From positions 1 through 64,000 of the forward strand of contig CANFYZ010000003.1 in NCBI GenBank assembly GCA_947451385.1: 64,000 bases of DNA, in the 5' to 3' direction. This DNA is from Comamonadaceae bacterium. GTDB lineage: Bacteria > Pseudomonadota > Gammaproteobacteria > Burkholderiales > Burkholderiaceae_C. The notes under the pieces are model-generated. The model did not search any database. It was not told where the DNA came from and was given only the letters and a program-made list of their open reading frames with translations. Position numbers and translations under genes: made by a program. Numbering within the stretch: position 1 is the first letter of the stretch; each line of letters opens with the position of its first letter. This document shows positions 1-64,000 of this stretch, piece after piece.

Positions 1-1015
1 CGGCTGCCCGCCGGGCATGCGGTTGTCAGAGGCGGACATCCAGCCCGACCTGGACCGGCGTCGCCCCGGCACCAGCAAGTTCGTGACCCAGCGCAACGAG
101 CCCGATGCGGTGCAAATCATCTCTGGCGTCTATGAGGGCGTGACCACCGGCACGCCGATTTGCCTGCTGATTCAGAACACCGACCAGCGCAGCAAGGACT
201 ACGGCAATATTTTGCAGACCTTCCGCCCTGGTCACGCCGACTACACCTATTGGCGCAAATACGGGGTGCGCGATCCGCGCGGTGGCGGGCGTTCCTCGGC
301 ACGCCTGACCGCGCCGATGGTGGCGGCCGGTGCGGTGGCCAAGAAATGGCTGAAAGAACACCACGGCACCACCTTGGTCGGCTGCATGACGCAAATTGGC
401 GATGTGCCGATTGGCTTTGAGTCTTGGGAGCATGTGCCGAACAACCCATTTTTCGCCCCGGTGGCCGACGTGGCCGCGCTGGAAGACTATATGAACGCCC
501 TGCGCAAGTCGGGCGACTCCTGCGGTGCGCGCTTGCGCGTGGTGGCGCAGGGCGTGCCTGTGGGCTGGGGCCAGCCGCTGTTTGACAAGTTGGACGCAGA
601 CATCGCTTACGCCATGATGGGCATCAACGCCGTCAAGGGCGTGGAAATCGGCGCGGGCTTTGGCTGTGTGACGCAAAAAGGCAGCACCGCAGGCGACTCG
701 CTCACCGTGCAAGGCTTTGAAGGCAACAACGCCGGCGGGGTGCTGGGCGGCATCAGCACCGGGCAGAACATCGAGGTGTCGATCGCGGTCAAACCCACCA
801 GCTCGATCTTGATTCCGCGTCAGACCTTGAACACCGAGGGCGAGTCGGCCGAAGTCATCACCAAGGGGCGTCACGATCCTTGCGTCGGCATTCGCGCCAC
901 ACCGATCGCCGAGGCCATGCTGGCTTTGGTGCTGATCGACCACGCTTTGCAGCACCGTGCCCAATGTGGCGATGTGCAGCATGCCCAACCCGCTATTCCC
1001 GCAGGGCGGGAATGA
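1..1015 (+). CDS. aroC: Chorismate synthase, 5' end cut by window
   Basis: Chorismate synthase turns 5-enolpyruvylshikimate-3-phosphate into chorismate in the cytoplasm with reduced FMN, the last common step of aromatic amino acid synthesis. The reading frame is open from the first base (frame of base 2, beginning Gly-Cys-Pro-Pro-Gly-Met), and about 30 N-terminal residues lie outside the window. The [16 protein letters not shown] segment and the arginine- and glycine-rich [14 protein letters not shown] / [11 protein letters not shown] stretch are family signatures. The C-terminus (ending PAIPAGRE) matches the usual length of about 360 residues. The stop overlaps the start of the next gene by 4 nt, so the two are probably cotranscribed. 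Identification is secure; only the true start is unseen. Confidence 0.97.
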
Positions 1016-2223
1016 GCGCGAGCGGGCCCACTTCGCGCAAACAATTGCTGCCGTTCGCGGCGGTCTCGGCGAGTTACTTCGCGCACATCGGTTTCTTCAA
1101 CCCCTACCTGCCGCTGTGGCTGAAAGAGATGGGTTTTGGCCTGCTGGTGATCAGCATGTTGACCTCGGTGCAGGCGGCCACACGCTTGTTTGCGCCCTAT
1201 GCCTGGGGCTGGCTGAGTGACCACACCGGCGAGCGCGTCAAGCTGTTGCGTTACGGTGCCAGTGCGGCTTTGCTGTGTGCCTGCTTTTTGTTTTTGGACT
1301 TGACGCCCGTGTGGCTGGGCGTGGTGCTGTTGGTGATGTTCACCCACACCAGCGCCATGATGCCGATGAGCGAAGCCGCCATGGCGCACCTGGTGAGCCA
1401 AGGCGGCGCATTCGATGCCAAGCGCTACGGTCGGGTCCGCCTGTTTGGCTCGCTGGGTTTTTTAATCACCGTTTTTGTGGCCGGCGCCTGGTTTGAAGGC
1501 TTTGGCATGCGGCACTTTCCGGCCTGGACGGTGCTGAGCCTTTTCGCCGTGACGGTCAGCGCTTGGATGCTGCCCGACCTCAAAGAAGCTGTCCCTGCGC
1601 TGCACGAAAAAGTCTTGCTCTGGCCCGTGCTCCGGCAGCGCCCGGTGCAATGGTTTTTTGCCGCGGCGTTTTTTCATGTGCTCTCGCACATCGGCATTTA
1701 TGTGTTTTTCTCTTTGTTTCTGGACTCGCTGGGCTACAGCAAACTCTTGATCGGTTTTTTCTGGGCCGTCTCGGTGGTGGTGGAGATCGTCTGGTTCTAC
1801 ACCCAGGCGCAATGGATGCCCAAGTTTCCTTTGACCGCTTGGCTGGTGGTGTGCTCTGCGGCCATGTTGCTGCGCATGGGCTTGACCGCGCAATGGGCGC
1901 ACCTCTTATGGGTGCTGCTGTTGGCGCAAGCGCTGCATGCCTTGACTTTTGCCGCGCACCACACGGTGTGCATTGCCTTGCTGTCGCACCATTTCCCGGG
2001 CCGCTTGCGTGGCCGAGGTCAGGCCTTGTATACCGTCATCGCCTACGGTTTTCCGGGGGTGATTGGTGGTTTGTTGGGCGGCATGCTGAGTGACCATTTG
2101 GGCTTGGCCAGTGTTTACTGGGCCAGCTTGGGCACCAGTGCCCTTGCCGCCGCGGCGGCCTACAAGGTGTGGCGCCACCATCACCACGCACCCGTTCATT
2201 CTCCCCAAACACATCCTGCTTGA
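1012..2223 (+). CDS. MFS transporter, HcaT/3-phenylpropionate-type
   Basis: This is a 403-residue inner-membrane permease of the major facilitator superfamily. About twelve hydrophobic segments are visible. The N-terminal region ([19 protein letters not shown], then [15 protein letters not shown] as the loop 2-3 signature) matches the MFS_1-like/HcaT group, which includes 3-phenylpropionate permease and nucleoside transporters. The frame stays open further upstream, but the ATG at 1012 overlaps the aroC stop (ATGA) and gives a normal N-terminus ([11 protein letters not shown]), so it was chosen. The substrate cannot be read from sequence; an aromatic or sugar-like solute is possible. The following hydrolase starts within 7 nt of its stop. 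Confidence 0.85.
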
Positions 2224-2229
2224 GTGGCC

Positions 2230-3099
2230 ATGACCCAGCAATCTGCCATTGTTTGCCCTGATTTTTTGCCTACTGAATTGCGCCAAGCTTTGGCCGATGG
2301 TCGCCGCTGGCTCACGCCGAGCGACGACGGGCACATGGTTTGGCACGATTGGGGCGACCCAAAGCAACCGGCGGTGGTCTTGCTGCACGGCGGCAGTGGC
2401 AGCTGGTTGCACTGGGTGCACACCATCGCGCCGCTGCGCGATGCGGGCTGGCGTGTGCTGGTGCCTGACTTGCCAGGTTTTGGCGACTCGCACCTGCCAG
2501 CAGACTGCAGTGACACCCACCACCTGCCGCCGTATTTGCACCAAGGCTTGCACCACATCGCGCCGCAAGGCCCGGTGCGGGTGGTCGGGTTTTCGTTTGG
2601 CGGCATGACGGCGGCGCTGTGGCTCAAAGACCATCCGCAAGATGCGCAGCAATTGGTGTTGGTGGGGGCGCCGGGCATGGGCATCAAAGTGCCCGAGCGT
2701 GTGCCGCTCAAAGGTTGGCGGCATCTGCTGGAGCCGGCGCAGCGCGACGCGGTCCATCGGCACAACCTGTTGGCCTTGATGTTGAAATACCCTGAGTCGC
2801 TCGATGCTCTGGCGCTGGACCTGCACCGCGCCAACGTGGAGCGTGACCGCATGCCACGCCGCCGCCTGTCGGGCACGCCCATTGTGGCCGACACCTTGCC
2901 GCATTTGCGCATGCCTGTCAGCGCCATTTACGGCGAACACGACGCGCTGTATGCCGGGCGCATGGACGAAGTCCATGCCCTCATGGCCAGCCTCACCCCT
3001 GATTGGCGCGGCTGGCACACCGTGCCCGGTGCCGGGCATTGGGTGCAGTACGAAGCGGCCCCGGCGTTTGATGCGGTCTTGCATCGCATATTGGCCTGA
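2230..3099 (+). CDS. Alpha/beta hydrolase (BchO/MhpC-like)
   Basis: This is a cytoplasmic alpha/beta-hydrolase fold enzyme of 289 residues. Visible landmarks are the oxyanion-hole strand VVLLHGGSGSW, the DLPGFGDS segment, the nucleophile elbow GFSFGG (Ser at about residue 122) and a late histidine in PGAGHWVQ (about residue 270). The expected acid would be the Asp in the YGEHDALY strand. This is a complete Ser-His-Asp set, so it is probably an active esterase, lactonase or C-C hydrolase. An in-frame GTG at 2224 directly after the permease stop is an alternative start; the ATG at 2230 has a better spaced GAGTGG. The substrate is unknown. Confidence 0.8.
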   Translation: MTQQSAIVCPDFLPTELRQALADGRRWLTPSDDGHMVWHDWGDPKQPAVVLLHGGSGSWLHWVHTIAPLRDAGWRVLVPDLPGFGDSHLPADCSDTHHLPPYLHQGLHHIAPQGPVRVVGFSFGGMTAALWLKDHPQDAQQLVLVGAPGMGIKVPERVPLKGWRHLLEPAQRDAVHRHNLLALMLKYPESLDALALDLHRANVERDRMPRRRLSGTPIVADTLPHLRMPVSAIYGEHDALYAGRMDEVHALMASLTPDWRGWHTVPGAGHWVQYEAAPAFDAVLHRILA

Positions 3100-3140
3100 A
3101 CCCTGGCCGTGACATAGCCTGTCCTCATTCGCTTGTCCGC

Positions 3141-4100
3141 ATGCCTGCCTTCACTTTGCTTTTTCAATCCGCTCGGTGGGGGGTGTGTGTGACCCTGTGC
3201 CTGAGTTTGATTGCCTGCGCCACGGGGGGTGTTCAATCGGCCGACTATGGCCGCGAAAATGTGCGCATCCGGACCGACCAGGTGCCCGATGCACAGCGCT
3301 GGAAAAGGGCCACCCAGCAACACGGCTTGGGCGAGGTGAGGCCCCTGGTTCCGAGCTTTGATGGACAGGGGCTGCTGATGGCCAGTTGGACACCAAGCAC
3401 CCAGCCCGATGCGCCGACCTATGTGCTTGCACATGGCGGCGGTGGCATGGGCGGCATGTTGCTGGTGATGGCGGCGCAATTGCGCTTGCGCACCCAGGCC
3501 AATGTGTTGATTTTGGACAGTCTGTGGAGTCGGGGGCGTCAGAACAACGGCGGCGAAAGTTTGGCCATGGCGGGGCCGACGATCAGCTCTAACGTGCGCA
3601 TGTTCGATCTGGTGGCGGCGGGGCGCTGGCTGGCGCAGCAAGGCGTTAACCCCCGCAGCACGTTTGTGATTGGCGAAAGCCAGGGCGGCTGGGGCGTGTT
3701 GCGTGCCTTCACAGACGAGCCCGTCATCCGCGCCTGGATGCAACCTTTTTACGCCAAAGGCGTGGCCCTGTACCCGGTCTGCGGCCGTGTCTTGGAAAAC
3801 ATTTACACCGTTCATCCTTTGGGGCCGTACCACAGCCCGGTGCTGTTGTTGACTTCGGGCTTGGACACCTTGACGCCGGTGAGCGAGTGCCCGCAGGTCA
3901 CCACCCAATCGGCCAGCCAATGGCTGCATTGGGAAGATGTCACGCACGCCTTCAACATCGAAACGCATGGCTTGTTCGTGCCGCCCGTGGACGGTGTGTG
4001 CCAGTCCATGCGCAACAAAAGTGGTGTCCATCGGTTTTGTCACAACGCGCGCCGGACCGCGCAAATGATGGATGAAATTGTCAAATTCACCCTGCAATGA
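3141..4100 (+). CDS. Lipoprotein alpha/beta hydrolase (dienelactone hydrolase-like)
   Basis: This is a 319-residue predicted lipoprotein. A hydrophobic N-terminal helix ends in the lipobox LIAC (Cys26), so the mature protein should be anchored to a membrane facing the periplasm. The body is an alpha/beta hydrolase: oxyanion strand LAHGGGGMGG near residue 97, nucleophile elbow GESQGG (Ser180), an acid in SGLDTLTPV and a histidine in EDVTHAFN. The context is a string of secreted or redox proteins. It resembles dienelactone-hydrolase-type proteins, but the real substrate is unknown. The start is the first ATG giving a complete signal; no strong Shine-Dalgarno is visible. Confidence 0.72.
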   Translation: MPAFTLLFQSARWGVCVTLCLSLIACATGGVQSADYGRENVRIRTDQVPDAQRWKRATQQHGLGEVRPLVPSFDGQGLLMASWTPSTQPDAPTYVLAHGGGGMGGMLLVMAAQLRLRTQANVLILDSLWSRGRQNNGGESLAMAGPTISSNVRMFDLVAAGRWLAQQGVNPRSTFVIGESQGGWGVLRAFTDEPVIRAWMQPFYAKGVALYPVCGRVLENIYTVHPLGPYHSPVLLLTSGLDTLTPVSECPQVTTQSASQWLHWEDVTHAFNIETHGLFVPPVDGVCQSMRNKSGVHRFCHNARRTAQMMDEIVKFTLQ

Positions 4101-4168
4101 ACACGTTTTTGAGCCTGCCCGCACAATAGAGCGCGCTGTGTCCACCTTTGCTTTTGAAGAAAGAAGCC

Positions 4169-4828
4169 ATGACCACCACCCTGAAAATCGACTTCGTCTC
4201 TGACATTGCCTGCCCCTGGTGCGCCGTGGGTTTGGGCGCGCTGGAAGGTGCTTTGGCACGGTTGCAAGGCGAAGTGCAGGCCGAGCTGCACTTTCAACCC
4301 TTTGAGCTGAACCCGCACATGCCCGCCGGAGGCCAAGACTTGGTGGAGCACATCACGCAGAAATACGGCTCCACACCGGAGCAACAAGCGCAGATGCGGC
4401 AAAACATCAGTGCGCGCGGGGCTGAAGTGGGCTTCGCCTTTGCGCCCGGCGGTCGGGGCCGGGTCTACAACACCTTTGACGCGCACCGCTTGTTGCACTG
4501 GGCGCATGAGAGCGTCGGTGCAGGCCCGCAGCGTGCTTTGAAAAAAGCCTTGCTCGCCGCCTACCAAGGGCGCGCCGAACGGATTGAAGACCACGCCGTG
4601 TTGCTGGCCTGCGTGCAAGAAGCCGGGCTGGACACAGAGGCGGCGCAAAGCATTTTGCAAAGCGAACGCTACGCCGATGAGGTGCGCGCGCGTGAACAGT
4701 TTTATCTGCAAGCGGGCATCCACTCGGTGCCCGCGATCATCATCAACGACCGGCACCTGATTTCGGGCGGCCAGCCGACCGAGGTGTTTGAGCAGGCGCT
4801 GCGCCGCATTGCCGCCGACCAGGCCTGA
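4169..4828 (+). CDS. DsbA-family (FrnE-like) oxidoreductase
   Basis: This is a 219-residue thioredoxin-fold protein of the DsbA/FrnE branch. The N-terminal beta strand is followed directly by the active site CPWC (Cys15 and Cys18), and VPAIIIND near the C-terminus supplies the cis-proline loop. No signal peptide is seen, so it is probably cytoplasmic, as FrnE proteins are. The frame is open from a TTG at 4148, but the ATG at 4169 preceded by the purine-rich GAAGAAAGAA fits better. The next gene (a DCC-family redox protein) starts 18 nt downstream, so the two form a small thiol-redox pair. Confidence 0.85.
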   Translation: MTTTLKIDFVSDIACPWCAVGLGALEGALARLQGEVQAELHFQPFELNPHMPAGGQDLVEHITQKYGSTPEQQAQMRQNISARGAEVGFAFAPGGRGRVYNTFDAHRLLHWAHESVGAGPQRALKKALLAAYQGRAERIEDHAVLLACVQEAGLDTEAAQSILQSERYADEVRAREQFYLQAGIHSVPAIIINDRHLISGGQPTEVFEQALRRIAADQA

Positions 4829-4846
4829 TTGAGTCTGCTGGCCGCC

Positions 4847-5239
4847 ATGTCCGACCTGCCGCGTTTGTCGGTTTACTTTGACGGCAGCTGCCCTTTGTGC
4901 CGCCGCGAAATCGCGCTCTACCAGCGCAACCGCTTGGCGCACCAACTGGCCTGGGTGGATGTGAGCCAGGGGCCTGAGGTCTGCGATTTGGGCGAAGGCC
5001 TCAGCTGCACCCAGGCGATGGCGCGTTTCCATGTGCGCGATGCGCAAGGCCGCTTGTTCAGTGGTGCCGCAGGCTTCTCGCAGCTGTGGCGGGTGTTGCC
5101 GGGTTGGCGCTGGTTAGGTTGGCTGTCGGCTTGGCCGCCATTGTCTTGGGGCTTTGAAGGCCTGTACCGCGTGTTCTTGCCGCTGCGTCCGCATTTGCAA
5201 AAAGGGCTGCGCCGCTGGTCGGGTGAGGCGGCGTCTTGA
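4847..5239 (+). CDS. DCC-family thiol-disulfide oxidoreductase (DUF393)
   Basis: This is a small 130-residue protein of the DUF393/DCC family, which is named after the motif near the N-terminus. Here it reads YFDGSCPLCRREI, with the CxxC at Cys15 and Cys18. Members are predicted thioredoxin-like proteins of unknown substrate. The middle portion, with several tryptophans (WRVLPGWRWLGWL), is typical and may sit against the membrane. A TTG at 4829 immediately after the previous stop is possible, but the ATG at 4847 gives the family-typical N-terminus. Its last codons overlap the TTG start of the next gene. Confidence 0.8.
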   Translation: MSDLPRLSVYFDGSCPLCRREIALYQRNRLAHQLAWVDVSQGPEVCDLGEGLSCTQAMARFHVRDAQGRLFSGAAGFSQLWRVLPGWRWLGWLSAWPPLSWGFEGLYRVFLPLRPHLQKGLRRWSGEAAS

Positions 5240-5979
5240 AGCGGCCATTTCAAAACGCGGCCATTTGGCTGGCCGCTGGGGTCTTGGCTTGGGCCGTGCT
5301 GTTCACGCCCACCGTGCAGGCGCAGATCGGTGACAAGGTGGTTTTGCCCGGTTTCGCCATAGACCGCACCGAGGTCACCATCGGGCAGTTTGAGCGCTTT
5401 GCGCGCGCCACCGGTTTCATCTCACGCGCTGAAAAAGAAGGTGGCGGCTTTGAATATGGCGCAGGTTGGGAACGTCGCCCAGGTTGGTCTTGGCGTCAGC
5501 CGGACGGGGTGGCCGCCAGTGCCGACCTGCCTGCGGTGCATCTGGACTTTGCCGAGGCCCAGGCCTATTGCCAATGGGCCCAGGGCCGCTTGCCCAGCGC
5601 TGCAGAATGGCAGCAAGCGGGCTTTACCGAGTCCCGGTCATCGCCGCCCGCACCCTGGGTTAAGGGGCGCACTTACCCCTGGTCCACCGGTGACAGCCCG
5701 CAAGGGGCCAATACCAGCGAGCCCGATCCCTGGCCTCGCGCCGCACCTGCCGGGGCCACACGCCCCGGTGTCAATGGCTTGTTTGACATGGGCGCCAATG
5801 TCTGGGAATGGACCACAGATGCCCGAGGCCGCGAGCGCAGGACCGTGGGCGGCTCGTGGTGGTATGGCGCGTTCAACATGAAGGCCAATGTGCTGGCTTT
5901 CAAACCGGCTGATTTTTATGCGGTGTACATCGGTTTTCGATGTGTCTATGACCTGCCTTCCTCAGCCGCAACCCGATGA
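5236..5979 (+). CDS. Secreted SUMF1/FGE-domain protein lacking the FGE cysteine pair
   Basis: This is a 247-residue exported protein. A signal peptide (hydrophobic stretch ending near TVQAQ, about residue 30) precedes a formylglycine-generating-enzyme-like domain, recognised by IDRTEVTIGQFERF, LPAVHLDFAEAQAYCQWAQG, RLPSAAEWQQA, GLFDMGANVWEWTTD and the terminal GGSWWYG...GFRC. In genuine aerobic FGE two cysteines sit between the GGS and GFR segments; here that stretch has none, so sulfatase activation is unlikely. It may instead be a binding or NirV-like accessory protein. The start is a TTG overlapping the previous stop (TTGA), which is weak, but the signal peptide begins right there. Confidence 0.72.
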   Translation: MKRPFQNAAIWLAAGVLAWAVLFTPTVQAQIGDKVVLPGFAIDRTEVTIGQFERFARATGFISRAEKEGGGFEYGAGWERRPGWSWRQPDGVAASADLPAVHLDFAEAQAYCQWAQGRLPSAAEWQQAGFTESRSSPPAPWVKGRTYPWSTGDSPQGANTSEPDPWPRAAPAGATRPGVNGLFDMGANVWEWTTDARGRERRTVGGSWWYGAFNMKANVLAFKPADFYAVYIGFRCVYDLPSSAATR

Positions 5980-6671
5980 ACAGCCTGCCTGACGTTTACC
6001 GCGCTGTGGTCTTCGGTGCCTCGGGTGCTTTGGGCGCGGCCTTTGTGCAGCATTTGCAGCGCGATCCGCGTTGCGGCCAGGTGGTGGCTGTCTCGCGCCA
6101 AAGCCAGCCAGGTTGGGACTTGCGGTCGGAAGAAAGCATCCAGACCTGTGCGCAGACGCTCAGCGCGCAGGGGCCGTTTCATTTGGTGATCGATGCCACC
6201 GGGGTGTTGACGATTGACGCGCGGGGCCCCGAAAAACGCTTGGACGAATTGGACGCCGATCATCTGCTGCTGGCTTTGCACCTCAATGCGGTGGGTCCGG
6301 CGCTGCTCTTGAAATATTTCACGCCGCTGTTGGCCACTGGCCAGCGCGTGGTCTGGGCCAAGTTGTCGGCCCGGGTCGGCAGCATCGAAGACAACCGCAA
6401 AGGCGGCTGGTACGGCTACCGTGCGGCCAAGGCGGCGCTGAACATGTTGCTGCAAACCAGCGCCATCGAACTGGCGCGGCGCAGGCCCTTGGCCGTGGTG
6501 GCGGCTTTGCAACCGGGCACGGTGCGCTCGGCCTTGAGCCAGCCTTTTGTCGGCGATGCGGCGTTGGACCCGGACGCGTCCGCGCAAAGCTTGCTGTCGG
6601 TGCTGGACGCTTTGCAACCTACGGGGCGGGCGCAGTTTGTCGACCACCAGGGACAGTCCATTCCCTGGTGA
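5976..6671 (+). CDS. SDR-family NAD(P)-dependent oxidoreductase (CsgA-like)
   Basis: This is a 231-residue short-chain dehydrogenase. The Rossmann motif GASGALG lies near residue 14, and the catalytic Tyr-x3-Lys is seen in GYRAAKAALNM. The C-terminal half (ALQPGTVRSALSQPF) resembles the C-factor/CsgA group of small SDRs. It overlaps the SUMF1-like gene by 4 nt (ATGA) and ends 10 bp from the convergent radical SAM gene. The substrate is unknown. The ten-base gap has no room for a terminator, so transcripts from the two sides probably overlap. Confidence 0.82.
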   Translation: MNSLPDVYRAVVFGASGALGAAFVQHLQRDPRCGQVVAVSRQSQPGWDLRSEESIQTCAQTLSAQGPFHLVIDATGVLTIDARGPEKRLDELDADHLLLALHLNAVGPALLLKYFTPLLATGQRVVWAKLSARVGSIEDNRKGGWYGYRAAKAALNMLLQTSAIELARRRPLAVVAALQPGTVRSALSQPFVGDAALDPDASAQSLLSVLDALQPTGRAQFVDHQGQSIPW

Positions 6672-6681
6672 AGGGCGCCGC

Positions 6682-8688
6682 TCAGCCGCGTGGAAACAGG
6701 GCGCGCGCAATCCGCTGGCGCGGCACCGTGGGTTTGGGGCAGTGGCCTTGGGGCAGTTCAAACCAGCTGCGCACATCGGCCTCCACACCCACGCCGTGCA
6801 TGAAATTGTAGATGGCTTTTTTCAAGCCTTGGCCCAACAGGTCGTGGTCAATGCCTTTGCCTAAAGGGGTGGGGTCGATGAAAGCCACATCGTTTTGCGC
6901 AAAGTCGCCCTCAGGCAAGGGCACCAGCGTCACGCCATAGTCGGCCGGTTTCAGACCCACGGGTGAATGCACGGTGCAAACAAAGCGATGGAAAAAGCCG
7001 CTGTGGATACAGCCGTTTTCAAACAACTGGCGCACGTATTCCAGCGCGTCCACCGTGTCTTGCACGGTTTGCGTCGGAAAGCCGTACATCAGGTAGGCAT
7101 GCACCAGCACGCCTGCGTCGGCAAAGCCCTTGGTCACTTGCGCTACCTGCTCGACCGAGACGCCTTTTTGCATCAGCTTGAGCAAGCGGTCTGAAGCCAC
7201 TTCGAGCCCGCCGGACATGGCGATGCAGCCGCTTTGCGCCAACAGCTCGCACAGCTCGGGGGTGAAGGTTTTCTCAAAACGGATATTGCCCCACCATGAA
7301 ATCTGCACGCCCCGGCGCAGCAGTTCTTCGGCCAAGGCCTTCAGGGCTTTGGGCGGCGCGGCTTCGTCGACAAAATGGAAACCGGTTTGTCCTGTCTCGG
7401 CCACGATTTGCTCGATGCGGTCGACCAGGGTGCTGGCGCTGGCGGTCTCGTAGCGGCTGATGTAGTCCAGGCTGACATCGCAAAAGCTGCATTTCTTCCA
7501 ATAGCAGCCATGCGCCACGGTGAGTTTGTTCCAACGCCCGTCGCTCCACAAGCGGTTCATGGGGTTGAGCATGTCGAGCAGCGACAAATAGTTGTGCAGC
7601 GGCAGGCCGTCCCAGGTGGGCGTGCCCACGTCTTCAAAGGCGATCTCGGGTTCTTGCAGATTCACATACTGCACCTGCCCGGACGCATTCCTTATGAAAG
7701 TGCGCACCAGGCGCTGCGCGCTGCGCTGGCCTTGCAGGTGTTCAATCAGGTTGAGCAAGGGGCGCTCGCCACCGTCGAGCGTGACGAAGTCGACAAAGTC
7801 AAACACGCGCGGGTCTTTCAAGGCACGCAATTCGGTGTTGACAAAGCCGCCGCCCAGCGCGATGCGGATGTGCGGGTGCGTGCGGCGGATGCATTGCGCG
7901 ATGCGAAAGGCCGAATACACCGAGCCCGGAAAAGGCACGGACAAGAGGACCAGTGTGGGTTGGTGCCGCTCGACGGCTTGCAAGGCCAAGCGCTCCAGCG
8001 TGGCATCAATGCAATGCGCCGGGCGGGCCAAGGCCTCGGCCAGCGGGTCAAAGCTGGGCTGGCTGGCGGCCAGGCGTTCGGCGTAGCGCACGAACTCAAA
8101 ACCCTCGTCTATGCCATCGCGCAACACATCGGCCAAGTCGTTCAGGTACAGCGTGGCCAGGTGGCGTGCGCGGTCGTGTTGGCCGAGTGCGCCAAAAGCC
8201 CAGCCCAAGGGGTCGCCCGTGCCGTCGTCGTCGTAGGCATCGAGCGCGGCAAAGCGCGGCCCTTCGGGCAGAAAGCCGCGCCCCGCAATGCGGTGGCTCA
8301 AGGTGCTGTCCCGCCCTTGCAAAAAGGCGATCACCGGGTCAATGGTCTGTGCGTAAGTGGCAAAGTGGTCGAGGAAAAAATTCACCGAGGCCGAGCGCTC
8401 GGCTTCGGGCTGGGCATGCAGCGCCTCGCGCAGGGTCTGCAAACCCGCCCGGCTGAGCAAGGCCAGCACCAGGGCCAAAGCCAAATCTTCTTGCGCCGCT
8501 GCAATGCCCCGCGAACGCAAAAAACCCGTCAGGTAGGCGGTGGACGGGTAGGGCGTGTTCAGCTGCGTCATCGGTGGGATGAGGCTGAGCACCTTGACCG
8601 GGCGGTCGGCCGCAGGCAGCGGCAGGGCTTGGGAAGAGGGCACGGTGGGGTGACGAGAAGGCAGTGGCGGAGCTGTGATTATCCGCAA
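6682..8688 (-). CDS. B12-binding domain radical SAM protein
   Basis: This is a 668-residue (or about 653-residue) protein with an N-terminal cobalamin-binding-like region (VKVLSLIPPMTQLNTPYPS, RIALGGGFVN) followed by a radical SAM core. The cluster motif is CYWKKCSFC (Cys395, Cys400, Cys403), spaced Cx4Cx2C rather than the usual Cx3Cx2C. The core continues with GFHFVDEAAPPKAL, MSGGLEVASDRLL and a late VCTVHSPVG. Related proteins alkylate or rearrange unreactive carbons; no substrate is indicated. The first start is TTG at 8688; the GTG at 8643 is at least as plausible. It follows the GNAT gene by 18 nt or more, at the tail of the glycine cleavage operon. Confidence 0.78.
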   Translation of the reverse strand: MRIITAPPLPSRHPTVPSSQALPLPAADRPVKVLSLIPPMTQLNTPYPSTAYLTGFLRSRGIAAAQEDLALALVLALLSRAGLQTLREALHAQPEAERSASVNFFLDHFATYAQTIDPVIAFLQGRDSTLSHRIAGRGFLPEGPRFAALDAYDDDGTGDPLGWAFGALGQHDRARHLATLYLNDLADVLRDGIDEGFEFVRYAERLAASQPSFDPLAEALARPAHCIDATLERLALQAVERHQPTLVLLSVPFPGSVYSAFRIAQCIRRTHPHIRIALGGGFVNTELRALKDPRVFDFVDFVTLDGGERPLLNLIEHLQGQRSAQRLVRTFIRNASGQVQYVNLQEPEIAFEDVGTPTWDGLPLHNYLSLLDMLNPMNRLWSDGRWNKLTVAHGCYWKKCSFCDVSLDYISRYETASASTLVDRIEQIVAETGQTGFHFVDEAAPPKALKALAEELLRRGVQISWWGNIRFEKTFTPELCELLAQSGCIAMSGGLEVASDRLLKLMQKGVSVEQVAQVTKGFADAGVLVHAYLMYGFPTQTVQDTVDALEYVRQLFENGCIHSGFFHRFVCTVHSPVGLKPADYGVTLVPLPEGDFAQNDVAFIDPTPLGKGIDHDLLGQGLKKAIYNFMHGVGVEADVRSWFELPQGHCPKPTVPRQRIARALFPRG

Positions 8689-8706
8689 CTGAGCAGGCGC
8701 AGGGAC

Positions 8707-9213
8707 TTAATCGCCTTGCGAAAGCCATTTGTGCATGAAACTGGCCTGACCGGTCGACGGGTCCAAGCTGTAAGGCGCAAAGCCGAAGCGCTGGTAACTG
8801 GCCAAGGCGCTGCTGTTGCCGGTCAGAACTTCGAGTGTGAGTTTGCAGCAGCCCAGCGCCTGGGCATGCGCTTGCGCAGCGGCCAGCAAGGCCTGACCCA
8901 CGCCTTGGCCGCGCTGTGTGGGCAACACCACGATGTCATGGATGTTCAGCAAGGGCTGTGCCTTGAAGGTGGAGTAACCGGCAAAGCAGTTGATCAGGCC
9001 CACGGGCTGGTCTTGGCCCTGCACATCCATCCAGGCGATGAAGCTGACCGCGCCGGGGTGCGCCGCCAAATCACTGCAGACACGGGCTTTGACTTCTTCA
9101 CTCAACCCCTGTCCGCCGCCCATGGGGTCGCGCGCATAGGCATCGAGCAGCAGGACCAGCGCCTGCGCATCGCGCGTGTCGCGGTAGTTCACGCGCGCGA
9201 TGCGCAGCGTCAT
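8707..9213 (-). CDS. GNAT-family N-acetyltransferase
   Basis: This is a 168-residue GCN5-related acetyltransferase. The acetyl-CoA binding motif A is visible as [18 protein letters not shown], followed by [23 protein letters not shown], the usual motif B. The ATG at 9213 overlaps the gcvP stop by 4 nt; in-frame codons further upstream lie inside gcvP and are unlikely. It is probably translationally coupled to gcvP. The acceptor (amino acid, polyamine or other small amine) cannot be told from sequence. Confidence 0.87.
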
Positions 9214-12128
9214 GCCTTGTCGTACTCGCTCAGGGGCACGCAGCTGCAAAACAGGTTGCGGTCGCCATAGACGTTGTCCACCCGGCCCACTTGCGGCCAG
9301 TATTTGACGCTGCCGGGCAAGCGACCGGCCAGGGCGGCACCGACCTCGCGCGGGTAGGGGTGCGCCCAGTCAGCGCCCATCAGACTCGCCGCGGTGTGCG
9401 GTGCGTTTTTCAGGGGGTTGTTGTCTTGCGGCCAAGTGCCGTTTTCGATCAGGCGAATTTCGTCGCGGATGGCGATCATGGCGTCGATGAAGCGGTCCAA
9501 CTCCTGCAGCGTTTCGCTCTCGGTGGGCTCGACCATCAGCGTGTTGGCCACGGGGAAGGACAGCGTGGGCGCGTGGAAGCCATAGTCCATCAAGCGCTTG
9601 GCCACGTCTTCGGCCATCACGCCGCTGGATTCCTTGAGGCCCCGCAAATCCAAAATGCATTCATGCGCCACGCGGCCGTTCTCGCTGGCGTACAGCGTAG
9701 GGTAATGGTCGGCCAGCCGTTGGCTGATGTAATTGGCAGCCAAGATGGCGGCTTCGGTGGCGTGCTTCAAGCCCTCGGCACCCATCATGCGGCAGTACAT
9801 CCAGCTGATCGGCAGCACAGCCGCATTGCCCAAGGGGGCTGCACTCACAGCACCGACACCATTCACCGGTAAGCCGCCGGTGGCGTGCCCCGGCAAATAA
9901 GGCACCAGGTCTTCGACCACGCAGACCGGCCCGACACCGGGTCCGCCACCGCCGTGCGGGATGCAAAAGGTTTTGTGTAAATTCAGGTGGCTCACATCGC
10001 CGCCGAACTCGCCGGGGGCGGCCACGCCGACCAAAGCGTTCATGTTGGCACCGTCCACATAAACACGACCGCCGTGCTGGTGTACCAGTTCGCACAGCTG
10101 CTTGACCTGCGTTTCAAACACGCCATGCGTGCTGGGGTAGGTGATCATCACGGCGGCCAGGTTGGCGCTGTGCTGCTCGCACTTGGCCTGAAGGTCGGCC
10201 ATGTCCACGTTGCCGTTCTCGTCGCACTGGGTCACCACGACTTGCAGGCCGACCATTTGTGCGCTGGCCGGATTGGTGCCGTGCGCGCTGGAGGGAATCA
10301 AGCAGATGTTGCGGTGCCCTTGGCCTTGCGCGCGGTGGTAAGCCTGGATCACCAAGAGGCCCGCGTATTCGCCTTGCGAACCCGCATTGGGCTGCAGGCT
10401 GATGCCTTTGTAGCCGGTGGCCTGGCAGAGCCACTCGCGCAGCTGCGCATCCAGCTCGGCATAGCCTTGCAATTGTTCGGCCGGGGCAAACGGGTGCGGC
10501 TGAGCGAACTCGGGCCAGGTGATGGGAATCATCTCGCTGGTGGCGTTCAGTTTCATGGTGCACGAGCCCAGCGGGATCATGCTGCGGTCCAGCGCCAGGT
10601 CTTTGTCCGACAGTTGGCGGATGTAGCGCAGCATGCCGGTCTCGGAGTGGTAGCTGTTGAACACCGGGTGCGTCAAGAACGCGCTGCTGCGGCGCAAGGA
10701 GGCCGGAATCAGCAGCGCGATGCCGTTTTCAAAGTCGTCCCAGGCGGGCAATTTTTGCCCGAGCGCAGCGAACAGCGACCACAGGGTGCTGATGTCTTCG
10801 CGCGTGGTGGTTTCGTCCAGGCTGATGCCGACAAAGCCTGCGCGGCCACCGCTGTAGCGTCGCAGGTTGAGCTGCTTGGCCACGGCCTGGGCGTGCAGCG
10901 CTTGCGCGTTGGCGGCACTGCCGCAGTCGATGGTCAGCGTGTCAAAAGCGGTGCCGTGCAAAAGTGACGCGCCCAGGTTTTTGAGACCCTGCGCCAAGAT
11001 GGCGGTGTAGCTGGCCACGCGCTGGGCGATGCGCTTGAGGCCCTCAGGCCCGTGGTAGACCACGTACATGCTGGCCACCACCGCAGGCAGCACCTGGGCG
11101 GTGCAGATGTTGGAGGTCGCTTTTTCGCGGCGAATATGTTGCTCGCGGGTTTGCAGTGCCAGGCGGTAGGCGGGCTGGCCGTGTGCATCCACACTGACGC
11201 CCACCAGACGGCCGGGCATGGAGCGCTTGTACTCGTCACGGCAAGCCATGTAGGCCGCGTGAGGGCCGCCTGCGCCCATGGGCATGCCCAAACGCTGGGT
11301 GGTGCCGACGACGATGTCCGCGCCCATCTCGCCCGGCGTTTTGAGCAGCACCAGGGCCAGCAGGTCGGCGGCCAAAATGAACGCGGCTTGTTTGGTGTGG
11401 ATGAGGTCCGCGCTGAGTTGCCAGTCGGCCAACCAGCCGCTGCTGCCCGGGTATTGGTTGAGCGCAGCAAAGTAATCGTCTTGCGCGATGGCCGACTGCC
11501 ATTCGTCGCTGGAGCGCACGATCTTCACCTGGATGCCCAGTGGCGCAGCGCGGGTTTGGATGACTTCGATGGTTTGCGGATGGCACTCACCACTGACGAT
11601 GAAAACGGAGCCCTTGGCCTTGACCGACCGCTTGGCCAAGGTCATGGCTTCGGCCGCGGCGGTGGCTTCGTCCAGCATGGAGGCGTTGGCGATCGCCATG
11701 CCGGTGAGGTCGGTCACCAGGGTCTGGAAGTTGACCAAGGCTTCCATGCGGCCTTGCGAGATCTCGGCCTGGTAAGGCGTGTAGGCGGTGTACCAGGCGG
11801 GATTTTCCAAGATGTTGCGCAAAATCACGCCCGGCGTGTGGGTGCCGTAGTAGCCCTGGCCGATGAAGCTTTTCAGCAATTTGTTTTTCTGCGCCAGGCT
11901 GCGCAACTCGTCCAGCGCCGCCGCTTCGGTGACGGGCGCTGGCAGTTGCATGGCCTGACTGCGCGCAATGCTGCGCGGCACGATGCCCTCGATCAAGGCC
12001 CGGCGCGATGCCTCGCCAATCACCGACAGCATGTGCTGCTCATCGGCCGGGCCGATGCCGATGTGGCGAGCGATGAATTCGGACGGGTTTTCCAGATCAC
12101 CCAAAGGGCGGTGTGCAGACATCAGCAT
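9210..12128 (-). CDS. gcvP: Glycine dehydrogenase (decarboxylating), P-protein
   Basis: The P-protein decarboxylates glycine with pyridoxal phosphate and passes the aminomethyl group to lipoyl-GcvH. At 972 residues it is the full-length homodimeric form with N- and C-terminal halves fused. Visible signatures are [29 protein letters not shown], the histidine- and glycine-rich [13 protein letters not shown], and the PLP site [18 protein letters not shown], with Lys719 the likely Schiff-base lysine. The ATG at 12128 follows TGGAACGCAC and is preferred over the in-frame ATG at 12122. It is third in the gcvT-gcvH-gcvP order under riboswitch control, and its stop overlaps the GNAT start. Confidence 0.98.
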
Positions 12129-12163
12129 GTGCGTTCCAGATCAGTGCAATGAAAGTGGGGGGT

Positions 12164-12183
12164 GTCGCCAGGCACCTGGCGAC
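12164..12183 (-). other. Intercistronic hairpin between gcvH and gcvP
   Basis: This is a perfect inverted repeat: GTCGCCAG and CTGGCGAC arms of 8 bp around a 4-nt centre, five bases after the gcvH stop on the transcribed strand. No T-tract follows (the next bases are a run of C), so it is not a classical terminator. It could protect the gcvT-gcvH part of the message from exonucleases or adjust gcvP levels. The role is inference. Confidence 0.55.
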
Positions 12184-12188
12184 GGGCG

Positions 12189-12557
12189 TTAACCGGCGGT
12201 GAATTGCGTGTAGCCGGTCTCGTCGAGCAGGGCATCGACTTCGGCCGGGGACGACAACTTGACCTTGAAGAACCAGCCTTGGCCCAAAGGGTCAGAGTTG
12301 GCCAGCGAAGGGTCGTCGCGCAGCGCTTCGTTGACTTCGGTGACTTCACCGCTCACAGGCATGTACACGTCGGCCGCGGCCTTGACCGACTCGACCACGC
12401 CAGCCACTTCTTTTTGCGCAAAGCTTTTGCCGACCTCAGGCAGGTCAACAAACACCACATCGCCCAGCGCATCTTGCGCATGGTGGGTGATGCCAACGAC
12501 AGCGATGTCGCCTTGCACTTGGATCCATTCGTGGTCTTCGGTGTACTTGATGCTCAT
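12189..12557 (-). CDS. gcvH: Glycine cleavage system H protein
   Basis: GcvH is the small lipoyl carrier that shuttles the aminomethyl intermediate between the P, T and L proteins. It has 122 residues, with the classical opening KYTEDHEWIQV and the lipoylation site ESVKA (Lys59), followed by DVYMPVSGEV. The ATG at 12557 is preceded by GGAGAAACAC, a good ribosome binding site. A TTG four codons upstream includes that site and is rejected. It lies between gcvT (53 nt gap with a palindrome) and gcvP. Confidence 0.98.
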   Translation of the reverse strand: MSIKYTEDHEWIQVQGDIAVVGITHHAQDALGDVVFVDLPEVGKSFAQKEVAGVVESVKAAADVYMPVSGEVTEVNEALRDDPSLANSDPLGQGWFFKVKLSSPAEVDALLDETGYTQFTAG

Positions 12558-12595
12558 GTGTTTCTCCAAAAAATAACAGAGTGAATGACTTAATT

Positions 12596-12624
12596 GGGGT
12601 CAGATCCCGATTAAATCGGGCCCC
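12596..12624. repeat. REP-like palindrome overlapping the gcvT stop codon
   Basis: CCCGATT A AATCGGG (12606-12620) is a perfect 7-bp inverted repeat, nested between GGGG (12596-12599) and CCCC (12621-12624). The flank reads TTAATTGGGGTCAGATCC, a motif form I recall near REP-associated (RAYT) elements in betaproteobacteria, though I cannot check this. The gcvT stop TAA and its last codons (Gly-Pro-Ile) lie inside the element, as if an insertion had reset the end of the gene. Only one copy was noticed in this window. Confidence 0.5.
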
Positions 12625-13771
12625 GGTAATAGCGGGTGGGCACAAACGGCAGGGCGCTGACCTGCATGCGCACAGGTTTGCCGCGCACCATGGCGTTCAC
12701 ACGGGTTCCGACTGCGGCATATTCTGCCTGCACATAGGCCATGGCCACGGGTTGGTTGGCGCTCGGCCCGAGCAAGCCGCTGGTGACTTCCCCCACGGGC
12801 TGACCGGCCTCGCTGTGCAGGGCCACATGTTCACGCACAGGCACGCGCTCCAGCGCGATCAAACCGACCCGTTTGCGGGTCAGGGCCAGGTGGCCATCGA
12901 GCTGGCCGAGCACGGTCTCGGCGCCCAAGAATCCGCCCGCTCGAGCGCCGCCGCTGCGGCGCACTTTTTGAATGGCCCAGTTCAGACCCGCTTCGATGGG
13001 GGAGGTGGTGGTGTCAATGTCTTGGCCATAAAGGCACAGGCCGGATTCCAGGCGCAGCGAGTTGCGCGCGCCCAGGCCAATCGGCTGGACTTCGGGCTGG
13101 GCCAGCAGGGCGCGGGCAAAAGCCTCGGCGCTGTGGGCGGGCAGGGAAATTTCAAAACCGTCTTCGCCGGTGTAGCCGCTGCGGGTAATGTACAGATCGG
13201 CCCCTTCCCATTGCGCAGGCATGCCGGTCATGAACACCAGCTGCGCCACACTGGGCAGCAGGCGCGTCAAAGCGGTCACTGCTTGCGGGCCTTGCAGGGC
13301 GAGCAAGGCCCGGTCAAATTGCGGCTCGACCTGGCAGCGGCTGCCGATGTGCGCTTGGATATGGGCCAGATCGCCGTGTTTGCACGCGCCATTGACGATG
13401 ACAAAAATATCGCCCCCGTTGGCTGCATCGCGGTTCACAAACATCAGATCGTCGATGATGCCGCCCGCCTCGTTCAGCAGCAGGCCATAGCGTTGCTTGT
13501 GCAGACCCAGACCCATCACGTCCACCGGCATCAGGCGCTCGAAGGCTGCTGCTGCGTCGGGCCCCACCAGGCGCAACTGCCCCATGTGGGAGACGTCGAA
13601 CAGACCGGCGGCCTGACGGGTGTGGTGGTGTTCGGCCATCAGGCCTGCGGGGTATTGCACCGGCATGCTGTAGCCCGCAAAAGGCACCATGCGTGCGCCC
13701 AGTTCCAGGTGCAGTGCATTGAGCGGTGTGGTCAGCAGGGGGGCGGACGGTGGGGAAGCAGCGACGGTCAA
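12611..13771 (-). CDS. gcvT: Aminomethyltransferase, glycine cleavage T protein
   Basis: GcvT transfers the methylene group from aminomethyl-lipoyl-GcvH to tetrahydrofolate, releasing ammonia. The protein has about 386 residues, with the family features MVPFAGYSMPVQYPAG, GLFDVSHMGQL, a central LQGPQA, YTGEDGFEISLP for folate binding, and LRLESGLCLYGQDID. The chosen start is the TTG at 13771, six bases after TTGGAG; this fits better than the frame's earlier codons, where that Shine-Dalgarno would be inside the gene. The C-terminus (RYYRGPI) ends inside a palindromic element. It is first gene of the operon, directly below the glycine riboswitch. Confidence 0.95.
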   Translation of the reverse strand: MTVAASPPSAPLLTTPLNALHLELGARMVPFAGYSMPVQYPAGLMAEHHHTRQAAGLFDVSHMGQLRLVGPDAAAAFERLMPVDVMGLGLHKQRYGLLLNEAGGIIDDLMFVNRDAANGGDIFVIVNGACKHGDLAHIQAHIGSRCQVEPQFDRALLALQGPQAVTALTRLLPSVAQLVFMTGMPAQWEGADLYITRSGYTGEDGFEISLPAHSAEAFARALLAQPEVQPIGLGARNSLRLESGLCLYGQDIDTTTSPIEAGLNWAIQKVRRSGGARAGGFLGAETVLGQLDGHLALTRKRVGLIALERVPVREHVALHSEAGQPVGEVTSGLLGPSANQPVAMAYVQAEYAAVGTRVNAMVRGKPVRMQVSALPFVPTRYYRGPI

Positions 13772-13822
13772 AACAAACTCCAAGGGCAATGTGGTGCCAT
13801 GGCGGTTGCCATGGCTTGCCCT

Positions 13823-13937
13823 CGCTGTCCGCTTTACCTGAGAGATTCGCCGGGTTTGCCAAGCCCTGGGGCCAGCGCACTGCGGGTTGCTCCTTCGGTG
13901 GATGCGGGTTCTGATGAACCCTCATCTCTCTCCAGTG
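13823..13937 (-). ncRNA. Glycine riboswitch, aptamer 2 of tandem pair
   Basis: Read on the minus strand, this begins CTGGAGAGAG, carries the conserved CCACCGAAGGAGCAA core and closes with CTCTCAGGTAAAGCGGACAG. These are the hallmark conserved blocks of the gcvT glycine aptamer. It lies about 50 nt upstream of the gcvT start, so it is the expression-platform-proximal aptamer. In this class glycine binding usually switches on the downstream glycine cleavage genes. Confidence 0.9.
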
Positions 13938-13973
13938 AGGTCTCGGCCTGCGCGTGGGGCGCGCAAGTCGGTT

Positions 13974-14076
13974 GTCAGTCCTTTTGCCTGAGCGTTCAGC
14001 AGTGATTCACCACCTGCGCCTTCGGCGGCCTGCGTGAGTGGCTTGAATCACTCAGCGCAGGCACTCTCCTGACGGT
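13974..14076 (-). ncRNA. Glycine riboswitch, aptamer 1 of tandem pair
   Basis: Read on the minus strand, it starts GTCAGGAGAGTGCCTGCG, has a long P3-type hairpin (CTGAGTGATTCAAGCCACTC), the core GCCGCCGAAGGCGCAGG and the end CTCAGGCAAAAGGACTGAC. A linker of about 36 nt joins it to aptamer 2. The whole tandem riboswitch fills the 320-nt gap between the DctM-like gene and gcvT; no protein gene is seen there. Confidence 0.92.
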
Positions 14077-14093
14077 TTTGATTATAGGCGGAC

Positions 14094-15386
14094 TTATTTG
14101 AAGCCCATCACATGCGGCAGCCAATTGGACAGCGCGGGCACAAAAGTCAGCAGCACCAAGACCACGCCATGCGCGATCAAAAACGGCTTGAGCTCGCGCG
14201 TCAAATCCGACAGCGGAACCTTGGACACGTTGGAGGTGACAAACAACAAGCCGCCCACCGGCGGCGTGATCATGCCCAGCGTGAGGTTGAAGATCACCAC
14301 CATGGCAAAGTGGATCGGGTCCACGCCGACCTTGGCCGCCACCGGGGCCAGGATGGGCACCAGCACCATCACGCCCGGCAAGGGTTCGATGAAGATGCCA
14401 AACAGCAGCAAGAACACGTTGATCACGATCAAAAAGGTCCAGGCGTTCAGGTGGATGCTGGTGATCCAGTTGGCCATGGTTTGCGGCACACCTTCGATCG
14501 TCAAAATCCAGGCGAACGAGGCCGACATGCCAATGATCAGCAGCACCGAGGCGGTGAGCAGCGCCGAGCGCGACAAGATGTCCGGCACGGCCTTCCATTC
14601 CAATGTGCGGTACACGTACTTGCCGCAAACCAGGGCATAAAACACCGCCACCACCGAGGCTTCGGTCGGCGTGAACCAGCCGGCGCGCATGCCGCCCAAA
14701 ATCAACACCGGCAGCAAAATTGCGGGCAGGGCTTGCCAGGTGGTGCGCACGATTTCAGCGCCCGAGGGCATTTGCCCGTCACCTTTGTAGTTGCGCTGTT
14801 TAGAGATGTACCAGTTGACGATGCACATGGCCACCGCAATCAAAAGTCCAGGCAGCAGCCCGGCCACAAACAACGCGCCCACTGACACGTTGTCGTCGGC
14901 CAGGGCGTAGATGATCATGATGATCGAGGGCGGGATGATGGGCCCGACGATGGCGGTCGAGGCCGTCAAGGCGGCGGCATACGAGCGGTCGTAACCGGCC
15001 TTGTCCATCATCTTGATCATCATCGAGCCGGGGCCTGCCGCGTCGGCCAGGGCCGAGCCGGAGATGCCCGAGAAGAAAGTCAGCGCCACCACGTTGGTGT
15101 AACCCAGGCCGCCGCGTTTGTGGCCGACAAACTGACCGGCAAACTTCAGCAGCACTTCAGTCAGCGAGCCGCCGCTCATGAGTTCGGCCGCCAAAATAAA
15201 GAAGGGCACGGCCATCAGCGGAAAGCTGTCGACGCCGGTGAAAGTTTCTTTCAACAACACCAGCATGGGGAAGCTGCCTGAGACCAGCAAGGCCGTGAGG
15301 GTGGACAGACCCAGCGCAAACGCCACCGGCACCCCAATGGCCAGGTACACGCAGACCGACAACAACAAAATCACACTCGGGCTCAT
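14094..15386 (-). CDS. TRAP transporter large permease (DctM family)
   Basis: This is a 430-residue inner-membrane subunit of a TRAP transporter, which uses the sodium gradient to import organic acids handed over by a periplasmic binding protein. Many hydrophobic helices are present, and typical DctM stretches are seen (MAVPFFILAAELMSGG, GPIIPPSIIMIIYA, MITPPVGGLLFV). The ATG at 15386 overlaps the small-permease stop by 4 nt. It is last in the dctP-dctQ-dctM order. The substrate is not predictable from the permease alone. Confidence 0.93.
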   Translation of the reverse strand: MSPSVILLLSVCVYLAIGVPVAFALGLSTLTALLVSGSFPMLVLLKETFTGVDSFPLMAVPFFILAAELMSGGSLTEVLLKFAGQFVGHKRGGLGYTNVVALTFFSGISGSALADAAGPGSMMIKMMDKAGYDRSYAAALTASTAIVGPIIPPSIIMIIYALADDNVSVGALFVAGLLPGLLIAVAMCIVNWYISKQRNYKGDGQMPSGAEIVRTTWQALPAILLPVLILGGMRAGWFTPTEASVVAVFYALVCGKYVYRTLEWKAVPDILSRSALLTASVLLIIGMSASFAWILTIEGVPQTMANWITSIHLNAWTFLIVINVFLLLFGIFIEPLPGVMVLVPILAPVAAKVGVDPIHFAMVVIFNLTLGMITPPVGGLLFVTSNVSKVPLSDLTRELKPFLIAHGVVLVLLTFVPALSNWLPHVMGFK

Positions 15387-15901
15387 AGGGAGGCACTCGC
15401 GGTCGCGTCAAAGTGGGCATCGCTGGCGAACTCGCGGCGCAGCACATAGCTGCGCACGATCAGCAACCAATGGATCAGGGTCATGCCCATGCCAATCGGC
15501 AATGCGGCGTAGATCCAGGCCATGGAAATTTGGGTCGAGGGCGTGAGTTGGTATTGGGTGCGGTCCATGTACTCGATGCCGGTCCAGATGCAGAACACAC
15601 AAAATGCGCTGACCAGCAACGCGATCAGCACGCGGATGGCCATGGCCATTTTGGCGGGCAGGGCGTCTTGCAGGTTGTCGATGGCAATGTGGCCGCCGTA
15701 ACGCAGCACCGGCCCACAGCCGATGAAGGTGAGCCAGATCATCAAATGCCGGGCCACTTCTTCGGCCCACTCGATGGACTGGCTGGTGGTGTAGCGCAGG
15801 GTGACGTTGGCAAAAATGATCACCGACATCACCGCCAGCATGACGATCAACAACCAGCGGTTGAAGCGCATGAACTGCTTTTCAAATCGATCTAGAAACA
15901 T
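15383..15901 (-). CDS. TRAP transporter small permease (DctQ family)
   Basis: This is the four-helix small membrane subunit of the TRAP transporter, about 172 residues. Characteristic DctQ features are the NVTLRYTTSQSIEWAEE segment after helix 1 and WLTFIGCGPVLRYGGHIAID. The ATG at 15901 is preferred, since GAGTG lies upstream and it yields the usual MFLDRFEKQFMRFN N-terminus; an ATG at 15925 adds eight residues and has no visible ribosome site. A hairpin separates it from the upstream dctP-type gene. Confidence 0.88.
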   Translation of the reverse strand: MFLDRFEKQFMRFNRWLLIVMLAVMSVIIFANVTLRYTTSQSIEWAEEVARHLMIWLTFIGCGPVLRYGGHIAIDNLQDALPAKMAMAIRVLIALLVSAFCVFCIWTGIEYMDRTQYQLTPSTQISMAWIYAALPIGMGMTLIHWLLIVRSYVLRREFASDAHFDATASASL

Positions 15902-15932
15902 ACGGCACTCATTGTTCGGGGGCATGTGAAAA

Positions 15933-15964
15933 GGCCTGTGCCACCCGCTGAGTGGGCACAGGCC
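15933..15964 (-). terminator. Intercistronic hairpin between TRAP binding protein and permease
   Basis: Arms GGCCTGTGC and GCACAGGCC form a strong stem with inner CAC/GTG pairing, followed on the minus strand by a short TTTT. The position is between the binding-protein gene and the permease genes. Such partial terminators commonly keep the binding protein in excess of the permease. The T-tract is short, so read-through is expected. Confidence 0.6.
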
Positions 15965-15982
15965 TGAGCGTGAAAAACAGGC

Positions 15983-16954
15983 TTATTTCACGTCTTGGAT
16001 TTTGCGGATGTTGTCCGCGCCGAACTCTTTGGAGTAGGCCACATAAGCAGGCACCAAGGCGTCACGGAAGGCTTGGCCGTCCACCTTGCGCACCACGCTC
16101 ATGCCGTCTTTTTCGAGTTGGGCAATGCCGTTGTTCTCGTCTTCATTGACTTTCTTGCGCTGGGCGACTTTGGCTTTTTGAGCCGCGTCCATGAAGACTT
16201 TTTTGTCGGCTTCGCTGAGCTTGTTCATCAGGCGCGGCGAGGTGATCAGCAAAGCAGGTGAGTACACGTGGCCGGTCAAGGACAGGTGTTTTTGCACTTG
16301 CGAGAATTTAGAAGCCAAGATCACCGGAATCGGGTTTTCTTGTCCGTCCACAGTGCCTTGCTGCAAAGCGCCAAAGACCTCAGGGAAGGCCATCGGTGTG
16401 GGCTGGATACCAAAGGTGCGGTAACCGTCCATGTGCACCTTGTTTTCCATGGTGCGCATTTTCAAGCCAGCCGCATCTGTCGGTTTGACGATGGGTTGCT
16501 TGCTGTTGGTCATGTGACGGAAACCGTTTTCGGTCCAGGCCAAGGCCACCAAGCCTTTGGCAGGGAACTTGGTCAGGATGTCTTGACCGATGGCACCGTC
16601 CATCACTTTGCGCGCGTGGTCGTAGTCACGGAACAGGAACGGGATGTCCACGATCTTCACTTCAGGCACGAAGTTGCCCACCGGGCCGGTGGAGGTGTTG
16701 ACAATGTCCAGCGTGCCCAGTTGCACCGCTTCGATCATTTCGCGTTCACCGCCCAAGGCGCTGTTGGGGAACTGCTGGCACTTGTAGCGGCCTTGTGTGC
16801 CCTTCTCAATGTCGTCACAAAAAACGGTGGTGCCGACACCGTAGTGCGAGGTCAGGGTGGTGGCGTAACCGACCTTCACCACGGTTTGTGCCGAGGCACC
16901 CGTCACCAGGCCCGCGGCCATGCCCAAACCGATCAACAGAGGATTCAATTTCAT
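15983..16954 (-). CDS. TRAP transporter periplasmic substrate-binding protein (DctP family)
   Basis: This is a 323-residue periplasmic receptor. A signal peptide (KLNPLLIGLGMAAGLVTGASA) is followed by QTVVKVGYATTLTSHYG. Family hallmarks are GGEREMIEAVQLGTLDI and the central GLKMRTMENKVHMDGYRTFG, whose arginine normally binds a substrate carboxylate, followed by VDGQENPI. The ATG at 16954 sits behind TTGGAGACACATCGC; earlier in-frame codons would precede the signal peptide and are rejected. It heads the TRAP operon. The ligand is probably an organic acid. Confidence 0.93.
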   Translation of the reverse strand: MKLNPLLIGLGMAAGLVTGASAQTVVKVGYATTLTSHYGVGTTVFCDDIEKGTQGRYKCQQFPNSALGGEREMIEAVQLGTLDIVNTSTGPVGNFVPEVKIVDIPFLFRDYDHARKVMDGAIGQDILTKFPAKGLVALAWTENGFRHMTNSKQPIVKPTDAAGLKMRTMENKVHMDGYRTFGIQPTPMAFPEVFGALQQGTVDGQENPIPVILASKFSQVQKHLSLTGHVYSPALLITSPRLMNKLSEADKKVFMDAAQKAKVAQRKKVNEDENNGIAQLEKDGMSVVRKVDGQAFRDALVPAYVAYSKEFGADNIRKIQDVK

Positions 16955-17071
16955 GCGATGTGTCTCCAAAAAAGAGGAAGAAAAAGTGACCACCACCCGG
17001 GGGCGATTTGTCATACAAATTTGATTATCGGGGCTATCAAAGGCCCGGCTTGTACGGGTTTTCCACCAGCG

Positions 17072-17101
17072 AAAAAAGAGCCCGAAGGCGCTTCGGTGCT
17101 C
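17072..17101 (-). terminator. Rho-independent terminator of the ETF-QO gene
   Basis: On the minus strand GAGCACCGAAG pairs with CTTCGGGCTC (one bulge), followed immediately by TTTTTT. The stem begins at the stop codon of the ETF:ubiquinone oxidoreductase gene. It separates that gene from the TRAP operon downstream. Confidence 0.8.
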
Positions 17102-18791
17102 ACATGCCCGAGTAATTCGGGCCGCCGCCGCCTTCCGGCGTGACCCAGACGATGTTTTGTGTCGGGTCCTTGATGTCGCAGGTTTTGCAGTGCACGCAGT
17201 TTTGTGCGTTGATCTGCAGCCGGTCGGAGTTGTCTTCGTTTTTCACAAACTCGTACACCCCAGCCGGGCAGTAGCGCGACTCGGGGCCGGCGTACTTGGC
17301 CAGGTTGATGCTGACCGGCACCGAGGCGTCTTTCAGCGTCAGGTGCGCGGGCTGGTTTTCTTCGTGGTTGGTGTTGCTGATGAAGACGCTGGAGAGGCGG
17401 TCAAACGTCAGCTTGCCATCGGGTTTGGGGTACTCGATTTGCGCGCACTCGGCGGCGGGCTTGAGGTAGGTGTGGTCGGCCTTGTCGCGGCGCAGCGTCC
17501 ATGGAATGTGGCCGCGCAGCACAAACTGCTCAAAGCCGTTCATCAGCGTGGCCACGGTCAGGCCCTTCTTGAACCAGCTCTTGAAGTTGCGAGATTTGTT
17601 CAGCTCGGTGTAGAGCCAGCTCTTTTCAAAGGCCTCGGGGTAGGCGCTCAGCTCGTCATGTTGGCGGCCTGCGACCACCGCGTCGTAAGCGGCTTCGGCC
17701 GCCAGCATGCCGGTCTTGATGGCCGCGTGGCTGCCTTTGATGCGGCTGACGTTCAAGTAACCGGCGTCACAGCCGACCAGCGCGCCGCCAGGGAACACGG
17801 TTTTGGGCAGGCTCATCAAGCCGCCGGCGGTGATGGCGCGCGCGCCATAGCCCAGGCGTTTGGCGTTGACTTCGCCCTGCTCGTTCTTGAAATACCAGCT
17901 GATGTTGGGGTGCGTCTTCCAGCGCTGGAACTCTTCAAACGGGCTGAGCCAGGGGTTGCTGTAGTCGAGGCCGACCACGTAACCGATGGCGATCTTGTTG
18001 TCTTCCATGTGGTACATGAAAGCGCCGCCATAGGTGTGGTTGTCCATGGGCCAGCCCGCGCTGTGCATGACAAAGCCGGGGGTGTGGCGCGAGGGGTCGA
18101 TTTCCCAAACCTCTTTGATACCGATGCCATAGGTTTGCGGGTCGCGGCCTTCGTCCAAGTGGAATTTGGCGATCAACTGTTTGCCCAAATGCCCGCGCGC
18201 GCCTTCAGCGAACACGGTGTATTTCGCATGCAACGCCATGCCCAGCTGGAAGTTCTCGGTCGGCTCGCCGTCTTTGCCCACGCCCAGGTTGCCGGTGGCC
18301 ACGCCTTTGACGCTGCCGTCTTCGTTGTAAAGCACCTCAGCGGCGGTGAAGCCTGGGAAAATTTCAACGCCCAAGTTCTCCGCCTGTTGCGCCAGCCAGC
18401 GCGTGAAGTTGGACAGGCTGATGATGTAGTTGCCGTGGTTCTGTGCACACTCAGGCAGCAGCACGTTCGGGGTGCGCAGGGCCGATGTTTCGCTCAAAAA
18501 GCTCCAGGCATCGTCGGTCACGGCTTGGTTCAGCGGCGCGCCCAGCTCTTTCCAGTTGGGCAGCAATTCGGTCAGCGCTTTCGGGTCCATGATTGCGCCG
18601 GACAAAATGTGCGCGCCGGGCTCGCCGCCTTTTTCCAAGACCACCACCGACACGTCTGTGCCTTTGGCTGCGGCCAGTTGCTTCAGCCGAATGGCCGTGG
18701 ACAGCCCGCCAGGGCCACCACCCACCACGACCACGTCGTATTCCATGGATTCACGGGGGCCATAAGTGCTCAAAATTTCTGCAGGTGTCAT
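17100..18791 (-). CDS. etfQO: Electron transfer flavoprotein-ubiquinone oxidoreductase
   Basis: This is a membrane-bound iron-sulfur flavoprotein that passes electrons from ETF (fed by acyl-CoA and other dehydrogenases) to ubiquinone. It has 563 residues. The FAD site VVVGGGPGGLSTA starts near residue 21, the GEPGAHILSGA segment follows, and four cysteines near the end (508, 532, 535, 538, in CPAGVYEF and NCVHCKTCDIKDP) hold the [4Fe-4S] cluster. It is functionally relevant to the acyl-CoA dehydrogenases and flavoproteins elsewhere in this window. It appears monocistronic, with its own terminator, and is divergent from the thioesterase gene. Confidence 0.97.
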   Translation of the reverse strand: MTPAEILSTYGPRESMEYDVVVVGGGPGGLSTAIRLKQLAAAKGTDVSVVVLEKGGEPGAHILSGAIMDPKALTELLPNWKELGAPLNQAVTDDAWSFLSETSALRTPNVLLPECAQNHGNYIISLSNFTRWLAQQAENLGVEIFPGFTAAEVLYNEDGSVKGVATGNLGVGKDGEPTENFQLGMALHAKYTVFAEGARGHLGKQLIAKFHLDEGRDPQTYGIGIKEVWEIDPSRHTPGFVMHSAGWPMDNHTYGGAFMYHMEDNKIAIGYVVGLDYSNPWLSPFEEFQRWKTHPNISWYFKNEQGEVNAKRLGYGARAITAGGLMSLPKTVFPGGALVGCDAGYLNVSRIKGSHAAIKTGMLAAEAAYDAVVAGRQHDELSAYPEAFEKSWLYTELNKSRNFKSWFKKGLTVATLMNGFEQFVLRGHIPWTLRRDKADHTYLKPAAECAQIEYPKPDGKLTFDRLSSVFISNTNHEENQPAHLTLKDASVPVSINLAKYAGPESRYCPAGVYEFVKNEDNSDRLQINAQNCVHCKTCDIKDPTQNIVWVTPEGGGGPNYSGM

Positions 18792-18950
18792 GCGGTTCTC
18801 ATCGTGCTGAAAAAAAGGGACCCAGGCAGTCCCAAGTGGGGGTGTCTGACCGGTGACTCATTTTATGCGGTGAAAACGGACAATCTCAGCCACAGCCTGT
18901 CACGGGGCCGTGCGCGCCGTGCCCCTTGTTTGACCGACCCCACGCTGCTT

Positions 18951-19376
18951 ATGAAAATCGAGATCCCTGAACGCAAAAAATTGGTCCATGAAATGGTGAT
19001 CCCGGTCCGTTGGGGCGACATGGACATCATGGGCCATGTCAACAACACGGTGTACTTCCGGTTCATGGAGTCGATCCGGATCGACTGGTTCGTCAAGCTG
19101 GGCTATGACCCAACGCCGAAGGGGCAGGGCCCGATCATCGTGAATGCGTTTTGCAATTTCTATAAGCAGATCGAGTACCCGTCGGATGTGCTGGCCAAGT
19201 TGTACGTCAGCGACCCGGGGCGCACCACCTTTGAAAGCTGGATCACGCTGGAGCGCACGGACGAGCCCGGCGTGATTTACTCGGCCGGCGGGGCCACCGC
19301 CATTTGGGTGGACTTTCCGTTGCAAAAAGCTGTGCCTTTGCCCGACGAGGTCCGCGCCATCGTCACCGTCGACTGA
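18951..19376 (+). CDS. Acyl-CoA thioesterase, 4HBT hotdog family
   Basis: This is a 141-residue hotdog-fold thioesterase of the 4-hydroxybenzoyl-CoA thioesterase/YbgC type. The signature WGDMDIMGHVNNTVYFRFME carries the active-site aspartate (Asp25 of GDMDIMGHVN). The frame is open far upstream because it runs antisense through the ETF-QO gene; the ATG at 18951 gives the normal family N-terminus. The 159 bp before it is the divergent control region with the ETF-QO gene. The substrate chain length is unknown. Confidence 0.9.
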   Translation: MKIEIPERKKLVHEMVIPVRWGDMDIMGHVNNTVYFRFMESIRIDWFVKLGYDPTPKGQGPIIVNAFCNFYKQIEYPSDVLAKLYVSDPGRTTFESWITLERTDEPGVIYSAGGATAIWVDFPLQKAVPLPDEVRAIVTVD

Positions 19377-19388
19377 CGTTGGTCTGGC

Positions 19389-19985
19389 TCAAGCAGCTTT
19401 GTTTTTCGGCACCCGACCCATCAGATAAAACTCGGGGTTGGGCATCATGCCGCTGAAACTGGCCATGCGGTTGGACAGGCCAAAGAAGGCAGTGATGGCG
19501 GCGATGTCCCAGGCATCTTCGTCGCTGAACCCCTGTGCCTGCAGCGCGGCAAAGTCAGCGTCTTCAATTTCATCGGACTGCAGGCAGACCTTCATGGCAA
19601 AGTCCAGCATGGCGCGCTGGCGCGGCGAAATGTCGGCTTTGCGGTAGTTGATGGCGACTTGGTCGGCCACCAAAGGCTTTTTCTCGTAAATACGCAAAAT
19701 CGCACCGTGCGCCACCACGCAATACAGGCAGTTGTTGGCCGCGCTGGTGGCGGTGACGATCATTTCGCGATCGCCCTTGGTCAAGCCGCTGGTCCGACCC
19801 ACCGACTCGGGCACCATCAAGGCATCGTGGTAGGCAAAAAAAGCGCGCCACTCGGCAGGCCGCCGCGCGAATGCCAAAAACACATTCGGCACAAACCCGG
19901 CTTTTTCCTGAACCTCCAAAATTTTGGTGCGAATGTCCTCGGGGACATCCTTCAGTTCAGGGACGGGGTAGCGCGGAGCGGTCAT
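19389..19985 (-). CDS. Peroxidase-related enzyme, AhpD-like/CMD family
   Basis: This is a 198-residue alkylhydroperoxidase D-like protein. The redox motif CLYCVVAH (Cys86, Cys89, His93) with an upstream glutamate in KGDREMI matches the AhpD-type relay. The family-typical start PVPELKDVPEDIRTKILEVQEK and the C-terminal NPEFYLMGR agree. The ATG at 19985 is the natural start; the frame extends upstream only because it is antisense to the neighbouring gene. It is divergent, 55 bp away, from another CMD-family gene. Confidence 0.88.
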   Translation of the reverse strand: MTAPRYPVPELKDVPEDIRTKILEVQEKAGFVPNVFLAFARRPAEWRAFFAYHDALMVPESVGRTSGLTKGDREMIVTATSAANNCLYCVVAHGAILRIYEKKPLVADQVAINYRKADISPRQRAMLDFAMKVCLQSDEIEDADFAALQAQGFSDEDAWDIAAITAFFGLSNRMASFSGMMPNPEFYLMGRVPKNKAA

Positions 19986-20040
19986 GGTCGGCCTCTTTGT
20001 GTTTATGCTGTGGGCATTTTCCACCAAAAGAAAGCTGACC

Positions 20041-20445
20041 ATGAAACCCCAAGACTCTGCCTTGTTCAACGACCCCGCCTTCCAAAACGGCTTGGCCACC
20101 CGCACCCAGGTGTTGGGCGAGCCCTTTGTGGAGCGCGCGTTCAACAACGCCACCGAGTACAGCATGCCCATGCAAGAGTTCATCACCCGCAACGCCTGGG
20201 GCAATGTGTGGCAGCGTCCCGGCCTGGACCTGAAGACCCGCAGCCTGATCACCGTGGCCATGCTGACCGCCCAGGGCAAACAAACTGAATTGAAAGCCCA
20301 CGCGCGCGGCGCCCTGAACAACGGTGCCACCCCCGAAGAGTTGCGTGAAGTCATGCTGCACGCCACGGTGTATTGCGGTTTCCCCACCGCCATCGACGCC
20401 TTCCGCTCGGTGTTGGAGGTGGTGGAAGCAGCCTCGGCGAAGTGA
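20041..20445 (+). CDS. Carboxymuconolactone decarboxylase family protein
   Basis: This is a 134-residue protein of the 4-carboxymuconolactone decarboxylase (PcaC) family. The core is LKTRSLITVAMLTAQGK, then KAHARGALNNGATPEELREVMLHA and YCGFPTAIDAFR. It has a single Cys in YCGFP rather than the AhpD CxxC, so it is closer to true CMD or a related gamma-lactone enzyme. No other pca genes are adjacent, so a protocatechuate role is unproven. The ATG at 20041 lies behind AAAGCTGACC. Confidence 0.85.
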   Translation: MKPQDSALFNDPAFQNGLATRTQVLGEPFVERAFNNATEYSMPMQEFITRNAWGNVWQRPGLDLKTRSLITVAMLTAQGKQTELKAHARGALNNGATPEELREVMLHATVYCGFPTAIDAFRSVLEVVEAASAK

Positions 20446-20487
20446 TTTTTTAGAGGCGCCTCTGACTTGGGATGAAAAATGTCGTTA

Positions 20488-20515
20488 TTTACATATTTAT
20501 AGTTTTAATGATAAT
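20488..20515 (+). promoter_or_regulatory. Candidate sigma70 promoter of the Sel1-repeat gene
   Basis: TTTACA (20488-20493), a 16-bp spacer and GATAAT (20510-20515) lie in an AT-rich stretch about 70 bp ahead of the start at 20587. A 12-bp palindrome AGAGGCGCCTCT (20452-20463) lies just upstream and could be an operator. Based on sequence match only. Confidence 0.5.
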
Positions 20516-20586
20516 TTGAGCTAAACCCCCTCAGGCTGGCCCCGCGGTGTGGGGGTGTTATTTGTCCAGAATCCAAGGGTTTAGCC

Positions 20587-21618
20587 ATGAGCAAAATTGA
20601 AGAGCTTCTCAAGCAGCAGCAAGAGATTGCGGCGGCGATTCAAGCCGAATATGCCAAGAGCCGTGAAGCCGCCGAGAAAGGCGAGGCCCTGGCGCAATAC
20701 GCGTTGGGCATCATCTATTACAAAGGCCAAGGGGTGCCGCAAAACTTTGCCGAGGCGGGCCGTTGCTTTAAATTGGCCGCTGCCCAGGGCAACCTCGACG
20801 CACAAATTGACTTGGCTGGCATGTACGAGCAGGCCCAGGGGGTGGCCAAAGACGCCGCTGAGGCGGTGCGGCTGTACCAACTGGCGGTGGCCCAAGGCAG
20901 CGCGGTGGCACATGGCCGACTCGGGAGATTGTTTGAGTCGGGACAAGGGGTCAAACAAGATTATCAAGAGGCGATTCGTCTCTACAAATGGGCCGCCCAG
21001 CATGGCGACGCGGAGGCCCATTTCGCCATGGGCTGCGTGTATGAAAACCACCATGGAGTGGAGCAAGACAATGCCGAGGCCGTGCGCTGGTACAAATTGG
21101 CTGCCAACTTGGGCCATTCGGAAGCCTTGATCCGCATGGGGCGCCTGTTGGAGCAGGGCAAGGGTGTCAAACAAGACTATGCTGAAGCGATGCGCTGCTT
21201 CATGGTGCTGGCGTCCAAAGGTCATGCACCCGCACAAATTCAGGTGGGCACCTTGTACGACCAGGGCATGGGGGTGAAGCAAGATTACATCGAAGCCAAG
21301 AAATGGTTTTCCTTGGCGGCCGCACAAAACGAAGCCGCAGCGCAGACCAAGATGGGTTTGATCTATGCCAATGGCAAAGGCGTGCCGCAGAACTATGCCG
21401 AGGCCATCCGTTGGTACAAATTGGCTGCGGCGCAAGACAATGCGTCGGCCATGTCCAACTTGGGCTTTATGTTTGAGCACGGTTTAGGGGTTGAAATTGA
21501 CGAGGCCCAGGCGCTGCAGTTTTTCAACAAGGCTGCCCGCAAAGGGGACCCGTACGCGATCAAAAATTGCGAAATCATCGAGGCCCGAATCGCCGCGCGG
21601 CAGCCGCCAAGCCCTTGA
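20587..21618 (+). CDS. Sel1-like repeat (SLR/TPR) protein
   Basis: This is a 343-residue protein made of about eight and a half tandem 36-residue Sel1 repeats from residue 28 to 325, each with the G(x)GVxQDYxEAxRWYKLAA pattern. No signal peptide or membrane segment is seen. The N-terminal MSKIEELLKQQQEIAAAI is a short amphipathic, probably coiled-coil helix that resembles the oligomerisation helix of H-NS-type proteins; this likeness is only impressionistic. Sel1 proteins act as protein-interaction scaffolds in signalling or envelope processes. It appears to be a single gene with its own promoter. Confidence 0.9.
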   Translation: MSKIEELLKQQQEIAAAIQAEYAKSREAAEKGEALAQYALGIIYYKGQGVPQNFAEAGRCFKLAAAQGNLDAQIDLAGMYEQAQGVAKDAAEAVRLYQLAVAQGSAVAHGRLGRLFESGQGVKQDYQEAIRLYKWAAQHGDAEAHFAMGCVYENHHGVEQDNAEAVRWYKLAANLGHSEALIRMGRLLEQGKGVKQDYAEAMRCFMVLASKGHAPAQIQVGTLYDQGMGVKQDYIEAKKWFSLAAAQNEAAAQTKMGLIYANGKGVPQNYAEAIRWYKLAAAQDNASAMSNLGFMFEHGLGVEIDEAQALQFFNKAARKGDPYAIKNCEIIEARIAARQPPSP

Positions 21619-21635
21619 GCTTTGAGCGCTGCAAC

Positions 21636-22193
21636 TTATCCCGCCATCAGTTTGTGCACCAAGTCCGCCGTGGTCGAGGCTTTGTATTTGCGCATCAGTT
21701 TGGCGCGGTAAATCTCCACCGTGCGGTGGCTGATGTCCAGGGTTTTGCCAATTTCTTTGCTGGTCAAACCGCCCATCAGGTGAGCAGCGACTTCGCGTTC
21801 ACGGGCGGTGAGCTCGGCCTTGACGGGGCGCCTGGCGCTCAGGTCTTCAAAGGTCCAGATGCCCGCCTCGTGCGGCGCTTCGCGGTTCATGGCGCGGCCG
21901 GTCACATGGCACCAAAAGGTTTCGCCCTTAAAGCGGCCATCCACCCGCTTCATCACCCGGTCGTCGGCGTACACCCCTTTGGCGTTCAAAATGGGGGTGA
22001 TGCGCTGGCCGGTGCGCTCGTATTCGTCAGCGCTGGGGTAGAGCATCTGAAAGGTCTGGCCGATCAGTTGCTGGCGCGTGGTGCCAAACATGTCGCAGAC
22101 CCGCTCGTTGCAGTCCACCATGGTGCGGTTGCGTGACAACACCATGCCAATCGGAGCCAGTTCAAAAGCGAGTCGGTAGTCGATGGAACTCAT
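21636..22193 (-). CDS. PAS-LuxR transcriptional regulator
   Basis: This is a 185-residue one-component regulator. A PAS domain ([20 protein letters not shown] through [11 protein letters not shown], roughly residues 8-118) is joined to a LuxR/FixJ-type DNA-binding domain ([23 protein letters not shown]...[14 protein letters not shown]). There is no receiver domain, so it probably senses a ligand or redox state through PAS. It is divergent from scoAB, and a 26-bp inverted repeat lies between them, making it the obvious candidate regulator of the CoA-transferase operon. Confidence 0.9.
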
Positions 22194-22241
22194 AATTTGG
22201 GGGCGTCGGGTGGGGCCCAGTGCGGGTTTGCCCGTTACGAA

Positions 22242-22267
22242 ATACTACGTAGCTGGTTACGTAGTAT
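22242..22267. promoter_or_regulatory. Perfect 10-bp inverted repeat, likely operator for the PAS-LuxR regulator
   Basis: ATACTACGTA, 6 bp, then TACGTAGTAT is an exact inverted repeat, in the 111-bp gap between the regulator and scoA. The half site TACGTAG resembles FixJ-type (LuxR-family) binding sequences as I remember them. It is 38 bp upstream of the scoA start, where a sigma70 -35/-10 region would be expected. Confidence 0.7.
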
Positions 22268-22304
22268 CGTTCAAGCTACGGATTCAATTTTTCAGGAGCA
22301 ACCT

Positions 22305-23012
22305 GTGAACAAAATTTACCCTTCTGCGGCAGCGGCCTTGCAGGGCATTGTGGCCGACGGCCAACTGTTTGGCGTGGGCGGCTTTGGCCTGTGCGGCATC
22401 CCCGAGGCTTTGATCGCCGCTTTGCGCGATTCGGGCGTGAAAAACCTGACGGCGATTTCCAATAACGCCGGTGTCGACGGCTTTGGCTTGGGCCAGTTGC
22501 TGGAGACGCGGCAGATCAAAAAAATGATTTCGTCTTATGTGGGCGAGAACAAAGAGTTTGAGCGCCAATACCTCGCCGGTGAGCTGGAGTTGGAGTTCAC
22601 GCCGCAGGGCACTTTGGCCGAGAAGCTGCGCGCAGGCGGCGCGGGCATTCCGGCTTTCTTCACCAAAACCGGTGTGGGCACCTTGGTGGCTGAGGGCAAA
22701 GAGTCGCGCGAATTTGACGGCGAGACCTACATCATGGAGCGCGCTTTGGTGCCGGATGTGTCCCTGGTCAAAGCTTGGCGGGCAGACACCTCGGGCAATT
22801 TGCAGTTTCGTTACACCGCGCGCAATTTCAACCCCGCGGTGGCCATGGCCGGCAAGATTTGCGTGGTCGAGGTGGAAGAGATTGTGGAAAAAGGCGAGAT
22901 GCATCCCGACAGCGTGCACCTGCCCGGCATTTATGTGCACCGCATCGTGTTGAACGCGAGCCCCGAAAAACGCATTGAAAAACGCACGATCACTGAAAAG
23001 GCAGGAGTCTGA
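22305..23012 (+). CDS. scoA: 3-oxoacid CoA-transferase subunit A
   Basis: This is the alpha subunit of succinyl-CoA:3-ketoacid (acetoacetate) CoA-transferase, which activates acetoacetate with CoA from succinyl-CoA. It has 235 residues; the CoA-transferase family I signature [15 protein letters not shown] is near the N-terminus, followed by the [11 protein letters not shown] and [11 protein letters not shown] segments. The start is the GTG at 22305 behind CAGGAGCAACCT; an ATG-like frame further upstream lies in the operator region. scoB follows after 1 nt. Confidence 0.96.
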
Positions 23013-23013
23013 T

Positions 23014-23655
23014 ATGAGCTGGAGTCAAGACCAAATGGCCGCACGTGCGGCGCACGAACTGGAAGACGGTTTCTATGTGAATCTGGGCATCGGCATCCCG
23101 ACCTTGGTGGCCAACTTTGTGCCCGCCGACAAAGAGGTGTGGTTGCAGTCTGAAAACGGCATGCTGGGCATTGGCCCGTTCCCGACCGAAGACGAGGTCG
23201 ATGCCGACCTGATCAACGCCGGTAAGCAAACCGTGACCACCATCCAGGGCTCGTCCATTTTTGGCAGCGAGCAGTCGTTCGCCATGATCCGAGGCGGCAA
23301 GATCAATTTGTCGATTCTGGGTGCGATGCAGGTGAGCGAAAAGGGCGATCTGGCCAACTGGATGATCCCCGGCAAGATGGTCAAGGGCATGGGCGGCGCG
23401 ATGGATTTGGTGGCCGGCGTGAAGCGCGTGATTGTGCTGATGGAACACGTGGCCAAGAAAAAAGACGGCACCGAAGACCTGAAGATTCTGCCCAGCTGCA
23501 CCCTGCCTTTGACGGGTGTGGCCGTGGTGGACCGCATCATCACCGATTTGGCGGTGATGGACGTGACGCCTGAAGGCTTGAAAGTGGTGGAGCTGGCGCC
23601 CGGTGTGACGCCCGAGGCGATCCAAGCCAAAACCGGGGTGAAGCTGATTTTTTAA
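23014..23655 (+). CDS. scoB: 3-oxoacid CoA-transferase subunit B
   Basis: This is the beta subunit, 213 residues, carrying the catalytic glutamate of family I CoA-transferases in [12 protein letters not shown] (Glu47), preceded by [13 protein letters not shown]. The ATG at 23014 has AGGAGT upstream. It is followed by a strong terminator, so scoAB is a two-gene operon. Together with the regulator it forms a ketone-body or acetoacetate use unit. Confidence 0.97.
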
Positions 23656-23679
23656 ACCAGCTTGCCCTGGAACACCCCA

Positions 23680-23703
23680 ACCGCTCGCTGAGCGGTTTTT
23701 TTT
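23680..23703 (+). terminator. Rho-independent terminator of scoAB
   Basis: The stem CCGCTC-GCT-GAGCGG is followed by eight T residues, 25 nt after the scoB stop. Confidence 0.92.
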
Positions 23704-23939
23704 CGCCTTGAACCCGTTGAAGTGGGGCCGGGTTCATCCAAGACATTCGCTGGAACAGAAATCGATGTCTTAAAAATTTAACTGTTGAACCCTAAGCTGA
23801 GTTTCCTTCATCAAAATAATTCCTCGACAAAATGATGAATGGACCGCAAATTTATACATTTCTTAATAATTATTACAGTTGATAAATTAATAATAAATAT
23901 ATAATAAAAAATCAAAACTACTTCAACAACAGAGGCAAA
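23704..23939. other. AT-rich intergenic stretch, no gene seen
   Basis: From about 23760 the sequence is strongly AT-rich, unlike the GC-rich surroundings, with runs such as ATAATAAATATATAATAAAA. No credible reading frame is present on either strand. It probably contains the promoter of the following membrane protein, and might bind a nucleoid protein such as H-NS/MvaT; this is inference. Confidence 0.6.
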
Positions 23940-24791
23940 GTGGTGAAGTTCAAAGAAAAAGACCAAGTGAATGGGGACAAACTGCGGCAACTGCGAGAAG
24001 AGCGTGGTTGGGATGTGGGGCAACTGTCCCGGCTCAGCAGCCTGTCAGTGGCCCAAGTGCAGGCCCTGGAGTCTGGTGAAACGCATTGTTTCTATTCAGC
24101 GCAAATCAAAAACAATGCGGCACGTAAAGTGGCCCGGATGTTGGGGGTCGCTGAGGAAGCGGTCCTCACGATGGAGGCACCTGAATCGGAACGGCCAGAA
24201 CCGGCTGAAACGTTAAAGGCACCAGAAGCGATAAAAACGCCGCTGGCCGCGGAGCCTGCCCGACCTGCAGCGGCGGCTCGTCCAGGCGGACTGCATGCCA
24301 AAACCTATTTCGCTAACTGGGTGGGCTACATGGCCATGGCCCTGTCGCTGCTCGCAGCCGTGGTTTGGTGGGGTTTTCGGCCCTCACCGACCGCCACCCG
24401 ACCTCCTGAAATCGCTGCGCCGGTCGTGACACATCCCATTGTTGTCGAGACTGAAATCCGGCCCGCGAACCTGTCACCAGCGGCCGACCCGATCTGTCCC
24501 TTTGACGCGGACATGGCTGTGTTCGAGGCCCGCCCCTCAACCCCTTCGGCCAGAACAGTGAGTTTGATGCTTTACAAGGCGGGCTGGGTGTGTGTGCAAG
24601 ACAGCACGGGCAAAGTCTGGCAAGAAGAAATCAAACCTTGGGTGGGCCGAAACTTTTTGGGCGAAGCGCCGTGGAAACTATACAGCCCCGTATTTCCGCA
24701 TGCCGATGTGTATTTTCAAGGCGAAAAAATAAAACTGTCCACCGCCACTTCACAGACCGTTGGGCTGCAAATTAAAGAGGCCAGTCGCTGA
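23940..24791 (+). CDS. RodZ-like membrane protein with N-terminal HTH
   Basis: This is a 283-residue protein. Residues 10-50 form a Cro/XRE-type helix-turn-helix (KLRQLREERGWDVGQLSRLS). A proline/alanine-rich linker follows, then one transmembrane helix at about 126-146 (WVGYMAMALSLLAAVVWW), a second linker and a C-terminal beta-rich domain (residues 203-283) with a VQDSTGKVWQEE / PWKLYSP / VYFQGEKIKLST pattern like the DUF4115 domain of RodZ. RodZ links MreB to the elongasome. The usual RodZ neighbour ispG is absent here, so this may be a paralogue. The start is GTG at 23940 or 23943, after AGAGGCAAA. Confidence 0.68.
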   Translation: MVKFKEKDQVNGDKLRQLREERGWDVGQLSRLSSLSVAQVQALESGETHCFYSAQIKNNAARKVARMLGVAEEAVLTMEAPESERPEPAETLKAPEAIKTPLAAEPARPAAAARPGGLHAKTYFANWVGYMAMALSLLAAVVWWGFRPSPTATRPPEIAAPVVTHPIVVETEIRPANLSPAADPICPFDADMAVFEARPSTPSARTVSLMLYKAGWVCVQDSTGKVWQEEIKPWVGRNFLGEAPWKLYSPVFPHADVYFQGEKIKLSTATSQTVGLQIKEASR

Positions 24792-24831
24792 GGGAGGGAG
24801 TTTGAGCGGGCAGTTCAGAAGAGCGATCTTC

Positions 24832-24905
24832 TGGAGCGGGTGATGGGAATCGAACCCACGTTATTTGCTTGGGAAGCAAGAGTCCTACCATTGAACGACA
24901 CCCGC
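24832..24905 (-). tRNA. tRNA-Gly (anticodon CCC)
   Basis: This is a 74-nt cloverleaf on the minus strand with CCA encoded. Acceptor GCGGGTG/CACCCGC, D arm GTTC/GGAC, anticodon loop TTCCCAA (anticodon CCC) and T loop TTCGATT are all present, closely like E. coli glyU. The anticodon stem has a C-A mismatch at its outer pair. It decodes GGG glycine codons. A TATAAT box lies just upstream at 24916-24921. Confidence 0.95.
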
Positions 24906-24915
24906 TTGCCTGGCA

Positions 24916-24921
24916 ATTATA
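24916..24921 (-). promoter_or_regulatory. Candidate -10 box of tRNA-Gly
   Basis: A perfect TATAAT on the minus strand lies 10 bp before the tRNA 5' end. No good -35 hexamer is obvious at the expected spacing. Confidence 0.5.
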
Positions 24922-24940
24922 AAGGTGATCAAGTGCGGTA

Positions 24941-24970
24941 CAGATGCCTTCAGATGCCATCAGATGCCTT
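24941..24970. repeat. Three tandem 10-bp repeats CAGATGCCWT
   Basis: CAGATGCCTT, CAGATGCCAT and CAGATGCCTT follow each other exactly, one per helical turn. They lie between the tRNA-Gly promoter (reading left) and the putative outer-membrane gene (reading right), about 20 bp beyond the tRNA -10 box and 49 bp before the gene start. They could be stacked regulator sites or simple slippage. Confidence 0.85.
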
Positions 24971-25018
24971 TAGGGGGCCTCATCGGTTCGTCACAATCAC
25001 TGTGTATAGTCTCAGGCC

Positions 25019-25729
25019 ATGAAACATTTCCCTCGTTGGCGTCCAGCTCTGTTCGGTGTCTTTTTACTGGCAGTGAATCACTTGGCGTGGGCGGCGCGTC
25101 CCATGAATACCGATGACGCAAACGTCGTCGATCCGCGTTCTTGTCAGGTCGAAAGTTGGGTCCGTTCGGCTGACAGCACGAATGAGCGTTGGGCGATTCC
25201 GGGGTGCAATTTTTTTGGTGATACCGAAGTTTCAGTGGGTACCAATTTTCTGTCGGCGCCAGGCCAAGGCACCCAGCAACTGGGGCTGGTTCAGGTCAAA
25301 AAACGTTGGCAACTGGTTGAGCCTGGTCAATGGGGTTTGTCAACCACCCTGGGCCGAGTGCAGTCCCCCCATGCTGACAAAGGTGCATCGCCCAACTTGG
25401 ACACCTACGTGAACATCCCTGCAACATGGGCCACCGAGCAGGGACCGATCTTGCACCTGAACCTGGGGGCCTATCACCATCAGGCAGAGCGCGTGACGCA
25501 AACCACATGGGGTGTGGGGGGAGAAATTCCGCTGAATCGCCGCCTCTTTACCATCATGGAGTCGTATGGTGAGACCGGCAGTCGGAGCAAGTTTCAATTG
25601 GGTTTGCGTTTCTGGATCGTGCCGCAGGCGGTTCAGATTGACACCACGTACGGCCAAGACGTTCAGGGGGACAGCCATACGCGTTGGTTCTCAGTCGGCC
25701 TGCGTTTGCTGTCTCCCACCTTGTATTGA
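25019..25729 (+). CDS. Exported protein, putative outer-membrane beta barrel
   Basis: This is a 236-residue protein with a clear signal peptide (hydrophobic core FGVFLLAVNHLAWA, cleavage near AWA-ARP). The mature part has many alternating, glycine- and aromatic-rich strands (for example WGLSTTLGRV, LHLNLGAYHH, KFQLGLRFWIV) and ends in a beta strand with terminal Tyr (WFSVGLRLLSPTLY), the pattern of outer-membrane barrels. No named family is recognised. TATAGT at 25005-25010 may be a -10 box, which would leave a very short leader. Confidence 0.6.
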   Translation: MKHFPRWRPALFGVFLLAVNHLAWAARPMNTDDANVVDPRSCQVESWVRSADSTNERWAIPGCNFFGDTEVSVGTNFLSAPGQGTQQLGLVQVKKRWQLVEPGQWGLSTTLGRVQSPHADKGASPNLDTYVNIPATWATEQGPILHLNLGAYHHQAERVTQTTWGVGGEIPLNRRLFTIMESYGETGSRSKFQLGLRFWIVPQAVQIDTTYGQDVQGDSHTRWFSVGLRLLSPTLY

Positions 25730-25742
25730 CCTCGCCTGAAGT

Positions 25743-27173
25743 TCAAGTCTTCGGGGGGCTTTCAAAGACCAAGTGGGCTTCCAACCCTGGCTGGTTTGAC
25801 GCATTCTGAAGCCAAAATTTGGCCCCCAGTAATTGGGCATAGCGTGTCACGATAGACAAACCAAAGCCCGCACCCTGTCGCCCGCCCTGGTTGGCCGTCC
25901 CCTGGCTGCCCCGCACCAGCAGGAGCTCACATTGATCGGGGGCCAGGCCGGGTCCATTGTCTGAAACAGTGACCTCAATTTGATCCGCCGTCACGCTCAG
26001 TTTGACCGTGACTTGCGCGGCGAGGCCTGTCTGCGGTTGGCCATAGCGCAAGGCGTTATCAATCAAGTTGTTCAAAATGCCTTCGATTAAGGTGGGGTTG
26101 CCCAAAATAGAAACGGGCTGTTCAACCCCTGCTGCGCCCAAGTCCACATTCAGCGCCCTGGCGCGTGCGCTGATCTGAACAATCGATGTGGTGATCAGCT
26201 CGTCCAGCCGCAACGGCTCGCGACGCAAACTCAAATCGGCTTCGTCCGCCAAGGCCAAGGCCAGCAACTGGTCCGCCAGATGGTTGGCGCGCATGGTGCT
26301 GTCTTTGATCAAAGCCAGCTGCTCTTTCCAAGCCTCGGGTTGGTCGCTTTGCAGTCCGTATTCAGCCAGGGCCCGAATGCCGGCCAGCGGGGTCCGCAGC
26401 TCATGGGCCACATTGCCTGAAAACTCGCGCTGCGCGTTCAAGCCATCCTGAATCCGGGCCAGCAGCGCGTTGATGGAGGTGTTGAGCTGATCCACATCGC
26501 GGGTATCGGACGCCACCCACATGGGCGTGAGGTCTGCTGCATCGCGCTGTTCCACCGCCATCTCCAATTCCACCAGGGGTTGAAGGGTGTGCGCAATGGC
26601 GCGGCGCAGCCAGGTCGCAATCCCGGCAAACAAGACCATTTGAGGCAGGATGGAGTAGATCAACAGCTGTTCCAGCAAACGGGTGCGGCTGCGGTTGGTT
26701 TGTGCGACCACGACTTTGAATGCGGCGGGCTTGGCTTGGTGCAACACCACGCTGCGCATGGGCCGACCTTGGAAATGGATGTCGCCAAATTCAATGTTCG
26801 ACTTGGCCGTGTCGATGTTTGAAGGGCCATTCAAGCCGCCATGACCCGCCAGAAGCGTGCCGTTTTCGCGGTAAACCGCAAAGTACATGGACTCGCTTTG
26901 GTCAAACAGCAAGTTGCCAATTTCGCTGGAGGACAGATCGATGTCCAATTGCGGCGGCCACGCCTCGGTCAAACGCACATGGCCGGCCACGGCGTAGGCG
27001 TCATCCAACAGGGAGCGGTCAAAAGCTTTTTGCGCGAAGTAGTTGGCAATGCCCGCTGACAACAAGGTACCCATCAACCACACGATGGCCAACGGCACCA
27101 GTACATGGCGCAAGAGCTTATGCCGAAGCGAGGGCTTGTCGGACACCCATGGCAACTCTCCAGGCACGGTCAT
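25743..27173 (-). CDS. Two-component sensor histidine kinase (QseC/PmrB-like)
   Basis: This is a 476-residue inner-membrane kinase. Two transmembrane helices (around residues 25-50 and 170-190) bracket a periplasmic domain of the 2CSK_N type. A HAMP-like region, the H box VAHELRTPL (His257), N box NNLIDNALRYG and G boxes DNGPGLAP and GAGFGLSIV follow. It overlaps the response-regulator stop by 4 nt. The pair is divergent from the heavy-metal RND genes, so the signal is probably periplasmic metal. Confidence 0.92.
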   Translation of the reverse strand: MTVPGELPWVSDKPSLRHKLLRHVLVPLAIVWLMGTLLSAGIANYFAQKAFDRSLLDDAYAVAGHVRLTEAWPPQLDIDLSSSEIGNLLFDQSESMYFAVYRENGTLLAGHGGLNGPSNIDTAKSNIEFGDIHFQGRPMRSVVLHQAKPAAFKVVVAQTNRSRTRLLEQLLIYSILPQMVLFAGIATWLRRAIAHTLQPLVELEMAVEQRDAADLTPMWVASDTRDVDQLNTSINALLARIQDGLNAQREFSGNVAHELRTPLAGIRALAEYGLQSDQPEAWKEQLALIKDSTMRANHLADQLLALALADEADLSLRREPLRLDELITTSIVQISARARALNVDLGAAGVEQPVSILGNPTLIEGILNNLIDNALRYGQPQTGLAAQVTVKLSVTADQIEVTVSDNGPGLAPDQCELLLVRGSQGTANQGGRQGAGFGLSIVTRYAQLLGAKFWLQNASNQPGLEAHLVFESPPKT

Positions 27174-27859
27174 GCGTCTTCTTCCAGCAAATAGCCGATG
27201 CCCCGCAAGGTGCGAATGGTGGCACCGCTTTGATGGAGTTTTCGACGCAGTCGAGAGATGAAGGCCTCCAAAGCGTTGTCGCCCAAGGCGGTGTCGAAAT
27301 CTGAAAGTTTGTCTGACAGGGTGCGTTTATGGACCGCCCGTCCGGGGGGCGTCATCAACTCCCAGAGTACTTCAAACTCACGCGCAGGCAACAGCAGAGG
27401 CTGATCGCCCAGACTGACACGGCGGTTTTTGCGGTCCAGGCACAGCTGCCCAACTTGGGTCACATCGGCCGCGCCTTGGCTGCGGCGCACCAAGGCGCGC
27501 AAGCGGGCCTCCACTTCGCCCAGGTCAAAAGGTTTGCCCAGGTAGTCGTCGGCACCGGCATCGAGTCCGGCTATGCGCTCTTCGGTTCGGTTGCGCGCAG
27601 TCAGCACCATCACCGGGGTGCGGTCGCCACGGGTGCGCGCTTCGCGCAACACAGACAGACCCGAGCCCATGGGCGCTTGGGGTTGGTTGGATTGAGGCAA
27701 GTTCAAATCCAGCAGCACCACGTCAAACGGTTGAACCCGCCAAAAGTGCGAGGCATCGGCCAAGTTCGACGCGGCATCCACGCGGTGGCCCGCGTCTGCC
27801 AAGCTTTTGAGCATGACGTGGCGCAGCACGTCATCGTCTTCAATCAACAAAATGCGCAT
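27170..27859 (-). CDS. OmpR/PhoB-family response regulator
   Basis: This is a 229-residue response regulator. The receiver domain has the acidic pair EDD (residues 7-9), the phospho-acceptor Asp51 in VVLLDLNLP, and Lys in the LGKPFDLGE loop. A winged-helix DNA-binding domain follows (LLLPAREFEVLWELM ... LEAFISRLRRKL ... TLRGIGYLLEE). It is probably first gene of the regulator-kinase operon. The 47-bp gap to the divergent efflux operon includes a direct repeat that fits this family. Confidence 0.95.
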   Translation of the reverse strand: MRILLIEDDDVLRHVMLKSLADAGHRVDAASNLADASHFWRVQPFDVVLLDLNLPQSNQPQAPMGSGLSVLREARTRGDRTPVMVLTARNRTEERIAGLDAGADDYLGKPFDLGEVEARLRALVRRSQGAADVTQVGQLCLDRKNRRVSLGDQPLLLPAREFEVLWELMTPPGRAVHKRTLSDKLSDFDTALGDNALEAFISRLRRKLHQSGATIRTLRGIGYLLEEDA

Positions 27860-27885
27860 ACAAAGGTCGGGACCCTCCGTGAATG

Positions 27886-27902
27886 GTCAGGTTCAAGTCA
27901 GG
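27886..27902. promoter_or_regulatory. Direct repeat GTCAGG-N5-GTCAGG, candidate response-regulator site
   Basis: Two GTCAGG hexamers start 11 bp apart, the spacing usual for OmpR/PhoB-type tandem binding. They lie between the regulator and the efflux operon. The second copy coincides with the ribosome binding region of the outer-membrane channel gene, so chance is possible. Confidence 0.4.
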
Positions 27903-27906
27903 GCAA

Positions 27907-29202
27907 ATGAGTGATAAACCACACATGAGCATACGACAGTTCTCTCTTTACACGGCGTGGGGTGCCCTGTTTTTGGCCTTCGCCCCGGCCTTTGCACAGC
28001 CCCTGGGCTTGCCCGAAGTCTTAGAAGCCGCCCGCAACAACCTGGATGTGCGTTTGGCGCAGCAAGAGGTCTTGGCCACCCGCGCCGACATCTTGGCGGC
28101 CAATCACGCGCCCTTGCCGGTGTTGTCAGCCAAAGCCGCAGCGGGCGAGCAAATTGGCTTCAGCAACAACGCTTTGACGTCACAGCGCCGCATCGACAAA
28201 TCCGTGGGTTTGGACTGGACCTGGGAGCGGGGCGACAAACGCGCTTTGCGCACCCAGGCAGCGAAAAGTCAGGCCGCGGCCGCGCAAGCTGAGGTGACCG
28301 AGGTTTTGGTGCTGCAGCAACTGGCCGCCAAAGACGCTTTCTTTGATTTGCTGGCCGCACAAGAGCGGGTGGCGCACGTACAGGCCATGGCGCAAAGCGC
28401 CAAACAATTGGCCGCCACGGCGCAAAAGCGACTGGTTGCCGGTGACTTGTCCGCGCAAGACGTGGCCCGCGTCGAAATCGAAGCCCAACGCGCGCAGGCC
28501 GATGCCCAAAACGCCCAGTTGGAACAGCAACGCGCCGCCCTGGCCCTGGCCCAAATCACCGGCCGCCAAATCCGCAGCGAGCCCGTCACGCAGTGGCGTG
28601 TGCAACCGCAGTGGCCCGCCAGCGCCATGCCGAACCTGGGCGCGGGCGAAGAGGCTTGGCTGGACGCCCGAGGCGATGTGCAGGCCGCCAAACAACGCGT
28701 GCTGGCCGCGCAAGCTTGGATGGAGAATGCGCAGGCCCTGAAAAAAATCGATCCGGTGCTCGGCTTGTCGCTGGACACCGCAGCCAACGCCAGCAACCGC
28801 CTGATGGAGTTGCGCTTGCAGTTTCCGCTGCAAACCGGGTATGCCTACGAGGGTGAAATGGGCCGCGCTATCGCCCAGCACGCGCAAGCCTTGGAGGCAC
28901 TTGAGAAAGTGCGCTTGGCCGCGCAAGGCGAGTGGCTGGGCCTGCAACAAGACCTGGCCAACGCCGCCACCCGCTTGCAGGGCTATGAGACTTTGATCCT
29001 GCCGCGTGCGCGCAAAGTGGCCGAGCAAGCCGAGCTGGCTTACAGCAAAGGCGCGATTCCCTTGGTGGATTTGCTCGATGCACGCCGCACCCTGCGTGCC
29101 TCTTTGCTGGAAGCCTTGAGCGTGCAAACCGAATACGCCAAAGCGGCCACCGCTTGGCAACTGCGCAGCCGTCCCGCCACGGCTTTGGCCGCTACGAATT
29201 AA
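27907..29202 (+). CDS. TolC-family outer-membrane channel of RND efflux (CzcC-like)
   Basis: This is a 431-residue outer-membrane factor. The signal peptide ends near FAPAFAQ. The rest is alanine- and glutamine-rich long helices with the duplicated TolC-type pattern (LPEVLEAARNNLDVRLAQQEV; later RARKVAEQAELAYSKGAIPLVDLLDARRTL). No lipobox was seen. The ATG at 27907 has AGGGC upstream; an ATG at 27925 lacks one. It is first gene of a three-gene efflux operon divergent from its two-component system. Confidence 0.9.
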   Translation: MSDKPHMSIRQFSLYTAWGALFLAFAPAFAQPLGLPEVLEAARNNLDVRLAQQEVLATRADILAANHAPLPVLSAKAAAGEQIGFSNNALTSQRRIDKSVGLDWTWERGDKRALRTQAAKSQAAAAQAEVTEVLVLQQLAAKDAFFDLLAAQERVAHVQAMAQSAKQLAATAQKRLVAGDLSAQDVARVEIEAQRAQADAQNAQLEQQRAALALAQITGRQIRSEPVTQWRVQPQWPASAMPNLGAGEEAWLDARGDVQAAKQRVLAAQAWMENAQALKKIDPVLGLSLDTAANASNRLMELRLQFPLQTGYAYEGEMGRAIAQHAQALEALEKVRLAAQGEWLGLQQDLANAATRLQGYETLILPRARKVAEQAELAYSKGAIPLVDLLDARRTLRASLLEALSVQTEYAKAATAWQLRSRPATALAATN

Positions 29203-29223
29203 CCCTGAATGCAAGAGTCCCCT

Positions 29224-30420
29224 GTGAAGAATTTCGCACTCCCATCTGCTCTTTCCGCCCTCATGCTGCTGGTTTTAGCGGCCTGCTCTGAGGCACCTGC
29301 CCCCAAGGCGGCCGAGCCTCAGCCCATCATGCAAGGCAAGCAATTGCGCTTTCCGCCAGGCAATGCGCAATTGGCCATGTTGAAAACCACGGTCGTCACG
29401 GCGGCGGAATCGATCACAGTCGATTTGCCGGCGCATTTGGTGTGGAATGAGGAGCGAACCCAGCGCATTTATGCGCCATTGGCAGGGCGAGTGAACCGTA
29501 TCCTGGTCGATGTGGGCCAAACCGTGGCCCCGGGCGCGCCTTTGTTGAGTTTGTCCTCGCCAGAGTTTGGCTTGGCGCAAGCCGATGCGGCCAAAGCCTT
29601 GGCCGACTTGCAACTCAGCGACAAAGCCCTGCGTCGTCAGCGCGAGTTGTTCGAAGCGGGCATCGTGGCACGCAAAGATTTGGAGCAAATGGAAGCCGAA
29701 GCCCAACGCGCCAAAGCCGAGTCTGAGCGGGCCAACGCCAAAACGCGTTTGTATGGTGGTAGCCATACCGTGAACCAGCAACTGACCTTGACCAGCGAAA
29801 TCCGTGGCATGGTGGTCGAGCGCAATGTCAATCCCGGTCAAGAAGTGCGGCCAGACCAGTCTGGCCCAGGCGTGCCGGCTTTGTTTGTGGTCTCGGACCC
29901 TGCACAGTTGTGGGTGCAAATTGACGCCCGTGAGCCCGACATCGTGAGCCTGCGACCCGGCGCGACTTTTGAATTGATCGTGCCCTCATTGCCCGGTAAA
30001 ACCTTCCAAGGCAAAGTAGCGGCGGCCTCTGATTTCTTGGACCCCACCACCCGCACCATCAAGGTTCGAGGCGTGGTGGCCAATCCAGAGCGGCTGCTCA
30101 AGGCCGAGATGCTGGGCACGGCCCGTATCAGTCGCAAATGGGGTGAGGGCGTGATGGTCCCCGCAACGGCCGTCTTTTTGCGTGGCACCAGCCATTGGGT
30201 ATTTGTGCAATCGTCACCGGGTACTTTTGAACCCAAAGAAGTCAAGCTGGGCTTCGAAGGCGCCAAAGAGTCCTTGGTGACCAGCGGCCTCAGCCCTCAG
30301 GATGTGGTGGTGAGCGAAAACGGATTGCTGTTGGCCCGGGAGTTCCGCATTGCCGAGGAAGCAGCCAAGGTCGCCGCCGCGCAAAATGCGGTCGCAGCCT
30401 CACCGACAGGTGCTCAATGA
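29224..30420 (+). CDS. RND efflux periplasmic adaptor (CzcB/CusB-like), lipoprotein
   Basis: This is a 398-residue membrane-fusion protein. The hydrophobic N-terminus ends in a lipobox LVLAAC, so it is probably lipid-anchored to the inner membrane. A barrel-sandwich half motif (IYAPLAGRVNRILVDVGQTVAPGAPLLSLSS), an alpha-hairpin rich in Ala/Glu/Arg, and a second half (TSEIRGMVVERNVNPGQEV) are visible. The GTG at 29224 lies six bases after AAGAG; the ATG at 29209 is an alternative without a ribosome site. No histidine-rich metal-binding N-terminal extension is seen. Its stop overlaps the permease start. Confidence 0.9.
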   Translation: MKNFALPSALSALMLLVLAACSEAPAPKAAEPQPIMQGKQLRFPPGNAQLAMLKTTVVTAAESITVDLPAHLVWNEERTQRIYAPLAGRVNRILVDVGQTVAPGAPLLSLSSPEFGLAQADAAKALADLQLSDKALRRQRELFEAGIVARKDLEQMEAEAQRAKAESERANAKTRLYGGSHTVNQQLTLTSEIRGMVVERNVNPGQEVRPDQSGPGVPALFVVSDPAQLWVQIDAREPDIVSLRPGATFELIVPSLPGKTFQGKVAAASDFLDPTTRTIKVRGVVANPERLLKAEMLGTARISRKWGEGVMVPATAVFLRGTSHWVFVQSSPGTFEPKEVKLGFEGAKESLVTSGLSPQDVVVSENGLLLAREFRIAEEAAKVAAAQNAVAASPTGAQ

Positions 30421-33400
30421 AGAAGCTGATTCACTATGCCCTGCACCAGCCACTCTTCATCGTGCTGGGCACAGTTTTATTTGCGATGGCGGGTATTTTT
30501 GCGTTCAAGAACCTGTCGGTTGAAGCCTTCCCAGATGTGACCGACACCCAGGTCACTGTGATTGCCTTGTACCCCGGCCGTGCCGCCGAAGAGGTGGAAA
30601 AGCAAGTCACCTTACCGATCGAGGTGGCCTTGTCGGGCTTGCCCAATTCGATTCGCCTGTTTTCACACACGCAATTTGGTTTGTCATTCACGGTCATCAC
30701 CTATGACGACAAAGCCGAAGTGAATTTGGTGCGCCAACAAGTCAACGAGCGCTTGCGCAGCGTTGACTTGCCTGCCGGTGTGGAGGCGAATATTGCGCCC
30801 AATGCCACGCCCGTGGGCGAGGTGATGCGCTATCGGTTGAAAGGGGACGGCAAAACCACCTCAGAGTTACGGACCTTGGAAGACTGGGTGGTTGAGCGCG
30901 CATTGCGCCAAGTCCCAGGTGTGGCCGATGTGGTGGCGATGGGCGGCTTCATCAAACAATACGAAGTGCAGCCCGACCTGGACAAACTGCGTGCCTACAA
31001 GCTGAGTTTTCAGACGCTTCTGGACGCATTGGGTCGCGGGAATGCAAATGCTGGCGGCAGCTATGTGGCCCAGGGGACCCAGCAGTTTGCAATTCGCGGC
31101 ATTGGTTTGCTGCGCTCGCCCGAAGACATTGGGCAAATTGTGGTTTCGTCGCGCAATGGCACGCCGATTTTGATTCGCGATATTGCCCAGGTCAATGTGG
31201 GCGCGGTGCCTCGTTTGGGGACGGTGGGGCAAGACTTGGACGACGACATCGTCACGGGCATTGTGGTGATGCGCAAAGGCGAAAACCCGAGCGTGGTCCT
31301 CAAAGGGGTGAAAGAAAAAATTGAAGATCTGAACAACCGCGCCTTGCCCAAGGGCGTGCAGGTCGTGCCTTTTTATGACCGAACCTGGTTGATGGGCAAG
31401 ACCCTGACCACGGTCTTCAAGAATTTGGTTGAAGGCGCTTTGCTGGTGGCCTTGGTGCTGTATTTGTTCTTGTCCAATCTGCGGGCCAGTTTGGCCGTGG
31501 TGTTGATCATTCCGCTGGCTTTGCTGTCGACCTTTTTGGGCTTGAAGATCATGGGCGTGCCGGCCAACCTGCTCAGTTTGGGGGCCATGGACTTCGGCAT
31601 CATTGTCGACGGGGCGGTGATCGTGATTGAAAACATCATGCACCGTTTGGCCGAAAACAAGGAAACCATGAGCGAGAGCGAACGGCGCGAGGTCATCATC
31701 AGCGCCACCAACGAAGTGGGGCGCCCCACCTTGTTTTCGATGCTGATCATCATTGCCGCGCACATTCCGATTTTTGCTTTGCAGCGGCATGAAGGCCGCA
31801 TCTTCCAGCCCATGGCTTTGTCGGTCACCACCGCGTTGGTCGGTTCGTTGATTTTCTCGCTCACTTTGGTGCCGTTGCTGGCGTATTGGATGCTGCGGCG
31901 CAAACTGCCGCATGGCGACAACCGCTTGGTGGCGGGCGCCAAACAGTTCTACAAACCCATTTTGGAATGGGCGCTGACGCACCGCGCCAAAGTGGTGATG
32001 ATTGCCTTGGTGTTGTTTGGTGGCGCGATGGTGGCCGCTTCGCGCTTGGGTTCTGAGTTTTTGCCCGAGCTGAATGAAGGCACGATTTGGGTGAATGTGC
32101 GTTTGCCCGCCAGTGTCTCCAATGCGGAGGCGACCCGGATTCTGAGCAATGTACGCCGCGCCTTGCTGAAAGTTCCTGAAGTGCGCACCACGGTCTCGAA
32201 AGCGGGGCAGCCCGAAGATGGCACCGATCCCAAAACCATCAGCATGGCCGAGATTTATGTCGACATCAAACCGCAAGAAGAGTGGCGCAAAGGGCTCACG
32301 CGAGAGCATTTGATTGAGGAGATGGACCGCGTGGTCTCGGTCTTGCCCGGCATGGAGCCGACATTTTCGCAGCCTATTCGGGACAACGTGTTGGAGTCGA
32401 TTTCGCAGATTGACGGCCAGATTGTGATCAAGGTGGCTGGGGACGATTTGGTGGAATTGCGCCGCATCACCGAATCGGTGGAGCGGGAGATCAAACAAGT
32501 GCGCGGCGTTTACCGCGCGGAGATTGACCGCGCAGGCGAGTTACCTCAGTTGGTGATTGATATCGACCGCGAGCGTGCGGCTCGTTACGGTCTGAATGTG
32601 AGTGACATTCAAGATGTGATTGAGACGGCCCTGGCCGGCAAATCCACCACGCAAATTTGGGAAGGTGAGCGCAAGTTCTCGGTAGCGGTTCGGCTCCCAG
32701 AAGATCGCCGATCGATCGCCAATTTGTCGGGGATCTCGATCGCCACCCCTGACGGTGGCTACACCTCACTCGGCAGTGTGACCAATATCCGCGAGACCAG
32801 CGGTGCCATGAACATTGCCCGCGAAGCAGGTCGGCGCACCATGGCGATTGGCATTTTCATCAAAGACCGTGACATGGGCTCGGTGGTGAGCGACATGAAA
32901 GCGCGCGTGGCCAAGGGCGTGAAAATACCCACCGAATACGCTCTGACCTGGTCGGGCGAGTTTGAAAACCAAGAGCGCGCCATGCAGCGCCTGTCGGTGG
33001 TGGTGCCGATCTCTTTGCTGCTGATCTTTGTGCTGTTGTTTGATGCCTTTGGCTCCTTCAAAACGGCCAGTCTGATTCTGGTCAATGTCCCGCTGGCACT
33101 GATCGGCGGCTTTGTGGGCTTGTGGATTTTCTCCATTCCGCTGTCTGTGTCCGCGGCCATTGGTTTCATTGCCCTGAGCGGCCAAGCCGTGCTCAACGGC
33201 GTGGTGATGCTGACGGTGTTCCAGCAGTTGCAGTCGGCGGGCATGACGGTGGTCGATGCGGTGCGCGAAGGCTCCATGCAGCGTCTGCGCACGGTGCTGA
33301 TGACGGCGATGTTGGCCGCTTTGGGCTTGCTGCCCATGGCGCTGTCGCATGACATTGGCTCAGAAACCCAACGCCCTTTGGCGATCGTGGTGATCTGCGG

Positions 33401-33488
33401 CTTGTTTACGGCCACGTTGCTCACTTTGGTGGCTTTACCGGCACTGTATGTGGCTTGGTTCGCGCCGAAAAAAGACAAAGTGGTTTGA
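30417..33488 (+). CDS. Heavy-metal efflux RND permease (CzcA family)
   Basis: This is a 1023-residue inner-membrane pump using proton-motive force. Twelve transmembrane helices and two large periplasmic loops are evident. The transmembrane helix 4 motif DFGIIVDGAVIVIEN (Asp392, Asp398, Glu405) is the heavy-metal-efflux signature associated with divalent cations, which argues for Co/Zn/Cd/Ni over Cu/Ag. The adjacent two-component system probably controls it. It overlaps the adaptor gene by 4 nt. The metal is inferred, not shown. Confidence 0.93.
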   Translation: MKKLIHYALHQPLFIVLGTVLFAMAGIFAFKNLSVEAFPDVTDTQVTVIALYPGRAAEEVEKQVTLPIEVALSGLPNSIRLFSHTQFGLSFTVITYDDKAEVNLVRQQVNERLRSVDLPAGVEANIAPNATPVGEVMRYRLKGDGKTTSELRTLEDWVVERALRQVPGVADVVAMGGFIKQYEVQPDLDKLRAYKLSFQTLLDALGRGNANAGGSYVAQGTQQFAIRGIGLLRSPEDIGQIVVSSRNGTPILIRDIAQVNVGAVPRLGTVGQDLDDDIVTGIVVMRKGENPSVVLKGVKEKIEDLNNRALPKGVQVVPFYDRTWLMGKTLTTVFKNLVEGALLVALVLYLFLSNLRASLAVVLIIPLALLSTFLGLKIMGVPANLLSLGAMDFGIIVDGAVIVIENIMHRLAENKETMSESERREVIISATNEVGRPTLFSMLIIIAAHIPIFALQRHEGRIFQPMALSVTTALVGSLIFSLTLVPLLAYWMLRRKLPHGDNRLVAGAKQFYKPILEWALTHRAKVVMIALVLFGGAMVAASRLGSEFLPELNEGTIWVNVRLPASVSNAEATRILSNVRRALLKVPEVRTTVSKAGQPEDGTDPKTISMAEIYVDIKPQEEWRKGLTREHLIEEMDRVVSVLPGMEPTFSQPIRDNVLESISQIDGQIVIKVAGDDLVELRRITESVEREIKQVRGVYRAEIDRAGELPQLVIDIDRERAARYGLNVSDIQDVIETALAGKSTTQIWEGERKFSVAVRLPEDRRSIANLSGISIATPDGGYTSLGSVTNIRETSGAMNIAREAGRRTMAIGIFIKDRDMGSVVSDMKARVAKGVKIPTEYALTWSGEFENQERAMQRLSVVVPISLLLIFVLLFDAFGSFKTASLILVNVPLALIGGFVGLWIFSIPLSVSAAIGFIALSGQAVLNGVVMLTVFQQLQSAGMTVVDAVREGSMQRLRTVLMTAMLAALGLLPMALSHDIGSETQRPLAIVVICGLFTATLLTLVALPALYVAWFAPKKDKVV

Positions 33489-33494
33489 GGTGGT

Positions 33495-33533
33495 GAAAAA
33501 AAAGGCCAGCCCCTGCAAAGAGGCTGGCCTTTT
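33495..33533. terminator. Bidirectional terminator between the RND operon and gabD
   Basis: GGCCAGCC (33504-33511) pairs with GGCTGGCC (33522-33529), with an eight-A run on the left and TTTT on the right, so it can end transcripts from both convergent genes. Confidence 0.9.
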
Positions 33534-33551
33534 CACTGATTGAATCCCAAT

Positions 33552-35042
33552 TTACTTGTGGATGTCGCCCATGCACAGGTATTTGATTTCCACATAGTCG
33601 TCCATGCCGTGGTGAGAGCCTTCACGGCCGAGGCCGGACTGCTTGACGCCGCCAAACGGCACATGCTCGGTCGCCAAGATGCCGACGTTGATGCCCACCA
33701 TGCCGTATTCCAGCGCCTCGCTGACGCGGAAAATGCGGCCCACATCGCGGCTGTAGAAGTAGCTGGCCAAGCCGAACTCGGTGTTGTTGGCGGCATCGAT
33801 GGCTTCTTGCTCCGCCTTGAATTTGAAGATCGGCGCAAACGGGCCAAAGGTTTCTTCTTTGGCACACAGCATGTCGGCGGTGGCATCGGCCACCACGGTG
33901 GGTTCAAAAAACTGGCCTGCGCCCAAGCTGGAGAGCCGCTTGCCGCCGACCAGCACGCGGCCGCCCTTGGCCACTGCGTCGTCCACATGGCGCTGCACCT
34001 TGACCAGGGCCGCTTCTTCGATCAATGGGCCTTGGTTCACGCCGTCTTCAAAGCCGTTGCCCACTTTGGCGGTTTGCACCTTGGCGGCGAACTTTTTCAC
34101 AAACTCGTCGTACACGCCCTCTTGCACATACAAGCGGTTGGAGCACACGCAGGTCTGTCCGGCGTTGCGGTATTTGCTGGCAAACGCACCTTCCACTGCG
34201 CTGTCGATGTCGGCATCGTCAAACACAATGAACGGCGCATTACCGCCCAACTCCAGCGACATTTTTTTCACGGTGGGGGCAGATTGCGCCATCAAAATGC
34301 GGCCCACTTCGGTGGAGCCGGTGAAACTGATGTGCCGCACCACGTCGCTGGCGCACAGCACCTTGCCCACGGCAATGGATTGCTCGCTGTCGGCGGTGAT
34401 CATGTTCAACACCCCGGCCGGAATGCCCGCGCGGATCGCCAACTCGGCCGCGGCCAGCGCGGTCAGCGGGGTCAACTCGGCCGGCTTGATGATCACCGGG
34501 CAACCGGCAGCCAAGGCCGGGGCCACTTTGCGGGTGATCATGGCCAACGGAAAGTTCCAGGGCGTGATGGCGGCGCACACGCCGATCGGTTGCTTGAGCA
34601 CCAGCAGGCGGCGGGTGTTGTCAAACTGCGGCAGGGTCTCGCCGTTGACGCGTTTGGCTTCTTCGGCAAACCATTCGACAAAGCTGGCGCCGTAGGCGAC
34701 TTCGCCTTTGGCTTCGGGCAGGGGCTTGCCTTGTTCGGCGGTCATGATGCGGCCCAAGTCGTCTTGGTTCGCCATCAGCAGGTCGTACCACTTGCGCATG
34801 ATGATGCTGCGCTCTTTGGCGGTCTTGTTTTTCCAGGCCGGCCACGCGGCATTGGCGGCGGCAATCGCCTGCTCGGCCTCGGCCGGGCCCAGATTGGCCA
34901 CCTGGGCCAGCACCGCGCCGGTGGCGGGGTCGGTCACGGCAAAGCGGCTGGTGCCTGTGACCCATTGGCCGTTAATCAAGGCATCGGTTTTCAGCAGGCT
35001 GGGGTCGTTCAGCAGGGCGAGGGGGGATGTTTTCATGTCCAT
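33552..35042 (-). CDS. gabD: NADP-dependent succinate-semialdehyde dehydrogenase
   Basis: This is a 496-residue aldehyde dehydrogenase oxidising succinate semialdehyde to succinate (4-aminobutyrate and related catabolism). The features match GabD closely: PWNFPLAMITRKVAPALAAG for cofactor binding, MSLELGGNAPFIVFDDAD with the general-base Glu, and NAGQTCVCSNR with the catalytic Cys and its neighbouring Cys. The ATG at 35042 follows CTGGAGAACAAC. No gabT or gabP lies next to it. It is divergent from alaS. Confidence 0.93.
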   Translation of the reverse strand: MDMKTSPLALLNDPSLLKTDALINGQWVTGTSRFAVTDPATGAVLAQVANLGPAEAEQAIAAANAAWPAWKNKTAKERSIIMRKWYDLLMANQDDLGRIMTAEQGKPLPEAKGEVAYGASFVEWFAEEAKRVNGETLPQFDNTRRLLVLKQPIGVCAAITPWNFPLAMITRKVAPALAAGCPVIIKPAELTPLTALAAAELAIRAGIPAGVLNMITADSEQSIAVGKVLCASDVVRHISFTGSTEVGRILMAQSAPTVKKMSLELGGNAPFIVFDDADIDSAVEGAFASKYRNAGQTCVCSNRLYVQEGVYDEFVKKFAAKVQTAKVGNGFEDGVNQGPLIEEAALVKVQRHVDDAVAKGGRVLVGGKRLSSLGAGQFFEPTVVADATADMLCAKEETFGPFAPIFKFKAEQEAIDAANNTEFGLASYFYSRDVGRIFRVSEALEYGMVGINVGILATEHVPFGGVKQSGLGREGSHHGMDDYVEIKYLCMGDIHK

Positions 35043-35179
35043 GTTGTTCTCCAGTAAGGGTGAAACGCGTTGGGGGGGTGGCTGGGATTTGCCATGGGCG
35101 AAAGCTTAGCGCAGTCTGACAGCCCGAATTGTCGCCCAAGCGGTGGGGATGTGGGCGGGCTGCCCCTTGCATGCAAACT

Positions 35180-35185
35180 TATAAT
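35180..35185 (+). promoter_or_regulatory. Candidate -10 box of alaS with adjacent palindrome
   Basis: A perfect TATAAT lies 42 bp before the alaS start, immediately preceded by the 10-bp palindrome TTGCATGCAA (35167-35176). The -35 region is weak, so an activator or extended contacts may matter. E. coli AlaRS can repress its own gene through a palindrome at its promoter, so autoregulation is an option here, but this is inference. Confidence 0.5.
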
Positions 35186-35227
35186 GGCCGGTTGCACTTC
35201 ATTCCAGATTCCTCTGCGAAAAACACC

Positions 35228-37848
35228 ATGAGCTCACCTGTCATTTCTGTTGCCGACATTCGCAAGACCTTTTTGGACTTTTTCGCGTCCAAAGGCCATA
35301 CCGTGGTGGCCTCCAGCCCCCTGGTGCCGGGCAACGACCCCACGCTCATGTTCACCAACTCGGGCATGGTCCAGTTCAAGGACGTGTTTTTGGGCTCGGA
35401 CAAGCGCAGCTATGTGCGCGCCGCCTCGGTACAGGCCTGCTTGCGCGCCGGTGGCAAGCACAACGACTTGGAAAACGTGGGTTACACCGCGCGCCACCAC
35501 ACCTTTTTTGAGATGCTGGGCAACTGGTCGTTTGGCGACTACTTCAAGCGCGAATCGCTCAAATGGGCTTGGGAATTGTTGACCGAGGTGTACAAGTTGC
35601 CAGCGGACCGCTTGCTGGCCACCGTGTACGAAGAAGACGACGAGGCCTACGACATCTGGACGAAAGAAATTGGCCTGCCCGCCGAGCGGGTGATCCGCAT
35701 CGGTGACAACAAAGGCGGCCGCTACAAGTCAGACAACTTCTGGATGATGGCCGACACCGGCCCTTGTGGTCCGTGCTCTGAAATTTTTTATGACCATGGC
35801 CCGCACATTCCAGGCGGCCCGCCTGGCAGCCCCGAAGAAGACGGTGACCGCTTCATCGAAATCTGGAACAACGTGTTCATGCAGTTCAATATGCACGAAG
35901 ACGGCTCGGTCACGCCACTGCCCGCACCGTGCGTGGACACCGGCATGGGCCTGGAGCGTTTGGCCGCCATCTTGCAGCATGTGCACAGCAACTACGAGAT
36001 CGATATTTTTGATGCGCTGATCAAAGCCGCCGCGCGCGAAACCGGCTGCCAAGACCTGAGCCACAAGTCATTGCGCGTGATTGCCGACCACATCCGCGCC
36101 ACCGCATTTTTGGTCAGCGACGGCGTGGTGCCGAGCAACGAAGGCCGCGGCTATGTGCAGCGCCGCATCGTGCGCCGTGCGATCCGCCACGGCTATTTGC
36201 TGGGCCAGAAAAAACCCTTCTTCCACAAGTTGGTGCCCGACTTGGTGCAACTCATGGGCGCGGCGTACCCAAACATGGCCGGCCAGGCCGAGCGCATTGC
36301 CGAGGTCTTGCGCGTCGAAGAAGAGCGCTTCTTTGAAACGCTGGAAACCGGCATGCAGATTTTGGACGCCGCCCTGTCCGGTGGCGTGAAGGTGTTGCCC
36401 GGTGAAGTGGCGTTCAAGTTGCACGACACCTATGGTTTTCCGCTCGATTTGTCGGCCGACGTGTGCCGCGAGCGCGGCCTGTCGGTGGACGAAGCCGGCT
36501 TTGCTGCGGCCATGGAAAAACAAAAAGCGCAGGCCCGCGCTGCAGGCAAGTTCAAGATGGACAAGGCGCTGGACTACAGCGGCGAGGGCAACGACTTTGT
36601 CGGTTACGACGATCTGACGGCCAACGCCAAAGTGCTGGCCTTGTATGCCGACGGCGCCGCCGTGACCGAGCTCCAAGCCGGTCAGTCCGGCGTGGTGGTG
36701 TTGGACACGACGCCGTTCTATGCCGAGTCGGGCGGCCAGGTGGGCGACCAAGGCACGATCCACAACGCGGGTGGTCAGTTCACTGTGGCCGACACGCTCA
36801 AAATCAAGGCCGATGTCTTTGGCCACCATGGCGAAGTCCAATCGGGCAGTCTGAAAGTGGGTGACGCGGTGCAAGCGCATGTCGACCTGGCGCTGCGCGC
36901 GGCCACGGTACGCAACCACTCGGCCACGCATTTGATGCACAAAGCCTTGCGCGAAGTGCTGGGCAGCCATGTGCAGCAAAAAGGCTCGTTGGTCAACGCC
37001 GATCGCACCCGCTTTGACTTTGCACACAATGCGCCCGTGACCGATGCACAGATTGCGCAGATCGAAGCGCTGGTGAACGCCGAAATTTTGGCCAACGCCG
37101 CTGCGCAAGCGCGGGTCATGGACATCGAGTCCGCACAAAAAACCGGCGCCATGATGCTGTTTGGCGAAAAGTACGGCGAGACCGTGCGCGTGCTCGACAT
37201 CGGCTCCAGCCGTGAGCTGTGCGGCGGCACCCATGTGCAACGCACCGGCGATATCGGCCTGTTCAAAGTGGTGGGCGAGGGCGGTGTGGCCGCCGGTGTA
37301 CGCCGCATCGAGGCCGTGACCGGCGTGAATGCATTGGCTTATTTGCAGTCGCTGGAGAGCACGGTGGCGCAAGCCGCTGCGACCCTCAAAGCCCCCACCG
37401 CTGAACTGAATCACCGCATTGGCCAGGTGCTGGACCAGGTGAAAGCTTTGGAAAAAGAAATGTCCGTGCTCAAGGGCAAACTGGCTTCATACCAGGGTGA
37501 CGAACTGCTCAGCCAAGCCATCGACATCAACGGCGTCAAGCTGCTGGTGGCCAAGTTGGAGGGGGCCGACACCAAGACCCTGCGCGACACCATGGACAAG
37601 CTCAAAGACAAGATCAAAACCGCGGTCATTTTGTTGGCTGCAGCCGACGGCGACAAGGTGAGCATTGCCGCGGGCGTGACCGCCGACAGCGTGGGCAAAG
37701 TCAAAGCCGGTGAGTTGGCCAACTTTGTCGCCAGCCAAGTGGGCGGCAAAGGCGGCGGTAAGCCCGACATGGCCATGGCCGGTGGCACCAACCCTGCCGC
37801 ACTGCCCGCCGCCCTGGCCAGCGTGCAAGCCTGGGTCACAGAGCGCGT

Positions 37849-37852
<4 letters not shown>
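35228..37852 (+). CDS. alaS: Alanyl-tRNA synthetase
   Basis: This charges tRNA-Ala with alanine and edits misactivated serine and glycine. It has 874 residues, full length. The class II catalytic core is seen in [17 protein letters not shown] and [10 protein letters not shown]. The editing domain has [18 protein letters not shown] and the zinc-site [15 protein letters not shown], and a C-terminal C-Ala domain follows ([15 protein letters not shown]). The ATG at 35228 gives the standard N-terminus ([19 protein letters not shown]). Its stop overlaps the next gene's GTG. Confidence 0.99.
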
Positions 37853-38367
<515 letters not shown>

Positions 38368-38526
38368 GCCGCACCGCTCCTTGAGTCGAATCACTCAGCG
38401 ATAATCCCCCCTGGCCTGTGCGTCAGCACCTGGCCTAACCCCTGCCTTCGGGGCATTGGCATTCCACTCAGGTGACGAATGCCTTGTATGTGCCGACAGG
38501 ATTTTTTATTTTCCGGAGTTCTTTTG

Positions 38527-39651
38527 ATGATCCCCGTTCGCCGTTCTCTTTTAAAAGGGGGCGCCGCTGTGGGCGCCCTGATGGTTGCGCCCACCTGGTC
38601 GCATGCGCAAACTGCCGCTGCACCTGCAGAGCGTCGTTTCTCACCCCAAGTCGGCCCCTGGCGCACCTTTGAGGTGACCACCCGTGTTGAATTGGCCGAC
38701 CCTGTGGGTGCCACGCGCATTTGGTTGCCCGTGCCCAGTTTGAACACCGATTGGCAGCGCTCACTCGAAAGCCGTTACAACAGCAACGGAAAGTCCCAAA
38801 TGGGCAGCGACGGCGTGGAAGGCGCCCGCTTGCTGTTCACCGAGTTTGCCGACGGCGTCAAACCGTTTGTAGAAATCACCAGTCGCGTGCAAACGCGCAA
38901 CCGCAGCACCGAGTGGAATGCCCCGGCCGTGCCCGCCTTTGCGCGTGAAGACGCTGCCACACTCAACCACTACACCCGCTCGACCAAACTGCTGCCCACC
39001 GGCGGCATTGTGCGCACCACGGCCCTGAAAGCCACGCAAGGCGCCAAGACCGATGTGCAAAAAGCCCGCGCGATTTATGAATGGGTGGTCGCCAATGCCT
39101 GGCGCGAACCCAAAGTGCGCGGCTGCGGCGAGGGCGACATCAAAACCATGCTCGAGACCGGCAATTTGGGCGGCAAGTGTGCCGACATCAACGCCTTGTT
39201 TGTTGGCCTGTGCCGTTCGGTGGGCGTGCCAGCCCGCGATGTGTACGGCCTGCGCCTGGCGCCTTCGGCGTTTGGCTACAAAGAGTTGTCGGGCAATCCG
39301 GCGGGCCTCAAAGGCGCGCAGCATTGCCGCGCCGAGGTGTATTTGCAAGCCCACGGCTGGGTTGCCATGGACCCTGCCGACGTGGCCAAGGTCATGCGTT
39401 TGGAAACCCCGGAGTGGATCAAAAAGACCGACCATCCTGTGGTCGCTCCCGTGAACCAACACCTGTTTGGCGGTTGGGAGGGCAACTGGGTGGCCTGGAA
39501 CACCGCACACGATGTCCGCTTGCCCGGCGCCAAAGAGGGTGCATTGGGTTTCTTGATGTATCCGGTGGCGGAGACCAGCGAAGGGCGCATCGACTCCTAC
39601 GCGCCCGACAGCTTCAAGTACACCATCACAGCGCGCGAAATCACCAGCTGA
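38527..39651 (+). CDS. Tat-exported transglutaminase-like protein
   Basis: This is a 374-residue protein with a twin-arginine-type signal (PVRRSLLKGGAAVGALMVAP, cleavage near SHA-QT) followed by a transglutaminase-like/cysteine-protease domain. The expected triad is present: Cys218 in GGKCADINALFVGL, His266 in AQHCRAEVY and Asp282 in AMDPADV. Related proteins are periplasmic peptidases or amidases of unknown substrate. The ATG at 38527 follows CCGGAGTTCTTTTG. A stem-loop just after the tlpA-like gene (TGAGT/ACTCA) may reduce read-through. Export through Tat is a prediction. Confidence 0.82.
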   Translation: MIPVRRSLLKGGAAVGALMVAPTWSHAQTAAAPAERRFSPQVGPWRTFEVTTRVELADPVGATRIWLPVPSLNTDWQRSLESRYNSNGKSQMGSDGVEGARLLFTEFADGVKPFVEITSRVQTRNRSTEWNAPAVPAFAREDAATLNHYTRSTKLLPTGGIVRTTALKATQGAKTDVQKARAIYEWVVANAWREPKVRGCGEGDIKTMLETGNLGGKCADINALFVGLCRSVGVPARDVYGLRLAPSAFGYKELSGNPAGLKGAQHCRAEVYLQAHGWVAMDPADVAKVMRLETPEWIKKTDHPVVAPVNQHLFGGWEGNWVAWNTAHDVRLPGAKEGALGFLMYPVAETSEGRIDSYAPDSFKYTITAREITS

Positions 39652-39653
39652 TT

Positions 39654-40502
39654 TCAGGCGGTTGCTGGTTTGGACCCAAAGCCGAACAAGCGCATGGGTG
39701 TGTCCCACAACACGGCGCGCCGGTCTGCGGCGACTGGAAACCAGTCGTCCACCAGCGCCCGCAGGGGCCCGTAGTCCAAGCGGGCCGGGGCGCGTAAAAA
39801 CGGCCAATCCGAGGCCCACACCAAGGCTTGCGGCGTGAAGGCTTGAATCAAGGCCTCGAAATAAGGCCGCGCATCGGCATAGGGGTGCGCTTGTTCCGAG
39901 AATTTGGCGCAGCCCGACAGTTTGACCACCGCCCGCCCGGTGCCCGCCCATTGCAGCAAGCTTTGAAAGCCCGCTTGGGCCAAACCGGCCGCCGCACGGG
40001 GTCGGCCGCCATGGTCAAACAACACCTGTGCGCCGCTGTCCAGCAACAGCGCGTTCAGGTCCACAAGTTGGTCGTCTTGCACTTGCACCTGCGCCCACAG
40101 GCCCAAGTCGCGCAGGCGTTGCAGCAAAGGGGCGGTGTCGGCGTAAAACGCGCTGCCCAGCAACGCCACATTGAAGGCCACGCCGACCACGCCCTGGGCT
40201 TGCAGGTCTTGCAATTCACCCAGGCTGGCGTCGTTTTGCACCACGGCAATGCCTTTGTAGCGGCCCTGACCCTGCGCCAAGGCATCGAGCAGGCAGCGGT
40301 TGTCCAAACCATAGCCCGAGTTCGGCCCCACGATCAGTGCATGGCGCACCTGGTGCGCGTCCAGGACCTGCGCCAATTGCGCAGCCGTGCCGGTTTCGGC
40401 CGGCACAGGGCGGTACCACGCATCGGCCGCGTAGGGAAAGCGCAGGGGGTCAAACACATGCACGTGGCAGTCGATGGCGGGTTCGCAGTTCAGAGGGGGC
40501 AT
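39654..40502 (-). CDS. Amidohydrolase, 2-pyrone-4,6-dicarboxylate lactonase-like
   Basis: This is a 282-residue metal-dependent hydrolase of the amidohydrolase_2 type. The N-terminal AIDCHVHVFDP (His13, His15) and the late VWASDWPFLR aspartate are the metal and catalytic positions. The overall pattern (FPYAADAWYRPVPAETG, VLFDHGGRP) resembles LigI, the lactonase of protocatechuate 4,5-cleavage, and related sugar-lactone hydrolases. The frame stays open upstream into aroE, but the ATG at 40502 gives the usual N-terminus. It is divergent from aroE with 63 bp between. The substrate is not certain. Confidence 0.78.
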   Translation of the reverse strand: MPPLNCEPAIDCHVHVFDPLRFPYAADAWYRPVPAETGTAAQLAQVLDAHQVRHALIVGPNSGYGLDNRCLLDALAQGQGRYKGIAVVQNDASLGELQDLQAQGVVGVAFNVALLGSAFYADTAPLLQRLRDLGLWAQVQVQDDQLVDLNALLLDSGAQVLFDHGGRPRAAAGLAQAGFQSLLQWAGTGRAVVKLSGCAKFSEQAHPYADARPYFEALIQAFTPQALVWASDWPFLRAPARLDYGPLRALVDDWFPVAADRRAVLWDTPMRLFGFGSKPATA

Positions 40503-40565
40503 GTCAGCGGGCAGGGGGAATGGAGGCGATAAGATCGGCTGATTGTTCGTTGAGAAGATTCTGAC

Positions 40566-41399
40566 ATGACCGACCGTTACGCCGTGATTGGCAACCCCAT
40601 TGAGCAGAGCAAGTCGCCGCTCATCCACACCGCTTTTGCCCAAGTCACCGGGCAAGACCTGGCCTACACCAAGGTCCTCTCACCCTTAGGCGAGTTTGCG
40701 CAAACGGTCGATGCTTTTCGCGCCGCTGGCGGGCGCGGCATGAATGTGACGGCCCCTTTCAAACTCGATGCCTTTGCCTACGCCACCGACCTGGCCCCCA
40801 GCGCCCAATTGGCCGGTGCGGTCAATGCGATGAAGTTTGAAGGCGACAAAATCTTTGCCGAAAACTTTGACGGCGTGGGCCTGGTGCGCGACGTGGTGCA
40901 CAACCTGGGCTGCCCGCTGCAAGGGCGCAGGGTTTTGCTCATGGGCGCAGGCGGCGCCACCCGGGGCGCGTTGTTGCCCATCTTGGCGCAGGGCCCGGCC
41001 GAGTTGGTCATCGTCAACCGCACGCTCAGCAAAGCACAAGAGCTGGCTGCCATCGCGCAAACACAAAACAGCGGCGGTGTGCCCGTGCGGGGTGTGGGCT
41101 ATGGCGACCTGCAGGGCCAAGCTTTTGATGTGGTGTTCAACGCCACCTCGGCCAGTTTGACGGCGCAAGTGCCGCCGCTGTCCACCAGCGCCTTCGCGCC
41201 TGGCGCGCTGGCGTATGAGTTGGCCTACGGCAAGGGGCTGACACCGTTTCTCAAGCTGGCGCAGCAAGCGGGCGTGACGCGTTTGGCCGACGGCGTGGGC
41301 ATGTTGGCCGAGCAAGCGGCCGAGGCGTTTTTGTGGTGGCGCGGCGTGCGCCCCGACACCCGCGCGGTGATCCACACCCTGACCGTGCCCTTGGTGTGA
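40566..41399 (+). CDS. aroE: Shikimate dehydrogenase
   Basis: This is the canonical biosynthetic enzyme reducing 3-dehydroshikimate to shikimate with NADPH, 277 residues. The shikimate-binding serines are kept in GNPIEQSKSP (Ser15, Ser17), the catalytic Lys66 lies in NVTAPFK, Asp102 in ENFDGVG, and the NADP loop is GAGGATRGA followed by NRTLSKA. It contrasts with the second AroE-like protein in this window at 58840. A ferredoxin gene follows 29 nt downstream. Confidence 0.95.
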   Translation: MTDRYAVIGNPIEQSKSPLIHTAFAQVTGQDLAYTKVLSPLGEFAQTVDAFRAAGGRGMNVTAPFKLDAFAYATDLAPSAQLAGAVNAMKFEGDKIFAENFDGVGLVRDVVHNLGCPLQGRRVLLMGAGGATRGALLPILAQGPAELVIVNRTLSKAQELAAIAQTQNSGGVPVRGVGYGDLQGQAFDVVFNATSASLTAQVPPLSTSAFAPGALAYELAYGKGLTPFLKLAQQAGVTRLADGVGMLAEQAAEAFLWWRGVRPDTRAVIHTLTVPLV

Positions 41400-41428
41400 A
41401 GCGCGGGTGATCCGCTCCGCCCAGCACC

Positions 41429-41650
41429 ATGCTCTTACCGCAGATCGACACCCAACGCTGCACCGGTTGCGGCTGGTGCGTGGCGGCCTGTCCACCGCAT
41501 GTGCTGAGTTTGCAGCACCAAGACTGGCGCAAACATGCGGTGCTGCACCCCATCGGCGGTTGCACAGGCTGCAGCCTGTGTGAGCGCCGCTGCCCGTTTG
41601 GCGTGATCACGATGCAGCGCACGGACGTGGCACCACATCAGCCTGTTTAG
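41429..41650 (+). CDS. Small 2[4Fe-4S] ferredoxin
   Basis: This is a 73-residue ferredoxin-like protein. Two complete cluster motifs are visible: Cys11-x2-Cys14-x2-Cys17-x3-Cys21-Pro and Cys45-x2-Cys48-x2-Cys51-x3-Cys55-Pro. This is the bacterial 2[4Fe-4S] pattern with extra residues between motifs. The partner enzyme is unknown; it sits behind aroE. It is convergent with the Bug-type gene. Confidence 0.88.
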   Translation: MLLPQIDTQRCTGCGWCVAACPPHVLSLQHQDWRKHAVLHPIGGCTGCSLCERRCPFGVITMQRTDVAPHQPV

Positions 41651-41694
41651 GGGCGGCCCCCTCCGGCCATGAAGTGCGTTAAGGCCCTGTCCTG

Positions 41695-42669
41695 TCACTC
41701 CACACTGATTTTTTTACTCTGAATGATCTTGGCATACCTTTGTCTGTCTTGAGCAATCATTTGGGTCAACTCTTGCGGTGTGGTGGCATACGGGAGCCCA
41801 CCCAAATTCACATAGCGTGACTTGACGGCTTCGTCGGACATGATGCTTCGGATGTCTGTAGAAATTTTGTCGACGATGCCCGTTGGGGTGCCAGCCGGTG
41901 CCAGGAGCCCCAGCCATGAAATGGCATTGAATCCCGGTAAGGCTTGCTCGTTCAGTGTCGGCACCTCGGGCAATGCACTGACTCGTTTGTTTCCGGTGAT
42001 GGCCAAGGCGCGCAATTTGCCGGCTTTGATATGTCCCGATGCTTCCAAAACGGTCATGAACGAGAGTTGCACATGGCCGGCCAAAAGATCTGCAATGGCT
42101 GGGCCACCGCCTCGATAGGGCACATGCACAATGAAGGTGCCAGTTTGGTCTTTGAACATTTCTGCAGCCAAATGCGGTGCGCCGCCTGCACCAGAGCTGC
42201 TGTAACTGAACTGGCCGGGTTTGGATTTGGCTAAAGCAATGAATTCGGCAGCCGTTTTGGCGGCCACAGACGGATGCACCATGAGAGCCAAGGGCAATTC
42301 AGCCACCAAAGAAACAGGTGCGAAAGCTGTGTCTGCGTCATAGGGCATTTTGGGGTAAAGCGAAGGGTTGATCGCTTGGGTGCCGATATTGCCCAGCAGC
42401 AAGGTGTAGCCGTCGGGTTTGGCCTTGGCGACCCAGTCAGCCCCGATTTGACCCGCTGCACCCCCTTTGTTTTCAACAACCACATTCTGACCCCAGCGTT
42501 TACTCAACTGCTCAGCCAAAATGCGGCCGCCGGTATCGGTTCCCCCGCCTGGGGGGAATGGAATGACCAGCGTGACCGGTCGGGTGGGAAACGACTGGGC
42601 TGAAACAGCTGCTGCAAAGAAGCAGGCCATGAGCCCGCTTGTCATACGGCGAATATTTTTCAACATCAT
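41695..42669 (-). CDS. Bug-family (tripartite tricarboxylate) substrate-binding protein
   Basis: This is a 324-residue periplasmic receptor of the Bug/TctC family. A signal peptide (MTSGLMACFFAAAVSAQ) is followed by the typical FPTRPVTLVIPFPPGGGTDTGGR, KPDGYTLLLGN, and the ligand-loop SSSGAGGAPHLAAEMF. The start at 42669 (or the adjacent ATG at 42666) follows AAGGATCAC. No TctA/TctB permease genes lie alongside, as is frequent for Bug proteins. It is last in a likely operon with CoA ligase, crotonase and thioesterase, so it may bind the acid they degrade. Confidence 0.92.
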   Translation of the reverse strand: MMLKNIRRMTSGLMACFFAAAVSAQSFPTRPVTLVIPFPPGGGTDTGGRILAEQLSKRWGQNVVVENKGGAAGQIGADWVAKAKPDGYTLLLGNIGTQAINPSLYPKMPYDADTAFAPVSLVAELPLALMVHPSVAAKTAAEFIALAKSKPGQFSYSSSGAGGAPHLAAEMFKDQTGTFIVHVPYRGGGPAIADLLAGHVQLSFMTVLEASGHIKAGKLRALAITGNKRVSALPEVPTLNEQALPGFNAISWLGLLAPAGTPTGIVDKISTDIRSIMSDEAVKSRYVNLGGLPYATTPQELTQMIAQDRQRYAKIIQSKKISVE

Positions 42670-42724
42670 GTGATCCTTCAGGTGATTCATGCCACGTGAG
42701 GTCTCTCCATGGCGAGCCAGCGCA

Positions 42725-43177
42725 TCAATATTCAATCGCTTTTCTGAGGACGGCCATGGTCACTCGGGCAATTGACACGAGTTTGCCATCTTCATGGGTG
42801 ATTTTCACCTCCCACACCTGTGAGCTTTTGCCGATGTGGTGAGGTCGGGCTTCGCCATACACCCATCCGGCGCTAACGGCGCGCACATGGTTGGCATTGA
42901 TCTCTTGGCCCACGCAATGAAATTGCGCAGGATCCACCACATAAGCTGCAGCCCAGGACGCCAGCGTTTCGGCCAAAGCTACCGACAAGCCACCGTGCAG
43001 CACACCTGCAGGTTGGCGGGTGCGCTGGTCGACAGGCATACGACCTTTCAGACAGTCATCGCCTATTTCCAGCAACTCAATGCCCAGGTGCCCGTTCGCG
43101 CAGTCCAGGCCTTTGCGATTGGCCTCTTCCAGTGGGAACGGGGTATGCCAAATCGATGGCTTCGGATTGCCACTCAC
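42725..43177 (-). CDS. PaaI-type hotdog thioesterase
   Basis: This is a 150-residue hotdog thioesterase of the PaaI/YbdB group, with the signature QPAGVLHGGLSVALAETLAS and QEINANHVRAV. It probably releases free CoA from dead-end acyl-CoA intermediates, as PaaI does in phenylacetate catabolism. Its start overlaps the crotonase stop by 4 nt. It is part of the CoA ligase-crotonase-thioesterase-Bug transcription unit. Confidence 0.9.
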   Translation of the reverse strand: MSGNPKPSIWHTPFPLEEANRKGLDCANGHLGIELLEIGDDCLKGRMPVDQRTRQPAGVLHGGLSVALAETLASWAAAYVVDPAQFHCVGQEINANHVRAVSAGWVYGEARPHHIGKSSQVWEVKITHEDGKLVSIARVTMAVLRKAIEY

Positions 43178-44043
43178 GTTTTGGTGTAAGCGGCTGTTTT
43201 GGATTTAGCGGCCGCTGTGGACGACGGATCGATCAGGAAGCCAAACACTTGCATGTTGTGCGAGTGCCCTAACTGGTGCAAAGCAAATTGGGTTTGCATG
43301 GCCGAAGAACGACCCGCGGCATCTTGCGCCGCATTGACGGCTTCTTTGACGGTCTTCAAGGCCATCAGCGGTTGTTGGGCAATGCGCTTGGCGATCTCTA
43401 AAGTGAAGTCCGGCAATTTTTCGCGTTCCACCACGTGGTTGACCATGCCCAAACGATGGGCCTCTTGTGCCGTCCACCAGCCGGAGGTGAACAGCAATTC
43501 TTTGGCTTTGCGCACACCCAACTCATAGGGATGGTTGAAGAACTCTGCACCTGGCAAACCCATGTTGACGGTGTTGTCCAAAAACTGCGCGTCATCGGAG
43601 GCAATGATGATGTCGCAAGGCCAGATCAACATCAAGCCACCGGCAATGCACTTGCCTTGCACTTCGGCAATGGTGGGCTTGGCAAAATTGCGCCACCGCT
43701 CACTGAAGCCCAAATAAATTTCTTTCTCGCGCGAATAGTGACCTTCTGCACCAGCGCAACCAAAGCCACACCAGGTGCCCACCGCTTTGTAGGGGCTGTA
43801 GTCCACGCCGCGCGGGTCTTCATGCAAGTCATGGCCCGCCGAAAAGTCTTTGCCGGCCCCTGCCAAAATCACCACTTTGATGTTGTCGTCCTGCGCGGCG
43901 TGATCGAACGCGCTATTGAGTTCGTACAGAAGTTGGGTGTTTTGTGCGTTGCGAGCATCTGGGCGATTGAGCACGATTCTGGCCACATGGGCAGACGGCT
44001 CTTCATAGCGAATGGTGTCAAAAGTCGGCAATGGCTTGGTCAT
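43174..44043 (-). CDS. Crotonase/enoyl-CoA hydratase superfamily protein, atypical active site
   Basis: This is a 289-residue crotonase-fold protein. The oxyanion-hole regions are recognisable (GKDFSAGHDLHED and EVQGKCIAGGLMLIWPCDIII). However, the two glutamates used by classical hydratases are not seen: the first site reads GGLMLIW and the second AQFLDNTVNMGLPGAEFF, where a Glu is displaced to the GAEFF segment. It may therefore be an isomerase, decarboxylase or C-C hydrolase rather than a hydratase. The ATG at 44043 follows CCAGGAGCATTTTC. It is between the CoA ligase gene and the thioesterase gene. Confidence 0.85.
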   Translation of the reverse strand: MTKPLPTFDTIRYEEPSAHVARIVLNRPDARNAQNTQLLYELNSAFDHAAQDDNIKVVILAGAGKDFSAGHDLHEDPRGVDYSPYKAVGTWCGFGCAGAEGHYSREKEIYLGFSERWRNFAKPTIAEVQGKCIAGGLMLIWPCDIIIASDDAQFLDNTVNMGLPGAEFFNHPYELGVRKAKELLFTSGWWTAQEAHRLGMVNHVVEREKLPDFTLEIAKRIAQQPLMALKTVKEAVNAAQDAAGRSSAMQTQFALHQLGHSHNMQVFGFLIDPSSTAAAKSKTAAYTKT

Positions 44044-44083
44044 GAAAATGCTCCTGGGTAAAAGAGATGAGGGAGGGATACGG

Positions 44084-45688
44084 TCACAGCGAACCCGGGC
44101 TGGACGCGTGTTCAGCCGCAAGCTTGTATTCATCGCGCAGCTTGCGCTTGAACAATTTGCCTGTGGGTTCACGCGGCAACTCTGCAAGGAAGTCAATTTG
44201 CTTGGGTGTTTTGATTTTGGACAGTTGCGGTGCCATCCAGGCATACAAAGCTTGCGCCAGTTCGGGTCCCGCATCGGCCATGTTTTTGGGGGTCACCACA
44301 GCCACCACTTTTTCACCCATTTCTTTATCGGGCGCGCCGATCACGGCCACGTCCAACACCTGGGGGTGCATGATCAGCAAGTTTTCAATTTCTTGCGGGT
44401 AGATGTTCACGCCGCCCGAAATGATCATGTGACTTTTTCGGTCGGTGAGATAGAGATACCCTTGCGCGTCGATCCAGCCGACGTCGCCGACGGAGGCCCA
44501 CCCTTGCGCGTTGTAGCACTCCTTGGTTTTTTCCGGCGCATTCAAATAACTGAAAGTCCGCGAGGTTTCAAAGAACACCTGGCCTTCCGTGCGTGGAGGT
44601 ACTTCTTGGCCCTGCTCATCGCAAATATGCACAGTGCCGATGATCGAACGGCCTACGGAGCCGGGGTGTTGGAGCCAGTCTGCGCTGTCGATCATGGTGA
44701 AACCAATGCCTTCGCTGGCACCGTAGTATTCGAGGATGATCGGTCCCCACCAGTCGATCATGCCCTGCTTGATGCCCACCGGGCAGGGTGCTGCAGCATG
44801 GGTGGCGTTGCGGTGTGAGCTCAAGTCGTATTTCTGGCGCGTGGATTCTGGCAAGTCCAGCATGCGCACAAAATGGGTGGGTACCCACTGGCTGTCGGTG
44901 ACGCGGTATTTTTCAATGTGCTGCAACGCCGCTTCGGCATCGAACTTTTCCATGACCACCACGGTGGCACCGATCCGCTGGAAAGCCATGGACCAGCGGA
45001 TTGGCGCTGCATGGTACATGGGAGCCGGTGACAGGAAGACCGAGTCACGGGTGGCGCCAAAACCTTCGATCATGTCGCCAATCCAATGGCGTGCATCGAT
45101 GGCGGGATCGACTGGCAAGCCCACATCCACCGCCTTGGGTTTGCCGGTGGTGCCTGAGGAGTACAAAAGATCTGAGCCTGCGCGCTCGTCCGCAATGGGG
45201 GTGCAGGGCATGGCCCTGAGCGCTGCGGCCAGGTCTTGCTCACCCTGTCCGCCAAAACGCAGTTGGGTGACATGCGGTGTCAGTGGGGCCAAATCGTTGA
45301 GCAGCGAATCGAATGCCTCGCTGCCGAAGATCAGCTTGGCTCCACTGTCTTCCAACATGTAGGCGATCTCTGGGGCGGTCAAGCGGTAGGGAATGGTGGT
45401 CATGAACAGGCCCGCACGCTGAGCCCCCCACGCCAGCACCAAATACAGGGGGTGATTGTCCAGACAGATGCCCACCTTGTCGCCGATCTGCAGGCCTTGC
45501 TGACGCAGCAGATGCGCCACCTGGTTGCTCAAGGTGTCGAGCTCACCAAAACTGATCACCTGACCGCTTGCGCCCATGATGATGGCGGGCTTGTCGGGGT
45601 TGTCGCGCGCGAACACGGACGGGTGAAATCCGTAGGCAGGCGCCGGGATCGTGGAAGGCGATGGAGTTTCGGCGTGGAGAGTCGACAT
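44084..45688 (-). CDS. Acyl-CoA synthetase (AMP-forming)
   Basis: This is a 534-residue ANL-superfamily ligase activating a carboxylic acid with ATP and CoA. The P-loop LLYSSGTTGKPKAV, the YGASEG motif and C-terminal YLTDRKSHMIISGGVNIYPQEIE with catalytic lysine in PTGKLFKRKL are all present. It is first of the minus-strand operon and divergent from an acyl-CoA dehydrogenase. The start at 45688 gives a natural N-terminus but no strong ribosome site; earlier in-frame codons run into the divergent promoter. The acid is unknown. Confidence 0.92.
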   Translation of the reverse strand: MSTLHAETPSPSTIPAPAYGFHPSVFARDNPDKPAIIMGASGQVISFGELDTLSNQVAHLLRQQGLQIGDKVGICLDNHPLYLVLAWGAQRAGLFMTTIPYRLTAPEIAYMLEDSGAKLIFGSEAFDSLLNDLAPLTPHVTQLRFGGQGEQDLAAALRAMPCTPIADERAGSDLLYSSGTTGKPKAVDVGLPVDPAIDARHWIGDMIEGFGATRDSVFLSPAPMYHAAPIRWSMAFQRIGATVVVMEKFDAEAALQHIEKYRVTDSQWVPTHFVRMLDLPESTRQKYDLSSHRNATHAAAPCPVGIKQGMIDWWGPIILEYYGASEGIGFTMIDSADWLQHPGSVGRSIIGTVHICDEQGQEVPPRTEGQVFFETSRTFSYLNAPEKTKECYNAQGWASVGDVGWIDAQGYLYLTDRKSHMIISGGVNIYPQEIENLLIMHPQVLDVAVIGAPDKEMGEKVVAVVTPKNMADAGPELAQALYAWMAPQLSKIKTPKQIDFLAELPREPTGKLFKRKLRDEYKLAAEHASSPGSL

Positions 45689-45883
45689 GTCTGAACCAGC
45701 GTTGCGAATGACGGTCAGCATAAAACGCCGATCCCATACGCACATCGTCGGAACGGACGAGTGAGAAACCAAAAGGCTGAAAAAATTGATTTGGAGTACT
45801 TTTTGATGTCGTCCGTTGTGATGATGCGCAAATCCATGCAGCGCTTGAAAATTTGGCTTGTCACAAACCCCCAAGGATTTCCA

Positions 45884-47032
45884 ATGGCGATTGATTTGCA
45901 AGCTTCATGGTCGGACGAGGACATCCAAGCGTGGCGCGAAACGGTCGTGCGCTTTGTTGAAGATGAAGTCGCACCTGCAGATGCGCTGGCGAGAAAAAAT
46001 GGCCACTTGGATCCCGCATTTTGGCGTCGAGCGGGCGAGCTGGGCATGCTTTGCACCGACATTCCCGAATCCATGGGCGGCATAGGCGGGGATTTCCGGC
46101 ACGAAGTCGTTCTGCAGGAAGAAATGGCCCGGCGCGGCCTGCTCAGCTTGAACACAGGGGTGCACAGCATTGCGGCGCATTACTTGATGAACCATGGCAC
46201 GCCAGAGCAGCAAGCGCGATTCTTGCCGCGCATGGTCAGTGGTGAGCTGGTGGGCGCGATCGCCATGACCGAGCCTGGAGCGGGTTCTGATCTGCAGTCC
46301 ATTCGCACCCGTGCGCGGCTGGACGGCGATGAATGGGTGTTGAATGGCAGCAAGACTTTCATCAGCAACGGCTTGCTGGCAGGCCTGATCATGGTGGTGG
46401 CCAAAACAGACCCCCATGCTGGAGCCAAGGGCATCTCCATCTTCATTGTGGAAACTGCCCAAACGCCGGGATTCAGGGTCGGTCGTTTGATCGACAAAAT
46501 CGGTCTTCATGGTCAAGACACCACCGAGCTCTTCTTTGAAGACATGCGTCTGCCCCGCTCGGCATTGTTGGGCGGGCAAGAGGGTCGCGGCTTTGCGCAG
46601 CTCATGGGTGATTTGCCGTATGAAAGAACCATCATCGGCGTGATCTCGGTTGCCGCCATGGAGGGGGCTTTGGCCGCCACGGTGGCCTATGCCCGCGAAC
46701 GACAGGTGTTCGGTCAGTCTTTGATGGAGTTTCAAAACACCAAATTCAAATTGGCCGAAATCGCCACCTTGGTCAAAGTGGGCCGCACCTTCATTGACCA
46801 TTGCATCACGCAGGTGAACGACGGCACCTTGGATACCACCACCGCCTCCATGGCCAAGCTGTGGTGCTCGGAAACGCAAGCCCGCGTCATCGATGAGTGC
46901 CTGCAGTTGTTTGGCGGTTATGGCTACACCAACGACTACATGATCGGGCGCATGTACACCGACGCCCGCATCCAACGCATCTATGGTGGCTCCAACGAAA
47001 TCATGAAAGAAGTCATCAGCCGCGCGCTGTGA
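45884..47032 (+). CDS. Acyl-CoA dehydrogenase (LCAD/IVD-like)
   Basis: This is a 382-residue FAD-dependent acyl-CoA dehydrogenase. Signatures are AIAMTEPGAGSDLQSI, WVLNGSKTFISNG and QLFGGYGYTNDYMI. The base at the MCAD position is replaced (IYGGSNEI), but LPYERTIIG carries a Glu at the alternative isovaleryl/long-chain position, so it should be active. The ATG at 45884 has AAGGA six bases upstream; the frame upstream is the divergent promoter. It works upstream of the crotonase and SDR, feeding electrons to ETF. Confidence 0.93.
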   Translation: MAIDLQASWSDEDIQAWRETVVRFVEDEVAPADALARKNGHLDPAFWRRAGELGMLCTDIPESMGGIGGDFRHEVVLQEEMARRGLLSLNTGVHSIAAHYLMNHGTPEQQARFLPRMVSGELVGAIAMTEPGAGSDLQSIRTRARLDGDEWVLNGSKTFISNGLLAGLIMVVAKTDPHAGAKGISIFIVETAQTPGFRVGRLIDKIGLHGQDTTELFFEDMRLPRSALLGGQEGRGFAQLMGDLPYERTIIGVISVAAMEGALAATVAYARERQVFGQSLMEFQNTKFKLAEIATLVKVGRTFIDHCITQVNDGTLDTTTASMAKLWCSETQARVIDECLQLFGGYGYTNDYMIGRMYTDARIQRIYGGSNEIMKEVISRAL

Positions 47033-47065
47033 TTTTTGAACTGGCACTGACACAGGGGGTATTGC

Positions 47066-47863
47066 ATGATGTCCGATCAATTCAAAGGCAAAGTGGCCGT
47101 GGTCACTGGGGGCGCCTCCGGCATTGGCCGCGCCACGGTGGAGCGCTTGGTGACCCAGGGCTGCCAGGTCATGGTGGGCGATCTCCATGAACCGGCTGGC
47201 CAAGCCTTGGTTGAGGCTTTGGGGCCAGATCATGTGGCCTTTCGGCGCTGCGATGTGGCCAATTTCGAAGATGTGCAAGCGCTGATGCAAGCAGCCGTGT
47301 CGGCCTTTGGTGGGCTGGATATTTTGGTGAACAACGCGGGCATGGGCTCAGAAATTTGTACCAGTGTGGACCTGTCTCCCGAGACCTGGCGCCGAGTCAT
47401 CGCGGTGGACTTGGATTCTGTGTTCTTCGGCTGCAAAGCCGCCATCCCGTTCATGCGCCAACGCCATGGTGGCGCGGTGGTCAATATCGCTTCGATTTCA
47501 GGGCTGGGCGGGGACTACGGCTTCAATGCCTACAACGCAGCCAAGGGTGCGGTGGTCAACTACACACGCAGCTTGGCGATGGATCACGCTGTCGACCACA
47601 TCCGTGTCAACGCGGTTTGCCCGGGATTGGTGGCGACGCGCCTGACGGCCTTCATGGAGAAAAAGGGCATTCTCCCGGAGTTAACCAAGACCATCCCCAT
47701 GAAACGCATGGGCCGTGCCGAGGAGATCGCAAAGGTGGTGGTGTTCTTGGCTTCCGACGATGCCAGTTACATGACCGGCAGCATCGTGGTGGCTGATGGC
47801 GGGCAGACCGCGAGTACCGGGAACACCGACTTGGGTGCACTCATGGCCCGTGTGGGGCAGTGA
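47066..47863 (+). CDS. SDR-family oxidoreductase (3-hydroxyacyl-CoA dehydrogenase-like)
   Basis: This is a 265-residue classical short-chain dehydrogenase. TGGASGIGRAT binds NAD(P), NNAG is present, the catalytic Ser is in NIASISGLGG and Tyr-x3-Lys in YNAAKGAVV, and the SDR C-terminal SYMTGSIVVADGG is typical. It follows the acyl-CoA dehydrogenase by 33 bp and is very likely cotranscribed. It would oxidise a hydroxyacyl intermediate or an alicyclic alcohol. It is convergent with the LuxR regulator, 15 bp apart. Confidence 0.92.
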   Translation: MMSDQFKGKVAVVTGGASGIGRATVERLVTQGCQVMVGDLHEPAGQALVEALGPDHVAFRRCDVANFEDVQALMQAAVSAFGGLDILVNNAGMGSEICTSVDLSPETWRRVIAVDLDSVFFGCKAAIPFMRQRHGGAVVNIASISGLGGDYGFNAYNAAKGAVVNYTRSLAMDHAVDHIRVNAVCPGLVATRLTAFMEKKGILPELTKTIPMKRMGRAEEIAKVVVFLASDDASYMTGSIVVADGGQTASTGNTDLGALMARVGQ

Positions 47864-47878
47864 GTCGCGGAGCGCCAT

Positions 47879-50512
47879 TCACTTTAAAAGCCCCCACTGC
47901 CGGGCTTTGGCCACAGCTTGCATGCGGCTGTTCACATCCAACTTGGCATTGATGTTCCGCAAATGGGTGCGGATGGTGCTTTCCGACACATTCAATTCGG
48001 CCGACAGGGCTTGGTTGGAATAACCCTCGGCCAAGAACTTCAATATTTCAGATTCTTTCTGCGTCAACTGCGCCGCCTGCGGCGTGTCTAAGACCGCCGA
48101 CGCCAAGCCGGAAGACGCCTGCGTGGCTGAAGCCTCCATGCGCAGCAGCTCGGTCAGGTAGTCCAAATCGGCTGTGTTGGCATGCTGGTTGCGCTCACGC
48201 AAGTGCAATTTTCGAACCAATTCCATCACCCGGGGTCCCTCATCCAGGACCCGGCTGGTCATGCCTTGTTCGGCAGTGAATTTCAAGGTGGCATGCAGCT
48301 GCGCAAGTGCTGCAGATTCTTGCTTGTTGCGCGACAGTGCAGCGGCGCGCAACAACTCCAAGGTCACGCCGCGCAAAGGCCAGCGAATGGCCCTTGCATC
48401 CGCCAATGTCGCATCGATGTCGCGCAAGGCCTGCTGGGCATCGCCACAATGCAAAGTCCAGCGCAGACTGGCTATGTGTGGGTCCAGCGCGCTGTGCGCC
48501 AAGCGGCGCAAGGGCCGGTCATGGGTCCAGACCCCGGGCAGATCGGCGCGCAACATCGACAACTTGGCGTCATCTCCTTGGCCTGCCAGCAACTGCGTGC
48601 GCGACCTTTCCAGCCATGCGCTGGCCATCAGCCTGGGCAGTTGCCGTGTGGCACCGATGTGCTCCAGCTCGGCCAAGTATTGAATCGCCTCGTCCAATTC
48701 ACCCGCTGCTCGTGCCATGCGCGAAAGGCAGACCCAGGCCAAGATCAAATGATCGTGTGAGCCCACCGCCTGCGCCACCGGCACATAAGCACTGAGCAAT
48801 CGTTTCGCTTGGGTCCATTGCCCGGCTTCGTAACACGCCACGCCGTACAACACACCCGCCCAGGCATTGCCGTTGGTGATGTCCATCGCGCCTGATTTCG
48901 AATGGTTGGCACCGACGGCAATGAGCAGCCTGGCCATCGCCTGTTTCAGGCGACCGTCTTGCATGTCTTGTTCGCTCTCGGCGGACTCAATGAACATGCG
49001 CATGAAAGCCGCATCGCCTTGTCGTTCACGGGCGGCATGCAGCAATCGATTGGCTGCTGCGCGGTTGCCGTCCTGGACAAAGAAAATGGCCATGGAGACG
49101 CTCAATACATTGTCAGCATAAGGCTCGCTGGTGGGTATTTGAGACAAGGCTTGCAAGCCAATGACACCCGCTTCGTGGGGCTTGTCCATCATGAACAGCC
49201 AAGAACATCGCAGTGCAGCGTAGTGAACCTGTGCGCCCCTGTCCCCGGCAGGCCAATAGGCTGAAAACTGTTGCGCCTGCTGCATGGATTGAACAGCCCC
49301 TTGGGTGAAGGTTGCAACCCACAAACTTGTGGTGAGTAAGACCGTGTGTTCTTGCAAAACATGCACAGGAAACGAACTGAACCAGCGGGCCAATAACTTG
49401 ATGCGCCCATCCACGAGAAGTTGCATCGCATGGTTGGCCAACAGCCTGGCCGCATACGGAAAGTCGCCTCCCGCAATGATGTGGTCGATCGCGGGAACAA
49501 TCTGCCCTTGACTTTCGTACCAACTGGCCGCGGCCAGGTGTAAACGCAAAAAATCTTCTGGCCGTTTGCGTTTCAGGCGTGATCGCAAAATATCGGCAAA
49601 CAAGGGGTGATAGCGCCAGCGCTCAACATGGCCTGGCAATTCGGAAACAAACAGGTTGTTCTGGATCAAACGGTCCAGCAGATAGGCGGCATTGAGCTCT
49701 GGCACCAGGACTTGGCAGATCGCCGGGTCAAGTTGATGCAGCACCGACGTGGCGAGCAAAAATTCGTGTATTTCTTCCGGTTGATGGCTCAGCACCACTT
49801 CCGATAGATATTCCTCCACAGGTTTGAGCGTGGAAGAGATTTGATGAATCAAACCTTTGGATCCAAGGTATGTGTGACCCAATGCCATGCCAGCCAAAGC
49901 GACGGCAGCGGGCCAACCGAATGTTTTTTCATGGAGCAAAAGCAAGTTCGCTGCGGACAATTGCTCTGTGCCTATGGCGCTTTGTAGCAACTGTGCCGAT
50001 TGGTCTTGAGAAAACTGAAGGTCGTTCTCATTGAATTCCACGACCTGTTCTTGGAGCTTTAATTTCGCCAAGCTCATAGGGGGTTTGCGTCGAGAACCGA
50101 TCACCACGCGACTGCCCAACGGGAGTTGGCTCAACAGTTGCATGGTGATCTCAGGCAGTGGGCCGCCATCCACCGTCTCAAAGTCATCTAAAAATATGGC
50201 CAAAGGGCGGTTGACCGGAACGTTCAGGCCAAAGGCGGCGACAGGTTCGGTTTCACTGGTGCTGCTGAAAACTTCGCGTAAAAATCTGAACAAGCGTTGC
50301 GGATCATTGTCCTGCTTGTCCATTGACCACCAAGCGGTGGGCATGCCCTGCGCCGTAAAAGCTTCGCGCAGTTGTTGCATGGCACTTGTTTTGCCAAAGC
50401 CTGCGGGCGCAATGAACAAAATCAGCGGGGCTGTTTTCGCCAAGACAAGCTCAACTAAATTGTCACGACGGATGTTGCCGTGCAATGAGTTAGTGGAGCC
50501 TTTCACACGCAT
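47879..50512 (-). CDS. MalT-type LuxR transcriptional regulator (LAL)
   Basis: This is an 877-residue large ATP-binding LuxR regulator. The Walker A motif APAGFGKTS (Lys41) is near the N-terminus, and a Walker B-like LAIFLDDFETVDGG follows. A long helical repeat region with many alanine/leucine pairs separates it from the C-terminal HTH (TQKESEILKFLAEGYSNQALSAELNVSES...). Such proteins are inducer- and ATP-dependent activators. Its position beside the acyl-CoA module (41695-47863) suggests it controls that module. No signal-binding domain can be named. Confidence 0.93.
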   Translation of the reverse strand: MRVKGSTNSLHGNIRRDNLVELVLAKTAPLILFIAPAGFGKTSAMQQLREAFTAQGMPTAWWSMDKQDNDPQRLFRFLREVFSSTSETEPVAAFGLNVPVNRPLAIFLDDFETVDGGPLPEITMQLLSQLPLGSRVVIGSRRKPPMSLAKLKLQEQVVEFNENDLQFSQDQSAQLLQSAIGTEQLSAANLLLLHEKTFGWPAAVALAGMALGHTYLGSKGLIHQISSTLKPVEEYLSEVVLSHQPEEIHEFLLATSVLHQLDPAICQVLVPELNAAYLLDRLIQNNLFVSELPGHVERWRYHPLFADILRSRLKRKRPEDFLRLHLAAASWYESQGQIVPAIDHIIAGGDFPYAARLLANHAMQLLVDGRIKLLARWFSSFPVHVLQEHTVLLTTSLWVATFTQGAVQSMQQAQQFSAYWPAGDRGAQVHYAALRCSWLFMMDKPHEAGVIGLQALSQIPTSEPYADNVLSVSMAIFFVQDGNRAAANRLLHAARERQGDAAFMRMFIESAESEQDMQDGRLKQAMARLLIAVGANHSKSGAMDITNGNAWAGVLYGVACYEAGQWTQAKRLLSAYVPVAQAVGSHDHLILAWVCLSRMARAAGELDEAIQYLAELEHIGATRQLPRLMASAWLERSRTQLLAGQGDDAKLSMLRADLPGVWTHDRPLRRLAHSALDPHIASLRWTLHCGDAQQALRDIDATLADARAIRWPLRGVTLELLRAAALSRNKQESAALAQLHATLKFTAEQGMTSRVLDEGPRVMELVRKLHLRERNQHANTADLDYLTELLRMEASATQASSGLASAVLDTPQAAQLTQKESEILKFLAEGYSNQALSAELNVSESTIRTHLRNINAKLDVNSRMQAVAKARQWGLLK

Positions 50513-50587
50513 CTTGTCCCTTTTTCAAAGTTCATGGACCTCATTTTTTTCTCATGATCCCGCAATCAAGGACATTATCAATTCAAA

Positions 50588-50626
50588 CTGAGGCGGGCCA
50601 GTGCACGATCGCGACCCGCCCGCTCA
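50588..50626 (-). terminator. Stem-loop downstream of the CoA-transferase gene
   Basis: CTGAGGCGGGC can pair with GCCCGCTCAG (one bulge) across a 18-nt loop, about 70 nt past the CoA-transferase stop, followed on the minus strand by only TTT. It is a weak terminator candidate. The remaining gap to the LuxR gene (50513-50697) shows no other feature beyond AT-rich promoter-like sequence. Confidence 0.45.
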
Positions 50627-50697
50627 GTGAGATTGAACCCCACGCTGGCTCATGAAGGGACTTGAATCGCGTCGGTGCGAATGGCGCTGGCGCAGCC

Positions 50698-52272
50698 TCA
50701 AGCCGTGAAATGCGCCGCGTCCATGACGTGCAAGTCTTTGGCGATGCGTGGCGCAAAGTCCATCTGATCGAGTACGTCGCGCTGCAGGTCGATGCCGGGC
50801 GCGATTTCAAAGACTTCGATGCCCTCGGGCGTGAGCCTGAAACTCGCGCGCTCGGTCAGGTACAGCACTTCTTGCCCGCGCACTAGGCCTTGCGGGCCGG
50901 AGAAGGTGATCTGGTCTACGCGCTGCACCAGTTTTTTCACGCCGCCTTGCTGCAGCACGCGCATCTGTCCGTCACCGGTGAGCAGCTTCACGCCCTTGGC
51001 TGCGAGCGTGCCGCAGAACACCACTTTTTTCGCGTTCTGAGCGATGTCGATGAAGCCGCCAGGCCCCACCGTCACGCCGCCCAGGCGTGAGACGTTGACC
51101 GAGCCTTGCGCGTCAAATTCGCCAAAACCCAGAAAGGCGATGTCCAGACCGCCGCCGCCGTAAAAGTCGAACTGCGTGGCCGCGTCCAACATGGCGGTGG
51201 CGTTGCGGGCGTAGCCAAACAGCACGCCGTCCATCAGCGTGCCGCCATAGGTGCCGTGTTCAATGGTTTGGTAAATGCGGTGGTGTTCGTTGCGCGCGGC
51301 GATCAGTTTGGCGACCGCGTCGGGTACGCCCACGCCATAGTTGATGATGGGCCGTGCCTTGGCTGTGTTGAAAATCTCCACATAGGCGCGGCGTGCCACA
51401 GCCTGGCGTTCGCTGAAGGCTTCTTGTGATGCAGCCACCTCGCGTGCGTGGTCTTCGGCCTCGCTGTGTTGACGGGCCGCGCCAGTCAGCTCACCGCTGA
51501 AGGCTGGATCGAACGGGATGTCGTAACTGGTTTGCTGCGCGGCATCGACCACGATGGCATCGACCCAGGCCGCCGGAATGCGCACCTCGCGGGCCTTGAG
51601 CGCGCCTTCAGCCAGGCGCTCTTTGACCTGCACGATGACTTTGCCGCCGCTGTTCTTCGCGGCCAGGGCCAGCGATTGCGCGTCCAGGTTGGCGGCTTCG
51701 TGCTCGAAGCTGATGTTGCCGTCTTCGTCCGCAGCGCTGGCCCGCACGATGGCCACGTGGATGGGGAAGGGCTTGTAGCGCAGCCATTCGCGGCCATCGA
51801 TGGTGATGACTTCGGCCAGGTCGTCTTTGGCGGCATCGTTCATGCGGCCACCGCCAAAGCGCGGGTCGCACACCGTGCCCAGGCCCACATGGCTGATGAG
51901 TCCGGGTCGCCCCGCGCCGATCTCGCGCATCAGCTGGCTGCTGACACCGCCGGGCAGGATGTAGGCCTCGATCTTGTTGGCCAACGCCAGTTGCTGCAAG
52001 GCGGGCGACCAGACCCAATGCCCGCCGATCACCCGCTGCACCATGCCTTCGTGGGCAAAACAGTTCACGCCTTTGGTTTTTTTATCGCCAATGCCCAGGG
52101 CGTGCATCAGCGTCAGTTGGCGCGGATGCTGGGTTTGAAGAAAGCGTGCTTGCACCGCCTCGAACAGGTGCGTGGCTTCCATCAGGCCGCCGCCGCCGCC
52201 CATCAGGCCCACGGTGTGGCCGTCTTGGATCAGTTGCGCCGCCTCGGCCGCCGTCATGAATTTGGATGGCAT
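50698..52272 (-). CDS. Acyl-CoA:carboxylate CoA-transferase (propionate CoA-transferase/YdiF-like)
   Basis: This is a 524-residue fused-subunit family I CoA-transferase. The N-terminal half has GHTVGLMGGGGGLMEA and the C-terminal half IINYGVGVPDAVAKLI and the catalytic-Glu loop IYQTIEHGTYGG. It transfers CoA between short-chain or organic acids, here probably to activate the acid handled by the neighbouring dehydrogenase. The ATG at 52272 has GAGG five bases upstream; a GTG at 52278 is possible. It is 7 bp behind the acyl-CoA dehydrogenase gene and last of the run. Confidence 0.9.
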   Translation of the reverse strand: MPSKFMTAAEAAQLIQDGHTVGLMGGGGGLMEATHLFEAVQARFLQTQHPRQLTLMHALGIGDKKTKGVNCFAHEGMVQRVIGGHWVWSPALQQLALANKIEAYILPGGVSSQLMREIGAGRPGLISHVGLGTVCDPRFGGGRMNDAAKDDLAEVITIDGREWLRYKPFPIHVAIVRASAADEDGNISFEHEAANLDAQSLALAAKNSGGKVIVQVKERLAEGALKAREVRIPAAWVDAIVVDAAQQTSYDIPFDPAFSGELTGAARQHSEAEDHAREVAASQEAFSERQAVARRAYVEIFNTAKARPIINYGVGVPDAVAKLIAARNEHHRIYQTIEHGTYGGTLMDGVLFGYARNATAMLDAATQFDFYGGGGLDIAFLGFGEFDAQGSVNVSRLGGVTVGPGGFIDIAQNAKKVVFCGTLAAKGVKLLTGDGQMRVLQQGGVKKLVQRVDQITFSGPQGLVRGQEVLYLTERASFRLTPEGIEVFEIAPGIDLQRDVLDQMDFAPRIAKDLHVMDAAHFTA

Positions 52273-52279
52273 GCGCACC

Positions 52280-53440
52280 TCAGCGATTCACATCAAACAA
52301 AGCCGCAACTTTTTTCAAGGTGCTCTTGGCGATCACGCCACGGTGAATTTCGCTGGTGCCGTCATAGATGCGGTAAATGCGCGCATCTCGGTAATAGCGC
52401 TCGATCGACAATTCTTTGCAAAAACCCATACCGCCAAACACCTGCACCGCGCGGTCCACCACGCGGCCCAACATTTCAGCGGCATGCACTTTCACCATCG
52501 CGATCTGTTCGCGCGCGTCCAGGCCTTGGTCCAGCATCCAAGCGGCGTGGTAGACCATCCAGCGCGCGGCGTTGATCTCGATCACGCTGTCGGCGATCAT
52601 TTGCTGCACCATCTGGAAGTCGCCGATTTTGGTGTTGAACTGTTTGCGCTCGTTGGCCCAGTTCACCATCATTTCGCAGACATGGCTGGCCTTGCCCACC
52701 GCGCGCGCGCCCACCTGGGCCAGACGCACCACATTCAGCGCGCCCATGGCCAGTTTGAAGCCCTGGCCGACTTCGCCGAGCAGGGCCGCGTCTTCGAGTT
52801 GCACATTGTCAAAGAACAGTTCCAGGTGCGGCGTGCCGCGCAGGCCCATCATTTTTTGGTCCTTGCCGAGGGTGAAACCGGCCAGCCCTTTGTCGACCAT
52901 GAACATGCTGATTTCTTTCTCGCCCGTTTTGGCCGACACCAAAAAGAAATCGCTCCACTCGCCGTCGCTGATGAAATGCTTGCCGCCGTTCAGCACCCAG
53001 CCCTTGTCGTTCTTCACGGCGTGGGTTTTGATGCCGGCCGCGTCCGAGCCCGCACCGGGCTCGGTGATGGTGATGGCGCAGGTGCGCGTGCCTTCGACCG
53101 AGGGCTTGAGCCAACGGTCAATTTGTGCGCCCTTGCAGTGCAGCAGCGGCTCGTACACATTGCCAAAGGCGCGGCGGATGATGATGTCGCTGGTGTGGCC
53201 GAACTGTTCTTCGCACAGAATGCGGTCCAGGTTGGACAGGCCGCCGCCACCGAGTTCTGCCGGCATGTTCATGCCGTACAAACCCAGGGCCTTGGCTTTG
53301 GCGTGCAAGGCCTGGGCTTTGGCGTTGTCAAACACGCCGGTGTGTTCGATTTCGTCTTCCAGCGGTTGGCATTCTTCGGCGATGAAACGGCGCACCGTGT
53401 CGATCAGCATTCTTTGTTCGTCGTTCAGTGCAAAGTCCAT
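52280..53440 (-). CDS. Acyl-CoA dehydrogenase with Asp at the usual catalytic Glu position
   Basis: This is a 386-residue acyl-CoA dehydrogenase. ITITEPGAGSDAAGIKT and WVLNGGKHFISDGEWSDF bind flavin, and VQVFGGMGFCKELSIERYYRDAR is a standard C-terminal region. The MCAD-type catalytic segment reads IYRIYDGTSEIHR, with Asp where most members have Glu (YEGT). No LPYER-type alternative Glu is evident. Either Asp serves as base or the substrate differs. Gaps to the TIM-barrel gene (9 bp) and CoA-transferase gene (7 bp) indicate an operon. Confidence 0.92.
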   Translation of the reverse strand: MDFALNDEQRMLIDTVRRFIAEECQPLEDEIEHTGVFDNAKAQALHAKAKALGLYGMNMPAELGGGGLSNLDRILCEEQFGHTSDIIIRRAFGNVYEPLLHCKGAQIDRWLKPSVEGTRTCAITITEPGAGSDAAGIKTHAVKNDKGWVLNGGKHFISDGEWSDFFLVSAKTGEKEISMFMVDKGLAGFTLGKDQKMMGLRGTPHLELFFDNVQLEDAALLGEVGQGFKLAMGALNVVRLAQVGARAVGKASHVCEMMVNWANERKQFNTKIGDFQMVQQMIADSVIEINAARWMVYHAAWMLDQGLDAREQIAMVKVHAAEMLGRVVDRAVQVFGGMGFCKELSIERYYRDARIYRIYDGTSEIHRGVIAKSTLKKVAALFDVNR

Positions 53441-53449
53441 GGTGTGCTC

Positions 53450-54256
53450 TCAGTCGGTAAAAGGTCGGCTGGCCGCCAGGCATTCGGCGGCCCATTCGGT
53501 GGGCGGGGTGTGGGCTTCACGCGCAAAATTCACCACCTCGACGCTGACCGGCAAGTCGGCAGGCAAGGCAGCAAACAGGCCGCGCACATCGATGCTGCCG
53601 TCACCCGGCAACAAGCGCTCGCAGCGCGCGGTGTGGATCATTTGCGCGGAGCTGAAATGCAAGCCCGCCTCGGCGTCGCAGATTTGCGCGTAATGCAAAA
53701 GCTGGCGGGGGATGGCGCGGATATCGTCCAGCGTGGTGGTGGAGCGGCCAAAGTGCAGCGCATCGACCAAGATGCCTGCATTGCTGGGCATGCCCGCGCC
53801 TTGCACGATGCGCAGCGCGGCTTGGGCGTCTTTCACTTCGGTCCAGGGCATGAACTCCAGGTCGGCCGTCATGCCATAGGGCTGCATCACCTCGCACAGG
53901 CGGGCGTAGTTGGCCGTCAGTCGTGCTTCATCGGGGTCATCGCCCGCAACCAAGATGGCCTTGGCTTGGAGCTGTGCGCCCACGTCATACAGCGCGTCCC
54001 AGGTGTGCGGGTCGAAGTCGGCGTTGATGCGGATGATTTCTAAATCGAAGACACCCACACCGGTGTCACGCTGTGCGGCCAGCGTCTCGCGCAGCGCTTG
54101 AGGCTGGTCCAGCAGATGTTGCTGCGGCGCGCCCGGCGCGTTGGGCCACAGCCGCAGGCCCACGAACGGGTAGCCCGTTTGCGCCGCGATGCGAAGCGTC
54201 TCGACCGGAGTGCAGCGGTGCGAGCTCAGGTAGGCGAGGGAATATAGGCGGGTCAT
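53450..54256 (-). CDS. Xylose-isomerase-like TIM-barrel protein (possible 3-dehydroshikimate dehydratase)
   Basis: This is a 268-residue AP-endonuclease-2/xylose-isomerase-like TIM barrel. A Glu-Asp-Gln-Glu set suited to one divalent metal is visible: Glu134 (DLEFMPW), Asp165 (GILVDALHFGRS), Gln191 (YAQICDAEAG) and Glu240 (VSVEVVNF). The same quartet occurs in sugar epimerases and in QuiC/AsbF-type 3-dehydroshikimate dehydratases. His168 in DALHF is also in a likely catalytic spot. With an AroE-like dehydrogenase in the same cluster, dehydration of a dehydroshikimate-like compound is attractive, but plain epimerase/isomerase remains possible. Confidence 0.78.
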   Translation of the reverse strand: MTRLYSLAYLSSHRCTPVETLRIAAQTGYPFVGLRLWPNAPGAPQQHLLDQPQALRETLAAQRDTGVGVFDLEIIRINADFDPHTWDALYDVGAQLQAKAILVAGDDPDEARLTANYARLCEVMQPYGMTADLEFMPWTEVKDAQAALRIVQGAGMPSNAGILVDALHFGRSTTTLDDIRAIPRQLLHYAQICDAEAGLHFSSAQMIHTARCERLLPGDGSIDVRGLFAALPADLPVSVEVVNFAREAHTPPTEWAAECLAASRPFTD

Positions 54257-54261
54257 TCTTG

Positions 54262-54340
54262 TCCTCCGCCGGGCCGCCCCAAGGAGGGCAAGGCCCCCTC
54301 GGGGGGCAGTGAGTACACGCAGTGACGAACGTGGGGGCTC
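54262..54340. repeat. GC-rich intergenic palindromic repeat
   Basis: The gap between the NIPSNAP and TIM-barrel genes is filled by a GC-rich element containing GCCCCC-TCG-GGGGGC (54293-54307) and a GGGCCGCCCCAAGGAGGGCA arm. Sequences of this form recur between genes in comamonad genomes as I recall; no second copy was noticed in this window. It may split the minus-strand run into two transcription units. Confidence 0.55.
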
Positions 54341-54343
54341 ATT

Positions 54344-54970
54344 TCACTTCAGAGGTGATACAGCGGTGGGCAGGGCGATGGTCGAGACCATGTTCGTGGT
54401 CAGGTAGGCCGGGCCGCCTTTGGGCGGCCAGATGCCTTGGGCCACGGCTTCGGCGCGGATCTGGCTGCGTGCGTTCAGGCTGTCGTAGGCCCAGATGTTG
54501 TTGAAACGCAGCGGACCGTCGAGTGCGACCATGGCCACCACGCAAGGCGAGAGCTTCTCGCGTGCGGGCACCGCCTCTGCCCACAAGTCGATGGTGGGCT
54601 GCACGCCCCCGGGTTGGATGCCATAGGTGCGGATTTCATACACCGGGCCGTGGATGCCGGACTCGCTGCTCGGGCGCAACGGTTTCATCCAGTCAAAACC
54701 TTGGTAACTGTGCTGCTCCAGGCTCTGAAAGATCGCACCACAGCCGAAGGGGTTGGCGTGTTTTTGTGTGCGATCGCGTTCGCTGCGCAGCGCCTCCAGC
54801 GTGGCAAAACCACGCAGCACGAGCATCTGGTTCAGCTGGCCGATGTCGGTGAACCAGCAGCCCAGCAACTCGCCTTGGGCATCCGGGTGGGTGCTGTAGG
54901 CCTGAATCTGGGTGGCCGCTTGCGCAGCGGTGCCGAAGGGCAGGGTCAGGGTGGCGAGTTCGTAATACAT
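54344..54970 (-). CDS. NIPSNAP-family protein
   Basis: This is a 208-residue protein of the NIPSNAP/ferredoxin-like alpha-beta barrel family, with two related halves (YYELATLTLPFG at the start; PVYEIRTYGIQPGGVQPTIDLW after residue 105). NIPSNAP proteins have no settled function; small homologues often accompany catabolic enzymes as dimeric alpha-beta barrel enzymes or binding proteins. Starts at 54982 and 54988 are possible, but 54970 gives the typical M-YYELATL. It is 24 nt behind the flavoprotein gene. Confidence 0.82.
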   Translation of the reverse strand: MYYELATLTLPFGTAAQAATQIQAYSTHPDAQGELLGCWFTDIGQLNQMLVLRGFATLEALRSERDRTQKHANPFGCGAIFQSLEQHSYQGFDWMKPLRPSSESGIHGPVYEIRTYGIQPGGVQPTIDLWAEAVPAREKLSPCVVAMVALDGPLRFNNIWAYDSLNARSQIRAEAVAQGIWPPKGGPAYLTTNMVSTIALPTAVSPLK

Positions 54971-54994
54971 GGTGTTCTGCATTCCCAAAAAAGA

Positions 54995-56824
54995 TCAGTT
55001 CAAAGGGCTGTGCGCGGGGTCGGCATCAGCCATGTGGTGTGCGGCAATAAATCCAAAGGTCATGGCCGGCCCCAGGGTGATGCCGCCCGCAGGGTAGTGC
55101 CCCCCCATCACGCTGTTCATGTCGTTGCCGCCCGCGTACAGGCCCGGTATGGCTTGGCCACGGGCATCCAACACCTGTGCGTGTTCGTTGGTGCGCAGGC
55201 CCGCAAAGGTGCCCAGGCTGCCCATGACGATCTTCACCGCGTAAAACGGGCCCCGCTCGATCGGGCCCATGCACGGGTTGGTCAGGCCCCGCGAGGCGGC
55301 GCGTATGGCGTCGCCCTGGATGCGGTTGTAGGCGGTCTCGCCCCGGCCAAAATCTTTGTCTTTGCCGTCCAGGGCCAGGCGGTTGTAGCGGGTCAAGGTG
55401 GCTTGCAGACCGGCGGCGTCGATGCCGCAGGCCGCCGCCAATTCGGCCAGCGTGTGGCCGCGTTTCAGGTAGCCCTTGGCGAGCCAAGGGGCGAGGGGCA
55501 TGGGCGCGGGTTTCACGGCACCCAGACCGTAATAGCGGATGAAGTCGTGGTCACACAGCAACCAAGCTTCGGGCGTTTCGCCAGCAGGCGTGGCCGCCAG
55601 CAGGCCTTGCATCATGTCGTGGTAAGCGTTGGCCTCGTTGGTGAAGCGCAGGCCGTGGCGGTTCACCGCGATCAAGCCGGGCTTGGCGCGCTCGATCAAA
55701 TGCGGAAAGTGCATCGGCTCCCCTGCAGGTGCACCGCCGTCTTTGCGCATCTTGCTGCGCGGCACCAGCGAGACCGGGGCCAGCGCCGCGGCCTGCAACA
55801 GATCGCGGGCCACTTGCCCGCCCACGCTCTCGCCCAGGCGCAGGCCGTCGCCGGTGTTGCCTCGGCTACCGGCCGACCAGTGTTCGTGGCCGGTGGGCGC
55901 ATGCGGCAGCAACGCGCGTTTGCGCGCAGCATCGTGCGGAAAACCGCCACACGCCAGCAAGACGCCTTTGCGCGCATGCACCTGCACTGCGCCTTGGGGC
56001 GTGTGCAACTCAGCGCCCAGCACGCGTCCGTCCTCGCCGCCCTCGGCCTGGAGCAAGCGCTGGGCTGGGCTGCTGAGCCAGATCTCGCCGCCTTGGTCCC
56101 ACAGCGACCGCGCCAGCCCTGCAACCAGTGCGTTGCCGTTGACCAGTTGCGTGCCGCGGTGGTGCCGCAGCAGATCGCGCCCGTGGCGCAGCAGTTTTTG
56201 GGTCACGTACCAGAACGAGGCGCGCTGGTGCAATGCGTTGAAAAAATGGCGCATCTCCGCGCCCGCAGCGATGCCCATGCCCCACAACGTGGTCTCGTGC
56301 AGCGGCGGCTTGAGGTCGTGCAAGCGCGCGCCCAAGCGGTGGCCGTCAAAGGGCGCAGCACACACCGAGCGACCGCCGCTGGCGGCATCGGGCGTGTGGC
56401 CGTGAAAGTCGGGAATGGCATTGCCGTCGATGAACTGCAACGCCGTGCGGCGGCGAAAGAATTCGACCATGCGCGGGCCGTGTTCCAAAAAAGCGCGGGC
56501 ACGGGGTTCGTCAAAGCGTTCACCCAATTCGTGGCGCAGGTAGGACAGCGGTTGCGCGATGTCTTCGTGAAGGCCCGCCTCCACCGCCAGCGGATTGCGC
56601 GGCACCCACATCCAGCCGCCAGACCAGGCGGTGGTGCCGCCGTAGTGCGGGTCTTTTTCGGCGACGATGACTTTCAGGCCCAGGTGCGCGGCGGTGACCG
56701 CCGCCGACAAGCCGCCCGCGCCCGAGCCAATGACCAGCAGGTCGCAGTCGATGCATGCGGAAGAGGGCGAGGGCGGGGGCAAGGTCGAGGACGGGGACGG
56801 GGACGCGTGGGCCATGGCGGGCAT
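54995..56824 (-). CDS. FAD-dependent oxidoreductase, 3-ketosteroid-Delta1-dehydrogenase-like (copy 1)
   Basis: This is a 609-residue flavoprotein of the fumarate reductase/KstD superfamily. The FAD loop is VIGSGAGGLSAAV (near residue 31), with EKDPHYGGTTAWSGGWMWVP next. The C-terminal stretch GGNDMNSVMGG-HYPAGGITLGP keeps the Tyr-x3-Gly pair that in KstD polarises the 3-keto group. It starts with a low-complexity Ser/Pro tail (56760-56812), and Met4 is an alternative start. It is probably cotranscribed with the IclR gene (17 bp upstream) and NIPSNAP. It is paralogous to the flavoprotein at 59648. Confidence 0.88.
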   Translation of the reverse strand: MPAMAHASPSPSSTLPPPSPSSACIDCDLLVIGSGAGGLSAAVTAAHLGLKVIVAEKDPHYGGTTAWSGGWMWVPRNPLAVEAGLHEDIAQPLSYLRHELGERFDEPRARAFLEHGPRMVEFFRRRTALQFIDGNAIPDFHGHTPDAASGGRSVCAAPFDGHRLGARLHDLKPPLHETTLWGMGIAAGAEMRHFFNALHQRASFWYVTQKLLRHGRDLLRHHRGTQLVNGNALVAGLARSLWDQGGEIWLSSPAQRLLQAEGGEDGRVLGAELHTPQGAVQVHARKGVLLACGGFPHDAARKRALLPHAPTGHEHWSAGSRGNTGDGLRLGESVGGQVARDLLQAAALAPVSLVPRSKMRKDGGAPAGEPMHFPHLIERAKPGLIAVNRHGLRFTNEANAYHDMMQGLLAATPAGETPEAWLLCDHDFIRYYGLGAVKPAPMPLAPWLAKGYLKRGHTLAELAAACGIDAAGLQATLTRYNRLALDGKDKDFGRGETAYNRIQGDAIRAASRGLTNPCMGPIERGPFYAVKIVMGSLGTFAGLRTNEHAQVLDARGQAIPGLYAGGNDMNSVMGGHYPAGGITLGPAMTFGFIAAHHMADADPAHSPLN

Positions 56825-56841
56825 AAAAAGAAGGCGAGCGT

Positions 56842-57675
56842 TCAGACCGCGTAAATCGGTTTGCGTTCGTTTGCGTCAGCGGCACTGCCGGTTTCGGCGG
56901 TGAGCTGAAAGAAGGGCGAAGCCCCGCTGGCCGCGGCCAGTTGCTGCGCGGTGTGCATCAACTCGGTGGCCAAGGCGTCCATTTTTTCAGGCGTGAAGCG
57001 CACCGTGGGGCCGGCAATCGTCAGCACCCCAAACGCGGGTTGCCCCGCAAAACGCACGGGCGCAGACATCGCACTCAGGCCAATGCTGTAGGTGTCGGTG
57101 GTCACGCTGTAGCCGCGGGCGCGGCTCGTTTGCACCGCCTCGAGCACAGCTTGCAGGCTGGTCGGGGCGGCGGGGCCAAAGTCTTCGGGCCGTCCCAGAC
57201 CTTGTTTGGCCACGCGGGCCAGGGCCTCGTCGTCGCTCAAAGTAGACAGCAGAGCCCAGCCGGAAGACGAGCACGACAGCTGTGCGTCGCTGCCCATGTC
57301 GGGGTCATAGCGCAGGCCTTGCCGAGCGCCTTGGGCGCGGGCCACCCAGGTCAAACGCTCACCGTCAACCACCGACAGGCGGACCAGTTCGCCAGACACC
57401 TCGGCCAGCCGGTTCAGCAGGGGCTGGGCGATGTCCACAATGCCCGAGTTGCTGAGGTAGGACAGGCCCATGGCCACCAACTTGGTGGTGAGCAGGTAGT
57501 CGCCGTGGCCGCGGGCCTGACGCACATAGCCCAAGCGCACCAGGTCGTTCAGCAAGCGGTGCGTGCCGCTGCGGGGGATGTCGAGCCGGTCGGCAATGGC
57601 ACCCAGCTCCAGGCCCTCGCCGTGTTGCGACAGCAGTTCGAGAATGCTCAGGGTTCGTTCGAGGACACCGCTCAT
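56842..57675 (-). CDS. IclR-family transcriptional regulator
   Basis: This is a 277-residue regulator. An N-terminal winged HTH (VLERTLSILELLSQHGEGLELGAIADRLDI...SGTHRLLNDLVRLGYV) is followed by the IclR effector domain (VSGELVRLSVVDGERLTWVAR, GVLTIAGPTVRFT). The ATG at 57675 overlaps the Gfo/Idh stop by 4 nt; the open frame upstream is antisense-type extension and rejected. It probably senses the substrate of the surrounding cluster and acts at the palindrome at 58806. Confidence 0.93.
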   Translation of the reverse strand: MSGVLERTLSILELLSQHGEGLELGAIADRLDIPRSGTHRLLNDLVRLGYVRQARGHGDYLLTTKLVAMGLSYLSNSGIVDIAQPLLNRLAEVSGELVRLSVVDGERLTWVARAQGARQGLRYDPDMGSDAQLSCSSSGWALLSTLSDDEALARVAKQGLGRPEDFGPAAPTSLQAVLEAVQTSRARGYSVTTDTYSIGLSAMSAPVRFAGQPAFGVLTIAGPTVRFTPEKMDALATELMHTAQQLAAASGASPFFQLTAETGSAADANERKPIYAV

Positions 57676-58733
57676 GTGTGTTTCCCAGATGCCGAGAAGG
57701 TCGGACAGGTTTGACGCTGCCCCGACCGTGCCGCTTGCAGCCAGGCTTGCGTGGCCTGCAAGGTGCGCCAGCCGTCCAGGGCCGAGCAGATCGGTGTTTC
57801 GCGCCGCTCGGCCACCGCACGGAAGTGCCTGAGTTGTTGGACATACACGTCGATCTCGTGCAGGTTGCTTTGTTCGCGGGTCAATGCGTGGTGCCAATGG
57901 CGCTCGCCTGGGTAATGCCACAGCGCCAGATCGGGCAGCGACAGTGCGCCTTGCGTGCCCGATAAAAAGTGCGACTGCACGTTTTGGCGCGGGTACTGGC
58001 TTTGCTCGCCGGCACACAGGTCCCAGCACCAGGGTGACACGGCGGTGTCGGACACCGTCATCACCGCTTGCGTGCCGCAGGCAAATTCAAACAGGGCGCT
58101 GGCCGTGTCTTCGACTTCAAAACCCCTTACCGCGTTGGACTGGCTGCCTTGCACCGCGCGCACGTCGCCCAGCAGGTAGACCAGCATGTCGATGTCATGG
58201 ATCAGGTTGATCAGCACCGGACCGCCTCCCACCTGGCGGCGCCAGGCCACATCGAAGTAGGCGTCGGGTTTGTAGAAATTGGCCATCACGTTGGCACTGA
58301 CCACCTGGCCCAGCCTACCCTCCTCCACGATCTGGCGGGCCTTTTGCAAGATCGGGTTTTGGCGGCGGTGGTGGCCCACCAGCACTGGCACGCCGGTGTC
58401 TTTTTCCAGCTGGATCAGGCGTTCAGCAGCGGCCAGTGTGTCGGTCACCGGCTTTTCGATCAGCACGGCCAGGCCACTTGCCATGCAATCGGCCGCCACC
58501 GCCACATGCGTTGCGTTGGGCGTGGCGATCACTACGCCTTGGGGCCGGGTGGCCGCCAGCAGCGCGGCATGGTTTTCAAAGGTGGGGATGTGCCGTTCTG
58601 CGCACCACTGGCGACCCACATCGCCCGGCTCGGCCACGCCCACCAGAGCGAACTCGGGGGTTTTCAGGATGCGCTCGATGTGGGCCCGACCCATCACGCC
58701 AGCGCCAATCACGGCCAGAGGGAACTTGTGCAT
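57672..58733 (-). CDS. Gfo/Idh/MocA-family oxidoreductase
   Basis: This is a 353-residue NAD(P)-dependent dehydrogenase of the sugar/cyclitol type. The Rossmann motif AVIGAGVMGRAH, the diagnostic VLIEKPVTD (EKP lysine) and GGGPVLINLIHDIDML with the catalytic Asp/His region are present. Substrates in this family are sugars, inositols or other polyhydroxylated rings, which fits an alicyclic catabolic role. It is first of the minus-strand run, divergent from the AroE-like gene. Confidence 0.92.
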   Translation of the reverse strand: MHKFPLAVIGAGVMGRAHIERILKTPEFALVGVAEPGDVGRQWCAERHIPTFENHAALLAATRPQGVVIATPNATHVAVAADCMASGLAVLIEKPVTDTLAAAERLIQLEKDTGVPVLVGHHRRQNPILQKARQIVEEGRLGQVVSANVMANFYKPDAYFDVAWRRQVGGGPVLINLIHDIDMLVYLLGDVRAVQGSQSNAVRGFEVEDTASALFEFACGTQAVMTVSDTAVSPWCWDLCAGEQSQYPRQNVQSHFLSGTQGALSLPDLALWHYPGERHWHHALTREQSNLHEIDVYVQQLRHFRAVAERRETPICSALDGWRTLQATQAWLQAARSGQRQTCPTFSASGKHT

Positions 58734-58805
58734 GGGTGTTTTTAGCTGTGCTGTGTTTGCGTCAATGGCGCGAGTATATTGATTTTTGGAAATAAATTCA
58801 AATAT

Positions 58806-58818
58806 GGAATCTAATTCC
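58806..58818. promoter_or_regulatory. Palindrome GGAAT-N3-ATTCC, candidate IclR operator
   Basis: This 13-bp perfect palindrome lies in the AT-rich divergent region (58734-58839) between the Gfo/Idh and AroE-like genes. It resembles the TGGAAATNATTTCCA form recognised by E. coli IclR. A second, imperfect TTTGGAA...ATTCAAA sits about 20 bp to the left (58784-58802). Confidence 0.6.
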
Positions 58819-58839
58819 GTTTTTATGTATCATCACGGC

Positions 58840-59646
58840 ATGAACCCGACCCAGCCTTTGAACCTTGACGGCGCTTCGCGTGTCCATTTCATCGTGGGCG
58901 ACCCGATTGCCCAGGTCAAATCCCCCACCGGCGTGAGCCAGGCTTTTCAAGACGCGGGGCTGAACGCGGTGTGCATTCCGGCGCATGTGGCGCCCGCCGA
59001 TTTGGCGGCCTGGACCGCCGGCGTGTCGCGCTGCCAAAACGTGGACGGCATCATCGTCACCGTGCCGCACAAGTTCGCCTACTTTGATTTGTGCGCCACC
59101 ACCTCGGAGCGGGGCGCGTTTTTGAAGTCCATCAACACATTGCGCCGCAACCCCGATGGCAGCTGGCACGGCGACATGTTCGACGGCCAGGCTTATGTCC
59201 AAGCCCTGGCCCTCAAAGGCTGTCATCTGGCCGACAAACAAGCCCTGTTGGTGGGAGCGGGCGGGGCCGGTTCGGCCATTGCCTATGCCTTGGTCACGGG
59301 CGGCGTGCGCGAGTTGGCGATCCACGACCCCGACACGCTGCGACGCGACAGCCTGGTGCAACGCCTGGCGGCCCTGGGCAGGTGCACGGTGCGCGTGGGC
59401 AGCAGCGACCCGACGGGCTTTGACATCGTCATCAACGCCACCCCGGTCGGCATGAAAGCGGGTGATCCGCATCCGATCGATGCAACCAAATTCACGCCGG
59501 CCATGTTCATTGGCTGTGTGATCACGGCCCCGGCGGTGCCGCCCATGGTGGCAGCCGCCCGCGCGGCCGGCTGCCACACCCTGACCGGGACCGAGATGTT
59601 TGCGCAGGTGAAAGACCTGATGGTCGCGTTTTTGAGGGGGGCATGA
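58840..59646 (+). CDS. AroE-like (shikimate/quinate dehydrogenase family) protein, altered substrate site
   Basis: This is a 268-residue member of the shikimate dehydrogenase family. The catalytic Lys78 (VTVPHKF) and Asp115 (GDMFDG) are kept, and the cofactor loop is GAGGAGSAI. The substrate serine pair differs: GDPIAQVKSP has Val26 in place of the first Ser of the canonical SKS, and the loop MFDG replaces NTD. The cofactor-specificity stretch (IHDPDTLRRDS) has an acid where NADP enzymes prefer basic residues, suggesting NAD and a catabolic direction. The ATG at 58840 is likely; 58825 is possible. A flavoprotein gene follows after 1 nt. Confidence 0.87.
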   Translation: MNPTQPLNLDGASRVHFIVGDPIAQVKSPTGVSQAFQDAGLNAVCIPAHVAPADLAAWTAGVSRCQNVDGIIVTVPHKFAYFDLCATTSERGAFLKSINTLRRNPDGSWHGDMFDGQAYVQALALKGCHLADKQALLVGAGGAGSAIAYALVTGGVRELAIHDPDTLRRDSLVQRLAALGRCTVRVGSSDPTGFDIVINATPVGMKAGDPHPIDATKFTPAMFIGCVITAPAVPPMVAAARAAGCHTLTGTEMFAQVKDLMVAFLRGA

Positions 59647-59647
59647 C

Positions 59648-61399
59648 ATGCAGGTGCTGAAGCAAGGCCTGGTGGGTCTCCAAGACGGCGCGGAATTTGA
59701 TCTGGTGGTGGTTGGCGCGGGCGGCGCTGGCCTGTCGGCGGCGGTGTATGCCGCCATCGACGGGGCCAAGGTGCTGGTGGTGGAGCACACCGAATTCGTG
59801 GGAGGCACCACCGCCTGGTCGGCCGGGACCACCTGGGTACCGGGCACGCACCACAGCCGCATGGTCAACACCAGCGACACCTTGGCCAACGCCGCCACCT
59901 ACCTGGACCACGCCGTGGGCACGCAAGCGCCGGCCGCTTTGCGCGAGGCGTTTTTGCAGCACGGGGCTGCTGCGGTGGCGAAGATCGAAGCCCACTCGTC
60001 CATGCAGTACCGCGCCTATCCCAAACACCCGGACTACATCAGCGATTTGCCTGGCTCTACCCTGTGTGGCCGGGCGCTGGAGCCGGTGCCTTTTGATGGG
60101 CGTTTGCTGGGCGACTTGTTTTCTCTGTTGCGCCCGCCCATCCCCGAATTCACCGTGCTCGGCGGCATGATGGTGGACCGCACCGACATCAACCATTTGC
60201 TGGCCATGACGCAGTCATGGGCCTCCTGCAAGCATGCGCTGCGCATTCTGTTGCGCCATCTGCGCGATCGCCTCAGCCATGCCCGCGGCACGCGCTTGGT
60301 GATGGGCAATGCCTTGGCCGGTCGCTTGCTGCATTCCTTGGCGTCACACGCAAAGGCCACCTTGGCGCTGAACACCTCGGTGGAAGACTTGGAGCGCGAT
60401 GCCAGTGGCCGCGTGGTGGCGCTGCGTTTGCGCAGCGGCAGTGCGGTCTGCCGCGTGCTTGCGCGCCAAGGCGTGGTGTTGGCCAGTGGCGGTTTCAACC
60501 GCGATCTGGCACTGCGCAGCACGCGCCTGCCGGGTATTCCTGCGGAATGGTGCCCCGCTGCGCCCGGCCAAACGGGCGAGGCCCTGGCCCTGGCCCGGGG
60601 TCTGGGCGCGGTCGAGGGCCAGGGCGCGCAAAGTCCGGCGTTCTGGGCCCCGGTCTCGCTGCGTCGGCGCGCCGACGGCAGCACCGCCGTCTTTCCCCAC
60701 TTTGTCATGGACCGCGCCAAGCCCGGCATGATCACCGTCAACCAGGCCGGTGCACGCTTTGTGAATGAAAGCACCTCCTACCATTTGTTTGCTTTGGGCA
60801 TGCAGGCGGCGCAAGCGGTGCCGGCTTATTTGATCGCCGATGCCCAGGCCCTGCGCCGCTACGGCATGGGCATGGTGCGCCCGGGTGGCAAAGGTTTGGC
60901 CCCGTTTTTGGCCGACGGCTATTTGACCGAAGCCCCGAGCTTGGTCGCCTTGGCCCAACAACTCGGCATCTCTGCCGAAGGCTTGACCGCATCGGTGGCG
61001 AACAACAATGCCTTTGCGGAGACCGGCTTGGACACGCAGTTCCAGCGCGGCGTCACCGCGTACCAGCACAACATTGGCGATGCCACCGCCGGTGGCCCGA
61101 ACCCGAATTGGGGTGCCATGACCGAAGCCCCTTTCTATGCCGTCAAGCTCTACCCCGGCGACATCGGTGCCGCGCAAGGGCTGCAGACCAATGCACAGGC
61201 CCAGGTGTTGAACGCGCAAGGCCACGTGATTCCAGGCTTGTACGCGGTGGGCAACGACATGAACTCGATCATGGGCGGGGTGTACCCGGCCCCGGGCATC
61301 ACCATTGGCCCCGGTTTGGTGTTTGCCTACTTGGCCACGCAACATGCTTTGGGGCAAGGCCCGAGTCCCCTCGGGTCAAACCCTGAAAACGTTCAATGA
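59648..61399 (+). CDS. FAD-dependent oxidoreductase, 3-ketosteroid-Delta1-dehydrogenase-like (copy 2)
   Basis: This is a 583-residue flavoprotein paralogous to that at 54995. The FAD loop is VVGAGGAGLSAAVY near residue 21, followed by GGTTAWSAGTTWVPG. The C-terminal GNDMNSIMGGVYPAPGITIGP again has Tyr-x3-Gly as in KstD. It follows the AroE-like gene by one nucleotide (TGA C ATG), so they are coupled: an alcohol dehydrogenase making a ring ketone and a flavin enzyme that could desaturate next to it is a sensible pair. The substrate is unknown. Confidence 0.88.
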   Translation: MQVLKQGLVGLQDGAEFDLVVVGAGGAGLSAAVYAAIDGAKVLVVEHTEFVGGTTAWSAGTTWVPGTHHSRMVNTSDTLANAATYLDHAVGTQAPAALREAFLQHGAAAVAKIEAHSSMQYRAYPKHPDYISDLPGSTLCGRALEPVPFDGRLLGDLFSLLRPPIPEFTVLGGMMVDRTDINHLLAMTQSWASCKHALRILLRHLRDRLSHARGTRLVMGNALAGRLLHSLASHAKATLALNTSVEDLERDASGRVVALRLRSGSAVCRVLARQGVVLASGGFNRDLALRSTRLPGIPAEWCPAAPGQTGEALALARGLGAVEGQGAQSPAFWAPVSLRRRADGSTAVFPHFVMDRAKPGMITVNQAGARFVNESTSYHLFALGMQAAQAVPAYLIADAQALRRYGMGMVRPGGKGLAPFLADGYLTEAPSLVALAQQLGISAEGLTASVANNNAFAETGLDTQFQRGVTAYQHNIGDATAGGPNPNWGAMTEAPFYAVKLYPGDIGAAQGLQTNAQAQVLNAQGHVIPGLYAVGNDMNSIMGGVYPAPGITIGPGLVFAYLATQHALGQGPSPLGSNPENVQ

Positions 61400-61552
61400 T
61401 CGAACATATTTGCGCGATAAACGAACGCATGAGTCCTGATTTTTATCAACATTTTTCTGGATCGCACTACATTCAAGCCTGTTTTGCTGCGCGAAAACCA
61501 ATTACCCACCCTGGGCCGAAGAACGGCCCATTCCACCCTTGAGGAGACCTCT
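61400..61552. promoter_or_regulatory. Leader and control region of the Liv-type transporter
   Basis: This 153-bp gap contains two CGAAC direct repeats (in ATCGAACATAT and AAACGAACGC, near 61404 and 61424) and a perfect hairpin TGGGCCG-AAGAA-CGGCCCA at 61512-61530, just before the GAGGAGA ribosome site. The CGAAC elements recall PcaR/PobR-type IclR sites, but this is weak. The hairpin lies in the probable 5' leader. Confidence 0.4.
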
Positions 61553-62683
61553 GTGAAAGCTACCCTGAAAACCCTGGCTGTCTGCGCTGCTTTGGCAGTG
61601 TCCGGCTTGACGCAAGCCCAAGACATCAAAATCGCCAACATTGTTGAATTGTCTGGCCCCGGCACCACCGCGGGCACCTTGTTTAAAAACGGTGTCGAAA
61701 TGGCCATCAAGGAAATCAACGCCTCGGGCGGGATCTTGGGCAAGAAAATCAGCTACACCACCGAAGACACACAAACCAACCCCGGTGTGGCCAAGGGCTT
61801 GACTCAAAAAGCGGTGGACAACGACGTGTTCGCCATTTTTGGCCCCGTGTACTCCGGCTCCATCATGGTTTCCATGGCTGAATCCAAGCGCGGCGAAACG
61901 CCTAACTTCACCGGCGGTGAAGCCGCTGCCATCACCGCCCAGGGCAATCCTTATGTGTTCCGCACCGCCTTCGGTCAGAGCATTTCTTTCCCTAAGCTGG
62001 CCAAGTTCATCAACTCCAAGGCCAAGACTTTGGCCATCGTCTATGTGAACAACGACTTCGGTAAAGGCGGTCGTGACACCTTGACCAAATTGCTCGAAGG
62101 CACTTCGACCAAAGTTGTGGCTGACATTTCTACCGATGCCGGTCAGGTCGACTTCTCGGCGGCTGTGCTCAAAGCCAAGCAAACCGATGCCGACGCCATC
62201 TTTGTCTACACCAACGAAGAAGAGTCTGCGCGTGCATTGCGTGAGTTCCGCAAGCAGGGCGTGAAGAAAATGCTGATCGGCGAAACCACGTTGACCGGCC
62301 AAAAAGTGATCGAGTTGGCAGGTGAATCCGCCAACGGCGCCTTGGCCCACGTGGGCTTGACTGTGGACGCCCCTCAGTTCAAGGCCTTTGGTGACAAGTA
62401 CAAGGCCGAATACAAGTCCGAGTCGGATCACAACGGCATCAAGGGCTATACCGGCATGTACGTTCTGAAAGCCGCGATTGAAAAGGTCGGCAAACTGGAC
62501 CGCAAGGCCGTGGCGGCCGCGATCCGCGGTGGTTGCTTCAACACCAAGCAAACCCCCGGCATCTTGATGGACGTGTGCTTTGATGACAAAGGCGACTTGG
62601 ACCGCGAAAGCTTCTTGGTGGAAGTGAAAAACGGCCACCCTGTGATCAACGCCACCTTGCCAGCGTTGAACGCACGGAAGTAA
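61553..62683 (+). CDS. ABC transporter substrate-binding protein, branched-chain amino acid (Liv/HAAT) type
   Basis: This is a 376-residue periplasmic receptor. A signal peptide (TLKTLAVCAALAVSGLTQAQ) is followed by DIKIANIVELSGPGTTAGTLFKNGVEMAIKEIN, the type I fold used by LivJ and by receptors for aromatic acids. GSIMVSMAESKRGETPNFTGGEAAA and YVNNDFGKGG are typical. The GTG at 61553 follows GAGGAGACCTCT. The two permease genes come after a terminator-like hairpin. The neighbouring catabolic genes suggest the ligand may be an aromatic or alicyclic acid rather than an amino acid. Confidence 0.92.
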   Translation: MKATLKTLAVCAALAVSGLTQAQDIKIANIVELSGPGTTAGTLFKNGVEMAIKEINASGGILGKKISYTTEDTQTNPGVAKGLTQKAVDNDVFAIFGPVYSGSIMVSMAESKRGETPNFTGGEAAAITAQGNPYVFRTAFGQSISFPKLAKFINSKAKTLAIVYVNNDFGKGGRDTLTKLLEGTSTKVVADISTDAGQVDFSAAVLKAKQTDADAIFVYTNEEESARALREFRKQGVKKMLIGETTLTGQKVIELAGESANGALAHVGLTVDAPQFKAFGDKYKAEYKSESDHNGIKGYTGMYVLKAAIEKVGKLDRKAVAAAIRGGCFNTKQTPGILMDVCFDDKGDLDRESFLVEVKNGHPVINATLPALNARK

Positions 62684-62700
62684 GTTTTGCGTTCAAACGG

Positions 62701-62730
62701 GGCGGACTCCATTGGGGTCCGCCTTTTTTT
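62701..62730 (+). terminator. Terminator-like hairpin between binding protein and permease
   Basis: GGCGGACTCC-ATTG-GGGTCCGCC is followed by seven T residues, 17 nt after the receptor stop. It should end many transcripts and let fewer reach livH, giving receptor excess. Confidence 0.88.
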
Positions 62731-62804
62731 AGGCCAAGCAGGTTGAACAGCCTGCGCAAGCAGGCCGCACCCCTGCTTGCACATCCTGTACTCGGAGCTC
62801 ACCC

Positions 62805-63680
62805 ATGACCGACTTTCTTCAACTCTTTTTCAGTGGCCTGGCCACGGGCAGCATTTATGCCCTGGTCGCCCTGGGGTTCACGTTGCTGTGGCAGGCCTCG
62901 GGCACCATCAATTTCGCGCAGGGCGAATTTGTCATGCTGCCGGCCTTCATGATGGTGATGCTGCTGGGCTCAGGCCTGTCGCTGTATTTTGCTTTTGCTT
63001 TGACGATTGTTTTGTCGGTGGTGATTTTGGGCTGGTTGTTCAAGCGCGGCCTGGTGGACCCCTTGTTCAAGTTCGGCATGATGCCGATCGTGGTGGCCAC
63101 CATCGGCCTGTCGATCGCCATGCGCAATGGCGTGCGCGCAGGCTACAGCGCCGAGCCCCAACCGTTCCCCCAAGTCTTTCCCGATGTGATTTTGGAACTG
63201 GCTGGCGTGACCTTCTCGGTCAGCGATGTGGGCACCTTTGTTTTTGCCATGGTGCTGGTCATGGCCACACAGTCTTTTTTGAGCAAGACCGTCACCGGCC
63301 GCGCCATGCAAGCGGTGGCCCAGAACACCGAGAGCGCCTCGGTGCTGGGCATCAATGTGCCGCGCATGATTTTCTACACCTTCGCCATCAACGCGATTTT
63401 GGCGGCGGCAGCGGCTTTGCTGGTCACGCCCACCTACCTGGCCAAGTTCGACATGGGCGAGGGCCTGGGCAACAAGGCTTTCTTTGCGGCCATCATCGGC
63501 GGCTTCAACAACTCGCGTGGCGCCTTGCTGGGCGGTTTGCTGGTGGGCGTGTGTGAAAACCTGGCCGCCGCCTACATCTCGCCGGCCTACAAAGACGCGG
63601 TGGCCTTGATCATTTTCATGGTGGTGATCTTGTTCAAGCCGCAAGGTTTGCTCGGCAAAAAAGAGGAGCGCAAAGTATGA
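62805..63680 (+). CDS. livH: Branched-chain amino acid-type ABC transporter permease (LivH)
   Basis: This is a 291-residue inner-membrane permease with the LivH hallmarks SGLATGSIYALVALGFTLLW, INFAQGEFVMLPAFM and the cytoplasmic coupling region VTGRAMQAVAQNTESASVLGIN. About eight hydrophobic segments are present. The ATG at 62805 gives the usual MTDFLQLFFSG start. Its stop overlaps the LivM start by 4 nt. Confidence 0.95.
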   Translation: MTDFLQLFFSGLATGSIYALVALGFTLLWQASGTINFAQGEFVMLPAFMMVMLLGSGLSLYFAFALTIVLSVVILGWLFKRGLVDPLFKFGMMPIVVATIGLSIAMRNGVRAGYSAEPQPFPQVFPDVILELAGVTFSVSDVGTFVFAMVLVMATQSFLSKTVTGRAMQAVAQNTESASVLGINVPRMIFYTFAINAILAAAAALLVTPTYLAKFDMGEGLGNKAFFAAIIGGFNNSRGALLGGLLVGVCENLAAAYISPAYKDAVALIIFMVVILFKPQGLLGKKEERKV

Positions 63681-64000
63681 AGAAGCTCAATCTGCTGCTG
63701 GCGATGGTCGCCCTGGCCGCGCTGGTCATCGTGCCCAATTACCTGAAGAACTATGGCATCCACATGTTCACCACCTGGCTGGTGTTCATCATCGCCACCA
63801 TGGGCCTGAATTTGACGGTGGGTTACGCCGGGCAAAAGTCGCTCGGTCACGCCGCCTTCTTTGGCATCGGGGCCTACACCGTGGCGATTCTGCTCAAAGC
63901 CGGTTTCAGTTTCTGGCTGGGCTTGCCGGTGGCGGCCTTGATTTGTTTTGTCACCGGGCTGGCGCTGGGTTTCCCAGCGCTGCGCGTGCAGACCATTTAC
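63677..64000 (+). CDS. livM: Branched-chain amino acid-type ABC transporter permease (LivM), 3' end beyond window
   Basis: The start of the second permease, 108 codons visible and open to the window edge. The N-terminus KKLNLLLAMVALAALVIVPN is followed by MGLNLTVGYAGQKSLGHAAF, the conserved LivM motif (normally GYAGQ-SLGHAAF). The ATG overlaps the livH stop (ATGA), with GAGGAGC upstream. ATPase genes livG/livF would be expected next, outside the window. Confidence 0.95.
   Translation, partial: MKKLNLLLAMVALAALVIVPNYLKNYGIHMFTTWLVFIIATMGLNLTVGYAGQKSLGHAAFFGIGAYTVAILLKAGFSFWLGLPVAALICFVTGLALGFPALRVQTIY

Follow-up and report, generated by a model that had tools for sequence, protein, structure and literature searches.

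What does the cluster of nine genes at 50698-61399 do for the freshwater bacterium that carries it? The genes lie in a stretch of 64,000 nucleotides, the whole of which was analysed and is called the window here. An earlier note had read them as a catabolic island for a hydroxylated alicyclic acid, with flavoproteins that desaturate the ring next to a ketone. All nine genes are present, with the same families and with coordinates that match this first description to within a few bases. The reading that we favour, with a probability of roughly 0.6, is that the island encodes a peripheral catabolic pathway to protocatechuate, whose starting compound would be a hydroxylated cyclohexanecarboxylic acid at a lower oxidation level than shikimate. 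No described pathway with this gene set was found.

Organization and conservation of the cluster

The leftward operon (minus strand) encodes, in order of increasing coordinate, a fused class I CoA-transferase (CoAT), an acyl-CoA dehydrogenase (ACAD), a metal-dependent TIM-barrel protein, a NIPSNAP protein, a flavoprotein (FADa), an IclR-family regulator (56842-57675; PF01614 and PF09339) and a Gfo/Idh/MocA dehydrogenase, with gaps of 1, 9, 87, 12, 17 and -4 bases between the genes. The rightward operon (plus strand) encodes an AroE-like dehydrogenase and, after 1 base, a second flavoprotein (FADb), and is followed by a Liv-type ABC importer; the flanking contig sequence shows that the island runs on past the end of the window. 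The measured gaps agree with the tight spacing described in the earlier note.

The Gfo/Idh and AroE-like genes diverge from a gap of 106 bases, where the earlier note had described a promoter with a palindrome. The putative operator/promoter (58773-58818) comprises a perfect 5+3+5 palindrome (GGAATCTAATTCC, 58806-58818), a single sigma-70-like site for the leftward operon (-35/-10 at 58801-58773; mean of 0.2 in shuffles) and a second box (58779-58801) that is imperfect here but is a perfect palindrome in loci L062 and L065. In 45 of 80 relatives the core of the palindrome, GAATNNNATTC, is present upstream of the AroE-like gene (mean of 0.47 and maximum of 3 in 300 first-order Markov replicates); as the relatives are not independent, this count is a measure of conservation and carries no p-value. 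The IclR protein probably governs both operons via the divergent palindrome.

Synteny was assessed in 80 orthologous loci, 43 of which are flanked on each side by 8.4 kb or more. Within these 43 well flanked loci the TIM barrel is found in 41, the IclR regulator in 40, FADb in 37, FADa in 36 and the NIPSNAP protein in 34, whereas FADa, FADb and NIPSNAP each have no match in the 22 control loci, which surround other genes of the AroE family. The seven plasmid loci examined, from alpha- and beta-proteobacteria, carry the same gene set. Both the genes themselves and their strong conservation as a cluster are confirmed; the lack of co-occurrence in other genomes that would have spoken against the earlier reading is not what we observe. 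Across all 80 loci the IclR regulator is present in 72 and the NIPSNAP protein in 57, while the Gfo/Idh dehydrogenase (29 loci) is an optional part and CoAT (28) and ACAD (30, one a weak 35% match) form a separable branch. Counting against the favoured reading, AroE-like orthologues without either flavoprotein close by were seen in L046 and L048 (of eight loci examined) and in L108 (of the 43).

Enzymes of the core and of the CoA branch

The AroE-like protein (58840-59646, with an ORF also readable from 58786; PF08501, 49.5 bits) scores 114.5 bits against TIGR00507, under the cut-off of 200.2. Lys78 and Asp115, which we take to correspond to the catalytic pair of shikimate dehydrogenase (AroE), are present in all 92 sequences of the subfamily. 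Position 257 is Val in 91 of the 92 and Leu in one; the same position in the second AroE of the genome (AroE2) is Gln in seven of eight sequences and a gap in one, and this Gln near the C-terminus is presumably a substrate-contacting residue. The enzyme belongs to a subfamily of its own, in which a substrate-binding position is changed, and is a proposed ring-hydroxyl dehydrogenase. Members of the subfamily are annotated as shikimate dehydrogenase or ThiF.

FADa (54995-56824; PF00890, 319 bits) and FADb (59648-61399; PF00890, 259 bits) are FAD_binding_2 proteins and predicted desaturases of the type of KstD/AcmB, the 3-ketosteroid delta-1-dehydrogenase. They pass the cut-offs of PRK06134 (FADa, 853.6 bits; cut-off 747) and PRK12843 (FADb, 837.7 bits; cut-off 758), respectively. 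We take Tyr119, Tyr318, Tyr487 and Gly491 to be the catalytic residues of KstD, with a Tyr/Gly pair binding the ketone; the register assumes that the chain numbering is the native numbering plus 20. Equivalents of Tyr318, Tyr487 and Gly491 are found in 49, 47 and 48 of 49 FADa sequences and in 69, 68 and 68 of 69 FADb sequences. The Tyr119 position, in contrast, is His in 47 of the 49 FADa sequences and Ile, Leu or Met in 67 of the 69 FADb sequences. By alignment, both proteins therefore keep three of the four catalytic residues and are probable ketone-dehydrogenating enzymes, in a gene context that is not steroidal.

The TIM barrel (AP_endonuc_2; 53450-54256; PF01261, 49.4 bits) is the proposed dehydratase. 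Profile searches match it to QuiC1 (5hmq; E = 1.2e-9) and, profile to profile, to 12 QuiC-type domains with probabilities of 99.3-99.7. Ten active-site residues of QuiC1/QsuB are listed in PMC7442255. Seven of these are kept (R64 as R76, E134, D165, H168, Q191, R210 as R214 and E239 as E240), each at least 97% conserved among 63 sequences; the R64-R76 register runs through the genome's own split QuiC, as the 5hmq alignment starts after R64. The other three are replaced (Leu97 by Ala98, Leu136 by Met136 and Ser206 by Ala210), and the split QuiC also has Ala at the Ser206 position. The active site thus appears to be partly QuiC-like. The NCBIfam QuiC model, which describes a two-domain protein (cut-off 1200), gives 24.9 bits for this single domain. 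The predicted structure (pLDDT 97.3) has Lmo2234 and IolI as best folds, followed by 5hmq; E134, D165, H168, R214 and E240 also have counterparts in IolI, where Gln191 is His. Given these nearest folds, the residues common to IolI and the three lost QuiC1 residues, the protein may instead be an isomerase.

CoAT (50698-52278; PF01144, 74.6 bits) and ACAD (52280-53440; PF00441/PF02770/PF02771) make up the CoA branch. CoAT scores 349 bits against the Staph_FadX model (cut-off 750), and ACAD is below the cut-offs of the acryloyl-CoA reductase model (280 bits) and the cyclohexane-1-carbonyl-CoA dehydrogenase equivalog (232 bits; cut-off 650). The AliA/AliB-type anaerobic cyclohexanecarboxyl-CoA route is similar in its CoA activation and related acyl-CoA dehydrogenase, but here there is a CoA-transferase rather than a ligase, ACAD lies far below 650 and an AroE/TIM-barrel pair stands alongside. 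Among the 43 loci, the FAD set occurs without a CoAT or ACAD match in 18, with both in 13 and with an ACAD match only in two. A further pattern, CoAT and ACAD present with FADa and NIPSNAP absent, is seen in six and suggests that the flavoproteins and the CoA branch are alternative desaturation routes. Against this, among the six CoA-type genomes, a 69% FADa copy interrupted by an internal stop is present in one, and paralogues at 48-55% in two.

Proposed pathway and competing explanations

The best reading of the substrate is a reduced relative of shikimate, for example dihydroshikimate or 3,4-dihydroxycyclohexanecarboxylate. The acid would be taken up by the Liv-type importer and its C3 hydroxyl oxidized to a ketone by the AroE-like enzyme with NAD(P), as the family and the catalytic residues suggest. 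The flavoproteins, from their residues, would then remove hydrogens from beside this ketone: one may set the C1=C2 double bond next to ketone and carboxylate, while the other may finish the aromatization or handle a different stereoisomer. The TIM barrel would act as a dehydratase where a spare hydroxyl is left, and CoAT and ACAD would offer a parallel route to C1=C2 on the CoA thioester, which the replacement pattern in part supports. By homology, protocatechuate would undergo 4,5-cleavage by LigAB. The redox count fits: after a single NAD(P) step, dihydroshikimate would need a desaturation and a dehydration to reach protocatechuate, and 3,4-dihydroxycyclohexanecarboxylate would have to be desaturated twice. 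Counting against the proposal, two flavoproteins and a dehydratase exceed the needs of any single substrate considered, and a second QuiC-type dehydratase looks redundant in a genome that already has one.

One of the closest known systems is quinate/shikimate catabolism (QuiA/QuiB/QuiC, QsuABCD); on this explanation the AroE-like protein would be another quinate/shikimate dehydrogenase, the TIM barrel another 3-dehydroshikimate dehydratase and the flavoproteins a side reaction. Common to both are an AroE-fold dehydrogenase, a metal TIM barrel (here with seven of the ten listed QuiC1 residues) and, with the LigAB-type neighbours, a probable protocatechuate end point. The same contig also holds a TRAP importer, AroE2 and the split QuiC approximately 7-13 kb downstream of FADb, the more ordinary AroE-QuiC set lying approximately 10-13 kb beyond it, and QuiC-type matches occur within approximately 10 kb of the cluster in five of the 43 loci, three at at least 80% identity. 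However, no KstD-type desaturase is needed to reach protocatechuate from quinate or shikimate, yet both flavoproteins are conserved, and the AroE subfamily falls below the shikimate dehydrogenase cut-off with Val in place of the AroE2 Gln. To our knowledge, neither two KstD-type flavoproteins, nor a NIPSNAP protein, nor a CoA branch is part of that pathway. Because the desaturases would be superfluous and a more ordinary set is at hand, plain shikimate or quinate is not favoured as the substrate, and we regard this explanation as unlikely; the earlier reading of a conserved catabolic island for a hydroaromatic acid, with two probable ketone-dehydrogenating flavoproteins, is supported.

The precedent given in the earlier note, a two-flavoprotein aromatization of 4-oxocyclohexanecarboxylate, is confirmed by the NCBIfam equivalogs ChcC1 (4-oxocyclohexanecarboxylate 2-dehydrogenase) and ChcC2 (4-oxocyclohex-2-ene-1-carboxylate 5-dehydrogenase) of the Sinomonas chc (Blakley) pathway. 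An analogue would desaturate 4-hydroxy- or 4-oxocyclohexanecarboxylate twice to 4-hydroxybenzoate, in line with the two KstD-type flavoproteins side by side, the ChcC2 scores of 476 (FADa) and 403 bits (FADb) and the cyclohexanecarboxylate aromatization via p-hydroxybenzoate named in PMC5906575. Both proteins are nevertheless far under the cut-offs of ChcC2 (900) and ChcC1 (305 and 279 bits; cut-off 1000), so that 4-oxocyclohexanecarboxylate is not a likely substrate. The QuiC-like TIM barrel would be left without a job, a 4-hydroxybenzoate hydroxylase or P450 was not noticed among the annotated cluster genes, and some relatives have LigAB-type neighbours; the chc pathway presumably also has its own dehydrogenase where this cluster has an AroE-type enzyme. 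Such an analogue is decidedly unlikely. Very unlikely, too, is a route from dihydroshikimate through the ketone and two desaturations, with no dehydration, to gallate: it fits two desaturases exactly, and the gallate dioxygenase model (cut-off 412) gives 284 bits for the LigB of L098 and 259 bits for that of L118, but it gives no role to the dehydratase-like TIM barrel, and the LigA and LigB of the genome itself and the Limnohabitans-type LigB fit protocatechuate-type models better. That the flavoproteins act on a steroid-like or terpenoid ketone beside incidental neighbours seems most improbable; the solved structures nearest to them in sequence are those of 3-oxosteroid 1-dehydrogenases, but Tyr119 is replaced in both, and they are repeatedly associated with the AroE-like enzyme and the QuiC-like TIM barrel and, in some relatives, with LigAB-type genes.

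For the favoured pathway to protocatechuate, the Lig proteins bear on the end point. LigB lies beside the cluster in six of the 80 loci: it is protocatechuate-type in L100, L106, L107 and L112 (LigK is also found by model in L100 and L112), whereas L098 and L118 carry a LigAB-type pair that is more distant. Against this evidence, four of the six loci are close relatives of one another, and LigB in the other two fits a family-level model only, passing the class III extradiol dioxygenase family cut-offs. The genome itself encodes LigA (TIGR02792, 238 bits; cut-off 108.6) and LigB (PRK13366, 542 bits when scanned without its first residues; cut-off 317). Together, the neighbouring LigAB-type genes and the protocatechuate-type LigAB of the genome indicate that the product is probably protocatechuate.

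More tentatively, and with some doubt, we suggest that a widespread undescribed aerobic pathway may re-aromatize the dihydroshikimate and 3,4-dihydroxycyclohexanecarboxylate left by fermenting bacteria. Desaturation would proceed in either of two interchangeable ways, driven by the ketone (KstD-type flavoproteins) or by CoA (acyl-CoA dehydrogenation), and both would meet at one AroE/TIM-barrel pair. If the proposed pathway is right, the commonly unassigned PRK06134/PRK12843 KstD-like flavoproteins, bacterial NIPSNAP proteins and this AroE subfamily would have a joint role, and a missing link of the carbon cycle would be supplied, by which reduced ring acids from plants are recovered aerobically in fresh water and soil. 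The enzymes may then aromatize hydroxylated cyclohexanecarboxylates, and nature would provide two ways to one double bond for comparison.

Importer and accessory proteins

The Liv-type importer (61553-64000, plus strand, continuing beyond the window) comprises a binding protein (61553-62683) and permeases (62805-63680 and from 63677). A LivK match is present in 31 of the 80 loci, 23 at at least 50% identity; the relatives of known structure closest to it are binding proteins of the Leu/Ile/Val type, which counts against the proposal. The Gfo/Idh/MocA dehydrogenase (57672-58733; PF01408 and PF22725) scores 119.5 bits against the IolG model, below the cut-off. The two-domain NIPSNAP protein (54344-54982; PF07978, 92.8 bits over two stretches) is without a step in the proposed pathway; in fold, its predicted structure (pLDDT 92.9) resembles proteins of the chlorite dismutase/coproheme decarboxylase type.

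Gene layout and occurrence in other genomes

The nine genes of the cluster lie at the positions, and belong to the families, that the earlier note had given. They form two divergent operons with short intergenic distances. The leftward operon runs in the order Gfo/Idh dehydrogenase, IclR regulator, FADa (a KstD-type flavoprotein; 54995-56824), NIPSNAP protein, TIM barrel (53450-54256), acyl-CoA dehydrogenase (52280-53440) and CoA-transferase (50698-52278), while the rightward operon carries the AroE-like gene (58840-59646) and the second flavoprotein, FADb (59648-61399), followed by the Liv-type importer. The 106-base divergent region holds the palindrome GGAATCTAATTCC (58806-58818), a second, imperfect box (58779-58801) and a sigma-70-like site (58801-58773). 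The core GAATNNNATTC is present upstream of AroE in 45 of the 80 related loci (the best 80 of 476 matches), compared with a mean of 0.47 in Markov replicates, and the GGAATNNNATTCC site is a candidate IclR target.

The contig measures 99.4 kb, of which the window is the first 64 kb, and the genome 3.1 Mb. The source organism is probably a Limnohabitans-type freshwater betaproteobacterium, because the best matches to the AroE-like protein (84-87% identity, among the best 80 of 476) are Limnohabitans records. The genes on the far side of the CoA-transferase (45761-50512: a LuxR regulator, an SDR and a second acyl-CoA dehydrogenase) were rejected as parts of the cluster; no match of more than 45% identity over 100 residues was found to them in 96 related records, which reach approximately 1-2 kb past the CoA-transferase. 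Of these, the LuxR regulator that adjoins the cluster (47879-50512) is large and of the MalT/LuxR type; with no match above 45% identity in the 96 records, it is probably outside the cluster.

An AroE-family match at 1e-20 is present in 38 of 300 Burkholderiales genomes, the source genome included, and reaches at least 52% identity in eight of these besides the source. Both FADa and FADb occur at five of the eight loci (L041, L042, L043, L045 and L047), L044 has FADb only (41% identity) and L046 and L048 have neither. A wider scan of named genomes used an alignment of 14 AroE-like proteins as the query, and the best 80 of 476 confirmed matches were kept; a gene was scored as present on a tblastn match over half of the query at 1e-8, so that some matches are weak. 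Among these 80 loci, many of which are cut by contig ends, matches were found to IclR at 72, FADb at 68, FADa at 63, the TIM barrel at 60, NIPSNAP at 57, the importer binding protein LivK at 31 (23 at 50% identity or more and eight below), the acyl-CoA dehydrogenase at 30, Gfo/Idh at 29 and the CoA-transferase at 28. The Gfo/Idh enzyme, present at only 29 of the 80, was therefore rejected as a core step and is an optional part.

Dropping the 37 loci that have a flank shorter than 8.4 kb leaves 43, in which the TIM barrel is present at 41, IclR at 40, FADb at 37, FADa at 36 and NIPSNAP at 34. In contrast, none of 22 control loci at other AroE-family genes of the same order has a match to FADa, FADb or NIPSNAP; one has a weak TIM-barrel match (38%) and two have Gfo/Idh matches. 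These controls were hand-picked mainly on flank length, cover 24 of the 42 other AroE-family places and omit three in or adjoining a locus with the conserved gene set (L047, L048 and the source contig). The co-occurrence across genomes by which the earlier note proposed to check the cluster is thus borne out. The same set is found at seven plasmid loci (Diaphorobacter, Rhizobium, Paracoccus and Paraburkholderia), hand-picked among the 25 listed of 398 records; one of them, L057, has the same matches without annotation.

The flavoproteins, the AroE-like enzyme and the TIM barrel

FADa scores over the cut-off of PRK06134 and FADb over that of PRK12843, families named only as FAD-dependent oxidoreductases. 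Their scores against the ChcC1 and ChcC2 models are far under the cut-offs, and membership of those families was rejected. By sequence, the nearest solved relatives of both are 3-oxosteroid 1-dehydrogenases; a role in steroid catabolism was rejected on gene context. Residues were placed with 4c3x as the guide, the chain numbering being taken as native plus 20, in alignments of 49 FADa and 69 FADb sequences (window included; sequences below 50% identity, out of the length range or containing stops were dropped). The equivalents of Tyr318, Tyr487 and Gly491 are retained in nearly all orthologues. At the position of Tyr119, 47 of the 49 FADa sequences have His, and 67 of the 69 FADb sequences have Ile, Leu or Met; in KstD all four are catalytic residues. 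Since the equivalents of the first three are retained, both flavoproteins should dehydrogenate beside a ketone, and judging by the alignments they are two fixed, distinct subfamilies.

The AroE-like enzyme was aligned in 92 sequences of at least 50% identity, with the same length and stop filters. Lys78 and Asp115 are present in all 92, and Val occupies in 91 the position at which the second AroE, AroE2, has Gln in seven of eight sequences. With this change and a score under the shikimate dehydrogenase cut-off, a plain shikimate dehydrogenase was rejected; the protein is probably an AroE-fold dehydrogenase with altered substrate recognition.

The TIM barrel could be either a dehydratase of the QuiC type or an isomerase. 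It scores only 24.9 bits against the QuiC model but can be aligned along its length to a profile built from 12 QuiC-type domains; a profile of 24 TIM-barrel sequences finds Lmo2234 (1.4e-17) ahead of the 3-dehydroshikimate dehydratase QuiC1 (5hmq; 1.2e-9) and IolI (6.3e-9), and the fold search with the predicted model ranks Lmo2234, IolI and QuiC1 in that order. The active-site residues common to QuiC1 and QsuB, as listed in PMC7442255, are Arg64, Leu97, Glu134, Leu136, Asp165, His168, Gln191, Ser206, Arg210 and Glu239. Seven of these ten have conserved counterparts (R76, E134, D165, H168, Q191, R214 and E240) among 63 sequences of at least 45% identity, filtered for length and stops as for the flavoproteins; the match of Arg64 to R76 runs via the organism's own split QuiC, as the 5hmq alignment starts after Arg64. 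The listed Leu97, Leu136 and Ser206 are replaced by Ala98, Met136 and Ala210. IolI shares the Glu, Asp and His positions as well as Arg214 and Glu240. Both the 5hmq and the profile-profile alignments pair Arg210 of QuiC1 with Arg214, a residue that IolI has too, which weakens the case for a dehydratase. Arg211, which neither IolI nor Lmo2234 has, aligns with a QuiC1 Arg outside the listed active site. The Gln191 position is His in IolI, and R76 is missing from Lmo2234 in the printed alignment. Because of Gln191, R76 and the gene context, the predicted dehydratase activity is favoured, with an isomerase possible.

The NIPSNAP protein is confidently modelled as a two-domain fold; a PDB sequence search gave only weak matches and the fold neighbours name no reaction. 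Similarly, the solved relatives of LivK by sequence name no ligand.

The CoA pair and the flavoprotein set

Of the 43 loci (drawn from the best 80 of 476), 18 carry the set of FADa, NIPSNAP, FADb and TIM barrel and have no match to the CoA-transferase or acyl-CoA dehydrogenase. At 13 others the set is accompanied by both CoA genes, and at two by an acyl-CoA dehydrogenase match alone (85% in L081 and 35% in L114). FADa and NIPSNAP are missing from six loci that have the CoA pair and the TIM barrel, and FADb too from four of these; the last four loci are mixed. The CoA branch stands alone most clearly in L129, L131, L126 and L093, which have the CoA pair, TIM barrel and AroE-like genes and, as far as each locus extends, match neither a flavoprotein nor NIPSNAP.

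Whole-genome checks covered the six CoA-type genomes and ten of the FAD-only genomes. Among the former, FADa relatives at 1e-40 are absent from one genome and limited to one of 39-42% in each of two; two more carry paralogues of 48-55% alongside weaker ones, and the sixth a 69% copy interrupted by an internal stop. This copy (G300:C12:11613-13355), with one in-frame TGA, may be decaying or reflect an assembly error. The CoA-transferase has no match in five of the ten FAD-only genomes, relatives of only 41-47% in four, and an 83% copy away from the locus in one. The pattern fits, short of proof, the two sets being alternative ways to the same job; the CoA pair could introduce the C1=C2 double bond into the thioester of a saturated acid. 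The acyl-CoA dehydrogenase has a conserved YDGTSE motif, with Asp360 kept in at least 97% of 29 sequences at the position of the catalytic Glu of most family members.

Proposed chemistry and fate of the product

To reach protocatechuate (C7H6O4), dihydroshikimate (C7H12O5) would have to be oxidised once in an NAD(P)-linked step, desaturated once and dehydrated once, and 3,4-dihydroxycyclohexanecarboxylate (C7H12O4) would have to be oxidised once in such a step and desaturated twice. From its gene content, the cluster appears to hold all of the activities for both routes. The co-occurrence of FADa, FADb and a dehydratase-like protein would be most simply explained if the cluster handles more than one substrate or stereoisomer. 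Both dihydroshikimate and 3,4-dihydroxycyclohexanecarboxylate arise when lactobacilli reduce quinate and shikimate, and would therefore be common in decaying plant matter.

On the source contig, FADb is followed by the remainder of the importer, regulators of the IclR and TetR families, a TRAP importer, AroE2 and genes for an HPPD-like protein and a TIM barrel. The genes from TetR onwards (L039:7071-14040) fall at approximately 67.1-74.0 kb of the contig, beyond the window; the TRAP importer starts approximately 7 kb and the QuiC half ends approximately 13 kb after FADb. The HPPD-like protein and downstream TIM barrel each match one half of QuiC (83 and 151 bits), so that the two domains of the usual fusion are here separate, adjacent genes. 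Four Limnohabitans-type loci (L100, L106, L107 and L112) carry LigB and a Gfo/Idh protein like LigC at a distance of 0.1 to 3.6 kb past FADb, with LigA and a LigI-like protein in three and LigK and a LigJ-like protein in two within reach of the locus. LigA, LigB and LigK were identified by models or by close matches to a model-tested protein, and LigC, LigI and LigJ were named by position and sequence. A more distant LigA-LigB pair, in which LigB fits a family-level model only, lies on the TIM-barrel side in L098 (Rhodoferax bucti) and L118. Away from the cluster, LigA, LigB and a LigC-like gene are also present in the source genome. The downstream split QuiC set, the lig genes by the cluster in relatives and the Lig genes of the source genome point to protocatechuate as the aromatic product. 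Overall, the conversion of a reduced hydroaromatic acid to protocatechuate is the best explanation of the cluster, with a probability of roughly 60%.

The enzyme kinds are already known, and the precedent of a two-flavoprotein aromatisation that the earlier note mentioned does exist, in the ChcC models. The gene set as a whole is absent from the open-licence literature searched, mostly titles and the starts of abstracts. There, no such pathway or gene set was found, including under cyclohexanecarboxylate, dihydroshikimate and hydroaromatic terms, and a match for NIPSNAP with shikimate dehydrogenase concerned antibiotic responses. Open-licence searches for at least three of five gene names together, and for quinate with Limnohabitans, found nothing. 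The set is likewise absent from passages of PMC5906575, PMC4213383, PMC7057948, PMC9324987 and PMC7442255.

Two further gene arrangements were observed at related loci. In L111 (509-1330) and L123 (525-1346), a gene for an amidohydrolase distantly like 4-sulfomuconolactone hydrolase (104.6 bits for L123, under the cut-off) separates an AroE-like fragment from the Liv importer genes, and the same amidohydrolase occurs in L125. A second, related set, with a further KstD-like flavoprotein, two SDR-type dehydrogenases and a regulator gene, lies near the conserved genes in Paracoccus sp. MA (L054:23840-36789) and Rhizobium sp. ACO-34A (L055:20079-25020), and in Paracoccus also includes an annotated NIPSNAP protein and a QuiC-type fusion. 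This second set may serve a different hydroaromatic acid.
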